The notes beneath the pieces were generated by a model that searched no databases, was not told the DNA's origin, and saw only the letters and a list, made by a program, of their open reading frames with translations. The translations under genes were made by a program, and so were the position numbers. From Fomitopsis serialis (lineage: Eukaryota > Basidiomycota > Agaricomycetes > Polyporales > Fomitopsidaceae), in assembly GCF_022376445.1 (NCBI RefSeq), contig NW_025955065.1, positions 1 through 64,000 on the forward strand: a DNA stretch of 64,000 bases. The letters are read 5' to 3'. Shown here one piece after another: positions 1-64,000 of this stretch; position 1 is the first letter of the stretch, and the number at the start of each line of letters is the position of its first letter.

Positions 1-637
1 CGTCATCTTGAAACCTACTAGTACTAGTGATTCTCCTTCTAGCCTATATCCTCTTAGTCTGTCTGTCTGTCCGGACCATTGATCGAGACGCGTACCATAC
101 CGCACATTCTAGTCCTTCCTCTTTTGTCTTCAAGAACGAACTTTGGTCCTAATGCCTGTATACCTTCCGGCCCCCTGCCGGTGTACTGTACACTAGTATA
201 GTTTGTGCATGTGTAGCCGTTTGTAGCGATTGACCGTATGAATCTTTCCTTTCGTCTTTCTGCGTGTCCGAATTGACGTGTGTGGTGGGATGGTTAGATT
301 CTTTGTCAAAATGACTTGGAGTGGAAGATGTTCTCTGGCGGGCAGTGAAGCTCTGAGGTATCATTCGGTGGCGTGGCGGCCGACCAAGAGTTTCTCAGCT
401 GCAGATAGCATACCACGCAGATACAGCCGTTACCTATGTGCACCATAACCCCCGGTCGGCGTTAGTCCGTTGGCGATGCGCGAGGATGATGGTGTTGTCT
501 CATCCCTCATGCGTGGGCTCAAAATCGATTGCGGGAACGTAACCAATACAATGCGTAAGTTAGACAATGACGAGCGGAGCTGTGAATACCGGCCACCAAA
601 ACCCTCTAGAAACCCTCCGACTGTAACCATGCGTGCG
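1..637. other. No gene recognised
   Basis: This is the 3' flank of the CUE-domain gene that ends at 638. Short ORFs exist on both strands, but none shows a recognisable domain or credible splice pattern. Confidence 0.5.
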
Positions 638-1540
638 TCATGACGAGGAAGCCTCCTTCGCTTGCTGTGCAAGCAACCGCCTAGAGAGAACAATCGTCAG
701 TCAGAACGTTGATACGACCACGGACAAAACGCGGTACGCACTGCCTGGCGGCAAGGATCATCTGCGCCTTCCTCTCGCGCAAGCTCGCCTCCCGCTTCTC
801 AGCATTCTCCTCCCACACCGCTCGCCCTGCGGCCTCTTCCGGCGTCCGCGCCTCGACGCCGGACGAGAGCGCCACACGGTCTTCGAGGTTGTACCGCTCG
901 ATGAGGCTCGAGGACTTGGACTTGCTCGAGGACGACGAGGCGGCTGCTGGAGTGGGTCCCCGACGGGCGGGCGCGGTGTCTGTTGAGTTGAGTGCGCGGG
1001 GATAGAGCGTGTAGTACGCGGGTGGTGGCTGTGCAGGCTGTGAGTGCGCGGGAGTCGAGAAGAGCAGGGGCAGACGTACCGCGGGCAGGAAGCCACGCTC
1101 GAGGATGGTATTCGTGGTCGTCTGCACGCTTCCGGTGCGTAGGAGGTCGTATCGGATGTTGTCACTGTGCATTCGCACGTACGCCCTCAGCGGCGTGTTC
1201 GCGCCTCAGCATCATGGTTAACATACCTTGGGATGTCAGGGAACATAGTATGTACGGTGTCGACCTGCAGACACCCTCCGGGTCATGTTCGTCTCTCGCG
1301 CGCGCGACTGTATGCACATACCATGTCTACCGTAACATTCTTCGGTCGGAATCCGAGCACGGTTGATGGAGACGGTCCTGAGGATGTGTCCTTCCCTACG
1401 CGACGAGCGGTGGACCGAGGTTGAGCGCGACTCCGAGGCGAGCTACTAGCACGGGGACGACATGACGTACCAGACGTTGCCCACCGGACGATGAAGACAA
1501 TAACCGCGACCGCAACAACAACGTTCAGAACTTCGCCCAT
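638..1540 (-). CDS. CUE-domain ER membrane protein (ERAD, Cue1-like)
   Basis: Six-exon model on the minus strand: 1540-1471, 1377-1322, 1264-1227, 1164-1080, 1037-742 and 680-638. All phases agree and give 195 aa. The N-terminus (MGEVLNVVVAVAVIVFIVRW) is a single membrane anchor. It is followed by a CUE domain containing GFRPKNVT, MFPDIPSDNIRYDLLRTGSV and ILERGF, a PPPAYYTLYPR linker, a Ser/Ala-rich stretch, and a conserved tail (SLIERYNLEDR, KREASLRERKAQMILAARQ). The model ends RLLAQQAKEASSS. In the family, Cue1 anchors the E2 Ubc7 at the ER and activates ubiquitin-chain formation in ERAD; that role here is inferred from homology. It is divergent from the UBX-domain gene at 1958. A ~140-bp piece around exon 2 is duplicated at 21.23-21.37 kb. 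Confidence 0.85.
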
Positions 1541-1957
1541 ATTGTTGAACTGACTGCTGGGTATGAAGGAAAGAAAGATACTATCTCAATGAAGGCGTGA
1601 AGGCGGAGCTGTTCGCGGGTAGAAAGTGGCGTTCAATGGACGATCGCCCGAGTTCCACGTATTTTGTGCCGACAAGAGTTTCTATTGTAGCTTATAGACC
1701 ACAGCTGGATAGCATACTGTAGCACTTACATTTATAATCCTTATGAAAACTAGCGTGAAGCGCTCACGTGCAGCGCGGTCAAATAGAGCACTCTCGGAGC
1801 AGTGCGGCACTTGGCCGACACTCTTCCACAACTCTTCCACACCCCTCAGGCTCTGCTACTGCCTATATAACCTGCTTCACGACGGCCGACACTCGTTGAC
1901 ATTCATCCTAGGTTTTTGTTGAATGAACTTGTGCAAGTATAATCATCTGGTGATATA
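1541..1957. promoter_or_regulatory. Shared intergenic region between two divergent ERAD genes
   Basis: The 417-bp gap separates the ATG of the CUE gene (-) from the ATG of the UBX gene (+). A TATATAA box lies at about 1864-1870, some 90 bp upstream of the plus-strand ATG. No TATA box is obvious for the minus-strand gene. Use as a bidirectional promoter is inferred from spacing only. Confidence 0.5.
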
Positions 1958-4494
1958 ATGGACGTCGACGCGCTCTCCGCCACGCAGAAGGAAGCCCTGG
2001 CTCAGCTCCAGGCTATTATGGACGGGGTGATGCCGACGTCGCAATTGGCGGTGTTGGAAAGTGTCGACTGGGACGTACAGGTGAGTGGTACGTTCTCGTT
2101 TATTCTTCAGTCGTCCCGTTCGAAGCCCGGGTAGGCATGTACATCTGTCTGCTGAGACAAACCGTGGCCGCTTGCAATCCCTGTAGTCGCGTTACTCATG
2201 CTTGCAGTGTGGATGTGGCCTATCAGGTCGAGTGACTCACGTGGGGGCTCATGCAGATGCCCCCCGTCGCCGAACGGCTGTGCGCACGAGTTGAACCGCC
2301 ATGCCTTGTGCGGTGTGTCCGCCCGACTCGCACGCACGCGGGCCTGCTGTCACCTACTGCAGATGATGCAGTCGTGGTGTGGATACAGTTGCCGTGCTGG
2401 TACTCACAACCACGTACGTATGCCCTGCTGAATGTTTGGGCCTTCATGCGGGCCGCTCCAGCACTGTCTTATGCCAGTATGTGGCTGAAACTTGAACGTT
2501 GCTCATCCAGTCGTGGCGATAGATTTAATGCTTCTTATGACTTGTTTCGTGCCGGAAAAAGGGAGTGACATACAATCACCTATCGTCTATTCCTCCTTTC
2601 CTCATCATTTTCTGACCGCAGCGTTATGGATAATCTGATCATGTTCTCTGTCTGGACAGCGTGCCGCTAACCTAATATTCGAGAACGGAATCCCACCCAC
2701 CAAGCCGCGCTCCCCGTCACCCGTCTCGCACATCGAAGAATTCGACATCGACGACTCTTCCCAAGGCCTCCTAGGCAACAATTCCGCGGCGGACGCGAGT
2801 TCCGGCGCGTGCACCCGTCGTCATCCGGAGCACTGAGCGCACGACCTCTGCGCGCGATCCTCGCCGTCCTCACGCTCCCGCTGCGCCTTCTCACGTCCGT
2901 GCTCCGTTTCATCTTCCGCATCCTGCGTATTCCATTCCCGCAATTCGTGCCCTTTACGTGGTCAAGCCTACAATACCGCCCGCTTGGCCCTGGTTCGGGT
3001 GGTGATGGACGCGCGCTGGACCCGAGGGCGCAGGCGGAGCGGTGGGTGCGCGCACTCGAGGAGGAGACGGGTGCGGTCTGTGTAGGGCGCGCGGGAGCGA
3101 GGAGGGCGGAGGCGAAGGCCGGGAGCGTAGCGAGCGGTGCGGACGTAGCGGGCCCGTCAAGCTTGACATCGCGAGCGGGCGCGTATGAGGAGGATGGGGG
3201 CGAGGGCGTGACGAAGTTCCTGCCGGACTTCTTCCTGGGGAGCTATGAGGAGTTTGTGAGAACGTGCGAGCGGGGTGCGAAGATTGGGTGCGTGGTGCTC
3301 GTCAGCGAGGAGCATGATGATGTGCCAGAGTTCAAGAGGTTCGTGTTGAATCTGTGTCGTAGTTCTGACTGAGTCCAATTGTTTGCAGGGGCACCTTGAC
3401 GGACCCGACACTGATCAAGCTCATCCAGGACAACGATATCTTAGTCTGGGGCGGTGATATCCGGGACAGAGAGGCATGGAGTGGTGCGCCGAATAACGAT
3501 TCCATACGAGTACCGTCTAACAGACCCGATTACAGCCGCACAGAAGCTGCAGGCGACGACGTACCCCTCCGTCGCTTTCATCGCGCTCCAGCAGCGCCGG
3601 CTGGGAGGCTCCGGCTCGTCGTCAGCACCCGTCCTGACCGTCCTCTCGCGGCAGCAAGGACCGTCTGTCCCATCAACATCTGCCCCCACTGCTGCGCAGA
3701 GCCTCGTCACGCACCTCACCGAGCAGCTGCTCCCGCGCGTCACACCCTTCCTCGCCAAGATCCGTGCCCAAGCAGCGGAGCGCGAGCGCGAGCGGCAGCT
3801 GCGCGCAGAGCAAGATCGCGCATTCGAGGAGAGCAGGCAGAAGGACAAGGAGCGCATCGAGCAGCGCCAGAGCGAGGAGCGGCGCGCCCAGCAAGAGCAG
3901 CGACGCCAAATTGAGGCAGAGGCGCGTGCTCGAGACGAAGCTCGCGCGAAGGAGGAAGCACGGCACGCATGGGAGGCGCACCGCATGGAATGGCGCAAGT
4001 ACCTCCGGCGCGGGCTCGTTATGCGCGAGCCAAGGCCGGGCGAAACTGGGCGGGGGAAGACGATGCGGATCGGGCTGCGGATGCCGGACGGGCGGCGGTC
4101 GGTGAGGTTCTTTGGCGAGGGCGACACATTGACGGCGCTCTATGCGTACGTGGACTCGATGTTCGTGCCCAAGGAGGTCCCTGACAAGGGGGACCCGCTG
4201 GGACCCCCGGAGAACGGTGAACCGGGCGAAGCGGGGCTGGTCAAGGAGATCGAGCGCTCCGGGCGCGCTCCGGAGAAGTGGTGGGCCTTCAAGCTGTGGC
4301 TGGCGTACCCGCGGAAGGAGGTCGTGTGGGAGCCCGCGAGGCGGCTCGGCGACGTCGAGGCCCTGCGAGGAGGTGGGCAGTTGGTTGTGGAGTTGGGTGC
4401 GGGTGCGGAGAGCGCGAAGGCGAAGGGAAAGCAACGTGCGTCGGACGTATTGGCTGGTGGTGAGGACGACGACGGGTACGAGACGGAGGAGTGA
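1958..4494 (+). CDS. UBX-domain protein, Ubx2/FAF2 (UBXD8)-like
   Basis: Exon 1 (1958-2080) encodes a UBA-like domain with ALAQLQAIMDG and LAVLESVDWDVQ. Exon 2 starts at 2660 (RAANLIFENG, then EEFDIDDSSQG). A hydrophobic membrane hairpin follows (RPLRAILAVLTLPLRLL). The UAS thioredoxin-like domain continues through an intron at 3339-3388 (EFKR/GTLTDPTLIKLIQ, VWGGDIRDREAW) and another at 3484-3535 (AAQKLQATTYPSVAF). A long charged coiled coil and a C-terminal UBX domain (MRIGLRMPDGRRSVRFF) follow, ending at TGA 4492-4494. Ubx2/FAF2 proteins sit in the ER membrane and recruit Cdc48/p97 to ERAD substrates. The reading frame breaks inside exon 2: the 2660 frame stops at ~2836 and the rest is in another frame, overlapping about 2660-2836. 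Only an implausibly short 32-nt GT-AG intron (2799-2830) would join them. It may be a frameshift, assembly error or unusual splice. Confidence 0.82.
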
Positions 4495-4994
4495 GCGGTG
4501 GGCTCGGGATATTTGAGACACGATGTGTCACCGCAGTAGACTTGATTTGGACGGACTTGTCGCTACACTCGCTATCGTACGTTTCTCTAGTCATAGACAG
4601 CTTCCTAGTATCCTTGATCAATCCTCTGAACATGCACTGGCTGCGAAACCATAGTCACAGTCAAGGGCCGGAGCTCGAGGCCCTTCTCGTCCATGTTGGC
4701 TTGATGCTTGGTAGTCCACCCGGCTCGTTGATTTCCAGGAACCTTTAGTTCGCACTATCATATATGAGTACCTTACTGCGAGAGCTCCTAGCTATAGCCG
4801 TTGTTGACTCATCGTACTCCATTCTTTACGCCGATACTTGCTATGTCCGGCCGGGACCTCCGCCGGGTTATGTTGCTCGGTAAGTCCAGTACTACGGACT
4901 CAAATCCTGGGCTAATGGTAAGTGGATAAGCAGGTAGCTATAAACTATAGGGGTCAACCGATCAAGTGGTACCGCCTCGAAGGTGGCACCAATC

Positions 4995-5028
4995 CCCTCC
5001 TCCTCCTCCTCCTCCTCCTCCTCCTCCT
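4995..5028. repeat. (TCC)n microsatellite
   Basis: About eleven uninterrupted TCC units lie inside repeat copy a. Confidence 0.95.
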
Positions 5029-5107
5029 TCGGCCAGGCGCCCAGGCATGAATTCCAGAGAAGACGGGAGGGCTCCGAATCGCACAGTGGGAGGCTCGTAA
5101 GAGCAGT

Positions 5108-5121
5108 GGGGGGGGGGGGGG
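5108..5121. repeat. G14 homopolymer
   Basis: A run of 14 G on the plus strand. It is a possible G-quadruplex or a sequencing weak spot. Confidence 0.9.
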
Positions 5122-5491
5122 CGGTCGGCGAACACAATTGAATGGTAACGTACACACCCAGTAAGGCCATATGTATCAAACTCCGAGATCATAGCTTACA
5201 AAAGCATCGCAAACACTGGCAGCTCCAACAAGAACAAGACTATCCTAGTCTCCCCAGGCAGACGTAGACAATTCCTTCAACCTTCGTGCCTCACTTGAGC
5301 AAGAGACAGTAAAGAGCGCCGACTCAGAGGCGCGGGCGCGGCAGCCAATCAGGAGCGCGAGAACGCGTCAGTGGCTGCGTGCGGCGCCACCCCGCACTCC
5401 TTCCACTCCTTCTCCCTCCTTCTCCCTCTCGTGGCCTCTCCCGGATCCCCTTTGCGATATTCTTCTGGTTTGTGGCATCTACGTGGCGAAC

Positions 5492-8213
<2,722 letters not shown>

Positions 8214-10800
8214 TTTTGCTGTAGCTCGCTGGTAGCGATCGTTTTGTATGTACGATGGCCTCTGTAGATTTTGGGTGAGGCGTTGTGTGCTAGTACTTGA
8301 GTGCCATGACTGTAATGGCAACACGAGGATGTCAAGGTCGTTCTTCGGTGTGCCTTAGTCTCATACCAAAGACACTCCGCACGGGTGAGGGGTTCAACTT
8401 CTCGCAGGCTCACCCAATGCGCCGCGGGCAGCATCGTCGAAGTCGAGTTCTTATCCGTGAGTACTCATACCTGTTTCTTGTACGATAATGTCGAGAAGCT
8501 ACTGCGTTATCAAGCCTGCTCTTACTTATAGTAGAGGAGCAGACGTCACCACGTCTAGTGGCATGCTACCGGCGATCAACGCCTCTTCGAATGTCGGCGC
8601 TCTCTTGACTTCGGTACGCATGGGTTGTTTCGAATTGCGGCTGAGCTCGTACTTACAAGGCATGCAGAGTAGGCGCGATCCTGAAGCTGTTTCGCTCATT
8701 GACGGTGGTTCGCCCACCTGATAATATAGCCGTGATGCGCCAACAACTGACTTCAAGATATTCCAATGCTATCTTTGGATCCGTACGACTTCATGCTGAC
8801 TCTCCGCTGTTTTAAGTACTTGACTCAGACACTACAAGCAGGCGGCAATCTCGGCGAGACCCTTGAAGATGGCCTCATCAAGGTATGCTATAGTCATCTC
8901 TTGTCGTCCGGTGCCTAGACACCAATGCTTCGTGCTCATGTCCTATTACCGTCAGTCCGGAGGGTATCAGACGCTCAGGATATAAAATAGGGTGTGCATG
9001 CTCCCGACGCCTTAGCGGGTCCGCACTTTGAGTCTGTGACCGACTGCCAGTGTCAGGTTGATATTAGCAACGCTTCGCTACATACCCAAGACGAACCGGC
9101 CACGGCGTTGTCAGGTGCGCTGGTGCTGTCTCGTCTCTCCGTTTCCTCTCACGCTGACGTTCTATCAGTCCAAACAGGATGCGCTCCGTCAGATGTCAAG
9201 GCGTGCGCGATCCCGGCGGCTGGCAACTTAGAAACGCGCCCTTTCAATGTCGTGTGTCGCTGCGAAATTATGCGATTACACCTCACAGTGACTACGCACT
9301 GACGTTTCGCACTACTGAGCAGGTGCTCTCAATCAGAGTTATCGTGGTGCGTACGAGATCAAGCGAGGTATGCGCGATCGAGTCGATGGCCGACTAGCTG
9401 AGTTGCACCATGTACCGCACAAGACACGACCGACTACATACGTCGCAACTGACTCAGACCTGTCAGGTATTGTACGGACTCCCGTCATGCGCTGACTGCG
9501 TATCTCACATTATCGCAGTACCTCGTTGTTGCCGCGCCCTTATTCGACTGTCGGTGAGTTCATTTCATCCGGTCATCCAGAGAGCTTCCCAACAGATATA
9601 TAGGCCGGGGGACGTGTCCGGTTACAGAAGAAGTCGAGTACGTGCTAGTGTCCGTAGCACCGTCGTTTGTAGTCTGCATCCAACCGACGACGCGCGTGGG
9701 CACATCGTCACAGGTTACGACCTGTTCGCTGCTCGAGTAAGCAGCGAGTCGGATCGGCCTAATCATCGCTCGCCGGGCAAATGCTATGGTTGAGTACACG
9801 CTGAGCTTGTCTCAGTTGCGGACGCCAGGAGCCTCGCGCCTCAGCCGCCGCGTTTCCCCCGATAGACCAGCGCAATTGTGATCGCTCGTCTCAGGAGACT
9901 GGCTCATCCATTGTGAGCAGAACCGACACCCCGCGTACGAACCAGGCATCGCACGCACACGAGGAGACCGGGAAACCTATGCATACAGCCTGAGTGGCCC
10001 AGTCGCCGTATAGATACATCGAACGACCGACCTAGACGTGAACGCAGATGCGCCAGGTCGTCAGCGCGTCAGCGTTGATGCACTCACGGGCGAAGACCGC
10101 TCACCCTGCTGCTTAGCGTGGTTTAGTCCCCGCTACGCGCCGGAGTGTCGGTGACCCAGTGACGGCAACCGCCTCGTCCACCGGCCAGCAGGAACCATAG
10201 GATGAGCGTCCAGCTGGACTCGGTCGTGGTGCGTGCGGATGTCTTCAAGACGTCAGTTGGTCCGCGTTCCTGCCATCCGTGAGCGCGTAGACAACGACGT
10301 TGACGACCTGCGTTCGCACCTTCCTCTGCTCGCTACCGCCCTCCCTCTTGCCTCGCATCCTTGCCTTCCGCGCAACGTGCACCCAGCCTTCCGGCCACAT
10401 CCTCCCTCCGTTCGATCTTGTGTGGATTCGTGCCGACCTTTCGTCCCAGGTCGCTTGGTGCATGTCGCGGTACGGCGAGTTGGTCCCTGCGCATGCACCC
10501 TTCAGCGAAGTCTAGCGAGGTGCGTCCGTGCATGGGCTGACGCGTCCACCGGGTCCCGTTCTCGCCTCCACGTCTCGCGTCGTCCTGCCCGTGTCCACGT
10601 CGCCTCTGAGCCTGACTTGACCATGCTGACGTGGCTCATTCATGTACAACTGTACGTGCAGTGTACGTGAACGCGTGGACTGCGGTATACGTTCCGCGCT
10701 CTTCACTTCCGTACGTGCGAGAACGTTGGTTCCTCTGCAGTCCGCGCAGTGGCCTCCCGAGAGATCCTCGCAGTGCAGTGTCGCACTGGCAGCGCGGAAC
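8214..10800. other. No gene recognised
   Basis: Intergenic sequence downstream of the helicase. Short ORFs on both strands lack known domains, and none forms a convincing spliced gene. Nothing further is supported. Confidence 0.5.
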
Positions 10801-10819
10801 GTGCCATGGAGCGGGCTGG

Positions 10820-12520
10820 GTGTCCGTGTGTATGCGTGTCCCGTGGGCTGCGAATCTCACTGACGACGGATGCTAGAGCTGGCATCTGGCATCGACGTTG
10901 GTGGCACATAGAGGTGGCGAGATGGGGATGGCGAGAGGGGTGAGCGATCCCAAGGCAATAGAGGGGCGTTGGGTGTGTTGATACGAAGTGGGAGACGGGG
11001 ACGTAGCTGGCAAGCGATCAGACAGGGCGTGCGTGAGTACTCGAGACACTTAGTTACCCAGCTATTCAATAGCCTATTACGGTGCCACACTTGTCCTCAC
11101 GAATCCCGTCCGTGCGCGTCCGTCCTGCTGGCATGCCAGTACATAAGAGCCCGTCCCGAGTGGTCGTGCGCTGGTCGAGTCGTCGCTGCTGTATGGGAGG
11201 TCGCGACCAGGGACTTGAACGTTTGAAGCAAGGAGATGGTCAGGAATCCGGTCATGCAGGCGAGCCGCGGAACCAAATTTAGCGTCCACGAAGCGCCTAA
11301 GATCGCATCGCTACCGGTCGACTGCGGTTGTACCCGACCAGTCGCGTCATTCGAATTGCTCCTCCACAGACCTCCACAGACCACTGGCGAGCCACGTCAA
11401 TTCAGGTAGGACTGATGTCATCTCATGTCGCGCATAGCTGAAGACCATTAATCGACAATTTTCCTGTGGCGGCATAAGCCGTTGACGGGCATCTATCCGT
11501 CCTACGAGCAGCTGGATACACGGCAAAGAGTGATAAACGGGTAGGTATTATAATGCTCGACAGTCAATAGGAGGGTCACACCGGCGAAGCTGATCTGACG
11601 ACCGTTACTTCAGGTAGCCGAGAGACTGTGGAGGAGATGCTCATAGCAAGCTGGATTGTTCAGAACGCAGAGATGAGGGGTTGAGTGCCGGCGAGACTGA
11701 CGCCGTTCAGCGGTCGACATTCCTAGGAGGGCGAATACGAGGACTGGCCAGGGATAGCGTAGCGAGAGGTCTTCAAGTCATATCCATGAACAGGGCCAGA
11801 GGAAGTGTGCGCACTTGCAGGTATCCGTAGAGTATTGGTGAGTAGCCGGGGAGGAGTGCAGCAGAGGCGGGGCTCTTGAGGTGCCAGGTGCCATTGGGAG
11901 GCTACGTGAACGGCGACTGCCAGCGTAGCACGGCGAGGAGAAGAAGATGCGCGATGGTTCGAACGTTCTCGCTGAGGCTCGCTGCCGTCAGTGGAGGGGA
12001 ACGAGGGTGTGCGACGCGCCCAAGACGCACCTCGGACGATTGTCGGAGACGGCGCGCGGAGGAGGAGCAGGAGCAGGAAGCGCCCTCGACGAGCTCAGTT
12101 GGCGCCGGGCGACATTGCCATCTACCACTCCCCGACCTAGCTTCAATCGATATTACAGCCTGAGCTACACACGCATCTCCCGGGTCGCACGAAGGAGCAC
12201 GTCGCTGCCACAATGTAAAACACGGGCGGATGACGGGCGGGACGCTAGGCTCAGCTGACGTCACACTCAACGCCTCGGGTCGTCCTGGACAGCGCAGCTT
12301 GGACCCCAGCCTCCCCGCCTTCGTGCGCATACACACCGGTGGAACTCCTGAGTTAGGTGGTCCGAGTCAAGGAGTCGGATGACGTCGCGGAGCTCCCACT
12401 GCCAGTGACTCTGCTCGAGGCCTCCTGCTGGCGGTACGTCCTGTCTCGTCCGTCTACAATTTGTGTTTCCCTGCCTCATTACAAATCCCTTTCGTTGTAT
12501 GCATTCGCTTCTTTATCCCT
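10820..12520. repeat. Dispersed repeat family R, longest copy (R1)
   Basis: It shares ordered blocks with 22.74-23.57 kb. These are CTGACGACGG, AAGGAGATGGTC, GCGCCTAAGATCGCATCGCT, CGACACGCCC-like segments, GGGCGGGACGCT, CAGCTGACGTCACACTCAAC, and a terminal CTGSCGGYRYGTCYTGT. Part is also found at 61.5-61.7 kb, and the terminal motif recurs at 20.33 kb. An ~800-bp insert (11.44-12.0 kb region) is specific to this copy. The repeat encodes no recognisable protein. It looks like a non-autonomous transposon whose class I cannot assign. Confidence 0.65.
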
Positions 12521-13453
12521 CAATGTCAACTCATTCGCGAGCGCCGCCCAGCTTAGGCCTCCTCGGCTGAACTGGCTGCACGCTCGACAGTCGCGTCAAG
12601 TGGTATATACCGCGTCGAAGGTGGCGCCCTTCCGCCAGGCGTCCAGACATGAGTGCATGAGTTCCAGACAAGACTGGAAGGATGCGAGTTGCCGCATGCG
12701 AGGCTTGTGAGAGCGGGAGGTGGTGATGACCGAGGGACGAGACTACGGTATGTACTAAAGCTTACCTAGTCTACACAGATGCTGGTGCAGCAGTGACTGA
12801 GGCAGGTCCGTCAACCCGGCGCGACGTACTACGAGCAATGTTGCTGTCTCAGGGTAGCACAGAAGACTGCGCATATTAATGTCTTGTGGCCGCGGCGGCA
12901 CAAATTGTAACGGTCGTCGCGAAATATGTTCAGAACTCACAATATACTTTTCTCCCACTTATATCCGCCCTCGCTTGTCGCACACCGCTCGACGGGACGT
13001 GGCGCGTTATGTGGATACGCGATAGTCCAATAGCAACTCCAAGCAGACGTACAGGAGGCGAGTTGTACCGAATGAATAGTACATGCCAACATAATACAGA
13101 CGTTGGACAGCAACGCCCGTTCGCGGAAGCTCCAGGCGATCCGGTCGGTGAACACAAGTGTATCGTACACACAGTCAGTGAACCCGTTCGTATCGAGACT
13201 CCGAGACCATAGCTTACACAAACTTATCACAAACAGCTACACCGAGAACCAGAGTACATACACGAGAAATTAGCCCATCGCAGCCCCAGAAATCGTTCGT
13301 GCACCGAGAGGTTCATCCATCACCGTCACGGTTCGTCGAAAGTCGGCGCATGCTGTCCGCCTGCAGTGAACGTCAGCATTCGGCGGTGATGGTCTATCCA
13401 GCAACGTACGACGTACACCGTGACGTCGATGCCACCACCCTCCGTCCCCCGAA
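12521..13453. repeat. Downstream part of the DUF6535 repeat block (copy b)
   Basis: About 12.55-13.45 kb is the 3' flank of the DUF6535 gene A on the minus strand. It is closely matched at 25.79-26.68 kb, partly at 20.55-20.95 kb, and at 4.96-5.2 kb. Shared markers are GCCTCCTCG, CGCGTCAAGTGGTA and AGCAGACGTAC. No gene is supported inside it. Confidence 0.7.
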
Positions 13454-16400
13454 TCAGCCGTCGTTCGGACTCTGGCTGCATGGCTCGCAGTGCGACTTGG
13501 ACAGTTGCGTAGGCGCGTCGCCCGGTGAAGCTAGTCCCTCCTGACTCGGACCCGCGTCGCCGCCTTGATGTTCATCTGCGTGTTCGGTCGCGCCTGCAAG
13601 TCCGCCCTGACAACCCTCGTCCGCGTCCGCGCCGTGCTCAGCTACTCCGCGTGCGGCACCCGAGTCGTCTGCGTGCGGGTCTTCGTAGTCTAGAGACTGC
13701 ACTGACCCAGTCTGGGCCGCGTCCTGCCCTTGCGGCGGTTCGTCGACCGTCGTCGCGGTCACCGGCGGGGCCCCGCTGACGGCTGGCGGTGCGGCGTCCG
13801 TAGCACCGGGTGCATCTTGTGTTGCGTTCGTATCAGCCCCAGCGGCCCCCTTCTCAGCGTCCGGTTCCTGCGCTGCAGTCCCTCTGAGCTTCCGCCAGAC
13901 GTCATGGCTAGCGAGATGATCAGCGACAATTGGACGAGCAGAGTGCAAGGTTCGCCGCTTACATGAACTGCATTATAGGCCGTATCTGACTGCCCGTTCG
14001 CGGCTCCGGTGTGTCCTGCTCGTCCCCAGCTTCCGATGTAGGCTCTGGGCCAGCCGCCTGCGGGGAGTCGACGCATCGATTGCCTTCGCTCAGGGGCTCA
14101 TCTGGAGCGCATTCGAGCCATCCTTCCGAGTCCCTGTTGCAAGTGTCAGTGTGTCTTGGACATTCTGAGCATCGAAGATGACAGACCAGTCTTTCGGGTC
14201 TATCCCATGATAGTGTTCTAGGCACCATTGTGCCACACCCACGCATCCTTGCAAGTTAACACGGAACCCTTGGACTGTCCCTGGCGGCGTCCATTCATCG
14301 CATTCCAGCAGCCACTGGAGTCGCCGCGCGATGTGATTTGTCGACATCAAGGCGTTCCGGCGAATCTCGGTCGTACTCAAGGATCCATAGATGTCGGTTC
14401 TAGTCATACGAGCCAACACCCAATCGAGTCTGTATACGGCCGCGGGAGAGAGGTGTTGCACAGCGTCCTTCAGCTCCTTGCGGCAGAGGGTAGCCAAGTA
14501 CTCGTCGAATCCGCGGAGCATGTCGGCCAGGTAAGCTCCCCTCGACGGCTCGGCTGGCAATGTGTGCTCGTTTCCGACGGACAACATGCATATGGCCAGG
14601 ATGGTCGTCGTGATTTGGATGGTGGATACAGGGTCTCGGTGTGCATATACCGTCGTGAGTGCAGCTTGCACGAGTTCCCAGTCTATGCAGAACTTCAGCT
14701 TACGCCCCTTGCGATTGCAGCGAAAGTTTGCCTTACTTTGAACGTCGAGCAAGCGGTATAACTCGGTATGGGGCGCACAGTCGTATGTTCTTTCCTTCTG
14801 CATGTAGGAGCACTGCTGCCCGTACCTCCAGTCCTCCGCGAGGAAGTCGACTGGCACATAAATGTTTTGTACAACATCCAACGTGGCTCTTCGTCGTACC
14901 GTGGACAGTTGATCATCGTGTAAATGCTGAAACAAAGTCATGCAGGCCTTGGTTCCATCGCCGAGAGGCATAGCACGGATAAGTCCAGCTAAGCAATGGT
15001 TTGTGTCCAAGTCAAGAGGGCTGTCATCAAGTTCCGTATGTGCGCGAGTGAACGTGTCCAGCACCATGCGACCTATCAAAACAGTAGCAGTGCTGTCCAG
15101 ACTATCGTATTGCAATTGATTGCCAGGGGTGGAGGATGACTTCCCTGGCAGTCGCGCAAGTGAATCCGCATACGCTTGACTTGACAATACACTCGTTCTT
15201 GCTTCGCCGATCGCCGCCACCTCTCCGACTCGGACTGCTGGGAACTGAGATTCCTTCTGAAAGCAGACTTTCATCGCATACAGGGTGTCCATGTCCGTAG
15301 TCATGTTGTAAACGTACGAGAACAGTGTTGTCTTGGCTTTCTGGCCGGCAGTCAGTAACCTTCGCAGGCAGAGTTGTTCGTGCCCGAGCCAGTTCGTCTT
15401 CATCAACGTACGCAGCTGAGCTTGACGCTGAGCGACACGTACACGGAGCGCCTCCATCCAGTAATATATGTCATCTGCGAGCGGAAATGAAGTCTCGGTC
15501 GGAGGTCCAATCCCGAGGGAGCTGAGGATTGCGCGACGCAGCCAGAGGACGAACCAGCAAACCATATACTGCGTTGATCTGCAGGCTTGGCATATCCACC
15601 ACGCCTGAAGTGACTTGTACGGGCTGTATTCAATGAGCGCTGGAAGAAAGGAGGTGGCGACGAGGAAGAGAAGCAGTATGCCGACAAAGACCGCGCTCGG
15701 AACAGCGATGTCGGTCCCGATCTCCAGGAGATATCCGATGATGCCCACGAGGAAGAGAACGAGTGCGATCTGCAAGAGGCAAGGGAGGAGGCTCACGATG
15801 GTTTCGACGTTCCACTTGTCGATCGCATCCCGTCGGAGCCGCCAGGTCCACAGTTTCTGAGGCGCACTTCGCAGCCCGGTTTGCTCGACGTGGAAGTTCA
15901 GCCACTGATTGATGGCTAACGCGATAGAGGCGGCGGAAAGGCTGAATATCAGGGCGATGAACCATACGGTGGCGATCCATCGCGGTGGATTGGGCGGCGG
16001 AGAAGGGCTGGACAGTGAAGGGTTCATGGCAGCCGCCAACGATGATGAGCTAGCCGTGACGGCAGCACCCGTCGCCGCGCCACCGAGTTGCGAGGATATC
16101 CGTTCGAGGACCCATAAGGTACGCTCTGATATCTGGGTTTGCTGCTCCAAGATATCTGTGTTGAAGTCCGGAGCTGGCAGCAATCCGGCGTAGTACGGAG
16201 CAACAAAGGCAGTGACGACAGCAGAGAATAAGCCGGCCTATAAGACAGAGTTCAGACCCGCTGCGCCTTGCCGCTGATAAGAGACATAGAGGTGACTTAC
16301 AAAGACCAGTAGTGCATTGATTTCATTCCGCCATCGTTCGACGCGCTCCTTTTCGGTCGACCATGCTTCCTTGGCCAGCGTCGACCAGGCTTCAGAGAGT

Positions 16401-16769
16401 TCGTCAACTGAGCCTTGGTACTGCTTCTGGTCCATGAATTTCCTCAGTACGTTTACCAAGGAGTCTTCGAATCGTCCCGTCGCGTCTTTCAAGGGAATGT
16501 CTCCTAACTTTGTATTTTCTGTCGTGGAGGCCTGACCACCTCCCTGTCCATTGGGTTTCACGTCGGTCTGCAGAAGCCCTAGTCAACACAGTGACTGCAC
16601 GAACTACCATGCTCGTGCTCACCTCGCTTTGTGAAGGTGCACTTGCCCCTGGTGAAGTATTCGGCCCATGACACTGGTCGGCCTCTCTCGACGACTGTGT
16701 AAGTGTATGAGCGAGCATATTCATGGCTACTGTAGCCAAGGCAATACATACTTGAGGCTTGGACTCCAT
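13454..16769 (-). CDS. DUF6535 transmembrane protein (gene A, intact)
   Basis: Six exons: 16769-16752, 16682-16623, 16567-16301, 16237-14187, 14133-13963 and 13907-13454. All phases match, giving 1006 aa. The DUF6535 signature runs AWSTEKERVERWRNEINALL, then an intron, then AGLFSAVVTAFVAPYYAGLL. A hydrophobic block follows (RWIATVWFIALIFSLSAASI, LQIALVLFLVGIIGYLLEIG, SAVFVGILLLFLVATSFLPA), about four to five membrane segments in the N-terminal third. The remainder is a ~480-residue soluble helical region and a Gly/Ala/Asp-rich acidic tail containing GADADEG. DUF6535 proteins are expanded in Agaricomycetes and have no established function. A naive ORF reading would stop at 14090; the 53-nt intron at 14134-14186 restores the frame used by both paralogues, which supports the model. 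Confidence 0.82.
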
Positions 16770-19700
16770 AACTGGATGGAATGAGAAGACGACTAACGAG
16801 AAAGACGATGGGAGAAAACAAACTGAGAGTAAGAGGACGACGGCTCCGAACGTCAGGTTCGTATGGATAGACTGGTTCACACGAGAGGACGCAGATGCGT
16901 TTTATAGCGGATATGGCAACGATGCCGCCAGTGACTCGAGGACGCAGCCTGCTCTAAGGAGTGAATGAGTGGTAGCATTGTCCAGGGCCCGACTCCATGC
17001 GGCTCTGACATCGCTGGAGAGCAAGGCACTCATGCTAAGCATCATGTTGATGCCATGCGGTCGGCCACAGACATGCACACGGTGTTTGGCTCTTGAGGGA
17101 ATCGACGTGAAAACTTTCATTCCTTCGACCACGCGTCAATATCTCGACTAACCACTACCCAGGCAGATCAGAGTTACTTGACTGTCACAGACGGTCAGTT
17201 AAAGCCCTGATGTCGAGATCCACTCAACCTGGCGATAGAAGGCGGTGAATCATTGCATGCGCTGGTGTTGTGCCAGCCTCAGTCAATAACACGTATTGTC
17301 GCGGTGTACCAATGAAAAGCGCAGTGCCGGAACATGAGCATTCCTCGTCTAGGAACGAATCCGCCGTGCCAGCGGACGGTCCGCACATGGCTCGTTCTAT
17401 TGGCGGCTACAATTCATCACTGCTGCACAAAACACAGAATCATAGTTTCTGCTTATGTCCAGCATGCAGTGTGATGAGAGCTTGCAGACACGTAAACCGC
17501 CGTCCCTGGGCCTGAACGTGAACGCTGAATACACGCACCACTGCTACCGCGCTCCTACCCCGCTGCGAACATGCGCAATACGATGCATCGCGGTCACGGA
17601 GTCACTGGATCTGGCCGCCCGTTCTAAGAATAGCGAGTATACAGGGACCGCGTCTATTCCAGCGACTCATAACCGATATGCCCAAGACGTAGACCTTTCG
17701 CAGAGACGGTGGACTATGAGGAGGAACTTGCTAATAAAAAACGTCGCTGAGTCACTGGCTTCGTTCATTTGGACGATGTACGGTGCCCAGCGCTAGCAAC
17801 TCTGTGACGAGTCTACCGACGTGAAACGAGGACGTGAGCGGAGATGGGTCATAGCGCCTCCAGCGTTGAACATACCGACATGGAACAGCAGCCGCGTGCT
17901 GACGTCTCGGTGGCCAACGCCTCGAGTGTGTGGGTCCAAAAGCGTGTTCAGAGCTTTCTGACTCCAAACAAGATCAGGTCGCAGGAGAAGATCAGGGCTG
18001 CTTACTATAGGAGTATGGTTACCACCCGCGGTTCACAGCACTCGAAGCCTGTGTACTTGAAAGAATCGAGCACGGGCGACCCGTGCATAGGTTGTGCGTT
18101 CCAGGTGACAGGTTGCACTTTACGCATTCAGTAAAGTCCGTGAAACCAGAATACACGTAACTCACTTTGACGCAAGGCCAGAGCAGATAAATCAGCTCCT
18201 CGCCATAAAATCATGGTGTCCGTGTGCAAGCTCCAAGTTGGATGTCGTGAATGTGGCGATACATAGGTAGTACTCGGGATTTCGTTGAGACATTCGTAGC
18301 CAGAGCCTCTTGTGCGAGTTATGTCATAGACAGCAGGCAGATAATCCGTGCCACGGACAGCCTGGAAGATGCAAGAGCCTGAGCATCGGTGGCCTCGACA
18401 GCCGATAGTAAGTCACAAGAGAGTCGTCCTCGATGTCCGCTGGGCGGAGGACACGGTGACGCGCGCGCGCTTGTCCCCGCACGGTCGCCAGTCATACATA
18501 CTAGTAGTGCTTGTCTCGGAGTTCGCCCACAACCTATGTACATACCGCGAGACAGAGCATTTCTCACGAAAGCCATGCTACACACCGATCTCTGCTCATA
18601 CATCACTGGCAAGCCGATAGCGAGCTGATAGCTACGAGAACCTGGCAACGCACAGGCAGCCCGTGCGACCCTGCCATCCTCAAGCCTCGTAAGTGGCTGC
18701 GGCGAAACCACAGGTATGCGTTCTGTCCCGCGAATACTGACGCTGTTGATATGAGGGGCAGTAAGCCCCTCTACGTCGTTCTCCGCCATGTATCGCACGG
18801 TGGGTCACGCTCGACGTCGACATTGACACAGGAAGGATGATTCCGCCGTGACAGGCTGTCGTAAGTTGCATCCAGTCTCATGTTTCTACTGCGTCTCTGG
18901 CTAACGGAGGACTCGCTATGTCGTGACCAGCATGAGTGCGAACTGTCCGTATCAAACCCAACGTCGCGGAGTACGGGTCCATCTCACTTCAAACGTTCGT
19001 TGGGCGGCGATATGTCGAGGGCCCTGGGTTGTGTGTCGTGGAGAAGTTCGGGAGCCAGGTAAGCCATTCGACACTAGGCCTTGGGCGCATTCACATCGTC
19101 TCTATGGCTTGATTTTTACTTAGTTATCGCTATGTGTGTGCGGCGTTGCGAAATACAGGCTTGCAAGTGTCGCCCCGCCCTCGGTGTTGACCGAAAGTCA
19201 ACGAATATCACGCATAAACCGCACCGGCAACCTCCCGCCCGTCCGCCATTCACCGCTCGCAAGTCAGGACGAATTCATCAACAGCTTCTTTAGATGTATG
19301 CGACCCACACGCGCCTGAAGGACGAATGTACTCAGTAGGCCGTCCGTCAGTCAAGGTTTCGCGTACGTCGTATGTTGTCCAGCACTCTTTTGCGCCAAAG
19401 CCTCTGACATCCTACAATAGGACTCGCAGATACAATGCACAAAAAAGCTCCAATGGGATCACATAAAAGCGACTACCGATACCATGCTCGTACGACCGGC
19501 CCCTGGCCCTTCCCACTCGCGGAACATCCTGCGCTTCCCGGATTCCAACTTTGATTGACCTCCGCATCTCACCCGCATCCATCCTCGCATCAGAACACAG
19601 GTCGCGTCGACCACGCACCAAGCATCCGCCCATCCGCCCGCCTCCCGACTTCTATACTCCGCCAAGTCAAGGCTAAGTGTCCTCGTTGAATGGTGGTTTC

Positions 19701-20260
19701 TCGAGCACAGCCTTGCACCTTTGCCGGTCGGTGACATTACTCGCGGGTTGCTTCGCTACACTGTAACCTGCGTCAGAACCGAGTGAGGTGAGTGTCAGAG
19801 ACGAGTAGGACGCGACTGTACGGCGACAGTACCAATCTCTAACGTGCACTGCATTAGCCAGGACCTCTTCTAAATGACATGTGGTCGGACGTGACGCGCC
19901 CATCCTCGCTCGCTCGATGTGAACCGGGCTAACGACTTTGCGCGGGTAACATGGGTACGTGGATCTGCTATGCATATGAACCATGACATGTTGTATTGAC
20001 GAGACGAACCAGGCGGAAGCTACTGGCAATGACGGAACCAGGAAGTCATCGGAGAGCGCCATCTCGTCATGGCTACGTAGATGTCACCTTTCGTAAAAAA
20101 AGAAGCGAAGATTCAGTTGTTTTGCCCAACGATGTGCGTACCAGCAATGCACCTACAGATCTACTGTTGAACTTGTGGATGAGACGAGTCTATGCGGAGG
20201 AACTGGAGCGTGCAACTTATCAACCAAGTTTTTGTCGGCGCCGCGGTTTGAAACAGGGTA
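16770..20260. other. Upstream flank of gene A; no gene recognised
   Basis: Part of 16.9-18.4 kb is similar to 52.5-53.4 kb. For example, GCCTCGAGTGTGTGG lies at ~17.92 kb and again at ~53.13 kb. It is therefore the upstream part of the duplicated DUF6535 block. The 18.4-20.26 kb part holds short unassignable ORFs only. Confidence 0.5.
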
Positions 20261-20269
20261 GCTATTCCG

Positions 20270-20420
20270 GTGACCTCCTGCGGACGGACAGCCTGTGAGC
20301 CACCGCCACACCTCTCAGTTGAGGTCTCCTGCCGGCGGTACGTCTTGTCTCTCCCGTTTCGAGTTAGCATGACCTTTCTCACTTGCAAAATTTCTCCGAT
20401 GTATCTGTTCACTACGAACA
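20270..20420. repeat. Terminal fragment of repeat family R
   Basis: Contains CTCCTGCCGGCGGTACGTCT followed by a T-rich tail. The end of the R copies at 12.42 kb and 23.49 kb has the same arrangement. Confidence 0.5.
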
Positions 20421-20549
20421 CCTTCCTTCAGTGCCAAGTTGCTGCACGGCATCGTAGCATACCTAATGATCGCCGTGAACTTGAGTATGTACAGCATTGG
20501 CAATATGATGTTCCCTCATCTTCGTGACTCGCTCAACTGAGCATCATGT

Positions 20550-21229
20550 CTCACATTGTTGCTAGGTTCGACATTGTTGCGTGATCACTGTTTCAACAGT
20601 CAAGTCCGAAACAGACGTGCGGGAGGCGCAGTCATACTGAACGGACCATACAGCACACAGACATTCGACAGCAACACTTCGTTCGTGGCAGAACCGGTCG
20701 GCGTGCACAAACATATCGTACATTGACAGTACAACCAGTAGGCCAGTATCAAGATGGCCTATAATAGCATTACAACCAGCTAGCTGTAACAAGAACACAA
20801 CATCGTAATCCGAGACAGTTCCTCGTGTATCAAGAGCTACGTCGATGACCGGTTATCCATCCGTCGCTGCATCCCAAGGGTGACCGCTAGCCTCAGCATC
20901 AACGATGACCGATGCACGACGACGTACAGTACTCACCAAACCCCCATCCTCCCATTTCTTCCTCATCAGTTGCCGCTCTCGTTCTGGTTGGCCAACTCGG
21001 AACGCGACTCGCGTTGCGCAGGTACGTCTCCGCCGGTGTGAACTAAACCTTCCTGGCCCATATTTCCGCCTCGACGTCCGTGTAGACTCTCGGGCGTGCT
21101 TCCGGGTTCGTTAAGAGGGCCTTCGTCCGCGTCCTGCCTTTGTTGCTACTCGTGCGGCATTGAAGTCGCGTGCGTGCAGTTCGTCCATTGATTGCGACTG
21201 CTCCGTCTGAGGCTGGGCCGCGTCCTTCA
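20550..21229. repeat. Truncated DUF6535-block repeat (copy c)
   Basis: Matches the downstream flank and the 3'-coding tail of the DUF6535 genes. AGACGTGCGGGAGGCG, GACAGCAACAC and GTTGGCCAACTCG correspond to 13.0-13.5 kb and 26.3-26.7 kb. The match ends abruptly at GGGCCGCGTCC (about 21.22 kb), where the copied CUE-gene segment begins. Confidence 0.65.
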
Positions 21230-21365
21230 GACACCCTCCGGGTCATGTTCGTCTTCTTCACGTGCGAATGGATGCACATACCGTGTATACCGTAACATTC
21301 TTCGGTCGAAAACCGAGCACGACTGATGGAGACGGTCCTGAAGATGTGTCCTTCCGTACGTGACG
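21228..21365 (-). pseudogene. Duplicated fragment of the CUE-domain gene (exon 2 and flanking introns)
   Basis: This ~140-bp segment matches 1265-1405 at roughly 85% by eye. CAGACACCCTCCGGGTCATG, CGTAACATTCTTCGGTCG and GACGGTCCTGA are shared in order and on the same strand. It still encodes GPSPSVVLGFRPKNVT, the start of the CUE domain, and keeps intronic sequence on both sides. It was therefore copied as DNA and not from mRNA. It is directly joined to the HAM1-like pseudogene on the right and to DUF6535 repeat copy c on the left. Confidence 0.85.
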
Positions 21366-22690
21366 AGTCCCACGTCTCGCCCGTCGCCTCGTCCGACCGC
21401 TCCCGCGCGCGGTTCGCCCAGCCCTCGGGGCGGCCGACATCCTGCAGGATCGCCGAGTCGCGCTTCGACACGACATTGAACGTGCCCGTCTTCGCGTCCG
21501 CGCTCGACGCCTCGTCCTTCTTGCGTTGAAACAGCTGCGAAGACATGTCAGCCCCTGTGATCTCCAATGACGAAAGAGGCCGGATGCAACTCACGTCCTG
21601 CAGCGCCTGTGTCCGGCTCTGGTTCTCGTCCACCTTCGCCGCCTCCACGCGGTCGCGCACCGTTACGAGCTGGCCATCAACGTACTCCAGGCCCGTGCGC
21701 ACCGCGTCCGCGATCGCTTTCTGCACCTGCTACTTCACAAGACCGGTCGCGAGCGGCCGGAGCGACTTGTACAAAGGGTCGTGCTTGTTGTCGCGAATGC
21801 TGAACTTCAGCGTGTCGACCTTGACTTGCACATCCTTGACCACAGACGAGTGGTCCTTGCCCGAGCTCGCAACACGCGCGGTAACAGTGAGACCATGCCC
21901 GCCAAGGAGCACGTCCGCGATGCCCGAGTCGCTGAGCTGCGAGAACCCGCTCTTCTTGCGGAAGCAGAATGAAACATCACGCATGTCCGCATTGATCTGG
22001 CTGAACGTCAGGTTGAACTCGTGCCGGCCCTCGTCTTGGATGGCGTTGTACGGCGAAAACTTCAGGAAGTTATGCGCCTCGATGGTGACGAGGTTCGGGA
22101 AGAGGTTGCGCCCGCTGAGCGCGAGGCTCTCGATGACGAGGTCAAGCGCGTGGTCGGTATACTCGACGCGTGGAATCCAGACATAGCCGACCTGGTATAA
22201 TACGTCAGTGATATTACAGTGACAACGTATTGACGCCACGTACCCTGGTCGGCACGATGACCTTGCGGATGTCCATCCAAAGCTCGCGCTTGAACTTCAG
22301 ACTGCTCTCGCCATCGAATAGCAGGTCCTCGGTGAGACGTGCCCAGTCAGTTCAGAAGCTACATTCCATTCCGTGTCAGCTACCATGGCACTGACGGAAT
22401 GCCGGTGACACGTACCGTTGGTTCAGAGGGTCGTCGCCGAAGGCAGTGAACCAATCCGTCAAGGTGCCGAGGAGGTTGTCGAAGTGCCCTTTGTACTTGC
22501 CCTGGTAGAAGCCACGGCCACGCTCATGCAGGTCATTGCCTTGGCGGCTACGCTGCTGCTTCAGCACAAAGCCAGCATCGAGCAGGACCTATGCACTATG
22601 TTAACATCAACGAGCTATGAGTTGACCAGGACAAGGATGACTCACCTTCCGCACGTACGCGTCGCAGTCCGTGAACCACTGTCTCAGTTC
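21355..22690 (-). pseudogene. HAM1-like protein pseudogene (C-terminal part)
   Basis: Reading down the minus strand, the exons give LRQWFTDCDAYVRK, VLLDAGFVLKQQ and GRGFYQGKYKGHFDNLLGTL. Next come DWFTAFGDDPLNQRY and LTEDLLFDGESSLKFKREL. The C-terminal domain then reads YVWIPRVEYTDHALDLVIES, GRNLFPNLVTIEAHNFLKFS and SIRDNKHDPLYKSLRPLATG. This is the conserved C-terminal half of basidiomycete HAM1-like proteins. The domain is interrupted by an in-frame TAG at about 21733-21735 (GLVK/stop/QVQKAI). The far C-terminus is cut after GETWDSSR, where the CUE fragment begins. The N-terminal part is absent. Introns are retained, again indicating DNA-level capture or a truncated duplicate. Confidence 0.82.
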
Positions 22691-22739
22691 AGGTCATTCT
22701 TCGAGTCTCGATACAGATAGTGAATGACATTGCCTACGA

Positions 22740-23570
22740 GCGAGCTGGACGACGGCATGTATCCGTGTCCTGTGTCCTGCGATTCCGACTGACGACGGTG
22801 GTAGGGCTGTCCTGGCATCGACGTGGACGGCGCGTAGAAGATGCGAGATTGGGAGAACGAGAGTGGTGGGACGTGCCGATACGTAGAGGCCATCCAAGTG
22901 GTTGTCCGAGGCGACTGTGCAGTGTGAAGGGAAGGAGATGGTCGGTCATACGGTCGACCTCCGCGAAGCGCCTAAGATCGCATCGCTACCGGTCGTCCGC
23001 GGTTGCACCCGACCAGCCATTGCTCCGCTACAGGCCATCGACAGGCATCTGACCGTCCTAAGTGCGCAGACATCACAATGGCGGGGACACAAACGTCTCA
23101 AGGGAGCGAGGACGAGCGACACGCCCAAGACGCGCATCGGAGACTGCGGGCCGGAAGCAGCGCCCTCGACGAACTCTGTTGGCGCCGGGCGACAACCACT
23201 CCCCGCCGACTATATCGCAAGATACCTGAGCTAGCTGCACATGCATCTCCCGGGTCGCACGAAGGAGCACGCCGCCGCCGCAAGAACACGGGCGCATGAT
23301 GGGCGGGACGCTGGGCTCAGCTGACGTCACACTCAACGCCTCGGGGTCGTCCTGGACATTGCATACCGCCTTGGACCCCAAGCTTAAGCCTCCCCGTCTT
23401 CATGCGCATACACACTGGTGGAATCCCCGATCTGGGCGGTCCGGAACGAAGAATTGTTTGACTTCGCCTGAGCTCCCAACGCCCGTGAGACTTCCTGCCG
23501 GCGGTATGTCCTGTTCTGTTCGTCTACGGTTTTCAGGCTCGTCTTCCTGCTTCATTACAAATGCCGTTGG
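22740..23570. repeat. Dispersed repeat family R, copy R2
   Basis: Homologous in order to 10.82-12.52 kb, but lacking about 800 bp of it. It ends in CTTCCTGCCGGCGGTATGTC. The remaining 23.57-23.78 kb holds nothing I can assign. Confidence 0.65.
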
Positions 23571-23785
23571 ATGTACAAGGGACGCCATCGCTACGCTCCG
23601 GCGGTTGAGTGAACATCAATGTAATTAAAGTCATAAACCATCATAGTAGAAGTTCGTCATAGGTGACATTGATAGTAGTGGATTCGTCGTGTTTGAGCAA
23701 AATTCTTGCGTGGTCACGGTGACATATGCGCGTGTACAGCTGTCCATGTGAAAACACGTGTCTCGTAAGGTCTACTCCCACTGCG

Positions 23786-24460
23786 TCAAGAGTTAGCCCT
23801 TGGTAAGTAGCTGTTGAATGTCATTGCATATGCCGGCGGCCGCGCAAGAGGAAACTGACGACGGGGGAGTGTATGGCCCGAGGAAAGGGTGGTAGAGAAT
23901 GTGATCCGAGGTATGAGGACGTCTTCTTCATCGATGACACTGACACCTGCAATACCCCGTAGAATGCGGACTGTGACGAGACGGGGGCCGACCGCAATGA
24001 CAACATCGCGAACATTCTTGACCAAGCCACGGTCGAAGGAGAAATTAAGCGTTAGACGGCATTAACCTTCACGGTCAACGAGTGGGGAGGAAAACCTGCG
24101 GGATTCTGGCGGGCAACGTAGTCAAATATGCTGTCGGGGGAGTCCGAGTCGATGCCGGCGTTGTCTGCCTCCTTCAGAGAGTCCGAAGTCGGCGGCAAGG
24201 TATGTCCTGCTTGTCTCATCAATGTGGTCGAGAACAATGCTGTTGTACCGGTCGATCTGCCTATTGGTGGGAGCAAGCATCGAACATTTTAGACAGGCGA
24301 TGGGATTGGCGAGTACATGTGTCGGGAAGACGAAGTCAATCAGCTGCTGGTCGTCGGATACATGTTGCAGGAGGTGCAGAGAGACTTCTGGACCTTCACC
24401 GTCACCGATAGCATCAACCATGTGGGCGAGCTCAAGGAGTGTTAGCAGTCGATGATCGAC
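23786..24460 (-). pseudogene. Helitron Pif1-like helicase, decayed C-terminal fragment
   Basis: Three frames are needed to read it. The first gives LTLLELAHMVDAIGDGEGPE, LIDFVFPTHVLANPIACLKC and MLAPTNRQIDRYNSIVL. After a shift near 24.18 kb it reads SLKEADNAGIDSDSPDSIFD and YVARQNPAGFPPHSLTVKV. After another near 24.05 kb it reads LVKNVRDVVIAVGPRLVTV, DEEDVLIPRITFSTTLSSGH and RRQFPLA. This matches the late helicase domain of fungal Helitron Rep/Hel proteins. It stops at AMTFNS, before the final helicase motif. Two frame breaks and both ends missing make it non-functional. No Rep (HUH) domain is present in the window. Confidence 0.85.
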
Positions 24461-25065
24461 TGCCTCCGGGTAGAGTTCCACCTCCGACAGCGACAGGAGA
24501 GGGGACGAAGTTGAAAGAAATGAGCTCAAGGTCGACACCCAACACGCCATCTGAACGCACGCGCGAGCATCGGCCGTGGAAAGATACGGTAGAATTGGGG
24601 GCAGGAGCAGGAACGGTAGCCCATCGCGGCGAAGCGTCGTATATGCACCTAGTAAGTGGGAGATTTAATGAAAGCGCGAAGACAGTGTTGTAATTACACT
24701 TACTGAATATTAGACGTTTTACTTTCGTCGCGCACGCGCTCATGGGCGATAACAGGGAATGACTTTGATTGGCCGTCTGCAAGCACATCATACGCAGACG
24801 CAACCGTTCCGATGCCGATGCTGGTGGGCGGGAAGGACAGAACGCTCTGATCATATTCGTCCCCGAGAGATGGATCGCCGTAGAAAGGTGTGAGCTGGAT
24901 AGCATCAAGCAAAGCCATGCCGGCAGAAGGACAGTAGGTACGCGCGATGGCGTAAGCAATAGTATTGTCAGCTAAGACAGTGTCGTTTAGAGGGCTGTAC
25001 ACGCGCAGCTCAGCCGGAATGTCGCTGCCGTTCGAGCATTCGATCAAGGTGGCGTAGTAGTTCAA
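24432..25065 (-). CDS. Helitron-neighbour conserved protein, partial
   Basis: Two exons flank an intron of about 50 nt near 24.65-24.70 kb. The first gives NYYATLIECSNGSDIPAELR, NTIAYAIARTYCPSAGMALL and DAIQLTPFYGDPSLGDEYDQ. The second gives ASPRWATVPAPAPNSTVSFH, GRCSRVRSDGVLGVDLELIS and a Gly/Ser tail. I recognise this as a family recurrent near transposons in Polyporales. The function is unknown. The second exon's strand-like pattern could be an OB fold, but that is a guess. The first exon has no convincing initiator and may lack its 5' end. Its 3' end abuts the helicase remnant. Confidence 0.5.
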
Positions 25066-26680
25066 GTTGTGGAACGTCGAAGTACCGCGTTGGCGGTTAG
25101 CGCTTCAAGTGATGAACGACGGCCGTCGGTGAGGGATACAAAGCCGAAGAGAAGAAGGTTGGTCATCGCGGGAGTTGCGGGACAGCACGTCAAAACCGGC
25201 GGGCAGGCAGCGGGCAGAAATACAGTGGAACGCATAACAATAACACGTTAGATCTGATCGACACAAAGACAACAGGCAGCCTTACCATTTTGGGAGACAA
25301 TAACGAAGACAGGGGTAGAGGCACAGAATGCATGACACAGGAGGTACAGACGCAGAGAGGGGAAGGGCGTCGTGCAACACTGCATGTAGCCATGCGCTGA
25401 GCGGGCGGGGACAACGACTTGATTGGAACCGAGTCGGAGGGCGGTAGTGTTACAAAGCAGGTCAATGAGGCAATAGCCAGTTGCTGTATTCGGGAAGGCA
25501 GTCGGGATGCGTCGCGCTTCCGCAGACTTACAGTCAATTGGTAGCGATGGTCTACATAAAACACAGAAAAAAGACATAGATTACTGCAGCTTGGTAACGG
25601 CTAATGGCGCATCGAGGCATAACGAGGCATAACGGCGCATCGGCCACATCGAGTTTTACTCAGCCACAGACGTAGACAGTCTAAGCGCTGGTCCAAACAG
25701 GTGCAAACGAATTCACCGGATCTGCTTTAGTATACGAGTAATATACTCGCTTCACGCTCCAACCTTTGATACCAACTCATCCGTGAACGCTGCTCATTGT
25801 CCGCCTCCTCGACCGAACCCGCTGCACGCTTGACAGTCGCGTCAAGTGGTACCGCATCGAAGACGGTAGCGCCATTCCGCCAGGTGTCCAACCATGAATT
25901 CTGGAACAGACAGGAGGGCTCCGAGTTGCTTGGGAGGCCCGTGAGAGCTGAAGCGGCGACGAGACGGTGAGTACGGTATGATTATATGCGGTCGAGTTCA
26001 TACAGTGCTGACCTGCCAACACAGCTGCAGGTGCAGCAGTGATCGAGCCAGGTCTATCGGCCCGGCGTGAGGTAAGGGCATTACTATCTCAAAGTTGACA
26101 TACAGGACTGGGGGATTGTCTAATGGACGCAGCGCCACAATGTTTGTAACAGTCGTCGCCATGTATGTTCAGACTTCATAATGTGATCTCTGTTAATTAT
26201 ATCCGCTCTCGCTTGTCGTAAACTACTCGACGGAACATGGCACGTTATGTTGATATACGATATTCCGACAACAATTCCAAGCAGACGTACCAGAAGCGAT
26301 TTGTACCGAACGAACTAATACACAACACAATACAGACAATGGACAGCAACACCTCGCTCGCGGGAGCTCTAGACAATCCGGTCGGCGGACGCGAGTGTAC
26401 CGTAGAATATTCAGTAAGCCATATGAATCAAGATCTCCGAGTCCATAGCCCGACACAAGCATCACGAACAGCCGTAACGAAAGAGGAACATACGAGACAT
26501 CAGCCCGTCGCAGCCCCGAGATGTTCGTGCACCGAGAGATCCGTCTATCATCGTCACGGCTCGTCAAAAGTCGGCGCATGCTGTCCGCCTGCGGTGAACG
26601 TCAGCATTCGGCGGTGATGGTCTATCCGGAAACGTACAACGTACACCGTGACATCGATGCCACCATCCTCGTCCTCCGAA
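25066..26680. other. No gene; DUF6535-block downstream flank (copy d)
   Basis: The 25.07-25.75 kb segment has only short unassigned ORFs. The 25.79-26.68 kb segment is the counterpart of 12.55-13.45 kb, the 3' flank of the DUF6535 gene. Confidence 0.6.
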
Positions 26681-29406
26681 TCAGCCGCTGTGTGCGTTCT
26701 GGCTGGCCGACTCGAAATGCGACTCGGGCGGTTGCGTAGGTGTGTCGTCCGGTGAAGCTAGTCCCTCCTGACTCGGCCGCGCATCGCCGCCTTGATGTTC
26801 ATCCGCGTGCTCGGCCGCGCCTACGAGTCCGCCCTGACGACCTTCGTCCGCGTCCGCGCCCTGACGACCTTCGTCCGCGTCCGCGCCGTGCTCAGCTACT
26901 CCGCGTGAGGCATCCAGGTCGTCTACGCGCGGTTCAATGGCATTTAGTGGCTGCGGATGCTCGCTGGTCTGGGCCGCGTCCTGCTCTTGCGGGGACACGT
27001 CGAGCGTCCTAGCGGTCATCGGCGTGGCTCCGCTGATAGCTGGCGGCGCGGTGTCCGTCGCATGGGATGCATCTGGTGTTGTGTTCGAACCAGCTCCTCT
27101 GACTTGCATCTCGATGTCGGGCTCCTGCGCCGTGGATCCCTCGAGTCTATGCACGGCGTCAACGCTATAGCACGGTCGTCAGTGACGATCGAATGGGATG
27201 TGAGATTCCCTGCTTACAAGGGCTGGGTCATAGATCGCGTCGGACTGCCCGTTTGTGGCTCTGGTGGGTCCTGCTCGTCCACAGCTTCCGATGTAGACTC
27301 TGAGTCAGTCGTCTGCGGGGGGTCGACGTGTTGATTGCCTTCGCTCTCGGGCTCATCTGGAGCGCATTCGAGCCATCCTTCCGAGTCCCTGTTGCAAGTG
27401 TCAGCGTGTCTTTGACGTTCTGAGCGTAGAAGATGACTGACCAGTCTTTCGGGTCTATCCCATGATCTTCTTCTAGGTGCTGTTGTGTCCGTCTCATGTA
27501 CCAGTGCAAGTGAACACAGAACCCTTGGACCGTCCCTGGCGGCGTCCATACATCGCATTCCAGCAGCCACTGGAGTCGCCGCGCGATGTGATTTGTCGAC
27601 ATCATGGCATCCCAGCGAATCTCGGTTGTACCCAAGGAATCATAGATGTCGCTGTGGTACATGCGATTCAACACCCAATCGAGTCTGCATATGGCCGCGG
27701 GAGAGAGGTGTTGCACAGCGTCTCGCATCTCCTTGCGGCGGAGGGTAGCCAAGTGCTCGTCGAATCGGCGGAGCATGTCGGCCAGGTAAGCTCCCCTCGA
27801 CGGCTCGGCTGGCAATGTGTGCCCGTTTTTGACGGACAACATGCATATGGCCAGAACGGTTGTTGTGATTTGGATGGTGGATAAAGGGTCATGGTGTGCG
27901 TATACTGCCGTGAGTGCAGCTTGCACGAGTTTCCAGTCTATGCCGAATTTCAGCTTACACCCTTTGTGATTGAAGCGGATGTTTGACTTACTTTGAACGT
28001 CGCGCAGACGATATAGCTCTGTCTGCGGCACACACTCGTATTTTCTCGCCTCCTGCATCGTGTCATCGTACCTGTCCTCCGCGAGGAAGTCGACCGGCAC
28101 ATAAATGTTCTGTACAACATCCAATGTGGCTCTTCGTTGTTCCGTGGACAGTCGATCATCGCGTGAATGCTGAAACAAAGACATACAGGCCTTGGTTCCA
28201 TCAGCGAGAGGCATAGCACGGATAAGTCCAGCTAAGCAACGGTTCGAGTCCAAGTCAAGAGGGCTGTCATCAAGTTCCGTATGCGCGCGAGTGAATGTCT
28301 CCAGCACCATTCGACCTATCAAAGCCGTAGAGGTGCTGTCCAAAACATCAGATTGAAGTTGACTACCAGATGCCGAAGCAGATGGCCCGGACGCCCGTGA
28401 ACGCGGATTTTGTCGCTTTGACAAGGCTTCGAAAACAGTTTGGCCGATTCCTGTCGCCGCTTTGATCGCTCGGGCGATAGGCATCGCTCGCACGCAGGTC
28501 ACCACTGCGCGAAGAACATCTGTGTCATCTGCAATAGAGTAAACGTCCACGAGTAGCGTAGTTTCTTCGCCGTGGGTGGTCCAGTCATCCACGCATAACT
28601 GTTCATGTGCGAGCCAGTCAGATGCCTCTGTCAACGTACGCAGATATGATGCACGCTGAGTGAGGAGACCACGGATCCCCTTCATTCGAAAGTATATGCG
28701 ACATTTGCGATGGGATGAAATCCAAGTCAGACATCGAATCCTCAGGCTGTGGAAGAGGAGCCTGGAGAGGATCATGGGACTCGGATATAACCGCAGAAGG
28801 ACCCAGTAAGCCGCCCACCACATGCGTCTGCAGGCCTGGCAGATCCACCACGTTTGCGGCGACTTATAGGGACTGTAACCAACCAATGCGGGTGACACAG
28901 AAGTGACGACTAGAAACAGAAGCAAGGCGCCGACGAAGACCGTGCTCGGGACGGCAATGTCGAAGCCAAGCTCCCAGAGGTAGCCCACGATGCCGACGAG
29001 GAAGAGCACGAGGGCAACCTGCAGGAGAAACGGGAGGATGCCGACCATGTACTCCACTTGCCACTTTTCCAGTGCATGCCTACGGAGCTGCCACGTCCAG
29101 ACCTTCTGGGACGCATCTTGCAGCCCCGCTTGCTCCGTGGCATGGAAGTTTAGCCATTGGTTCACGGCTAAACCAACGGATGCCGCGCTGAGACTGAAGA
29201 CCAGGGCGACGAACCACAGCGCAGCTATCCAGCGGGGCGCAGCGGGTGGCGAGGGAAAGCTTGTAGATGAGGAGTTCGTGAGAACCGTCGGCATCGGCAC
29301 CGAATTCGAGGAGCTGGCGGCGGCGACAACGGCGTTCGTAGCCGTGCTACCGAGCTGCGCGGATATGCGCTCGAGGATGGCCGTGTTGCAGCCCTCTCCG
29401 GCATAT
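26681..29406 (-). pseudogene. DUF6535 protein, 3' half (gene B), interrupted by the KDZ element
   Basis: Exons by comparison with gene A: 29406-27442 (5' end cut by the insertion), 27388-27218 and 27164-26681, all open and in phase. The retained part begins NTAILERISAQLG, continues through the membrane block (RWIAALWFVALVFSLSAASV, LVLFLVGIVGYLWELG), and ends in the Asp-rich tail. The DUF6535 signature exons are missing here but occur, same strand, at 51.31-52.2 kb beyond the inserted element. A 27-bp unit is tandemly duplicated in the tail (GADADEGRQ twice, 26834-26887). The predicted N-terminal MYKYAG is element sequence and not the real start. Disruption was probably recent enough that the reading frame is still open. 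Confidence 0.8.
26834..26887. repeat. 27-bp tandem duplication in gene B tail
   Basis: Two identical 27-bp units encode GADADEGRQ twice. Gene A has a single unit. Confidence 0.9.
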
Positions 29407-29459
29407 TTATACATTATATACTGCTGACTGGCGTCCGAGTGCGATACATATACCGCGCT
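29407..29459 (+). repeat. Left terminal inverted repeat of the KDZ element
   Basis: Aligns without gaps to the complement of about 51254-51306: ATACAT, TACTGCT and ATACATATA sit at equal spacing. Confidence 0.7.
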
Positions 29460-30788
29460 GCGTGGTCCTGGCCCATATCATACATCCTACTGTATCACCC
29501 TTCATGTATCATGCGATGCATCCATACCATCTCCCCATACATTACGTGCAATGATATGGCCCCTAGTACTGTGCCTGCAGTCATCACCACAATGTATCAT
29601 GCGACGAGCGATGTACATTTCCCTCTCGCAATACATTATACACGGTGTAGGCAGTCGGCACGTGGCTACGTGACGTGGGTATTCCTACCATCACCCATTA
29701 CTTATACCCACCCCATGCGCCCTATCCTTCCCTTTCCCTCTCCCCCTCTCCTCCTACTACCAGCGCCTGCACGTCGCCTTCGTCGGGACCAGTACCCGCC
29801 ACCTTCATTTGTGCCCGCCTACGTACCGGCCAGGCCGCCGCTTCCCAGGGACCCTCCTGAACCCACATTGAGTCGCCGCCTTTGGAAGGGCCTGCCCGTA
29901 CGCCGCCTTCACCGCCGCAGCCTGCAACTTGAACAGGACATCGCCTTTGTCGGGACTCAGGGCGCACACCGACGACATCTCAGGTGAGTATAGGAACTTC
30001 TGTCACAGTAATGTATGTCTAAATCTGTGTACTTCAGTATTTGTGCGACCACAAGGTTACACGTTGCGACCTTTTCCGACTTCGCACTATAGACAGGTCA
30101 CAGGGCGCGCTTCACTTGTCCGTCTCAGACTCTCGGAGTACTGGTGTTTGCGCGGGGTCATAAGTGAGTAATATATCATCGACTCGACACGTGGAGCGCA
30201 GTGTAATACATCGCAGCTACCCATACTATGCATCATGTTTCGTTGTGCATACATGAGGCAGGCTTGTGGAGGTGCACGACGTACTGACGCCCGGGTCGTA
30301 CATCGCACAGAGGGAGTATGTAGTACCATCATGCATCTGCAGAGTGGACGCAGGGTGTATAAGAATAGGACGTAGACAGTCATTATATTAATGTTGTACA
30401 TCGGTTGTACATCGCACATGGTGAATGGTTCATGTATCATGATGATGCATCATGCGACATGCATGCTCGACATTGTACAGGTACAAGTCGTGACCACCAT
30501 ATGCAGTTGTTAGATTGATTACAAGACGGTCAACATCACGCAGTCAGTCACTAAGCTCAACCTGCAGCATTATAACCTAGTATTGCAGTTCGCAGTATAA
30601 GGGCACAGACGGACTACGAAGAGCAACACACCACACAGAATCAATAGAAAGTACTATGATAGACGACTGCCAAGATTGGCTACTACGTCGTTCTTGGGCC
30701 GTTAGGAAGACAAAGAGTGAACACGGATACAGGCACCAGAAGCCACAGTCCAATGCAAGTCATACGACACGTACATGGAACCAGGCTA
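29460..30788. other. Left subterminal region of the KDZ element
   Basis: It holds many variants of ATGTATCATGC, ATGCATCATG and ATACATC in both orientations, for example near 29.50, 29.60, 30.21-30.24 and 30.43-30.46 kb. Such clusters are typical transposase-binding subterminal repeats. A Pro-rich plus-strand ORF (29.72-29.99 kb) is not convincing as a gene. Nothing else is assignable. Confidence 0.6.
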
Positions 30789-33421
30789 TTACTGCTTAGT
30801 ACGAACCTTTTTAGGAGGCGCAGAGGCGACCTCAGCGCGCTTTCTCTTCTTGGACGCCGCTGCTGCATTTCCAGGAGACGCATTGTCATTCGACGTGGGC
30901 TGCTCGTCGCCAGACATTGGGCGGGACTTCCGACGTGACGCGGAGGGGTCTAAACCGTCTCGGAATCGGTCTGGAAGGCGACGGTGTTCACGTCGAGGAC
31001 GTACGCCCTGGGAGTCCCCAAGTTCGGTAACATGTAGCAGTGCCGGGTCTAAGTTCTCGTCCGATACAGATGGAGTTGCAGCCACCGCTTGCTTAGCCAT
31101 CGGCGCCAGAGGTAGTATGGTCGAGGTAGTGTCCCGCAGGGGCACACCACCCTGAGCGTCGCGCTCGGATTGCGAAGGGGCCGTGGACGGGGCGGTCGCG
31201 GCTGGCGAGACCGCGTTAGGCATGACCGTGACAGGGGCAGGCGGCATGAGATTGTTGGCGGCACCAGATGCGGGCGCAGTCGTGTTGGTACACATAGTCG
31301 AAGAGAAGGGCGTCGGAGAGATGATAGACGGTCCTGGCAGCTGCGGGTTATGAAACCAAGGCATGGCTTGCATCGTTTGGTGACCACCGAAAGACATCGC
31401 AGATGGATCGAGGACGCTCTGCACCGGGTGCGACGCAGTCAAGAACGGCTGAGAGACGGGCCCAGCGGAGGGAACAGCATCGTATGCAGTGCTGTTGTAC
31501 ATGCCCATGCCCCTGCGAAGGGCGAGGGAGGGTGGAACCCGCCTTGACCCATATAGCCGACCTGCATGCTCGGGACCATCGCGTCCACTAGAGCCGCCGA
31601 GAAGAAACCGGGCTCAGGCTGCCCCACGAATCCGGCGGGGTTGAACCCGAAGGGTAGGGTACCATCCGGCATCTTGAACGCGACCCCATCCGGCATGAAT
31701 GGCTGATCAAAAGATGGCATTGGGACGCCCATCTGGCTTGATGCCAGGTAGCCTGGCGAAGACCCGAGGTCGCAGCCGCCGAAGTCGAAGGGGAATGTAC
31801 CACTGGCAGTGGCCGTTGAGGCTGCATCTGTCGCCGACGGTGGTATAGAGGCCGAGGTAGCATCCGGTAGGACGTCTGAGGGCCACGCAGCGCGCGATGT
31901 GGACGCCGGCAGAGCAAAGGACATAGCGGCCGGCGCAGCGTTGGACGCGCAGGCAGGGGTAACCGCGATGGCGGGCATAGCATCGACTGTGTTGACGTTC
32001 GCAGCATCGGCCATGTTGGCGGGCGCGGCGTCGGTCCTGACGGTGGGCGCGGCATCGGTCACGATGGTGGGCGAGGCGTCGGTCGCGATGGTGGCGGTGG
32101 TGTTGGTCATGGAGGGGTCTGCGGCTAGGTGAGACTCTGCAGACGTTCCCGACAGCATTGGGTAACGCACCGGGTGTGGTATCCCCTTCCTCGTCCTGGC
32201 CCTCTTCTCTCTCTTCTCCATGGGCACTGTCTTCCTCTTCCTCCTCCTCGACCTCAGCCCCATCCCCGTCCTCGCTCCTGGCCACATCCTCGGTATTGTC
32301 GCCTTCGTTCTCATTTTGATCTCCGGCCGAGAGCCACTTGGCACGCATCTCTGGGGCTGCAGAGACTCAGTATCGCTGCGGGCCAGTGAACTGCAAAGAC
32401 ACATACGAATGGCCTTCTTGACGAACGCCAGGAACTCCTTGACAAGAGCTTGTACAGCATCCGGGTGCGCTTTGCTGAACGTGATGTCTCCTTCGGCGGC
32501 CCCGGAGTTGTGCCTGGTCAGTGTGAGTGTGGTCCAGTATGCGTAGATGCAAGAGGTTGAATAGGTACGTACGAGCTGATCTCTATGTGACCGCCGTCTT
32601 CAGGATTGACGCCGGCAGCCACCGTCCAGAAGATCCAGCTGCCACCGGTCAACGCACGCAGCTCATCGAAGAACTGCTTCAAGATTGCGCCCATGTCATC
32701 GACGACGCTGCAGTAAATCATCCGGTGAGTAGCCCGTATGCGGCATCACGAACAGCTAGGAAACTCACGCCTGGCAACGATGAACATCAAATCCAGCCTT
32801 ACGATCAGCAGTACCCAAGGACTTCCTGGCAGCCTTCAACGCGGCGGCCTCTGCCTCGATTTTCTCCTGAGTCTCAGGCGACTCTTTCTTTAAGAGAGCC
32901 GCCGCCGTTTCCATCGAGTACGCCAGGCGTTCGCTTCTGGTGATCTTGCCCGCATCGACTAGTGGCTGGACAATAGGTTTGATCTTCTCATCGTAATGGT
33001 GCTGAGAATAAATCTCGGCGGCGTTGAGCGATCGCTTCTTCGCCGGTTTGAACATGTTGAGGCTGATCTTCGGCTTACACTGCGCCTTGCGCGATCGCTG
33101 GCCGGAGGCGTTGCGGAACCAGTTCGTCAGTTTCTGTCACGGAACGTGAGCGATGTCAGGCACATGAGGGCACATGGTACGTGCCTTCTTTCTACCGGCT
33201 ATAGCCTTCCCTAACTCCTGCGCCTGCTCTTCCAATAGCTCCTCTTCGAGGCCCAGGCTGGGGAACAGTACCTTCCGTTCCGAGAACTCTGAAAACCACG
33301 CCGCAAAGAGCCCCGGCCAGAAGTGTCCGAGCTTGTGCTCGCGTTGGCGCTTGAAATACTCCGGCAGCTGCAGTGTTAGGAACGCTCGCTGAGCGTCGGT
33401 TGTCCAGCCCTTCGGAGCCAT
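30789..33421 (-). CDS. KDZ-element cargo protein 1 (WTTD-type N-terminus, acidic middle, NLS tail)
   Basis: Exons traced: 33421-33185, 33133-32769, 32707-32573, 32513-32407, 32350-32171, 32124 to ~31550, and a last exon from ~31508 to TAA at 30789. The first five joins are in phase; the last junction is unresolved. The first intron uses a GC donor (AAG/GCACGT, 51 nt). The N-terminus is MAPKGWTTDAQRAFLTLQL, then FWPGLFAAWFSEF and KLTNWFRN, a composition seen in proteins around Agaricomycete transposons. Later come GSWIFWTVAAGV, HNSGAAEGDITFSKAHPDA, an acidic run (EEEEEED), an Ala/Thr-rich repeat tract and a basic tail (KKRKRAEVASAPPKKVR) resembling a nuclear signal. I infer a nuclear protein encoded by the element; its activity is unknown. 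Confidence 0.68.
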
Positions 33422-34291
33422 GACGGATGGGAGGATTACAACTCTGGTGGGTGGGTAGCGGGGTTATGCATCAAGCAGCAACTGATCATATATCGCACGG
33501 CCATGCAACGCAGCGTAGCAGATACATCGCGACGCTAACGAGGATCATCACCTAGCAGTCCCAGCAAAGTGACGTTGGATGAGTTATGTTGAATTTGGCC
33601 GCCTCGATGAGGCATTCCAACCGGATCTGGTCGGAAGGTGACAACAGGAATGTAATAAAGAATTGGCAAAGGCTGACTGTTTGGCCAACAGGCGGGGTCC
33701 TCGGCCGTCAAGAATCTGCGTCGCGCGTGGTCCCTGGAGGGACAATGCTTCGAGGGTCCACAGCGAGAGCATCACTTGCCCCATCAAGATATCATACAAT
33801 GCAACCAAGCCTTCGTAAGTCTGTCATACGGCTCATAGCTAACTTAGAGCGGGCACCTCGGCCGTCAAGGAAGTTCGTCACGCGTGGTCCGTGCAGTGTC
33901 AATGCTTTCGGTGTCCGCGGTGAGGGTGATAGCTGCCCCATCAAGACACCGCACCACACCGTCGTTGCTTTGTGAGTCTGACACACGATTCTTGGCAAAC
34001 TTCGTGGCTGATTGAGTGTGGCACTTTCACTGTTCTTGGAAATGAAACTCGGGGAAGCTGGATTGATCAAGTAATACTACCCAATGTCGTGTAGATTGCG
34101 GTCCAACGAGCGAGCATCTCCAACGTGTTCGACTTAGAGGGTTAGCTCGATTGCCCAAGGTGCATGGCAACCCGCCTCAGCCTCATGGACCCTCTGACAG
34201 GTGGACAGCGATCCGCTTAAATGACTTACTGTCTCGTGTCGATTCATCAGTCGACTCACCTCCAACCGGCCTCCCCTTGCCTCGCTACACT
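33422..34291. other. Gap between divergent cargo genes; no gene
   Basis: An ~870-bp spacer. It contains two related ~150-bp segments (about 33.67-33.81 and 33.84-33.98 kb) that share CGGCCGTCAAG, CGCGTGGTCC and GCCCCATCAAGA. This is a degenerate tandem duplication. Confidence 0.6.
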
Positions 34292-35127
34292 ATGGCGAAC
34301 GGCAACCGGCGCGCAGAGGAGTGGGCCGCCGATCCCTCCTCAGCGCCCCTCTTCTCCCTCGAGCAGTTCGTCGCGGCACAGTTCGTCGCGGCACAGTTCG
34401 TCGCGGCACTGTGTACTATGGAGGTGTCGGAGGCTAGGGGTAAGTGATGCCTTGTTTGAGTGCTTCCCTGACTTACCGCCGCTCCTTCAGCCGCACCCGC
34501 GTTCAACACGAGTAACACGGAGACAGGTAAGCTGACCAGATGCCCCTTCTGTCAACTCGCTCGCTCACTTACATCTTGTCCGGCTTCAGCAACCACCAGC
34601 GCCGCCTCTGCCCCTCTACCACGCCGTACCATCGTTGTCGAGGTCCCAGATGACGACGACAATGAAGCCGAAGCCGACGATGACGACGTGCCTGACCTTG
34701 AAGAGGCCCCTATGCCTGTACCCAGGCCTGTTGACAATGGCTGTGGGGTGGACGTCACGCCGACCCCTGTGGTCTATGGGATCGGCGTCGGGGTACACGG
34801 TGGTGAAATGCCGATGTCGCCTCGTTCATTGGCCTCGATCAGCGCCGCAATCATGGCGGCTTTGCCAGTGGTAGTCCCCTTCAATCCTGACCGTTCCCGC
34901 TACTACACTGTCACCCGTGGCAAGGCGGTCGGTGTCTTCACTGACTGGTAATTTGAGTTTCCGATGCCCCATATGCATGGCTGACAGGGCTTTCTATCAG
35001 GACGGCCGTCTCGCCGCTAGTCATTGGAGTGCCGTGTTCGGTTTTCAGCCGCTACGCGACGTTTCGGAATGCGCTCGCTGCGTTTGAGGATGCTGCTGCT
35101 AGCGGGACTGTAGCCATCATATCCTGA
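34292..35127 (+). CDS. KDZ-element cargo protein 2, RNase H1 N-terminal (Cauli_VI-like) domain
   Basis: Exons 34292-34439, 34491-34526, 34590-34947 and 35001-35127 give 222 aa in one consistent frame ending TGA. The C-terminus reads RYYTVTRGKAVGVFTDW/TAVSPLVIGVPCSVFSRYAT, then FRNALAAFEDA. This is the hallmark of the small hybrid-binding domain found at the N-terminus of RNase H1 and in caulimovirus VI-type proteins (YYxVxxGxxxGVFxxW ... F). In known proteins the domain binds RNA/DNA hybrids or dsRNA; here it stands alone, with no RNase H catalytic domain. The N-terminal part has a triple QFVAA repeat and an acidic stretch (DDDDNEAEADDDD). It is probably a nucleic-acid-binding accessory of the element, which is an inference. 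Confidence 0.78.
34364..34408 (+). repeat. 3 x 15-bp tandem repeat in cargo gene 2
   Basis: Three perfect copies of CAGTTCGTCGCGGCA encode QFVAA three times in frame. Confidence 0.95.
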
Positions 35128-35398
35128 GCTTCGCAGCTCACTCGTGGGAGGGGGGAAATCGTCTTCAATGGTCTCGTCACCTTTCTCATAATTAGGTTTA
35201 CCTCGTTGATCTCGCAGTGTCCGCTAGTGCGTGACCGGTCCATTCTTGGGGTCCCCTGTCTATTGTAGTACTAGTAGCACGTGTCGCATCGCACCGTCTT
35301 CAGCACCACTCTCTTCGATCGCAATCCATGTGTCCCCCCTCTTGAATAGTCCAGAGCACACTCAAAAGCTCAGCCTACCAGAGCACCACACAACGACC

Positions 35399-36168
35399 AT
35401 GGGACGGAAGGCGAAATATCAGACGAATGCCGAAAAGCAGGCAGCCAAACATGAGCAGCGCAAGAAGTATGCGCAATCAGAGCAGTGAGATTCTACGTCT
35501 CCGACACCAATGTCTCACTCAAATAGGGCAACATAAGGGGTCGCCTACGAAAGTCGGTTCAAAACAAACGAGCCTACGCAGCTCGTACGGAGCGCAACCC
35601 AAGCCCATTTCGCGGCGCGCTATCAGGGATACCATGTGATGTCGTAGAAATCGCTCGTCAACCGTGCTACATATCCATTCCCAACGGATCGGAGGTCATG
35701 GACGACCTTGGCCTGTGGACTAGCCCGTACACCATTGAAGTCCCGGTAGCCTACGACAACGCTGCACGGAGCGAAATGGATGAGCTCTTCGGACCCGACA
35801 TACTAGACCTGCAAGGGTTTCAGCGTGCATTGAACGGCCACCAGTTCGCACGTCTTAGGAAGTCGGGGATGGAGCGCCTGTGGAATTGGGTGGATTCGGA
35901 GGACAAGATGAGTATTGTGGTGTATTGGACTAGTGAGCTCGACAGACGATTGCGGGCATGGGAGTCGATGAAGACAACCGTGGAGAGGGCAGAGGGTCCC
36001 GAGAGCATGAGAGAGATTGTTCTGACTGTCGGTCGCGAGTGGGCAGCAAAGGTCATCTGTACATTGAAGGTCGAACTTGACTGGATGCTTGAATGCGCGG
36101 ACCAGTACGACAGAAAATATGACGATGGAATGATGCCGTGGCAATGTATGAATGTAGAGGTCGAATAG
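35399..36168 (+). CDS. KDZ-element cargo protein 3 (MGRKAKY-type)
   Basis: Exons 35399-35484 and 35538-36168 give 238 aa. The acceptor at 35536-35537 is chosen because it alone keeps the conserved frame. The N-terminus is MGRKAKYQTNAEKQAAKHEQ, then KYAQSEQGRLRKSVQNKRAY and AARTERNPSPFRG. This basic helical opening is one I recognise from many short Agaricomycete genes near transposons (MGRKxKY...AAKR...KYxxSExGR...RRAYxxR). The remaining ~170 residues (IEVPVAYDNAARSEMDELFG, WNWVDSEDKMSIVVYWTSEL) have no assigned domain. The basic N-terminus suggests DNA or RNA binding, but the function is unknown. Confidence 0.68.
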
Positions 36169-37900
36169 AGATCATAGTATTGCTGTGACATGAGCAAGTT
36201 CAATTACTTATGTCACCATCGTTTGATTCGTAGTTCACGCGCACGTTGAACGTTCAGTAAGTACATACTAGCATTCGAGTCTGCACGCGATTCCGCAACA
36301 TCGGTGTTGAAGTCGAACAGCTAGTGTTGTCCCCACCCCTATCGTATCGAAAGTGTACGGACTAGTTTTTAGTTTGTCTGCTTATCCTACACAGGCTCTA
36401 CATAGCATTTACAGGGCCTGTACAAGACCGCTTTGTTGTTCAACTGCCTACCTGTTCGAATCAGTGCGGTCGATATGTCGCACCTGATTGGCTCGCATTA
36501 AACCCGGAGTGCACCGTCAAATCTTATTTCTCAGATCGTATAGTACCTATATCGAGCCTCCGATTATCGATTGGACGGATGAGGGTGCTTCCTTGCCATC
36601 TTGTCAATGTCCTGTCATCCAAAACCAATGGGAGACACTGCCATTCCTGGTTCGTTGCATCGTGACACCATTTGACGGGGCACGTACGCGTCGATTCTGA
36701 GGTCTGATGCCTTACTAGGGGTCGGTACAGGATCGTGCAGTTGAAGGCTAGTGACGAGGCGAAATAGTACGCAATTAACTTTGTCCATTGGTAGAAAACC
36801 GCTCACTCACTTGCAGCCCCGGCCGCATGCAGCTCAAAGACTGATGTCAGAATAAAGAGACAAATGAAAGCTCTATGCTTCCCAGACACGCTTCTATCTT
36901 AAATTTCAGCGTGCTGGGATACGCACGAGAAGGACCGTCGTGGTACGTCGACTACCTCTTTGACAAGCTTGGTGATAGTGCTGTCAACGTCCGAAGAGCC
37001 ACCTATCGCATTCGCTCCACGTCAAGCTTTGAAGACCGGCCTGCCGCGAAACTCGCCGGGGGGATATGCTCTTGATGGTAAGCGCGTGTGACTCCCTCAA
37101 ATTTTCCGCTCAACTAAGATTCCTGTGCACGGTCTCCATCAGCTGTTGTCGTACTGGCACCATGGGAAAGCGACGTCGAGGTCGTGAAGGTCTAGAGCAC
37201 CATTACCTAGAGGACGAAGCAAACAGGCAGCCTCGACTGCCGTCTGCCGCCATCCATGCCGCCCGCAATGAAGAGGATATTCATCGACTTGTCGACTACT
37301 CTTCATCGGCGACTGGCGTGTCAGCCACGACCACCTACATCATCAGGAAAATCCAGATTCCGCAATTTGGAATAATTTGTGTCAAATTGCTGCTAACATG
37401 TCTCATGAGTACTCACCAAACTCTGCAAGCTAATTCTGTGATAATAACATCTACTGGATACAGTATTAGTGCATTTATGATCCTATTAGATGCAGCGACC
37501 AGGTTGTTCCCTAATTGTTGCTAAAGTGGTGCATCATACAACACACACAATGCTTGTTACAATTAGTTCAACAATGATTCTATTGCTGTGTGGTATGACT
37601 GAATACAAATGCTGTATGCTACACTAAGCAACGCAACAGCCAATGGTCAACAAGGCCATCTTCAATATCATGACGACAACTCCTACATGTTAGCTATTCT
37701 ACGACTGATTATCCCCATCTCATCTCACACCCAAGCCATTGCTCGCGACTGCAACCGTACAGATTATGCAACAGCGCGGGTCATGCAAACCACGAGTGGG
37801 ATTAATGGGCACCAAGTTAGTACACAGAGGGGACACACAGATGAGTATGCAGGCGCGCGCGCGGTTGAGCGGATATTCGCGTGCGTGGTCAGGGCAATAC
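36169..37900. other. No confident gene
   Basis: Open stretches at about 36.87-37.08 kb (YVDYLFDKLGDSAVNVRR) and 37.16-37.52 kb (MGKRRRGREGLEHHYLEDEA) look protein-like. I could neither join them nor recognise a family. They may be decayed cargo genes. Confidence 0.35.
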
Positions 37901-37904
37901 ACGG

Positions 37905-38345
37905 CCGGGTAGGGTAGGAAAGTATGCAGGCGGGCGGGCGAATATGTGGGCGGGCGGATGGGCGAATGCGTGAGCAGGCTTGCGAATGGACGGGCAAGCC
38001 AGTGAGTAAGTGGACTGATACTACAATGAGTGAGTGGACGAGTGAGTCAACAAGCAAGTCTGTGGACGAGTAGGTACATAGAGAGACGTACGATTGAAGA
38101 GGCAAGCGAGTAAGTAGAACTGCGAGAGGAAGTCGAATAAGTGCCAGGTGGGAGAACGAAGAGGCGGACGGGCAGGCAAACGATGCGGCAAGCCGGCGGG
38201 CGTCCAGACGAGTGAGGGAAGGGGCAGACGAGTAGGTAGATGGGCAGAGCGAGCGAGTGGGCGAGCAGACGCCCGGTGAGTGAGCAGACAGTCAATTGGC
38301 CGCGTATGACCAGACAAGCGGGGGCGATAGAGTGACTTGTTCATC
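37905..38345 (+). repeat. G/A-rich ~4-bp-periodic low-complexity tract
   Basis: Degenerate repeats of GCGAGCGAGTGGGCGAGCAG type run over ~440 bp, with purine bias on the plus strand. Confidence 0.8.
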
Positions 38346-39585
38346 AACATAACCTGTCGCACGGGCAGTGATCTATGACAAGTATTAGGGCGGTGAGCGC
38401 TGGACATGCTCAGGAGCCAGCAAGGGCGTACCTCTGACTTACGAGCTGTTGTGCTCACCCTTGCCACGGTCTTCTCTCTCCTCGTCGTCATCATTCGATT
38501 GCCACCCCTCATCCTTCGTTTTGCTGTCCCTTCCATCCCGCGCTCGTCGGGCGCGAAGAGGCGTGACAGCTTGGACTCGGGAGTGTGTAGTGGTGCCGCA
38601 GACGCGTCGAACGAAGACTCCTGCCCCCCGCGAGCATACTGAACAGACGGGCATGTGGGAGGAAGGACGCGTGGCGGAGTTGACTCGTCCTAGAGCAGAG
38701 CGAGACTTGGAGGCGTGTCGATCTCCGGTTCCGAGTTGGCTACTGTGTGGCCGTTATCGGGCGCACGGCAGTTCCGCACCGCCCGGGATTCGTCTTGCAG
38801 GCCACTCGTGCAGAGAGCCATGGTGGTCGTCGAGTGATCGAGACGTGGGGATGGCGACAGGGGCGCGAGCGTCGACGCAGACGTGTCGGAAGAGGAAGGA
38901 GGCGTGTCGCGAGGAAGTGGGGGAGAGAGAAGTGGTTTGGACGAAGGAGGTGTGGACGAGGGAACGCGTGGCGAGGACGAAGACGTGTCTAATGAGGGAG
39001 GGGACGCGTAACACGAGGAAGGGGGAGATGATGAGGAAGATGGTACTCACCGAAGCGAATTCGTGTTTCCGAGCCTTCAAGCTTTTAGATGCGCATCGCG
39101 CGAGCCCGAGTTCGCCTGGCCAAGTTGCATGCCCCAGAGACACGCGGCTTTGAGAAGAGGCGGTTGAGCGCGCAGTAGATCTGCTGAGACTCAGATAGAC
39201 CACAAGTCTCTTGAGGTGCGGTCGGGCAGGCGTCGTGGCTGGTCGCAAGTAGCGAGTCGCACAGCCGGCGCTTGCCGCTAGTGCGAGCCACGTATGCGCG
39301 GGAAAGGCCGGAACCGGCGCTTGGGACTTCAGCGAGGTTTGCACCCGTCCTCTTATCCCAACTCCCTTTTCCGCATCGTGCAAACCCCTGGAAATCTAAC
39401 AGCTCTGATACGACACGCCTGAGCACAACGAGCGCAGACGAAGGAAGACAAAACACAACGGGACGAGGGGCGAGAGTGGTGAACAAAAGGAAGGCAGACG
39501 GACGGAAACTAACGGTAAGCATTGTTTTGTGTACCTACTGTCACTACTGACGATCCTTGTTGTTAGTCACCGTGCTCGAGTAGGT
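38346..39585. other. No confident gene; mixed low complexity
   Basis: The 38.45-39.15 kb segment is translatable on both strands as charged low-complexity sequence. The 38.88-39.03 kb part is a degenerate GAGGAAGGAGG/GGACGAAG tract. The minus-strand reading DEGWQSNDDDEEREDRGKGE could be an acidic exon, but it is isolated. Confidence 0.35.
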
Positions 39586-39589
39586 ACAC

Positions 39590-40480
39590 CAACGAGCAAC
39601 TTGCCCGCCATTCCGCGCACCCGACTCGCCCGCCCACTTGCCCTCTCGCGCCCGCGCGGCCGCCCTATCGTGTCCGCCCGTGTTTCCCTACGTAGCCGTG
39701 ACGCGCAAGGGCATAGCCTCTTGCCTATTCACTTGCGCGCTCGCGCCCGCCTGCCCACCCTCACTTGCATGCCTGTTCGTGCCTGTCTGTTCTGACTCTC
39801 GAGCTCGCCCACTCTTCACTCGCTCGCCCGTCCTCGCCGCCCTTCTCGCCTGCTCTCCCTCGCCTCACCCGTCCAGCCGTTCCTGTCTGCGCGTCCTCGC
39901 CCTTTTGCTAACCAGCCCACCAGTCTGCTCGTCTGCTCGTCCGCGCATCCCGCATATTTATGCTTCCCGCCCTCTCGCGCAGGAGCTTGCCCCATCTCGC
40001 CCGCCGCTCTCATCTGCACGCCGTTCATGCCTGCCTGCCCTCGCCCTCACTAGCGTGTCTGCTGGCCTGCTCTCATCGCCAGTCGTGCCCGTCTCGCTAG
40101 TTCCCCTGCCCGCCCTTGCCTTGCTGGTTCACCCTACCTCCTGCCCTCACCCGCTTGCTCATTCTTGACTGCTCACCCTTGCCCTCACGCATCTGCTCGC
40201 CCGCCCGCTCTCAGGCTCGCCTCCTTGCTAACTCGCTCATCCACTCTCTTGCCCGTCCGCCGCCGTCCTTGCTGTCTTGTCTGCCGGCATACACCCCTGT
40301 CAGCTCGCCCGCTCTCGTTGCCTCGCCTCGCCTACTACCCGCCTTTCTTCGCCATCTTGCTGTATCTCACACGTCCACCTGTTCTTAGCTGCTTGTCCTC
40401 GCCCCTTGCTAGGTAGACTCGTAGCCCGCTGTCCTTCTCGTGTCCGGGCCCTCGACTTCTCGCGCCCACCCTCGGGAGGG
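39590..40480 (+). repeat. C/T-rich ~4-bp-periodic low-complexity tract
   Basis: About 890 bp of CTCGCCCGCCCTTGCCTGC-type sequence. It is complementary in character to 37.9-38.35 kb and 40.6-41.2 kb. Confidence 0.8.
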
Positions 40481-40589
40481 TGAGGGTCTGCAGGTGAGTA
40501 CAGGCATACGCGTGCGGGCTCACTAACGGCAGGCGCAGGACACGTCGACGTGCCGCGCGACGCGTACGACGACCGCGAGCACGCAGGGC

Positions 40590-41185
40590 CAATGCCCTGC
40601 GTGTAGGCGCGGCCGACGAACAATCGGCGGGCGGACCAGCGCGAGCGCACAGGCAGGCGAGCGGGTCAGCGGGCGGGCACGTGGGATGGCGAGCGCGCGG
40701 ACGAGCGACCGAACGGACGGGCGGGAAAGCGAATGAGTAGACGGCCAGGAAGGCGGACTGGAGAGCTCGCGGGTGGATGGGATGTTGGGCAGGGAAGTGG
40801 GCAAGCGGGAACAGAGGAGGGTGGGTGCCCTGCGCAGTCACGGCCGATGAACGCGTACGGGCGGGCGGTCACACAACCAGGCAAGGATGCACACGGCAAC
40901 CGCACGCAGAACATTGCTGACGAACGTACGCGCAGGTGAGTCAGCACCGCACGCATATTGACCACGAGCGCGTAGGGCTAATGCCCAGCGCGCAGGCATG
41001 GCCGATAAGCGGCGAGCGAAGGGAGCAAACGGGAGGGCTCGCGGGTGGCGCGTGCAGACGGGACGCAGGGCGGGAAGACGGGAAGACGCATGGGCGAAAG
41101 GCTCGCTGGGATGCGCGAGTCGATGGTGAGTACGCACGGGCGAGGAAGATGGTGGGGAGCACGGCGAGGAGTCAGGACAACCGGT
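40590..41185 (+). repeat. G/A-rich low-complexity tract
   Basis: GCGAGCGCGCGGACGAGCG-type degenerate repeats on the plus strand. The tract switches to C/T-rich at about 41.19-41.31 kb. Confidence 0.75.
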
Positions 41186-41344
41186 GCCGCCTGCTTGCCC
41201 GCGCAATCGCTCGCTCGCCCACCCGCCCGCCTGCGCGAGCCTCTCCGCTGTTCTGCCCACTCCCCCACTCCCTCACCTATCTGCCCGCCCATCCGCGCAT
41301 GGACCCGCAGACCAGCGAACCCGCACACGACCCGTATCCGCTGC

Positions 41345-41385
41345 ACAGGTACGGTACCCGGGCGGGTACGGGTACGGGTACAGGT
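41345..41385 (+). repeat. (GGTACG)n short tandem repeat
   Basis: CGGGTACGGGTACGGGTACA is centred near 41.37 kb. A weaker related GGGTAC cluster lies near 46.1-46.17 kb. The rest of 41.39-41.84 kb is AT-richer spacer upstream of the transposase. Confidence 0.8.
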
Positions 41386-41837
41386 GAGCCCCCGGCAATT
41401 CACAGCTTACGACGGGTCTGTACCCGGGGCGAGTACGGGTAGACTACTACCACTGGCAGCGCTGGCGGCGGGAGCTACACATACGTAGACTTTTAATACT
41501 GAACTTGATTACTATCAGTACTTTAGTACCCAATTGATTAGTATGATCCTAAACCTTATGATGCGACGTCACTACAGCTGCTACACCACGGTTTGTGGGA
41601 AGTATCATGCTTATGGTATGAAATAGCATGCAATTTTGTGAGATAACATGGCCTCACCGAGACCATATCTTCCATGAAGTAGTGATAATTTGTTCTCCCT
41701 GAGTGTCATTTAGATCTAATTAGAAAGGGGGTAAAGCAAAATGATCTAATCTCTAATGCGGCTAATTAGGTGACATTTTGCACGATTATGCCTCATTTTG
41801 CATCATTTGTCCTCATTTGTGAATCTGGATTTTCCTG

Positions 41838-44800
41838 ATGATCTCGGTGGCCCCGGACCCATTTGAAGTACCACAGTCGCACGACTCTACTGCCATCGCT
41901 AACCCGCCGGAGCACCATTCGACGTTCGGCGACTTGGAACTTGACGACGGCGCACCTGACGACCCATTTGAAACTATGGAGACGGAGTTCCACGATCTCT
42001 CGGATTACGTCGACACACACGCCAAACGCAGACGGACAGCGGGGGTGAGAATATCCTCATTTCTGACGCGTGGTGTACTGACTGGAAAGCCGTCTGCAGG
42101 ACCATCCACTTCGTGAATGGACACCTGAGATTGATACGTGGCTGGCAGAAATGCTGAGGCTCGAAGGTCGATGTGGACACTCCGATATGGATTGCGCGGG
42201 ATGCAGCTCTGATCATTCGCCTTTCCGATGCCGGGACTGCTCGGACGTCCAAATGTATTGCGAGAGCTGCATGGTGCATCGCCATCGGGCACTTCCCTTC
42301 CATCGGCTTGAGGTGAGCAAAGGCTTCGCACCCGCATGTTTCCATCTGACGGACACCACAGAGATGGCACGATGGCATATTCTTCGCCAAGGTCGACCTC
42401 AAAAGTCTCGGACTTCGTATACAGCTGGGTCATCCCCCTGGTGTGTCGTGTATCAACCCCGAAAGAGCATTTGGGGACGACTTCGTAGTGCTGGACCTCT
42501 CGGGAGTGCACAGCGTCGGACTCGACTTCTGCGGCTGCACTTGTGCGGCATCTCACACGGTGCAGCTTCTGCGCGCAAGACTATTTCCAGCAACGTCTAC
42601 GAACCCCAAGACCGCTGCCACTTTCGCGCTGCTCCGACACTTCCACCTCTTATCCAATCAAGCGAATGTATCTGGGTTCGAGTTTCATACGACGCTCGCT
42701 CGCCTGACTGACAACACCGGGGTCAACCCTCCGAAGGTGAGTGTCCGAGCAAAAGCGTGCGTCTCCATTATACCTACAGCTACTTTCATAGGATCGGTAC
42801 CCGTCGTTCATGCGGATGATGCGGATGTGGAGGAATCTGCAGATGTTCAAGAGAGCTGGTCGAGGACATGATCCTGCCGGGGTCAACGCAACCGCGCCTG
42901 GCGAGTGCGCCGTGGCATGTCCGGCATGTCCCCACCCTGGAAAGAACCTCCCCGAGGACTGGCAAAACGCCCCACCAGACCAGCAGTACGTCACTTGGCA
43001 CTTCTCGGTACCTGTTGTCATGCTGACGGATTGTTCGAGGTGGCTCTACCGGCTGTTCGTGGGGATAGATGCTAATTTCCGTCTGAAGCGCAGGCTCGTC
43101 TCTTCTAACGAGCACGATCCTGGTTTAAACCGTGGCGCCGCCTACTTCGTCGAAGAAAGGGCCTACAAAGCCCACTTGGCGGCCCACAGTGACCTCGTGC
43201 AAGAGACAACTAGCACTTGCCACAACCACGACGCCGTTAAGCTCGCGAACTCAAGGGGTCAAGACACAACAGATGCGACTGGTGTGGTGACAATCGAGTG
43301 TACGCGGCATGACATGAAGAGGCCGTGCTCCGTCGGCGATCTTCAAAAGGGAGAACGGTGCGTCTGTCTCATCGAACCTTCTCATTGCGTGTCCATGCAA
43401 ACATCGCTCGCAGATACGTCAACACGGACTACGTGTTCCATTCAAGTGTTCAAGATAATGACCACCTCGTATTGGTCGTGTCGTATGACATAGCGTGCCA
43501 GTGGTCCGTTAACTTCTGGGATCGCATGCGGAAGTACAATCCGCAGTGGGATTTTGCTGGCCGCCGGATCATTTTCCTCATACCCAAGTTCCATCTACCA
43601 GCTCATAAGGTGAGTTGCCGGGAGAATTACTCATTTAACTACGCGAAGCATGTAGGTCGCACCGACGGGGAAGCCGTGGAGCGCGGTTGGTCCGCGGTGA
43701 ATGGCTTTTCTGGGAGTACCAGGGAGATGGGTCCTGGAGCTCGGCGCGACCTGTTGGACGACGTGTTCGCGGACTACAACTGGCGAAAGATTGCTCGTCT
43801 CCGTAAGTCTTTCTCTGGCACTGTGCAAGCATACTTCTCTGACTGCTGTCGCAAGCGACTGCCATACTGAACAAGGTGAAAGTTGCAATCGACAAACGCA
43901 GCAAGTACGTCTTCGCCTTCGAGGCTTTGGACGATGGAATGAATCCAGCCCATAAGATGGACTGGCAGAGGCAAGTGGAGACCTGGGAGTCGGGTACAGA
44001 CGGCACATGCCCCAACCCCTTTGCCGTCACACGCAGACGTGAGTGCTGTCTTTTGTTCTACTGTGCGTGCGTTCTCAATACAAGACCATAGCTGTTACTT
44101 TGGCGGCCGTCCGGTTGAAGCTGGCCGAGCGTGAATCTGCAGAACTGCAAGCACGGAGTTCCACTTCACTTCTCGACGTCATCTCGCCTTACTCTCTCAT
44201 TTCACAAGGCCTCGACCACGAAGAAGAGCAGTGAGTTCGCTCGCCTATTATACTTGTAGTGAACTCAAATCGTTGCAGACGCAGGCTCAAGGCAAAGAAA
44301 GCCAATCTTGGCTCGCGTGCAACAGACCTACAGAAGGGTGATGTTGTCATCGCCCGCAACAGCTTATTCCGCACGATCGAGGCGTGGCAGGCAGTTCAGC
44401 ATCTGTACATGCCAACCGTCGCTGCGCAACGGAGTCGTGACACCGCGTTGAATATCGCCCCACCAGCGGAGGATATCTCCCTCTATCTCCCGTCTGAGGT
44501 CGTCGACCTCATGACAGTTGAAGGCCAGTTGCAGGACATCGAGTGGGAGCTACGCGTTGGGCTCGCGCATGATGCGCTTGAGGACATCCGCCGACTTCTC
44601 AGCGCGAAGAAGAAACTACTACAATTCAAGAGTTCTTTCGTCACTGGTCAGTACCACAACACACGCGCGCGCGGCGCCATCGACAGGTGTATGGAGAAGA
44701 TTACTCAGATCAGGGCTAAGTACAACGCTTGCTACAGCGCGCTCACGAAGCTTGCTCCCGCCCTAGGCAAGACGAGCTGGAGGAGGGAAACGGGCTTACA

Positions 44801-44954
44801 GCAGCTGGTGGACAACGATGTACGGTACATGTCCGAACCGGACCCAGAGGCAGAGGACGAGCAGACTGAAGGGACGCGGACAGTTTCATGGATATGGACA
44901 ACAAAAGGGGCGCAAAGCGGAGATGATGACGAGGATGAAGAGGAGAGTACGTGA
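41838..44954 (+). CDS. CxC2-KDZ transposase, apparently intact
   Basis: Nine exons: 41838-42044, 42100-42312, 42362-42736, 42792-42985, 43040-43357, 43414-43802, 43883-44038, 44092-44230 and 44279-44954. They total 889 codons with every phase consistent. An N-terminal CxC2 cysteine cluster (CGHSDMDCAGCSSD, FRCRDCSDVQMYCESC) precedes the KDZ core. The core contains LGLRIQLGHPPG, FALLRHFHLLS, RAGRGHDPAGV, LYRLFVGIDANFRLKRR, ECTRHDMKRP, DLQKGER, VVSYDIACQW, FLIPKFHLPAHK and GRTDGEAVERGW. The Asp of DANF, the Asp of YDIACQW and the Glu of DGEAVERGW are the likely RNase H-fold catalytic acids. A helical C-terminus with ATDLQKGD and a DE-rich tail follows. KDZ transposases mobilise large DNA elements in fungi. 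No frameshift or stop is visible, so this copy may be active. Confidence 0.92.
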
Positions 44955-47900
44955 TCCAATGGGCTGCACATCAGCAAAATGGGCAATTTCTGAGCATCTG
45001 AGAGGCTGACGGAGACCCCTCAGAGTGACCAGAGCATCAGATAGCTCAGATTCCTCATCTTGTCAGACAGCTCAATGAACCAACGAGGTCGTAGTACTGT
45101 CTGCATCTAAAAACTCATCTATTCAATTCCTAATAATTGCAGTAGCCATAGAATCACTACTCGTATATCGACAACTCGAGAGCATTGTACACAGAGAATA
45201 CATAGTGGGGAACTACACTAAAGCAGATAGTTGCCGTCGACACAAGCTCATGGGTCGCACCGTCTGCTGTCTCGCCCGTGTTGTCTACCAGGACCTCATT
45301 CGTGTCTCTGCCGTCTCGCCTGTGTCATCTGCCGACTCGCCCACCCCATGTACCCTCTCTCGACCCGTGTGCCGTCTCGTCTGCCCCGTCTGTCATCTTG
45401 CCCACCCCATCTACTCACCCTCTCGCGCTGTCTGCCGTCTCGTCTGCCATCTCACTTGCGCTGTCTGCTATCCCACTCATGCGGCCCGGGCGAGGGCGCA
45501 TGCTCTTGCTTGCCGGGCTCATCCTCGGCCGGCTCTCGCTTATTCCACTGGAGCTCGTTGAGCACGTGTTCGGCGGGCTGGTACCCATTGCGCTCGTCGG
45601 CGCTGGGGTTGTTGTTGAGTAGCTCTGCGCGGAACTGACGAGACGCGGTCGACTCACCTACCGTGCTGGTCCGATTGACCAGCACCCGAGCCCTTCTTGC
45701 GGTCTAGCACAACTGTTGACAGAGCGCGTCGTGTTCAGACGCGTTATCAACACGGCGACGCGGACATGGGTAATCTGTGCCTGATGGCGTTCATCCTGGG
45801 CACAAATCCCCTCGAAGGACTTGTCCTCGAACACCCTCTTGCTGGGTGGGGTCGTCATAGGTGGGTGGTTGCTCGCTAAATACATCTGCAGTCGGGTTGG
45901 CGCTTGCGGGGTCGTCCTGGGCGAGTTCTTGTGGGCGTCGTCCGAACTCGTACTTACCAGGATTGTCCGGGTGTGGAGATAATGCAAGGCAGGAACCTAC
46001 CTCGTTGCGTCCCTGCTGACCATGGCACCCTTCACGCCTTGCCTTCCCACCCCTCTCGCAGCCATGGCGACCCTCTTGACGCGTCACCAGTGCCCCGCTT
46101 GGACCGTCGTAGGGCCGAGCACGGGTATACCGAGCTCGACCCGTACCCATAACTCGCCCGGGTACAGGTTTCGCGCGAGTGAAGGCGGATTTGCGGTTTC
46201 ACAGGTAGGCGGGTGAGAAGGAGCGTGGGCAAGAGCAAGCGAGAGCGGGGCAAGTGGGCGAACGGGCAGCAAGCGAGCAGGCGGGCGGGCAGGCCAGATT
46301 GCGGGCCAGAGTGAACGCGCGGGCGAAAGGGAGCGTGGGCGAGAGACAGCGCTGGTGGGTGGGCAGGCGAGCGTACGAGCGTGCGAGCGAGTAGGTTACC
46401 AGGCGAGGCTGCGAGCTATTAGTGCGCAAGAGGGTGTCGTCGAGTCGACGCCGACGTGGAGGATGCGCGAGAACTTGAAGTGCTAAGCGCCTCAAAGCGC
46501 CTCAGCCACGACACGTCACGCGCGCTCGCCGCTCCTCTCGACTCAGAGCGTCGAGTCTCTTGCCTCCTGCCTCTCTGTCACAACTTCGCCCTCGCTTGCT
46601 CGCCGCTGATCTCCAGTACACACGGCAGGCGCGTCCGCAAGCGACGGCGCGTGCACCGGACCACGGCCCAAGATCGCGCTGTACGCGACCGGGGCCAACG
46701 AGCTCCAGCGACGCGCCAAGAGCATCGCTGGAGGCTCGCGAAGGGATGCACACGTAGGGAGGAGGGGTTACGGCCAGGTGAGTCCGCCGCTTTGTACCTC
46801 GACCCCATAGTCAACCCCGGCAAGCGAATGCCCAGCAAGGACGACCGGACGGAGACGAACACAACGGAGGCGCCCCAAGATTGCAGGGCCCCATGGTCCT
46901 CGGGAGCCAGTCGCCCAACCAGCTCGCCTCGCTCCTCTTTGACGCCCTCCGCAACATCGACGTCCTCGACTCAGCCACATCCTGAATCCAAACACCCTCG
47001 ACATCCGCGCTGCCGACGCCCGCATGTCCTTTTCCCGCATAGGCGCAGACGGCGGCGGCCAGCCTGTCCTCGTCCCCGTCCACTACGCAGCCGCAAGACC
47101 CGTGACAAGCTCCGGTGACGTCCCAAGATCAGACTTGGAGCCTCGCGGAGGTCCTGCATACCCCGCCCTGATGCACGCTATCTAGTTCCCTCTCGAACAC
47201 CCAACGGCGTCTGTGTCTCAGGACACCCAGAGCCCCAGCAGCCCGCCTCGTCTCCCCGCTTTCCCGTGCCCTCGACGTGCGCACCGACCCTCCATACCGA
47301 GCTAACACCACCCGGCATGCCGAGAACGACGGAGGGCAGCTCGTGGTGCCGCGGAGTCGACGTGTCCGGTGACGACGCCAGGACTGGACGTGGCCGCCCT
47401 GTCTCGCGTCAGGAAACACCGTCGTGTGCTGCGAAGGGACGGATGACGCTGCGGATTGCAGAGGCACTCGCGCACGCAGAGCATTCGTGAGTGGAGGAGA
47501 TGCATCACGACGAGGTACGTACATTCCGTGCCTGTACCCGCTGCTGTATCTCACGACTCGTGGCTCCATTCCGCCGCAAGGCGGTGCTCCGGGGTGACCG
47601 GTTCGTCCTCGCTTGCAGGACGCGGGAGAACAAAGTCAGCTGCGTATGCGAGAGCAGCAAGGAAGGACACTCACCGGCACACTGAAGACGTGTCCGGTAT
47701 CGACGTGCAGTCGAGTCGCTCGGGGCCGACGATACACGCAAGATGCAGGGCTGCACACGACGTTGTGAGCTGCGTCTCGGAAGAGGACGAGACACGTACT
47801 AGTACCACGAGGAGTGCAGACGACCGCAAGTACGCGTCAGAACCTGCAGCGAAGACGTCTGCGTACTGGGGATTGCAGCAGAGGTGGACGCAGTAGGTAG

Positions 47901-48329
47901 ACAAGCGAGAGTACGTGGATGGCAAGTGTGACCGATGTCGACCAGTTTGCTGTGCATCGACTCCAGCCGGACGAACGGAAGCTTTGACGTGCATGTAAGT
48001 AGCTCGCGCGAACATAGTGTAGTGTCCGTGTAGTATTACAGTGATCAGTATAACAATATATCTTTTAGCTCGTTTATTAATGTCCTGGCTGAGATGTCTG
48101 CTGAGCTGAGATGTCTGAGAGGCTTTCTGACGTGTCTGAGGATCGTGTCTGACGAAGTTACGTTGCAAAAATCCGAGGTCATGAGGGCTGATTATCTGGA
48201 GCGATCTGAAGCGATCTGAAGCGATCTGAGCGCCTCTGAAGTCCCTGACAGCGCCGTCAGACAGATTTCATGTTTTACTGATGCAATGAGTGTGTACGAC
48301 GAAGACTGACTCTTTCTTTGTGCATGCAG
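44955..48329. other. No confident gene; low-complexity and decayed sequence
   Basis: C/T-rich tract at about 45.27-45.48 kb and G/A-rich tract at about 46.2-46.4 kb. Around 46.89-47.1 kb the plus strand reads LASLLFDALRNIDVLD and, one frame over, ILNPNTLDIRAADARMSF. This looks like a decayed gene I cannot name. Three tandem GCGATCTGAA units lie near 48.20-48.23 kb. The missing upstream exons of the 48.33 kb gene tail may be in here, but I could not find them. Confidence 0.4.
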
Positions 48330-48613
48330 GGCTACGAATCGAGTGGTGTCAGGCTCGCGCACGAGCCCATCGGTTTACAGAAGAGTGTCAACTACTTGAA
48401 GAGGAAATGCGACGCATTCTACAGTTCTACGAATGGCAAGAAGGCTGGTGGCAGGAGCGGGCACATGGCTGGGAGGGCCTCTCAGCAGAGTACCGGGAGG
48501 GGCTGGCTGTGTATGCTCACCGTCAGGCTGACATACGAGAGTCAATGAGGACAAAGTGTCATAAGGCGTGGGCGGATGTCAGTCACTATATGACTCTAGG
48601 TGCTACCTTGTAG
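48330..48613 (+). pseudogene. C-terminal exon of a second KDZ-type transposase
   Basis: The exon follows a good acceptor (TTGTGCATGCAG) and encodes LRIEWCQARARAHRFTEECQ, LLEEEMRRILQFYEWQEGWW and EGLAVYAHRQADIRESM before TAG at 48611-48613. This is the typical tail of another KDZ-family group (LRVEWxKxRARAxRWxEEVxLLxEEMRR). No upstream exons of that gene are recognisable, so it is probably a remnant of an older or nested KDZ element inside or beside the current one. Confidence 0.68.
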
Positions 48614-51253
48614 GAACTCGTACCTTAGTCGTGGATTAATCCTTTCGGTCGGCGAAGCTTTCAATTGGATTACAGTACGGACTGGTTCAGTGGTCACTAC
48701 GTGAGATTTGGCAGTGTCGTGCATCTAGTTCACGACGACTTCCATACCTTGATCTCTGTCTCATGAGTCTCATCCCATCGTCTCGCAGAGAGATGTGCCC
48801 AGTGGGATACGTCTCCTAGTATCCACCCATAGCTAATTACTCATGGTGAACAATCACGCGCTTCCCCGAGCTGCCACGCAGTCTACATACATGTACCCAA
48901 AACTCAACTCTGCGCAGCTGAACGCTGAGCGCTGAGCGCCCGAGGTGTGGTACCGATGCGATCTCCTAAGCGCTTGCCCACTACGCGTTGGACACTTCCA
49001 AGTGTCCGACCGAACCTACTATGACTGCGAACAGCGACTCGAATGCCCGTCTGAGTTCATGATCACGATTTGGGAACCTGTGACTGAATGGTATGCCCTG
49101 TCAGTCTACGGTTATGTTCTATACCTGGCAGCGCTAACATTCAATAGGGTGTTGTGCTGGCACATTGGCACCGTCTTGGTGCTTGCGCCTAACTACATGA
49201 CGTGGCCTCAGTACAGGCGAGGTTCCTGACTTGTATGTGTCTCGGTCATCTAGTATGGTACGGCCCGCTTACTGACCCACGCGACAGGCTGAGGTGTGGA
49301 CATTTCCCGTAACTGCGAGGAACCCGGAATGGCCAATCAGGGAAGCATGGGAGCCACAGAGTTAGCTGTTGTATTAGCCTTTCGACAGTGTCTGATTGTA
49401 AGTCATACTTGATTGGAACGAAGGATGTCAGATCCGAACCTAATCACATTATTTGATACAGTCTGCAAGCATGATGCCTGAGCGGTGTCTCCTGAAATGA
49501 TAGGCTTCTTAGGTCAGTTTTCCCGCGTCACACGTCGTCACTGAATCTTCCGTCAGTGCAATATGTATGAGACTTACCAGTGATGGGTCGTAATCTAACA
49601 TTCAAAGTTTAGACAGAGACACCTAGTACACGGACTCAAAGTCACGACCATTACACGAACCAGCCGCAAATTCGCGCTCTATGCCACAGCTCCCCTGACG
49701 GGTGTGTACATATACTCTAAGAAGAAGTCCGAATCAGCCAGACCTCGCGCTACCATTACCGCCGAAGCAACCGTGACATATGCCGCGGCTTCCTTGGCAG
49801 GTAGATGTATACTCTTGATCCGAATCACCTAAGTAGACCCCGCGCTGACATTACCACATGCAGGACGGCGCGTATTCATTTGAGGTGAGTTCATCTGATT
49901 AAGCTAAGGTCCGATAAGTCGGACAGTGCCATTGACTCAGATCGCTGACTCTCTGCCAAAGACGCGACAATGCATCGACATCTCCTGACCGACTTAGGAA
50001 GCCACCACCTTCCGCGGGTGCTACCTACCGAATGACGTGGTTACAACTGCGTGAGGGGCGGCAAGCGTTACAGGAGACACAGTGATCCTGAGTCAGTGCC
50101 AGTAACAACTAATAGACTTGGAGCTGAGGTCGTACTACTACAGATACGACAAGCCGGCGTAATGGAAAGGAGCCGAAAGGAGCCGACATTCCATTCCCGG
50201 TTTGCTAGCGGTGGAGATCTACGCCACGATATCATTTGGCGACGGATCCATAGGAAATGAAGGAGCCCGAATTGGTCGGTGATCCTCAATACGTCTCGTT
50301 CAGCTTCTCGGTGATCTGTCACGCGTCACGACCGAGCCTTTCACGAACGTGCACGCGCAAGAGGTCGAATTCGTGTCATTGTGATGCGCCGTGATGTTCG
50401 GAGGCTGTTTCAGCGGTCGACATATGGAGCCTGAGAGATGTGGGTCACGGGTGCTGACGTCTGGGTGGTGGCTCATGAACAGTGAGCAGAAATCGACGCC
50501 GGGGCCCTGCGTGATGAACTGATGGGGCATTCCGACTAGAATCTACTGCCCGATTCGGGAGCACAGACCACTTCTGGCCGCGCCTGAAGTGTGGCCGAAT
50601 GAGGGTCCCCGCTCTCCCTACTCCGGATTCTGGCAGGGCACGTGCACGGAGCGATGTATCAGAGTCGTGGCAGGGAGCATAGCATATCGGAAAGGTGATG
50701 TATGAGACTTGTGGTGTTATATCTGTGCTGATGACGTACAGGACTCGGAAAGTATTGTCGGGGAAGGTCACAACGGTAATACATCGCGCCTGCGCTGACC
50801 GCATAGGAGGCGGCGTGGCGGCAGAAGCCTGAAGGTGCGGGAGGGGATGATGCATGGCACCAGTAATGCATCATGGACGCAGATGATGTACGAGGGACTA
50901 CAGCAGCGAGAGGAGATGATCTATGATGCTCGCCGCGGTAATGCATCACGCCTGCGCTAATGAGTAAATGGGGATGCGGTGATGGAAGTTGCGGGAGGGG
51001 ATGTACTACTACTGATGGGCCTCCGAGTCGCATATTGGTGATGCATCATAAAACCTGCGCTCACGATGTACAGGCCCGGTGGCGGTAATGCATTAGGTCT
51101 GTGCATGATACATGACAGGTTGCAGGTCATGTATCATGCCTGCGGGGGCAGATGTATAACGGGACAGGCTGCAAGGTGAGTACTACCACATTCGGTAGGC
51201 AGCCGATGTAACATGCATGCAAGCAGGTGATGTATGAGGGTACATGGCTAAGG
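48614..51253. other. Right subterminal region of the KDZ element
   Basis: The 48.6-50.4 kb segment holds no recognisable gene. From ~50.65 kb to the end there are many dispersed variants of GTAATGCATCAYGCCTGCGCT, GATGTATGA and CATGTATCATGCC in both orientations, mirroring the left end. Confidence 0.6.
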
Positions 51254-51306
51254 CCCAGCATATATGTATCACTGCTGCACTCTACTTAGCAGTAGGTTAT
51301 GTATCA
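51254..51306 (-). repeat. Right terminal inverted repeat of the KDZ element
   Basis: Its complement aligns to 29407-29459 (ATACAT, TACTGCT and ATACATATA at equal spacing). Confidence 0.7.
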
Positions 51307-52210
51307 CTCTGCCAGCAACAGGTGCGTGTTGGGGTCAGGTGCCGGCAGCAACACGGCATAGTACTGAACCACGAAAGCAGTTAGGACGGCGGAGAACAAG
51401 CCGGCCTACAAGGGAATCATCATTATCTCGGTTGCTCGTTGCCGGATCACTATGTAGAACGGAGGCGTGAGCGTGACTCACAAAGACGAGGAGTGTGTTG
51501 ATTTCATTCCGCCATCGTTCTGCGCGGTCCTTTTCGTAGGCCCACGCCGTATCTGCCAACCTCAACCACGCTTCTTCAGGCTTTTGTGGGTCCCGCGGCT
51601 TCATGTACTTCTCGAATACTTTCTCCAAGGCACTTTCGTCCATCACAGCCGGCGGCGTTTGCGGCTCCCGCGGCATCATGAACTTCTCGAAGACTCTGGT
51701 CAGAACAACCTCCATTTCCGACGCCGTTATTGCACCCTTCGCCGAGTGGTCTGCCGACTCAGACGAATGCTTCGTTCCACTAGCATCTGGCAGCTCATCC
51801 GAGCCCTTCTGACGTACGTTAGGCCTTGGCACAGTGACACAGTCAAGAGATCGCCGACCACGCTCACATCATTTGGAGCCGACGAGGAGGCTCCCGTAGT
51901 GCCCGCACCGACCGCGTTGGATGCCTGTGTAGACGGCTAAGTGATCCCGTTCGCTTTTCAAACTGCTTATACTCACTGATAGCTCAGAGCCGCTGTTTTC
52001 GCCAGAGTTTGTTCGACGGATGGCGGGATTTGGCGAAGATGTTGGCTTGGGACCGACAGTCGTTGGTTCCCCTAGGATACCTTGGATGGACCGGACGGAA
52101 CTTGAAGAGTGGCCCGACCACTTGTACGCATTCCACGGATACAGGGAGATACAGTCAGTTTTGCTGCTGTGCGAGCGAAGAATAGCAATGCGCACCTCGG
52201 ATGGGGCCAT
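51307..52210 (-). pseudogene. DUF6535 protein, 5' half (gene C), interrupted by the KDZ element
   Basis: Exon 3 ends at 51482 with AEERWRNEIN-type signature (YEKDRAERWRNEINTLLVF). Exon 4 starts at 51405 with AGLFSAVLTAFVVQYYAVLL, continues PAPDPNTHLLLAE and meets the element end. The intron between them is at the same place as in gene A. Upstream sequence (PNPAIRRTNSGENSGSELS, possible start at 52210) resembles a first exon, but the 5' structure is uncertain. Exon 3 has an internal duplication (VFEKFMMPREPQ and VFEKYMKPRDPQ). It ends where gene B begins, on the same strand, and its upstream flank matches gene A's, so it is taken as the other half of gene B. Confidence 0.75.
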
Positions 52211-55108
52211 GATGACGCCGGCTGGTGAGCAGTGTAGAGAGATCCAAAGGGGCGGAGAGAGCGAGAAGACAGCTGAGAGTACGTATGGCGGACGAGGACG
52301 CACAACCTCGTATAGCTCAAGGTGGGGAATACGCGACGACTCGGAGCTGCTCACAAAAGCGCGCCGAGGACTGCACCTTGACGATGCGAGGACGTATGCC
52401 ACTGGGCTCGAGTCAATGTTGCCCCAGTGTCGAGTCCGCAAGGATCCGGACGCTCGCAGACACGTAAGGGAAGATACTTACATGCCATTGATTCCGAGAT
52501 AGCATCGCCGGTGACGCCGTTACGAGTTATCTAGTTCTGGCGGCAACATTAATGTACCTACAGGAAAACCATAACTAGACCAGGGTGTACTGAAGCCCAT
52601 GCGCGGTCTTCGTCAACGCGCAGAAAGCACTGAGGGGCTGCATGTGTACCATCCCTCTGTGCGACTGAGGGCGAACACTGACGAGAGTTCGCTGGAGCCG
52701 TCTACAAATTTTAGCGGCAGCAGCATATCCTGAGTCGAGACAGAGGCATAGAAGCTGTCAGGCGTGTCATGTCAATACCATGTGCACGTTGACGTCGCAA
52801 GCGCGTTCTATGCACAACGACTCGGAGATGATGGGACTGAGAGCGGCAGCACTGTTTTCGGCGTGAGCGGTCCATCACAAGAGAACGGGCATAGCTCACC
52901 AGTCATGACTACGCGCCACTGGGACTCTGACACGCGGGAATTACCTAAATGATGCCGCTCGATAGTACCTTTGCCTGGGTCAACCTCGTAGGTATCCCAC
53001 ATACGAAGTCCAGCTGCGCAAGTGCTCGCTGATAGATCGCGGGCGTGAGTAGGGAACTCGGCACTAGTATGTCGGGGGCCACTCACGTCGAACATAGAAG
53101 CTCGTGTCATTGCTTCTGTGGCCAAAGCCTCGAGTGTGTGGCCCTCAGCTCGTGTCAAGTGTCTAGGGTCCACTTCTTCCGGTGATTGGGCGGATACACT
53201 GAGCGGCTCCGTTGAACGGGCACTGGATGTTCCGCGCTGGCCTGATACGATAGCTACCTCACGGACCACACCCGCTCGCGGTGGTCTTGGAAACCGGTGC
53301 GAGACTTAGCGTGAGCAAGGATGAAACAGCATAGCTTGTGCATACCTTGCAATGGTACTCGACTGAAACGCATGTAATGCAAGAGCCCTCCGATGACTCG
53401 TCTGATCGCGCCGTTACTGTCTCGCAGGCTCGCGGCGCGGCGACGGTGCAGGGAAGCCGCCCGGGGATATCAGAGAGACTCGGACCTTGACCCAGGCTAC
53501 AATTGTGCAGCGTCGACCATCCAGCCTTGTTCAGGACACAGGTCGCGGTCTGAGACGATGCGCCGATTCAAGTGCAAGTGAGCATGATTTGGCGCCCGCG
53601 TCCCGTACGCGTCCCGCCACCCGTCCTCCTCGCGCCACCGCCTGCGTGTGCCAGTACATACTAGTTGCTTCTGCCCGCAACCTATGTCTCGACACGGCTC
53701 TCGCTTCATCGCAGAGCCCGCTTCCTGCATACGTGCTACGCACGACTATCTCTTCCAATTCAGCTTCTCCCTTACCGCTACCAAGGTCGCGACATGGCCG
53801 GGACCGCCGACCGGGCTCCTATGCTGAAAGGATTCGAGGAACTGAGGCTGTCGTTCGACTCATATCCTTCCTCTAGCTCTGATACACCTTATTGGCTGTT
53901 TTTTGCGACGCTCGTTCTTCTCTGCGCTCAAACGACATCCCGGTGCAAGAAAGCGCAAACGTTCGATCTGCTTTGAATCAGTATGCCATGGCGTGGCGAC
54001 GCAGGGGTGTCCGCTCGACGTCAGTACGAGCATACGCGAGGAGGATCTACATCGGTGAACGTACGTTATGACTTACTATGTGATGTGCATCTACTAACCC
54101 ATGTAGCCTTTCTTCGGCTAGCTGAGGTCGCCGCCGTGACGGTAGCGACACTGCACGCCCGTGAAGGCATTCAGCATACAAGGGGGTGAGACCTGCTTTA
54201 GGATACCGCGTACTCATCTCTATATGTCGCGGCGTGGAGGAGGAGTAGACCGGGGTCGGGCTGTCGGCTGTCAGTCTTGGGACGAAGTCTTAGAGTCCAC
54301 GACCCGCCCATTCCTCTACTACCCGTCCGCCACATAATTGCGTCCTGCACCATAACTAGCGACTAGTAGTCAGCTTAGACCAGGACCATCGTCATCACTA
54401 CCACTGCCCGCCGGTGGCTTACGTCCGGTGCGTTCCTATTTCCCGTGTATGGGTGTTGTGCTCATCCTCGATCTACCCTCCGTGGTTCAAGTTCGGGGAC
54501 TCCTTCGTCTTCTGCATAGGTGTCGTCTCCTGCACTAGTAAGTCATCGAGTCTCAGGGTGTTATGTAAAATACTTGTCACAAAGAACGCGACGTCCGAGG
54601 CCTAGTGAACCCAGAGATCGAAGCCGCATGTGGTACGTCACCTCCACCACAAAGTGTCTCCTTCCGCTGACACTGATAATCCGGCTTAGGGTTCATCAAG
54701 ATTCCATGCAATGCTAACTGATGGACGAGGAATACGGGCGACCACCTGCACAGTCCCCGAGGGAGGTCCTTAGTGTCTCAAGCCCTATCGACTGTGCTCA
54801 TCGTGCTCATCCCTTACGACACCTTATGGCACGATTTGTCTCGTGGACAGTCGATTCTTCGTCCGACTCTTGAAGATGCGCGCGAGACGAAGGTATGGGC
54901 GGCATGCTCACGCGTCCAGGTTTCATTTCGGACCTGCTATGATCCTGAATCGTGATGGTAGATTCGGCTCAACATCGCCTGAATACTCACGTCCTCGCGG
55001 GCTTCATTCGCCCTCGTACGCTCGTTACCGTACGCTTCTCTCGTCCCAGACAGCCCTCTCGCACACTGCGCCTGACTCCTATCGTGCCATAGGCACGTTT
55101 ATGCGTGG
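52211..55108. other. Upstream flank of the split DUF6535 gene; no gene
   Basis: The 52.5-53.4 kb segment matches parts of 16.9-18.4 kb (GCCTCGAGTGTGTGG and neighbours). The 53.4-55.1 kb segment has short ORFs without recognisable domains. Confidence 0.5.
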
Positions 55109-55113
55109 TACCT
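55109..55113 (+). repeat. Target-site duplication, left (TACCT)
   Basis: TACCT directly precedes the 5' LTR and is repeated at 61384-61388. Confidence 0.93.
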
Positions 55114-55315
55114 TGTAACGGATATTCCCGTTACGGTATGTCTCGTCTCATATGTTTGTCATTGTTTGCCTGAGGGCTCGTATGGCGCGCCTGTGCGCCT
55201 ACGAGACCTCAGCCTTTTACCTCGTCACCGCCTTTGTATGCACTCTGTAGACAGTACTCCTTGAATAGAGACTGGGTGCAGCGCATACGAGGCACGACGA
55301 GTAAGGCGCCTTACA
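55114..55315 (+). repeat. 5' LTR (202 bp)
   Basis: Begins TGTAACGG, ends CGCCTTACA, and is identical over all 202 bp to 61182-61383. The first bases can fold (GTAACGG/CCGTTAC). Confidence 0.97.
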
Positions 55316-55454
55316 CTTTTTTGCGCTCCAGAAAAGCTTCTATCTCTCTGGGGACTATCTACTCTAGGCAACAAACTCTCGAACCTCGAAATTTGACATC
55401 AACAAACTCTATGCTACTTTGATCATCCTCTGGCCAACTCGACAACTCGACAAG

Positions 55455-58133
55455 ATGTCCGAGTCGACCAACACCCCGTCCGCACCTTCGCGAGGCAGCC
55501 GCGGGTCCCACAGTGGAACCCGCAGCAAGCTGAAGGCGTTGCGTGCGGAAGTCCGAGCAAAGCTCGCCGCAAGTCAAGAGCGGATCAACAAAGCCCTCGA
55601 GGAATCCAAGCAACTCGAGGCCGAACTGCTGGCAACGGTCGACGCCGCTCTGTCCGAGGCCAGCAGCCGCAGTCGGTCTTCTCGCACGAAGACCACCCGG
55701 ACTGAGTCCTCTCACCGCGAGGACTCAGCCGGAGCCCTCACAGAGCAGGCGCCGTCCGACCGTGAGGTCGAACAGGCACCGCGCACTGAGCGGCTCGAGC
55801 CCAATGTCGAGCCCGCTCAAAACCGCCCGGAGACCGACTCTCCACCTGCTTCGACCCAGCCGATGAAGCTCGGCACCACTCTGAGGAGTGGTGAGCGCGC
55901 CGAGCTCGACAACGTAGCCGTAGTCGAGCTCGTGCCTGGATTGAACGAGCAGCACCAGGAGCTGACTCGCATCAGCACCCGGGAGGGCATAGGCACACAG
56001 TACTACAGTAGTACTGTGTGCAGTGGGAACGAGCCCACGCGTGTAGATACGCTCGTCGCGTGTTCAGAGATGAGCCGCGACACAAAAAATATATATTCGT
56101 TGTCGAATGACGTGTGCGCCATGTCGAGCAACTTGCTCGACGCGACGCGCGACGCGCTCGACCCTACGGGCGTCGAGCGTCACGGGTCCGTGGCGAGCGC
56201 CCTGAGTGCTAGCGCTCACCGCACTGCACTCGACCGCCACCACCGACTCCACGTCCTCGACCACTCCCACTCTCTGGGCAGCCACCTCGAGCGCCCGTCT
56301 GGCGAACCAGACACGCGCGCGGCCCCAACGCGAGTGCGAACTCGCGTTCGCGAATGGCTGGCTGACCTACCGCCAGTCCAGTCAGTGGCGACCGACGACC
56401 TGGTACCTCACGGTACCAGATCGCCAATTCCTCCCTCCCCGGCTCCTCACCTCACCCCTCTCGACTCGCGTCTTGACTCTGGCAACCAATACCGCGGCTC
56501 TGGCGACACGCAACCCAGCCGCGCGACCCAGGACTTGAACACTGCGCGTTCAAGCCCAGCGCCGAGCTGCAAGACCGAGCGGACCACGAGGAACGCGGAT
56601 CGTGGAGGCGGCGAGGAAATCCCGAAGGAACGAGAAGGGTGCGAGGAAGGCACGAAGGGAGAGAGGGAGGAAGGGTGCGGGGCGAGCAGGGAAAGCGAGC
56701 AGGAAGACTCGCAAGTCGAAGGTACGCCCATGCTGGACGTACCCACCTCGCCTCCGCCTGTGCCAGTACCCCCGCCAGCGTGCGTATCGATGAACACGGA
56801 GTTCGTCGAGCGTACCGCTGGTCACGGAACCAGGTACGACTGCGAAGTCGTACCTTCCGCTCCGCAAGATAGCACGACTGTGCTACGGGACGACCTCGCA
56901 GTCGTACCGTCCATCTCGCAAAGCGACACAGTGGACGCGCAGCAGTGCACGTCCAACGTGTCCCATTTGTCCATCACCGATCCATGGAGAGCGAGTACGC
57001 CGAGCTTGATGCTCGACGTACACGCTACCGACCAGCACGAAGGGTCGAGAACTGAAGGTACGCCCCTGATGGACGTACCCATCTCGACATCCTTCTTGTC
57101 CGGGGTCGAGCCCGCTCTTCAAGAGAGCACACCCTTCAATTCGCGAGGCGGCACGATGGACATGCAGCGATGCATGCCCAACGTGCCCAATTGGACCTCG
57201 ACTGCATGCGATGCAGCGTGTACGTCTAGCTCGTCGCTCGACGTACACGGCGTTCGTGATCACCATCCGCCGCATGATACTGACAACTCGTCGGGTAGCC
57301 ATACTGCGCGACCAGCGGCGCATCAAGAAGGACTGCACGTCCTTGCAGAAGTGCAGGCCTCCGACAGTGTCAGCACAGCTGAACCTCCCTTGGTTCAGCT
57401 GGCCGAGCCATGGAGCGACCCCGACGATCTCTCCCGCAACGCGCTCGATCCCGCAAGGTTTCTGGCGAGCGACCCTCAGTGCGCAGCTGAACCATCCACG
57501 GTTCAACTGGCAGATTCCCCGGACGAACTCGTCTACGACCGCCAATCGCCTGGTCACGACGTCGACGCAGAAGGCTGCCGAACCGTCACGCATGCGACCC
57601 AGGACGCACGTATCGCCCCAACGGACGTGCGACAGAGCGACCGTCCATGCGCAGCCGAACCGCGCGCGGTTCAACTGCTAGACTCCATGGACGATTCCGA
57701 CTTCGACACCTCCAGCAGCCACCAGCCGCGCGCGAACACCATTCAAGAAGACTTGCACTTCCTGTCGGAAGTGCAAGCCTCTGGTCTCTTCGAGAAAGCT
57801 CAGCTGGTCGCGGTTCAGCTGGCAAGCCCGCGAGACGACCTCGACCGGCTGGACGAAGCTGCGGACTTCGCTCACATTCAGAGCAGCAACCCATTGCGCT
57901 TCAACTCGGTGCAGGACTGCCGCATCGCCCCGACGGACGTGCGGCCGAGCAATCGCTCGTGCGCAGCTGAACCGTACGCGGTTCAACTGGCGGGTCCTAC
58001 GAACGATCTCGACCTCAACCTCGACCTCTCCAGCCACCACTACCCCCTACTCGCGACCCCGGCGCCCCGGCGAGCGCGCAGATCGAAGCTCGCGTATTCC
58101 CAACGAATGCGCGAGCTCGAGATCGCGACTTGA
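55455..58133 (+). CDS. LTR-element ORF1 (coiled-coil N-terminus, repetitive, Gag-like position)
   Basis: The start chosen is ATG 55455 (MSESTNTPSAPSRGSRG), which gives 892 aa; the open frame extends to 55419. Residues ~25-75 form a heptad-like coiled coil (LKALRAEVRAKLAASQERIN), similar in position and style to Gag N-termini of fungal Ty3 elements. The rest is low-complexity Ser/Asp/Pro-rich with recurring short modules. These include AEPPLVQLAEP, AEPSTVQLADS, AEPRAVQLLDS and AEPYAVQLAGP; EGTPMLDVP and EGTPLMDVP; and IAPTDVR twice. Each module coincides with a DNA hairpin. No enzyme domain was found. It ends at TGA 58131-58133, overlapping the next ORF in the -1 frame. Confidence 0.6.
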   Translation: MSESTNTPSAPSRGSRGSHSGTRSKLKALRAEVRAKLAASQERINKALEESKQLEAELLATVDAALSEASSRSRSSRTKTTRTESSHREDSAGALTEQAPSDREVEQAPRTERLEPNVEPAQNRPETDSPPASTQPMKLGTTLRSGERAELDNVAVVELVPGLNEQHQELTRISTREGIGTQYYSSTVCSGNEPTRVDTLVACSEMSRDTKNIYSLSNDVCAMSSNLLDATRDALDPTGVERHGSVASALSASAHRTALDRHHRLHVLDHSHSLGSHLERPSGEPDTRAAPTRVRTRVREWLADLPPVQSVATDDLVPHGTRSPIPPSPAPHLTPLDSRLDSGNQYRGSGDTQPSRATQDLNTARSSPAPSCKTERTTRNADRGGGEEIPKEREGCEEGTKGEREEGCGASRESEQEDSQVEGTPMLDVPTSPPPVPVPPPACVSMNTEFVERTAGHGTRYDCEVVPSAPQDSTTVLRDDLAVVPSISQSDTVDAQQCTSNVSHLSITDPWRASTPSLMLDVHATDQHEGSRTEGTPLMDVPISTSFLSGVEPALQESTPFNSRGGTMDMQRCMPNVPNWTSTACDAACTSSSSLDVHGVRDHHPPHDTDNSSGSHTARPAAHQEGLHVLAEVQASDSVSTAEPPLVQLAEPWSDPDDLSRNALDPARFLASDPQCAAEPSTVQLADSPDELVYDRQSPGHDVDAEGCRTVTHATQDARIAPTDVRQSDRPCAAEPRAVQLLDSMDDSDFDTSSSHQPRANTIQEDLHFLSEVQASGLFEKAQLVAVQLASPRDDLDRLDEAADFAHIQSSNPLRFNSVQDCRIAPTDVRPSNRSCAAEPYAVQLAGPTNDLDLNLDLSSHHYPLLATPAPRRARRSKLAYSQRMRELEIAT

Positions 58134-60466
58134 TTGCTGCACTACCGTTAGTGCAGCAGCCGGCGCTTACGGACCCCGACACGCCAGAACGGTGTCCCGA
58201 CCGTCAACCCGACGAGAACTTCACAGTTCTCGGCGAGGGCTCACTCCTAGGGGACCCCACCCAACATCCTATCGACCTCCCCGCGGCCCCCGACACCCAT
58301 GGCGACTACGACAGGCCCATCGAGTCGGAGACCGCGAGCACACCCCGGAGGTCGCGCGCAGGACGAACGAAGGATCAGGACGGGGATGAGGGAGACGTCG
58401 ATGAGGTCGTGAAGGCAGGAGAGGCAGACGGGAAGATTCCGGTAGACGGAGGAGAGGGGGAAGGGTGCAGGGCAAGCACAGAGGACGAACGAGTCGAGCG
58501 GGATAGCTCGACGACAGGTACGTCTCCTTTAGGCGTACCTAATTCGCCCCTACCACCATCTCCGGCCCCCCTACCACCATCTGTGACGACCACGACAACC
58601 AATGCGGTTGTCGTGGCAGCCACCACGTACGACGAGGGCACGGATGACCCAGGAGGCGACCTACAGGTCGCACCTGGCACAGCCAGGCAACGCGGTACGA
58701 TCGGCGAGCGAGCGAGCTCATCCGATGTATCCAACACGGTCACGACTCATGCACAGACGTCGGGCCTCTCGACCGACGTCTATGCTAAGGAGTTCGGCGG
58801 CGACTCGGACGGCGAGTACCTCGCGGTACTCGCCCCGCCACCATCACCTACTGTACTACTACCAGCGTCGATCGCGACCACCCGGAAGGTCGTCGCAATC
58901 GACGGTGGTCCGCCCACATCACAAAGCGACAGCGTAGTCGCATCAGCAGCCATGCATGGCGGTGCGTTCGGAACGCATACTACATGCACTACCGACTCGC
59001 CCCGCCTCGTCACGACTGGTGCGGCACTGCCATCGAGCTCTATGCTCGATGTAGGTGCCGCTGAACATCCTCTTAAGGAGGAGTGCGAGTACCTCAGGGA
59101 ACTCGCACACCCACTGGATTCGCACTCAGAGCATACGGCAGACGGACATGATTGTCCGACTGCCAAGGGCGAGTACCATGAGGTACTCGCCAACTCATCT
59201 TCTTTGGTTGCAGTGCCACCGCCGTGTCGCGCTGGGACGAAACATTCAATCGTCGTGAACGAACGTCAGGATGGGAAAGCGGATGAGCCCCAGTCGGTAG
59301 ATCGCGAGCAGTCGACCGAGACGTCTACCATGGTAGACGTACGACAGGCTGCACCCGAGAACGAATGGCGACCGACGGGACGCTACGTGCTACCAGCACG
59401 TCGCGCCCACGGGCAGCACCTCGAAGACCGACGTGGACTGGCCGCGGATTACGGCGACGAACACCACGCCAAGTACCGCGAGGTACTTGACACATTCAGC
59501 AAACAAGACCAGTACCTGCTGCCGAGCACATCCAAGACGGATGTGCTGCCTTCTTCCCCGGACCCAGCGCAGTCAAATGAAGGGACGGGGACTGACGAGG
59601 TCACGTCGGTAGTTCCAGGGCAAGGGACCATTGACGAGGACGAATCCTCGTCCTCGCGGGTACAATTACCTGGACCGTGTGGTGTGGCGGGTGCATCCGG
59701 CTTACTGGGTGATGTGCCCGCATCGAATGACGCGACGACCAGGGCGTCGTCGCGCGCCCGTAAGAAGGAACAGCCAGCGCGAGGGCTGGACTCATTGGAC
59801 TCAGCACAGGGAGGAGCTACCTCCGCCGCGAGGGGGGACACCCTCCTGAGAGGGGAAGGGAGCGGGGCCTCAAGCGGCCACCGCTTGTTCCACACCACCA
59901 CCAGTACATCACACCGAGATGTACTGGCCTCGGATCCGGCAGTGATATGGACGCCAAGCCGTGAGCTTGACGTACAGGCTATCCATGGGGACTCGACACG
60001 AAGGTCAGCTACTCGCACATCGAGCCAGGGACTCAATGTGCAGTACACTTCACGAGTGGCCAGTACATCACATAGTGTTGTACTGGGATCGGACGCAGTC
60101 ACGGGCCGTACATCCAGCGTTGAGCTCGATGTACGAGCTTCACGTCGAACATCGAGACAGGTACCACCTGTACCACGCGTGTCGAGCGATCGACTCGACG
60201 TACAGAATACAGGTGACCGTCGCGGCCATGACCTTACTCGGGAAGCTAGTACCTCGCGCCGCGACGTACCAGCATTGAACCGAGTACCGACTGCACCGAA
60301 TCAGCCAGTGACTGTTGATGGAGTCAATGGCCCATGGACAAGGTGCTGCGTGAGGAGTGCTTCACCCTCCTTGCAGACCAACTTGACCTCGACCTCGACG
60401 AGGCTGAGTTTGCGGCGAGTGCTGGCGAGTGGGACATTTGGGCTCACTGCAAGAGTCAGCACTTAG
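58130..60466 (+). CDS. LTR-element ORF2 (-1 frame relative to ORF1, repetitive)
   Basis: This ~778-residue open frame overlaps the ORF1 stop, and its frame is also open upstream of 58130, so there is no obvious AUG. Expression could be by -1 frameshifting or splicing. Recurrent modules are GEYLAVLAPP, CEYLRELAHP, GEYHEVLANS and AKYREVLDTF; SSMLDVGAA, SRELDVQAI, SVELDVRAS and SDRLDVQNT; and SHRDVLAS, SHSVVLGS and SRRDVPAL. No RT (YxDD), integrase or protease motif is visible. Protein function is unknown. It may exist mainly as sequence carrying RNA structure. Confidence 0.5.
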   Translation: MIAALPLVQQPALTDPDTPERCPDRQPDENFTVLGEGSLLGDPTQHPIDLPAAPDTHGDYDRPIESETASTPRRSRAGRTKDQDGDEGDVDEVVKAGEADGKIPVDGGEGEGCRASTEDERVERDSSTTGTSPLGVPNSPLPPSPAPLPPSVTTTTTNAVVVAATTYDEGTDDPGGDLQVAPGTARQRGTIGERASSSDVSNTVTTHAQTSGLSTDVYAKEFGGDSDGEYLAVLAPPPSPTVLLPASIATTRKVVAIDGGPPTSQSDSVVASAAMHGGAFGTHTTCTTDSPRLVTTGAALPSSSMLDVGAAEHPLKEECEYLRELAHPLDSHSEHTADGHDCPTAKGEYHEVLANSSSLVAVPPPCRAGTKHSIVVNERQDGKADEPQSVDREQSTETSTMVDVRQAAPENEWRPTGRYVLPARRAHGQHLEDRRGLAADYGDEHHAKYREVLDTFSKQDQYLLPSTSKTDVLPSSPDPAQSNEGTGTDEVTSVVPGQGTIDEDESSSSRVQLPGPCGVAGASGLLGDVPASNDATTRASSRARKKEQPARGLDSLDSAQGGATSAARGDTLLRGEGSGASSGHRLFHTTTSTSHRDVLASDPAVIWTPSRELDVQAIHGDSTRRSATRTSSQGLNVQYTSRVASTSHSVVLGSDAVTGRTSSVELDVRASRRTSRQVPPVPRVSSDRLDVQNTGDRRGHDLTREASTSRRDVPALNRVPTAPNQPVTVDGVNGPWTRCCVRSASPSLQTNLTSTSTRLSLRRVLASGTFGLTARVST

Positions 60467-60950
60467 CTGTGGGCATGCCATCGAGGAGATGTCCCCGCGA
60501 CCGAGGACATATTCTCGTGCAGCTCGTCGAGCATGGGACCACTTCCAGAGGGAGCTGGAAGTGGTTCCACTCGAGTTCGACCCTCGACTCATTGCACCAC
60601 TTCCTATGGAGATGGTGCGACATTGGGCCTACAACAAGCTGGGATGGTTTGTTGTACCACCTCGCAGTCGACCTCAGGATGACTCCGACTGGTACAACTC
60701 CTCTGATGAGGAGCCCCGTACCACAACTCGCGAGGATTACTCTGACCATGTTGAGTCAGAGTATCTCTCCGAGTCTGAGCATCATAGCTCGTGGGATTCT
60801 TCGGATCCAGGTTCTGAGGGGACAAACTCAGTAGTAGTCTCTGACTACTACGAGCAGTCCGAGATGGAGGATACTTACAGTTCTTCTGCACTATCTGCTG
60901 AAGACGAGGGTAACTCTGAAGATGCAGACTACTACTCTGAGTCCGAGTAG
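60334..60950 (+). CDS. LTR-element ORF3 (C-terminal acidic segment)
   Basis: The frame from 60334 reads VLREECFTLLADQLDLDLDE and EFAASAGEWDIWAHCKSQH. After another frame change near 60.47 kb it reads EEMSPRPRTYSRAARRAWDH, FQRELEVVPLEFDPRLIAPL and WAYNKLGWFVVPP. An extremely acidic Ser/Tyr/Glu tail ending ADYYSESE follows, with a stop at 60948-60950. The two halves are more protein-like than the end of ORF2. The real product may therefore switch frame through short introns or frameshifts that I could not settle. Confidence 0.42.
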
Positions 60951-61170
60951 TAGCCTACCTGCTGGTTGCACAACTCTGTCGAGTGGTGTATGACAATGGT
61001 GAACGGTCGTGTCTGCTCACTGACGCGAAGTAGTTTGTCGCTGTCTACAGTTCGACATCACCCTTGTCTTGCCAATTGCTACCACCGTCGGGTTGTTGCA
61101 TGTACTAGTCCTTTCCTTTTCCTTTTCTCTATGTTTCTCTGGTTATCGCTGGGACCCGTGGTCGTGTCCA

Positions 61171-61181
61171 GTGGGGGAGGG
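61171..61181 (+). other. Polypurine tract of the LTR element
   Basis: GTGGGGGAGGG lies immediately before the 3' LTR. This is the expected plus-strand priming site. Confidence 0.8.
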
Positions 61182-61383
61182 TGTAACGGATATTCCCGTT
61201 ACGGTATGTCTCGTCTCATATGTTTGTCATTGTTTGCCTGAGGGCTCGTATGGCGCGCCTGTGCGCCTACGAGACCTCAGCCTTTTACCTCGTCACCGCC
61301 TTTGTATGCACTCTGTAGACAGTACTCCTTGAATAGAGACTGGGTGCAGCGCATACGAGGCACGACGAGTAAGGCGCCTTACA
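61182..61383 (+). repeat. 3' LTR (202 bp)
   Basis: Identical to 55114-55315, and followed by the TACCT duplication at 61384-61388. Confidence 0.97.
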
Positions 61384-61388
61384 TACCT
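61384..61388 (+). repeat. Target-site duplication, right (TACCT)
   Basis: Direct repeat of 55109-55113. Confidence 0.93.
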
Positions 61389-61499
61389 CATGTCGCCCGA
61401 TCGGTATACTTACATATTCCATCGTAAAATGAACCCACGTATGCGTGCAGCGTCTTCAAGCCATGTTTGAAACGGCTTTGTGTCCAGGTGCTTAAGCTG

Positions 61500-61700
61500 T
61501 GAAGCATGTGAAGGGAAGGAGATGGTCAGGAACTCTGACACAGCGTCGACTACTACGGAACTAAATTTAGCGTCCGGGAAGCGCCTGAGATCACATCTTT
61601 ACCGGTCGTCGGCGGTTGTACCCGACCAGTCATCGCTCCTCCGCAGAACACCAGCAGCCCACGTACGGACAGGACCGATGTCATCGCATGACGGCATCGG
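61500..61700. repeat. Dispersed repeat family R, fragment R3
   Basis: Shares GGGAAGGAGATGGTC, AAATTTAGCGTCC, AAGCGCCT-AGATC, GGCGGTTGTACCCGACCAGTC and GACCGATGTCATC-like blocks with 11.2-11.43 kb and 22.92-23.05 kb. Confidence 0.6.
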
Positions 61701-64000
61701 TCGTCGACGGAGATCTACTCGAACACGAGACGCAGAAGGTCGAGGGAGGTCGGGCGAGGAGACAGGGCAACAACGCGCGCGGCGCAATGACGCAGTGAGT
61801 CACCGGTCACCCTGATCGACCACACCCTCTCCTAACTCATCCCGGTTTTCGTAATCACTATCTCCTCCGTCCGACATATTCCTGATTCTATGCGCAACGG
61901 GGTCGGAGATATATTGACGGATCCCGTCGGTGTCTTGCTCGTAGGCGGTACGGCCTCTGACGTGGCTAGCTTCGTATGCGACGCCAGGTTCGTCCCTCAT
62001 CCCTAGGCGGCGATGACGACCAGCCGACCTCTCTTCCCGGTGGACCTCTAGGCATTCCCCGGCTTGTCTCCTACTATTCGACCACTCGAGCGCGGTCTGG
62101 CAGACTCCTACGCGGCCCAGTCGTCCACCGTCGCAGAGAATGCGCGTGAGTTGGACTTGTCAAATGTCGTCGTGGTGGCACTGACATATGTTCGATCTCG
62201 CCGATTAGACAGCGTTCCTGCTCCTGCGGTCTCTGGAGATGCTATTTTTGCTTAGGTCTCGCCTCACTTGTCTCCTGGAGCAGCGTCCGTGGTACTCGCA
62301 AGTCGAACCGTCGTCCGAGGTCGACTTCTCCCCTGCTATGACGATCAACGCACGGTACGCTGTCATGGCTGTTCAAGTCTTTCCTGGAACCACCGCATCG
62401 GCGTCTCTGTCGAATTGTGGATGTTCTCTACTCCGGACATCGGGCGCGCCACGAGGGCTTCTGTAGAGCCTGCAAGAAATGCACTAGAGTTGTGGTGCAC
62501 CTCGGCATGGGGCCTCGAGACGCGTAGCCTGCATTAGTACAGTGCGTCCATTTTGATCTGCTCTACGCACAATTCACTGATGCGTCTTTTCAATAGATCT
62601 TTGTGATCTCGCTCACATGGGTCCCGGGTCAAGTGGGTAGCGGTTGTTCATTCACAGACTGGCCGTCAGCCTGACCCTCATAAGGCTCGGTTACGCTCCA
62701 GGTACCACGCGCACATCGGCATCCCTGTTCTCTGATCATCAAACAGAACCCAAACCTCGCACTCGGCTCTTCCCCCACAGCCCGCCTTCTAAGACAGCCT
62801 CTCGCCATCACCGACGTGCCACGCGCTGGTCCACTTATCAGCGCCGCGGTGGCCGTAAGGGATGTCCGCCTGTTCCTTCAAGCGGACCTCCCACCATACT
62901 TACCTTCAATCGTCAAGGAGGTGGCTTTCGTTCCATTGACGCCTCCGATTCGACGCTTACATCACTCCACTAGACCGTGTCCACGACGACGACAATCTAT
63001 GTCAACTGCCTCTTGCCCCGCGGGCAACTGCATGGCCTGTGGAAGCGTCAAACGCTGCGTCCGCCGCCATACTTAGCTCTGTACGCTTCGGGTCGACACC
63101 ACCGAGGATGTCGCCTACACCCGGGACGGCTCACGGTCCTCAAGGAGGAGCCGGGATGTTGCTGCTACGTACCGTTCTAATGCTCCATTTTCTGTGTGTG
63201 GCGGTCCTCGATAGTGGACTCGGAGACCGTTTTGAATAGCGAAGTTCATTCCGCAGTCGGATAGCAGGACGATCGGACCTCACCACGCAGAGTAGTGGTT
63301 CTCGCGCATTGTGGACGTGTTGCGCAGACCGGCTTCTGGCTGTTTTGTACCGCATTCAGTCTGGTAGTGGCAATCTCAACGTTTGAAATTTGAACCCCCC
63401 GTATATACCAGGGTGTATGATGTGAATCTTCCTATTGGAGACAAGAAGGCGAGATAAAAGGAACTTACTTACTTGGGAGACTGGGGAGCTATCTCATCGT
63501 TCGCAACAACTCCAGTTGGAGATCCATAGGCCCGTGCCACTGGCTCACGGTAGTACATACATCGGAACTGCAAGGAGTACGCAGGTATGACTGAGGTATG
63601 ATGACAAACCAGGCAACGGTTTTCAGAGTGACGCACGCGATTGCCGCTTTACCTGCACCTGATTTACTGTCGTGGTTGCGCGCGAGGGTATGTATACACA
63701 ATCGCATCGGTACGTAGCATATCAAGTCCGTTCCCGTCGCTGACCCTCAGTTTCGAGAGATAAACCCGTAGTCGTCTGCTATCGCGATCGTATTGGGCCT
63801 GAACTTGAATGGAACAGTTGAGTTGGTCATCGCCAAGTTCAGCGCACTTGTCAGAGTCCAGGCCTTCTCTAAGTTCTGCACATGAATGATAAATGAGCGT
63901 ATATGCATCTTCGCGAGGGAGGAAACAGTCGGACTGAACCAACAGTCACTCGTATTGATGTACGAATGCCGAGCAACATTCATCTGACTGAGGGCGTCAG
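61701..64000. other. No gene recognised
   Basis: Short ORFs on both strands lack known domains. At the right edge (63.49-63.98 kb, minus) two frames look moderately protein-like, for example FLPREDAYTLIYHSCAELRE. They could belong to a gene continuing outside the window, but I cannot assign them. Confidence 0.4.

What the first reader, a model, noticed from the sequence alone, without database searches (positions are those of the whole stretch)
55860..60955. LTR element whose coding interior is a dense array of perfect hairpins
I located 32 perfect inverted repeats with stems of 8-13 bp and loops of 15 nt or less in 5.1 kb. Coordinates (stem length): 55874-55893 (8), 55901-55932 (10), 55994-56020 (13), 56123-56141 (8), 56155-56179 (8), 56327-56348 (9), 56400-56419 (8), 56832-56855 (10), 57217-57249 (10), 57376-57401 (10), 57752-57777 (11), 58087-58117 (8), 58135-58158 (10), 58213-58232 (8), 58590-58616 (11), 58755-58781 (9), 58811-58834 (10), 59031-59051 (8), 59083-59108 (8), 59168-59191 (10), 59321-59340 (10), 59470-59489 (8), 59525-59547 (9), 59635-59656 (9), 59731-59754 (9), 59901-59927 (10), 60060-60086 (8), 60107-60135 (8), 60539-60564 (10), 60738-60763 (9), 60832-60852 (9) and 60929-60953 (9). 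A uniform-base estimate predicts about one. Many shorter or one-mismatch stems fill the gaps. Loops are often 4 nt, and at least four are GCGA (GNRA class). The genomic RNA would be a string of hairpins. Possible roles are packaging or trans-mobilisation signals, Dicer substrates, protein-binding arrays, or a structured RNA with only incidental coding.
Basis: seen in the sequence. Interest (0 to 1): 0.9.

Follow-up and report, generated by a model that had tools for sequence, protein, structure and literature searches.

The report
Retrotransposon gene built of conserved hairpins
A family of mobile elements in a wood-rotting fungus carries one long gene packed with dozens of short hairpins that evolution keeps paired, on either strand, without one obvious purpose; this is unusual and not yet explained.

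Summary
The LTR element at 55114-61383 has 33 perfect hairpins (stem >=8, loop 3-15) in 55860-60955. Dinucleotide shuffles give 1.3 (max 4), synonymous-codon shuffles 0.6-1.2 per ORF; outside the element the window has 13. I fetched 22 copies (this one included; 19 aligned, 76-100% alike) from the genome (Fomitopsis serialis). Each has 20-35 stems. Seven of 22 keep one ORF of 1686-1865 aa; no reverse transcriptase domain was found.

Stems are under purifying selection: divergence 0.077 in stems, 0.187 elsewhere, 0.235 in loops, and at four-fold sites too, except in the N-terminal part. Changed pairs are compensatory. Pooled differences between near-identical copies are not depleted in stems, which argues against a mutational cold spot. 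The structure starts and stops with the ORF, save one hairpin just behind the stop codon.

The simple sense-RNA reading is not supported. G.U is not preferred over A.C (interior OR 0.73, CI 0.52-1.03), folding z is equal on both strands, GNRA loops lie equally on either strand, and a few loops are inverted between copies. Template switching is the likely editor. What the hairpins do stays open; I favour structure of the element's nucleic acid in both polarities.

The parts
55109..55113 (.). 5-bp target-site duplication TACCT, left
   Evidence: read directly; same 5 bases at 61384-61388
55114..55315 (+). 5' LTR, 202 bp, TG...CA
   Evidence: 100% identical to 61182-61383
55316..55454 (+). untranslated leader, hairpin-free (z +0.14; 0 stems in 1493 nt over 11 copies)
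55455..58133 (+). first part of the ORF (starts MSESTNTPSAPSRGS...); frame broken in this copy; 1686-1865 aa stop to stop in one frame in 7 of 22 copies
57971..60466 (+). second open part of the same coding region, shifted frame
60408..60950 (+). third open part: conserved acidic C-terminal domain (non-stem dN/dS 0.24 in intact copies), densest hairpins (7.6 stems per kb in 60301-60953 over 11 copies)
55702..60988 (.). hairpin array: 33 perfect stems in 55860-60955, a 10-bp one at 55702-55728, and one behind the stop at 60969-60988 (one mismatch here, perfect in 8 of 11 copies); 72 distinct hairpin positions across 11 copies
60951..61181 (+). 3' untranslated stretch, mean z 0.05
   Evidence: 60954-61181
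61173..61181 (+). purine tract GGGGGAGGG abutting the 3' LTR (probable plus-strand primer)
   Evidence: sequence; role inferred
61182..61383 (+). 3' LTR, 202 bp
61384..61388 (.). 5-bp target-site duplication TACCT, right

Best explanation
A recently active, non-autonomous LTR retrotransposon family (probably Ty3-like) whose single long ORF is an array of short Watson-Crick hairpins kept by purifying selection. SHOWN: the excess, its near-restriction to the ORF, depletion of changes in stems at all codon positions, compensatory pairs, no wobble preference, GNRA-type tetraloops equally on both strands, loop inversions at a few loci. INFERRED: (1) template switching between hairpin arms during copying of the element perfects arms and inverts loops, a process known at short inverted repeats; (2) selection keeps the hairpins because they structure the element's nucleic acid in both polarities it passes through as single strand (genomic RNA and minus-strand cDNA), compacting or protecting it, while the leader and 3' end stay unstructured so that priming and translation start can work. 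Step 2 is the weakest.
For: Excess over controls. Copies. Selection: B-C divergence at stems defined in a third copy 0.077 (16168/210159 comparisons) vs 0.187, loops 0.235, flanks 0.178; four-fold sites 0.073 vs 0.170 (middle) and 0.065 vs 0.196 (C-terminal part), but 0.151 vs 0.161 in the N-terminal part, i.e. no effect there. Against a cold spot: five non-overlapping close pairs pooled 13/4584 in stems vs 48/21513 outside; two pairs about 2% apart 16/1880 vs 204/8681. Pairing: relative to matched non-stem pairs, single changes occur at 0.21-0.33x, double non-WC at 0.21x, double WC at 0.78x (conditioned on a perfect stem in the reference); counted as events 0.49-0.67x, 0.57-0.63x and 0.95x; of pairs with both columns variable (112), 65% WC vs 55% (max 58%) in 500 permutations and 20-25% when slid. 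Strand symmetry: GT 99 vs AC 131 events, null 1740:1868; mean z -2.08 on + and -2.11 on - over 8 copies; tetraloops at stems >=8: 32 GNRA on +, 29 on -, of 131. Inversions: exact at 3 of 70 loci, 0 in reverse, complement and flank controls, plus an 11-of-12 inverted loop seen in the alignment. ORF confinement. Template-switch precedent: PMC8604942, PMC8794818 (passages read).
Against: No transcript, small-RNA or structure-probing data. Selection on both polarities was not tested directly. Arm correction alone does not lower stem divergence in a simulation (0.18 at all rates), so it cannot be the whole cause. G.U is tolerated in RNA, so lack of any wobble preference is odd if genomic RNA matters at all. 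Two of the five close pairs (L009/L010 1 vs 16, L023/L024 0 vs 6) point to depletion even when young. The permutation does not keep phylogeny, and its '>=2 WC types' count (49) did not exceed the permuted maximum (50). One of the three exact inversions (alignment column about 2571) lies in a repeat-rich stretch where the aligned hairpins may not be the same module. Loop changes at GNRA loci keep the class about as often as chance would by my own rough count, so loop selection is not shown. No RT-bearing partner with the same LTR was identified.
Confidence: 0.4

Rival explanations
1. Sense-mRNA structure: hairpins stabilise or regulate the translated message (structured coding region, open leader), as described for structured CDS mRNAs. 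Loop orientation is irrelevant and wobble is disfavoured for an unknown reason.
For: Structure begins with the ORF and ends at it save one hairpin behind the stop; leader and 3' UTR have z near 0. A highly structured CDS gave high expression through functional half-life (PMC6883848, abstract and start of introduction read).
Against: G.U not preferred over A.C: interior OR 0.73, CI 0.52-1.03. GNRA on antisense as often as sense. z equal on both strands.
Confidence: 0.25
2. Template switching alone: an error-prone copying process makes and re-perfects palindromes and flips loops; no function.
For: Loop inversions; strand symmetry; short loops; precedent in yeast coding inverted repeats; that paper also takes conservation of short IR regions in proteobacteria as a sign of repeated template switching.
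Against: Would leave stem divergence at background (simulation) but it is 0.4x. Pooled young differences are not depleted in stems, older ones are. Compensatory changes are mostly transitions and mostly single pairs, not clusters. The leader is free of the structure.
Confidence: 0.15
3. DNA-level palindromes: double-stranded sites for dimeric proteins, or cruciforms, in the integrated copy or cDNA.
For: Strand-symmetric; loop inversion would be neutral.
Against: No shared half-site: GTAC and the other palindromic 4-mers are not strongly enriched (at most 1.63x), arms differ (128 distinct arms in 11 copies). Spacer varies 3-15 with a peak at 4, as for single-strand hairpins. Confinement to the ORF is unexplained.
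Confidence: 0.12
4. Both sense and antisense transcripts are structured RNAs (bidirectional expression).
For: More GNRA than GNYA loops (by eye), on either strand; equal z.
Against: No transcript data; few independent loci (9 plus and 7 minus by commonest loop at stems >=6); no wobble bias in the expected direction within the sense- or antisense-GNRA classes (10 GT:12 AC and 5:5).
Confidence: 0.08

Closest known systems
LARDs and TR-GAG-type non-autonomous LTR retrotransposons (recalled classes; names seen in search listings)
   Same: LTRs, TSD, no reverse transcriptase; here also an ORF. That LARD interiors were described as having conserved RNA structure is recalled, not looked up.
   Different: A ~1.8-kaa ORF packed with short hairpins (72 positions over 11 copies) with a strand-symmetric signature; LARD interiors are described as non-coding (recalled).
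Genome-scale ordered RNA structure of some RNA viruses (recalled; phrase found in listing)
   Same: Pervasive structure across coding sequence.
   Different: Here local perfect stems, no wobble preference, both strands equal, some loops inverted between copies.
Template-switch-made inverted repeats (S. cerevisiae coding IRs, PMC8604942; RNA hairpins, PMC8794818)
   Same: Arm homogenisation and spacer inversion, also 4-bp spacers in coding DNA (passages).
   Different: There 39 genes and ten spacer inversions over yeast strains; here 72 hairpin positions in one ORF family, with stems under selection.
Repetitive hairpin-forming elements of sponge mitochondria (PMC2800124, listing and start of abstract only)
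   Same: Many hairpins in one genome.
   Different: Those are described for mitochondrial intergenic regions; here in a nuclear retrotransposon ORF with no shared motif.

Membership tests
LTR retrotransposon | direct LTRs TG...CA, TSD, purine tract | tested here: met
   202-bp identical LTRs, 5-bp TSD TACCT, GGGGGAGGG before 3' LTR; 15 of 19 copies with two LTRs have identical pairs over the BLAST-matched span
LTR retrotransposon, autonomous | encodes RT/integrase | tested here: not met
   no Pfam match above cut-off in the open parts of this copy and 0 families at E<=1 in the 1861-aa ORF of copy L010; none of the listed RVT_1 places (best candidates only) lies inside the copies
Ty3/Gypsy partner | RT-bearing element with the same LTR | tested here: inconclusive
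LARD | large non-coding interior (recalled) | tested here: not met
   ORF of 1686-1865 aa in 7 of 22 copies; dN/dS 0.22-0.24 at its ends
TR-GAG | encodes Gag | tested here: inconclusive
   no Gag domain by Pfam; C-terminal domain resembles an ORF upstream of RT in decayed Gypsy-like elements; structure model too poor to judge (pLDDT 47.5)
Selected sense-RNA hairpin array | compensatory pairs with G.U tolerated better than A.C | tested here: not met
   compensation yes, wobble preference no
Dicer/miRNA-like hairpins | stems of about 20 bp or more (recalled) | tested here: not met
   perfect stems 8-13 bp in this copy; small RNAs not testable
Known structured RNA | Rfam match | tested here: not met
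   0 matches at E<=1 in 54900-61700
Template-switch inverted repeats | spacer inversion between relatives | tested here: met
   3 of 70 loci exact, controls 0, one of the three doubtful as to homology; one further locus by eye

The most novel reading that the evidence does not exclude
A retrotransposon family has evolved a polarity-neutral hairpin genome: its coding region is selected to fold as arrays of short perfect hairpins in whichever strand is single, with template switching as a built-in repair and shuffling engine that keeps arms perfect and flips loops, so one sequence must satisfy a protein frame, sense RNA and antisense DNA at once.
Probability: 0.25. Interest if true: 0.9.

Novelty: new variant of a known kind. 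Interest (0 to 1): 0.72.

Why it matters
If right, it is a natural case where base pairing, rather than protein sequence, shapes much of a long ORF, and where the pairing carries no strand preference. With more than 20 copies of known relatedness in one genome it makes a testable system for how hairpins arise, are repaired and are selected, and for what non-autonomous LTR elements need from their interior.

Tried and rejected
Chance, base composition and codon usage. Protein-level cause of the palindromes: the codon register of the palindrome axis takes all three values. One DNA-binding motif. Mutational cold spot. Arm correction alone. Known Rfam RNA. Ascertainment bias: the first conservation estimates condition on the stem being perfect in the reference copy; they were redone with stems defined in a third copy. 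Wobble split by loop orientation gave nothing. Paper searches in the held library listed no report of such an element (listings of the best rows only). Of papers I saw passages of PMC8794818 and PMC8604942 and the abstract and opening of PMC6883848; subscription papers and preprints are not covered. Structure prediction of the 210-aa C-terminal domain was poor (pLDDT 47.5, pTM 0.34), so no fold search was made.

Rows dropped: of the 22 fetched copies, three with one LTR (L012, L029, L030) were left out of the alignment; 19 aligned, 11 (one per 95% cluster) used for covariation; L039, L040, L043 used only for loops or mosaic checks. In one search a stem column is one in a stem of at least three copies; columns in one or two were left out. 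The five young and two older pairs were picked by me, after seeing them, from the 12 pairs so that no copy is used twice within a group.

Full report
What is there. Window 55114-61383 is an LTR element: 202-bp LTRs, 100% identical, a 5-bp duplication TACCT, and a purine tract before the 3' LTR. The window lies in a 66.2-Mb genome in 806 contigs. Protein look-ups of an intact copy gave four proteins (7989 candidates scored), all named Fomitopsis serialis (Polyporales), three of them on contigs whose lengths equal contigs of this genome. From the first search I fetched 22 copies, this one included, and from an LTR search more places. Nineteen of the 22 have both LTRs, and 15 of those have identical pairs over the matched span, so most insertions are young although the copies differ by up to 24%. 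Seven of 22 keep a single ORF of 1686-1865 aa, stop to stop; the window copy is split into three frames. No Pfam domain was found in it or in the 1861-aa ORF of copy L010. Outside stems the protein's ends are conserved (dN/dS 0.22 and 0.24) and its long middle weakly so (0.64); in stems the values are 0.42, 0.16 and 0.82 for N-terminal, C-terminal and middle parts.

The hairpins are real. 33 perfect stems in 5.1 kb against 1.3 in dinucleotide shuffles and 0.6-1.2 per ORF in synonymous-codon shuffles; 13 in the window outside the element. The 22 fetched stretches, flanks included, hold 20-35. The excess is concentrated in loops of 0-15 nt and peaks at 4; beyond 30 nt it is about 1.2-3-fold. Mean RNA folding z per 100 nt is -2.08 on the plus and -2.11 on the minus strand over eight copies (range -1.65 to -2.39), about 0 in two control stretches.

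They are under selection. With stems defined in one copy and divergence measured between two others, stems differ at 7.7% of sites, loops 23.5%, 15-nt flanks 17.8%, the rest 18.7%. The same holds at four-fold sites in the middle (7.3 vs 17.0%) and C-terminal (6.5 vs 19.6%) parts, but not in the N-terminal part (15.1 vs 16.1%). Pooled over five pairs whose ORFs are under 0.5% apart outside stems, stems show no depletion (13/4584 vs 48/21513), though two of the five pairs on their own do; two pairs about 2% apart are depleted (16/1880 vs 204/8681); the two groups differ (p 0.003). So stems do not seem to mutate less; the changes are removed in lineages that keep transposing. Assembly errors could contribute to the young differences.

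Pairing is what is kept. Against matched non-stem pairs, single changes are at 0.21-0.33x and double non-Watson-Crick changes at 0.21x, but double Watson-Crick changes at 0.78x. The event-based count is milder: 0.49-0.67x, 0.57-0.63x and 0.95x. Compensatory changes are mostly transitions, mostly one pair at a time, in many hairpins. Where both columns vary (112 pairs), 65% of cells pair against 55% under permutation, but the number of pairs with two or more pair types (49) is within the permuted range (max 50).

No strand is preferred. Single changes to G.T number 99 and to A.C 131 (null 1740:1868; OR 0.81, CI 0.62-1.06; interior pairs 0.73, CI 0.52-1.03). Of 131 tetraloops on stems of 8 or more in 11 copies, 32 are GNRA on the plus and 29 on the minus strand, against 3.3% and 2.6% of all 4-mers; these counts repeat the same loci over copies (by commonest loop, nine plus and seven minus of 61 loci with stems of 6 or more). 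At three of 70 loci the loop of one copy is the exact reverse complement of another's (GCGA/TCGC twice, GTGA/TCAC), with none under reverse, complement or flank controls; one of the three lies in a repeat-rich stretch where the aligned hairpins may not correspond. At alignment column 3696 a 12-nt loop matches its inverse at 11 of 12. Arm homogenisation and spacer inversion by template switching are described for coding inverted repeats of S. cerevisiae (PMC8604942, passages) and the mechanism is proposed for RNA hairpins (PMC8794818, passages). A small simulation shows that arm correction alone leaves stem divergence at background, so selection is needed as well.

Where. The leader has no stem in 1493 nt over 11 copies (z +0.14) and the 3' UTR z is 0.05; the ORF parts are at z -1.0 to -2.3, lowest at the protein-conserved 3' end; the LTR is at -0.8. 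All eight stems found in the 3' UTR are one hairpin about 18 nt behind the stop codon, perfect in 8 of 11 copies with an A-T/G-C compensatory difference between them. This confinement fits a translated message, or an element whose priming ends must stay open; it sits awkwardly with strand symmetry, and no explanation I have covers both well.

Setting. Three decayed elements (contigs C516, C412, C40) have a relative of the C-terminal domain followed by RT and integrase matches, which makes a Ty3-like relationship likely. Ten further places share only the leader and the 3' UTR, without a listed RT hit inside. I did not fetch them.

Verdict. A real, selected hairpin array in the ORF of a non-autonomous LTR element: confidence about 0.85. 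The mechanism I favour (structure useful in both polarities, edited by template switching): about 0.4.

Noticed in passing
G000 contigs C516 (~4428-7968), C412 (~258152-261738), C40 (~51850-55443), minus strand: Decayed Ty3/Gypsy-like elements with a relative of this element's C-terminal domain upstream of RVT_1 and Integrase_H2C2 matches.
   Followed up: partly
G000 C301, C257, C223, C128, C77, C623, C327, C58, C53, C704: Ten places, mostly 6-7.5 kb long, sharing only the leader and 3' UTR with this family, no listed RVT_1 hit inside: perhaps a second non-autonomous family.
   Followed up: no
L041:5692-6090: Minisatellite with the hairpin CCTACCCAG-CCAGCC-CTGGGTAGG found five times at 75-bp or 150-bp spacing.
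   Followed up: no
L040: Rearranged copy: aligns to the 22 copies in eight blocks; the 746 nt between them still hold 4 of its 26 stems.
   Followed up: partly
alignment of 19 copies: Copies look recombinant: L018 is 0.90 like L017 and 0.91 like L027, which are 0.82 like each other.
   Followed up: no
window 14090-16237 and 27228-29477, minus strand: Two ORFs with DUF6535 (PF20153), 715 and 749 aa.
   Followed up: no
window 51103-51139: A lone 14-bp perfect hairpin outside the element, longer than any in it.
   Followed up: no
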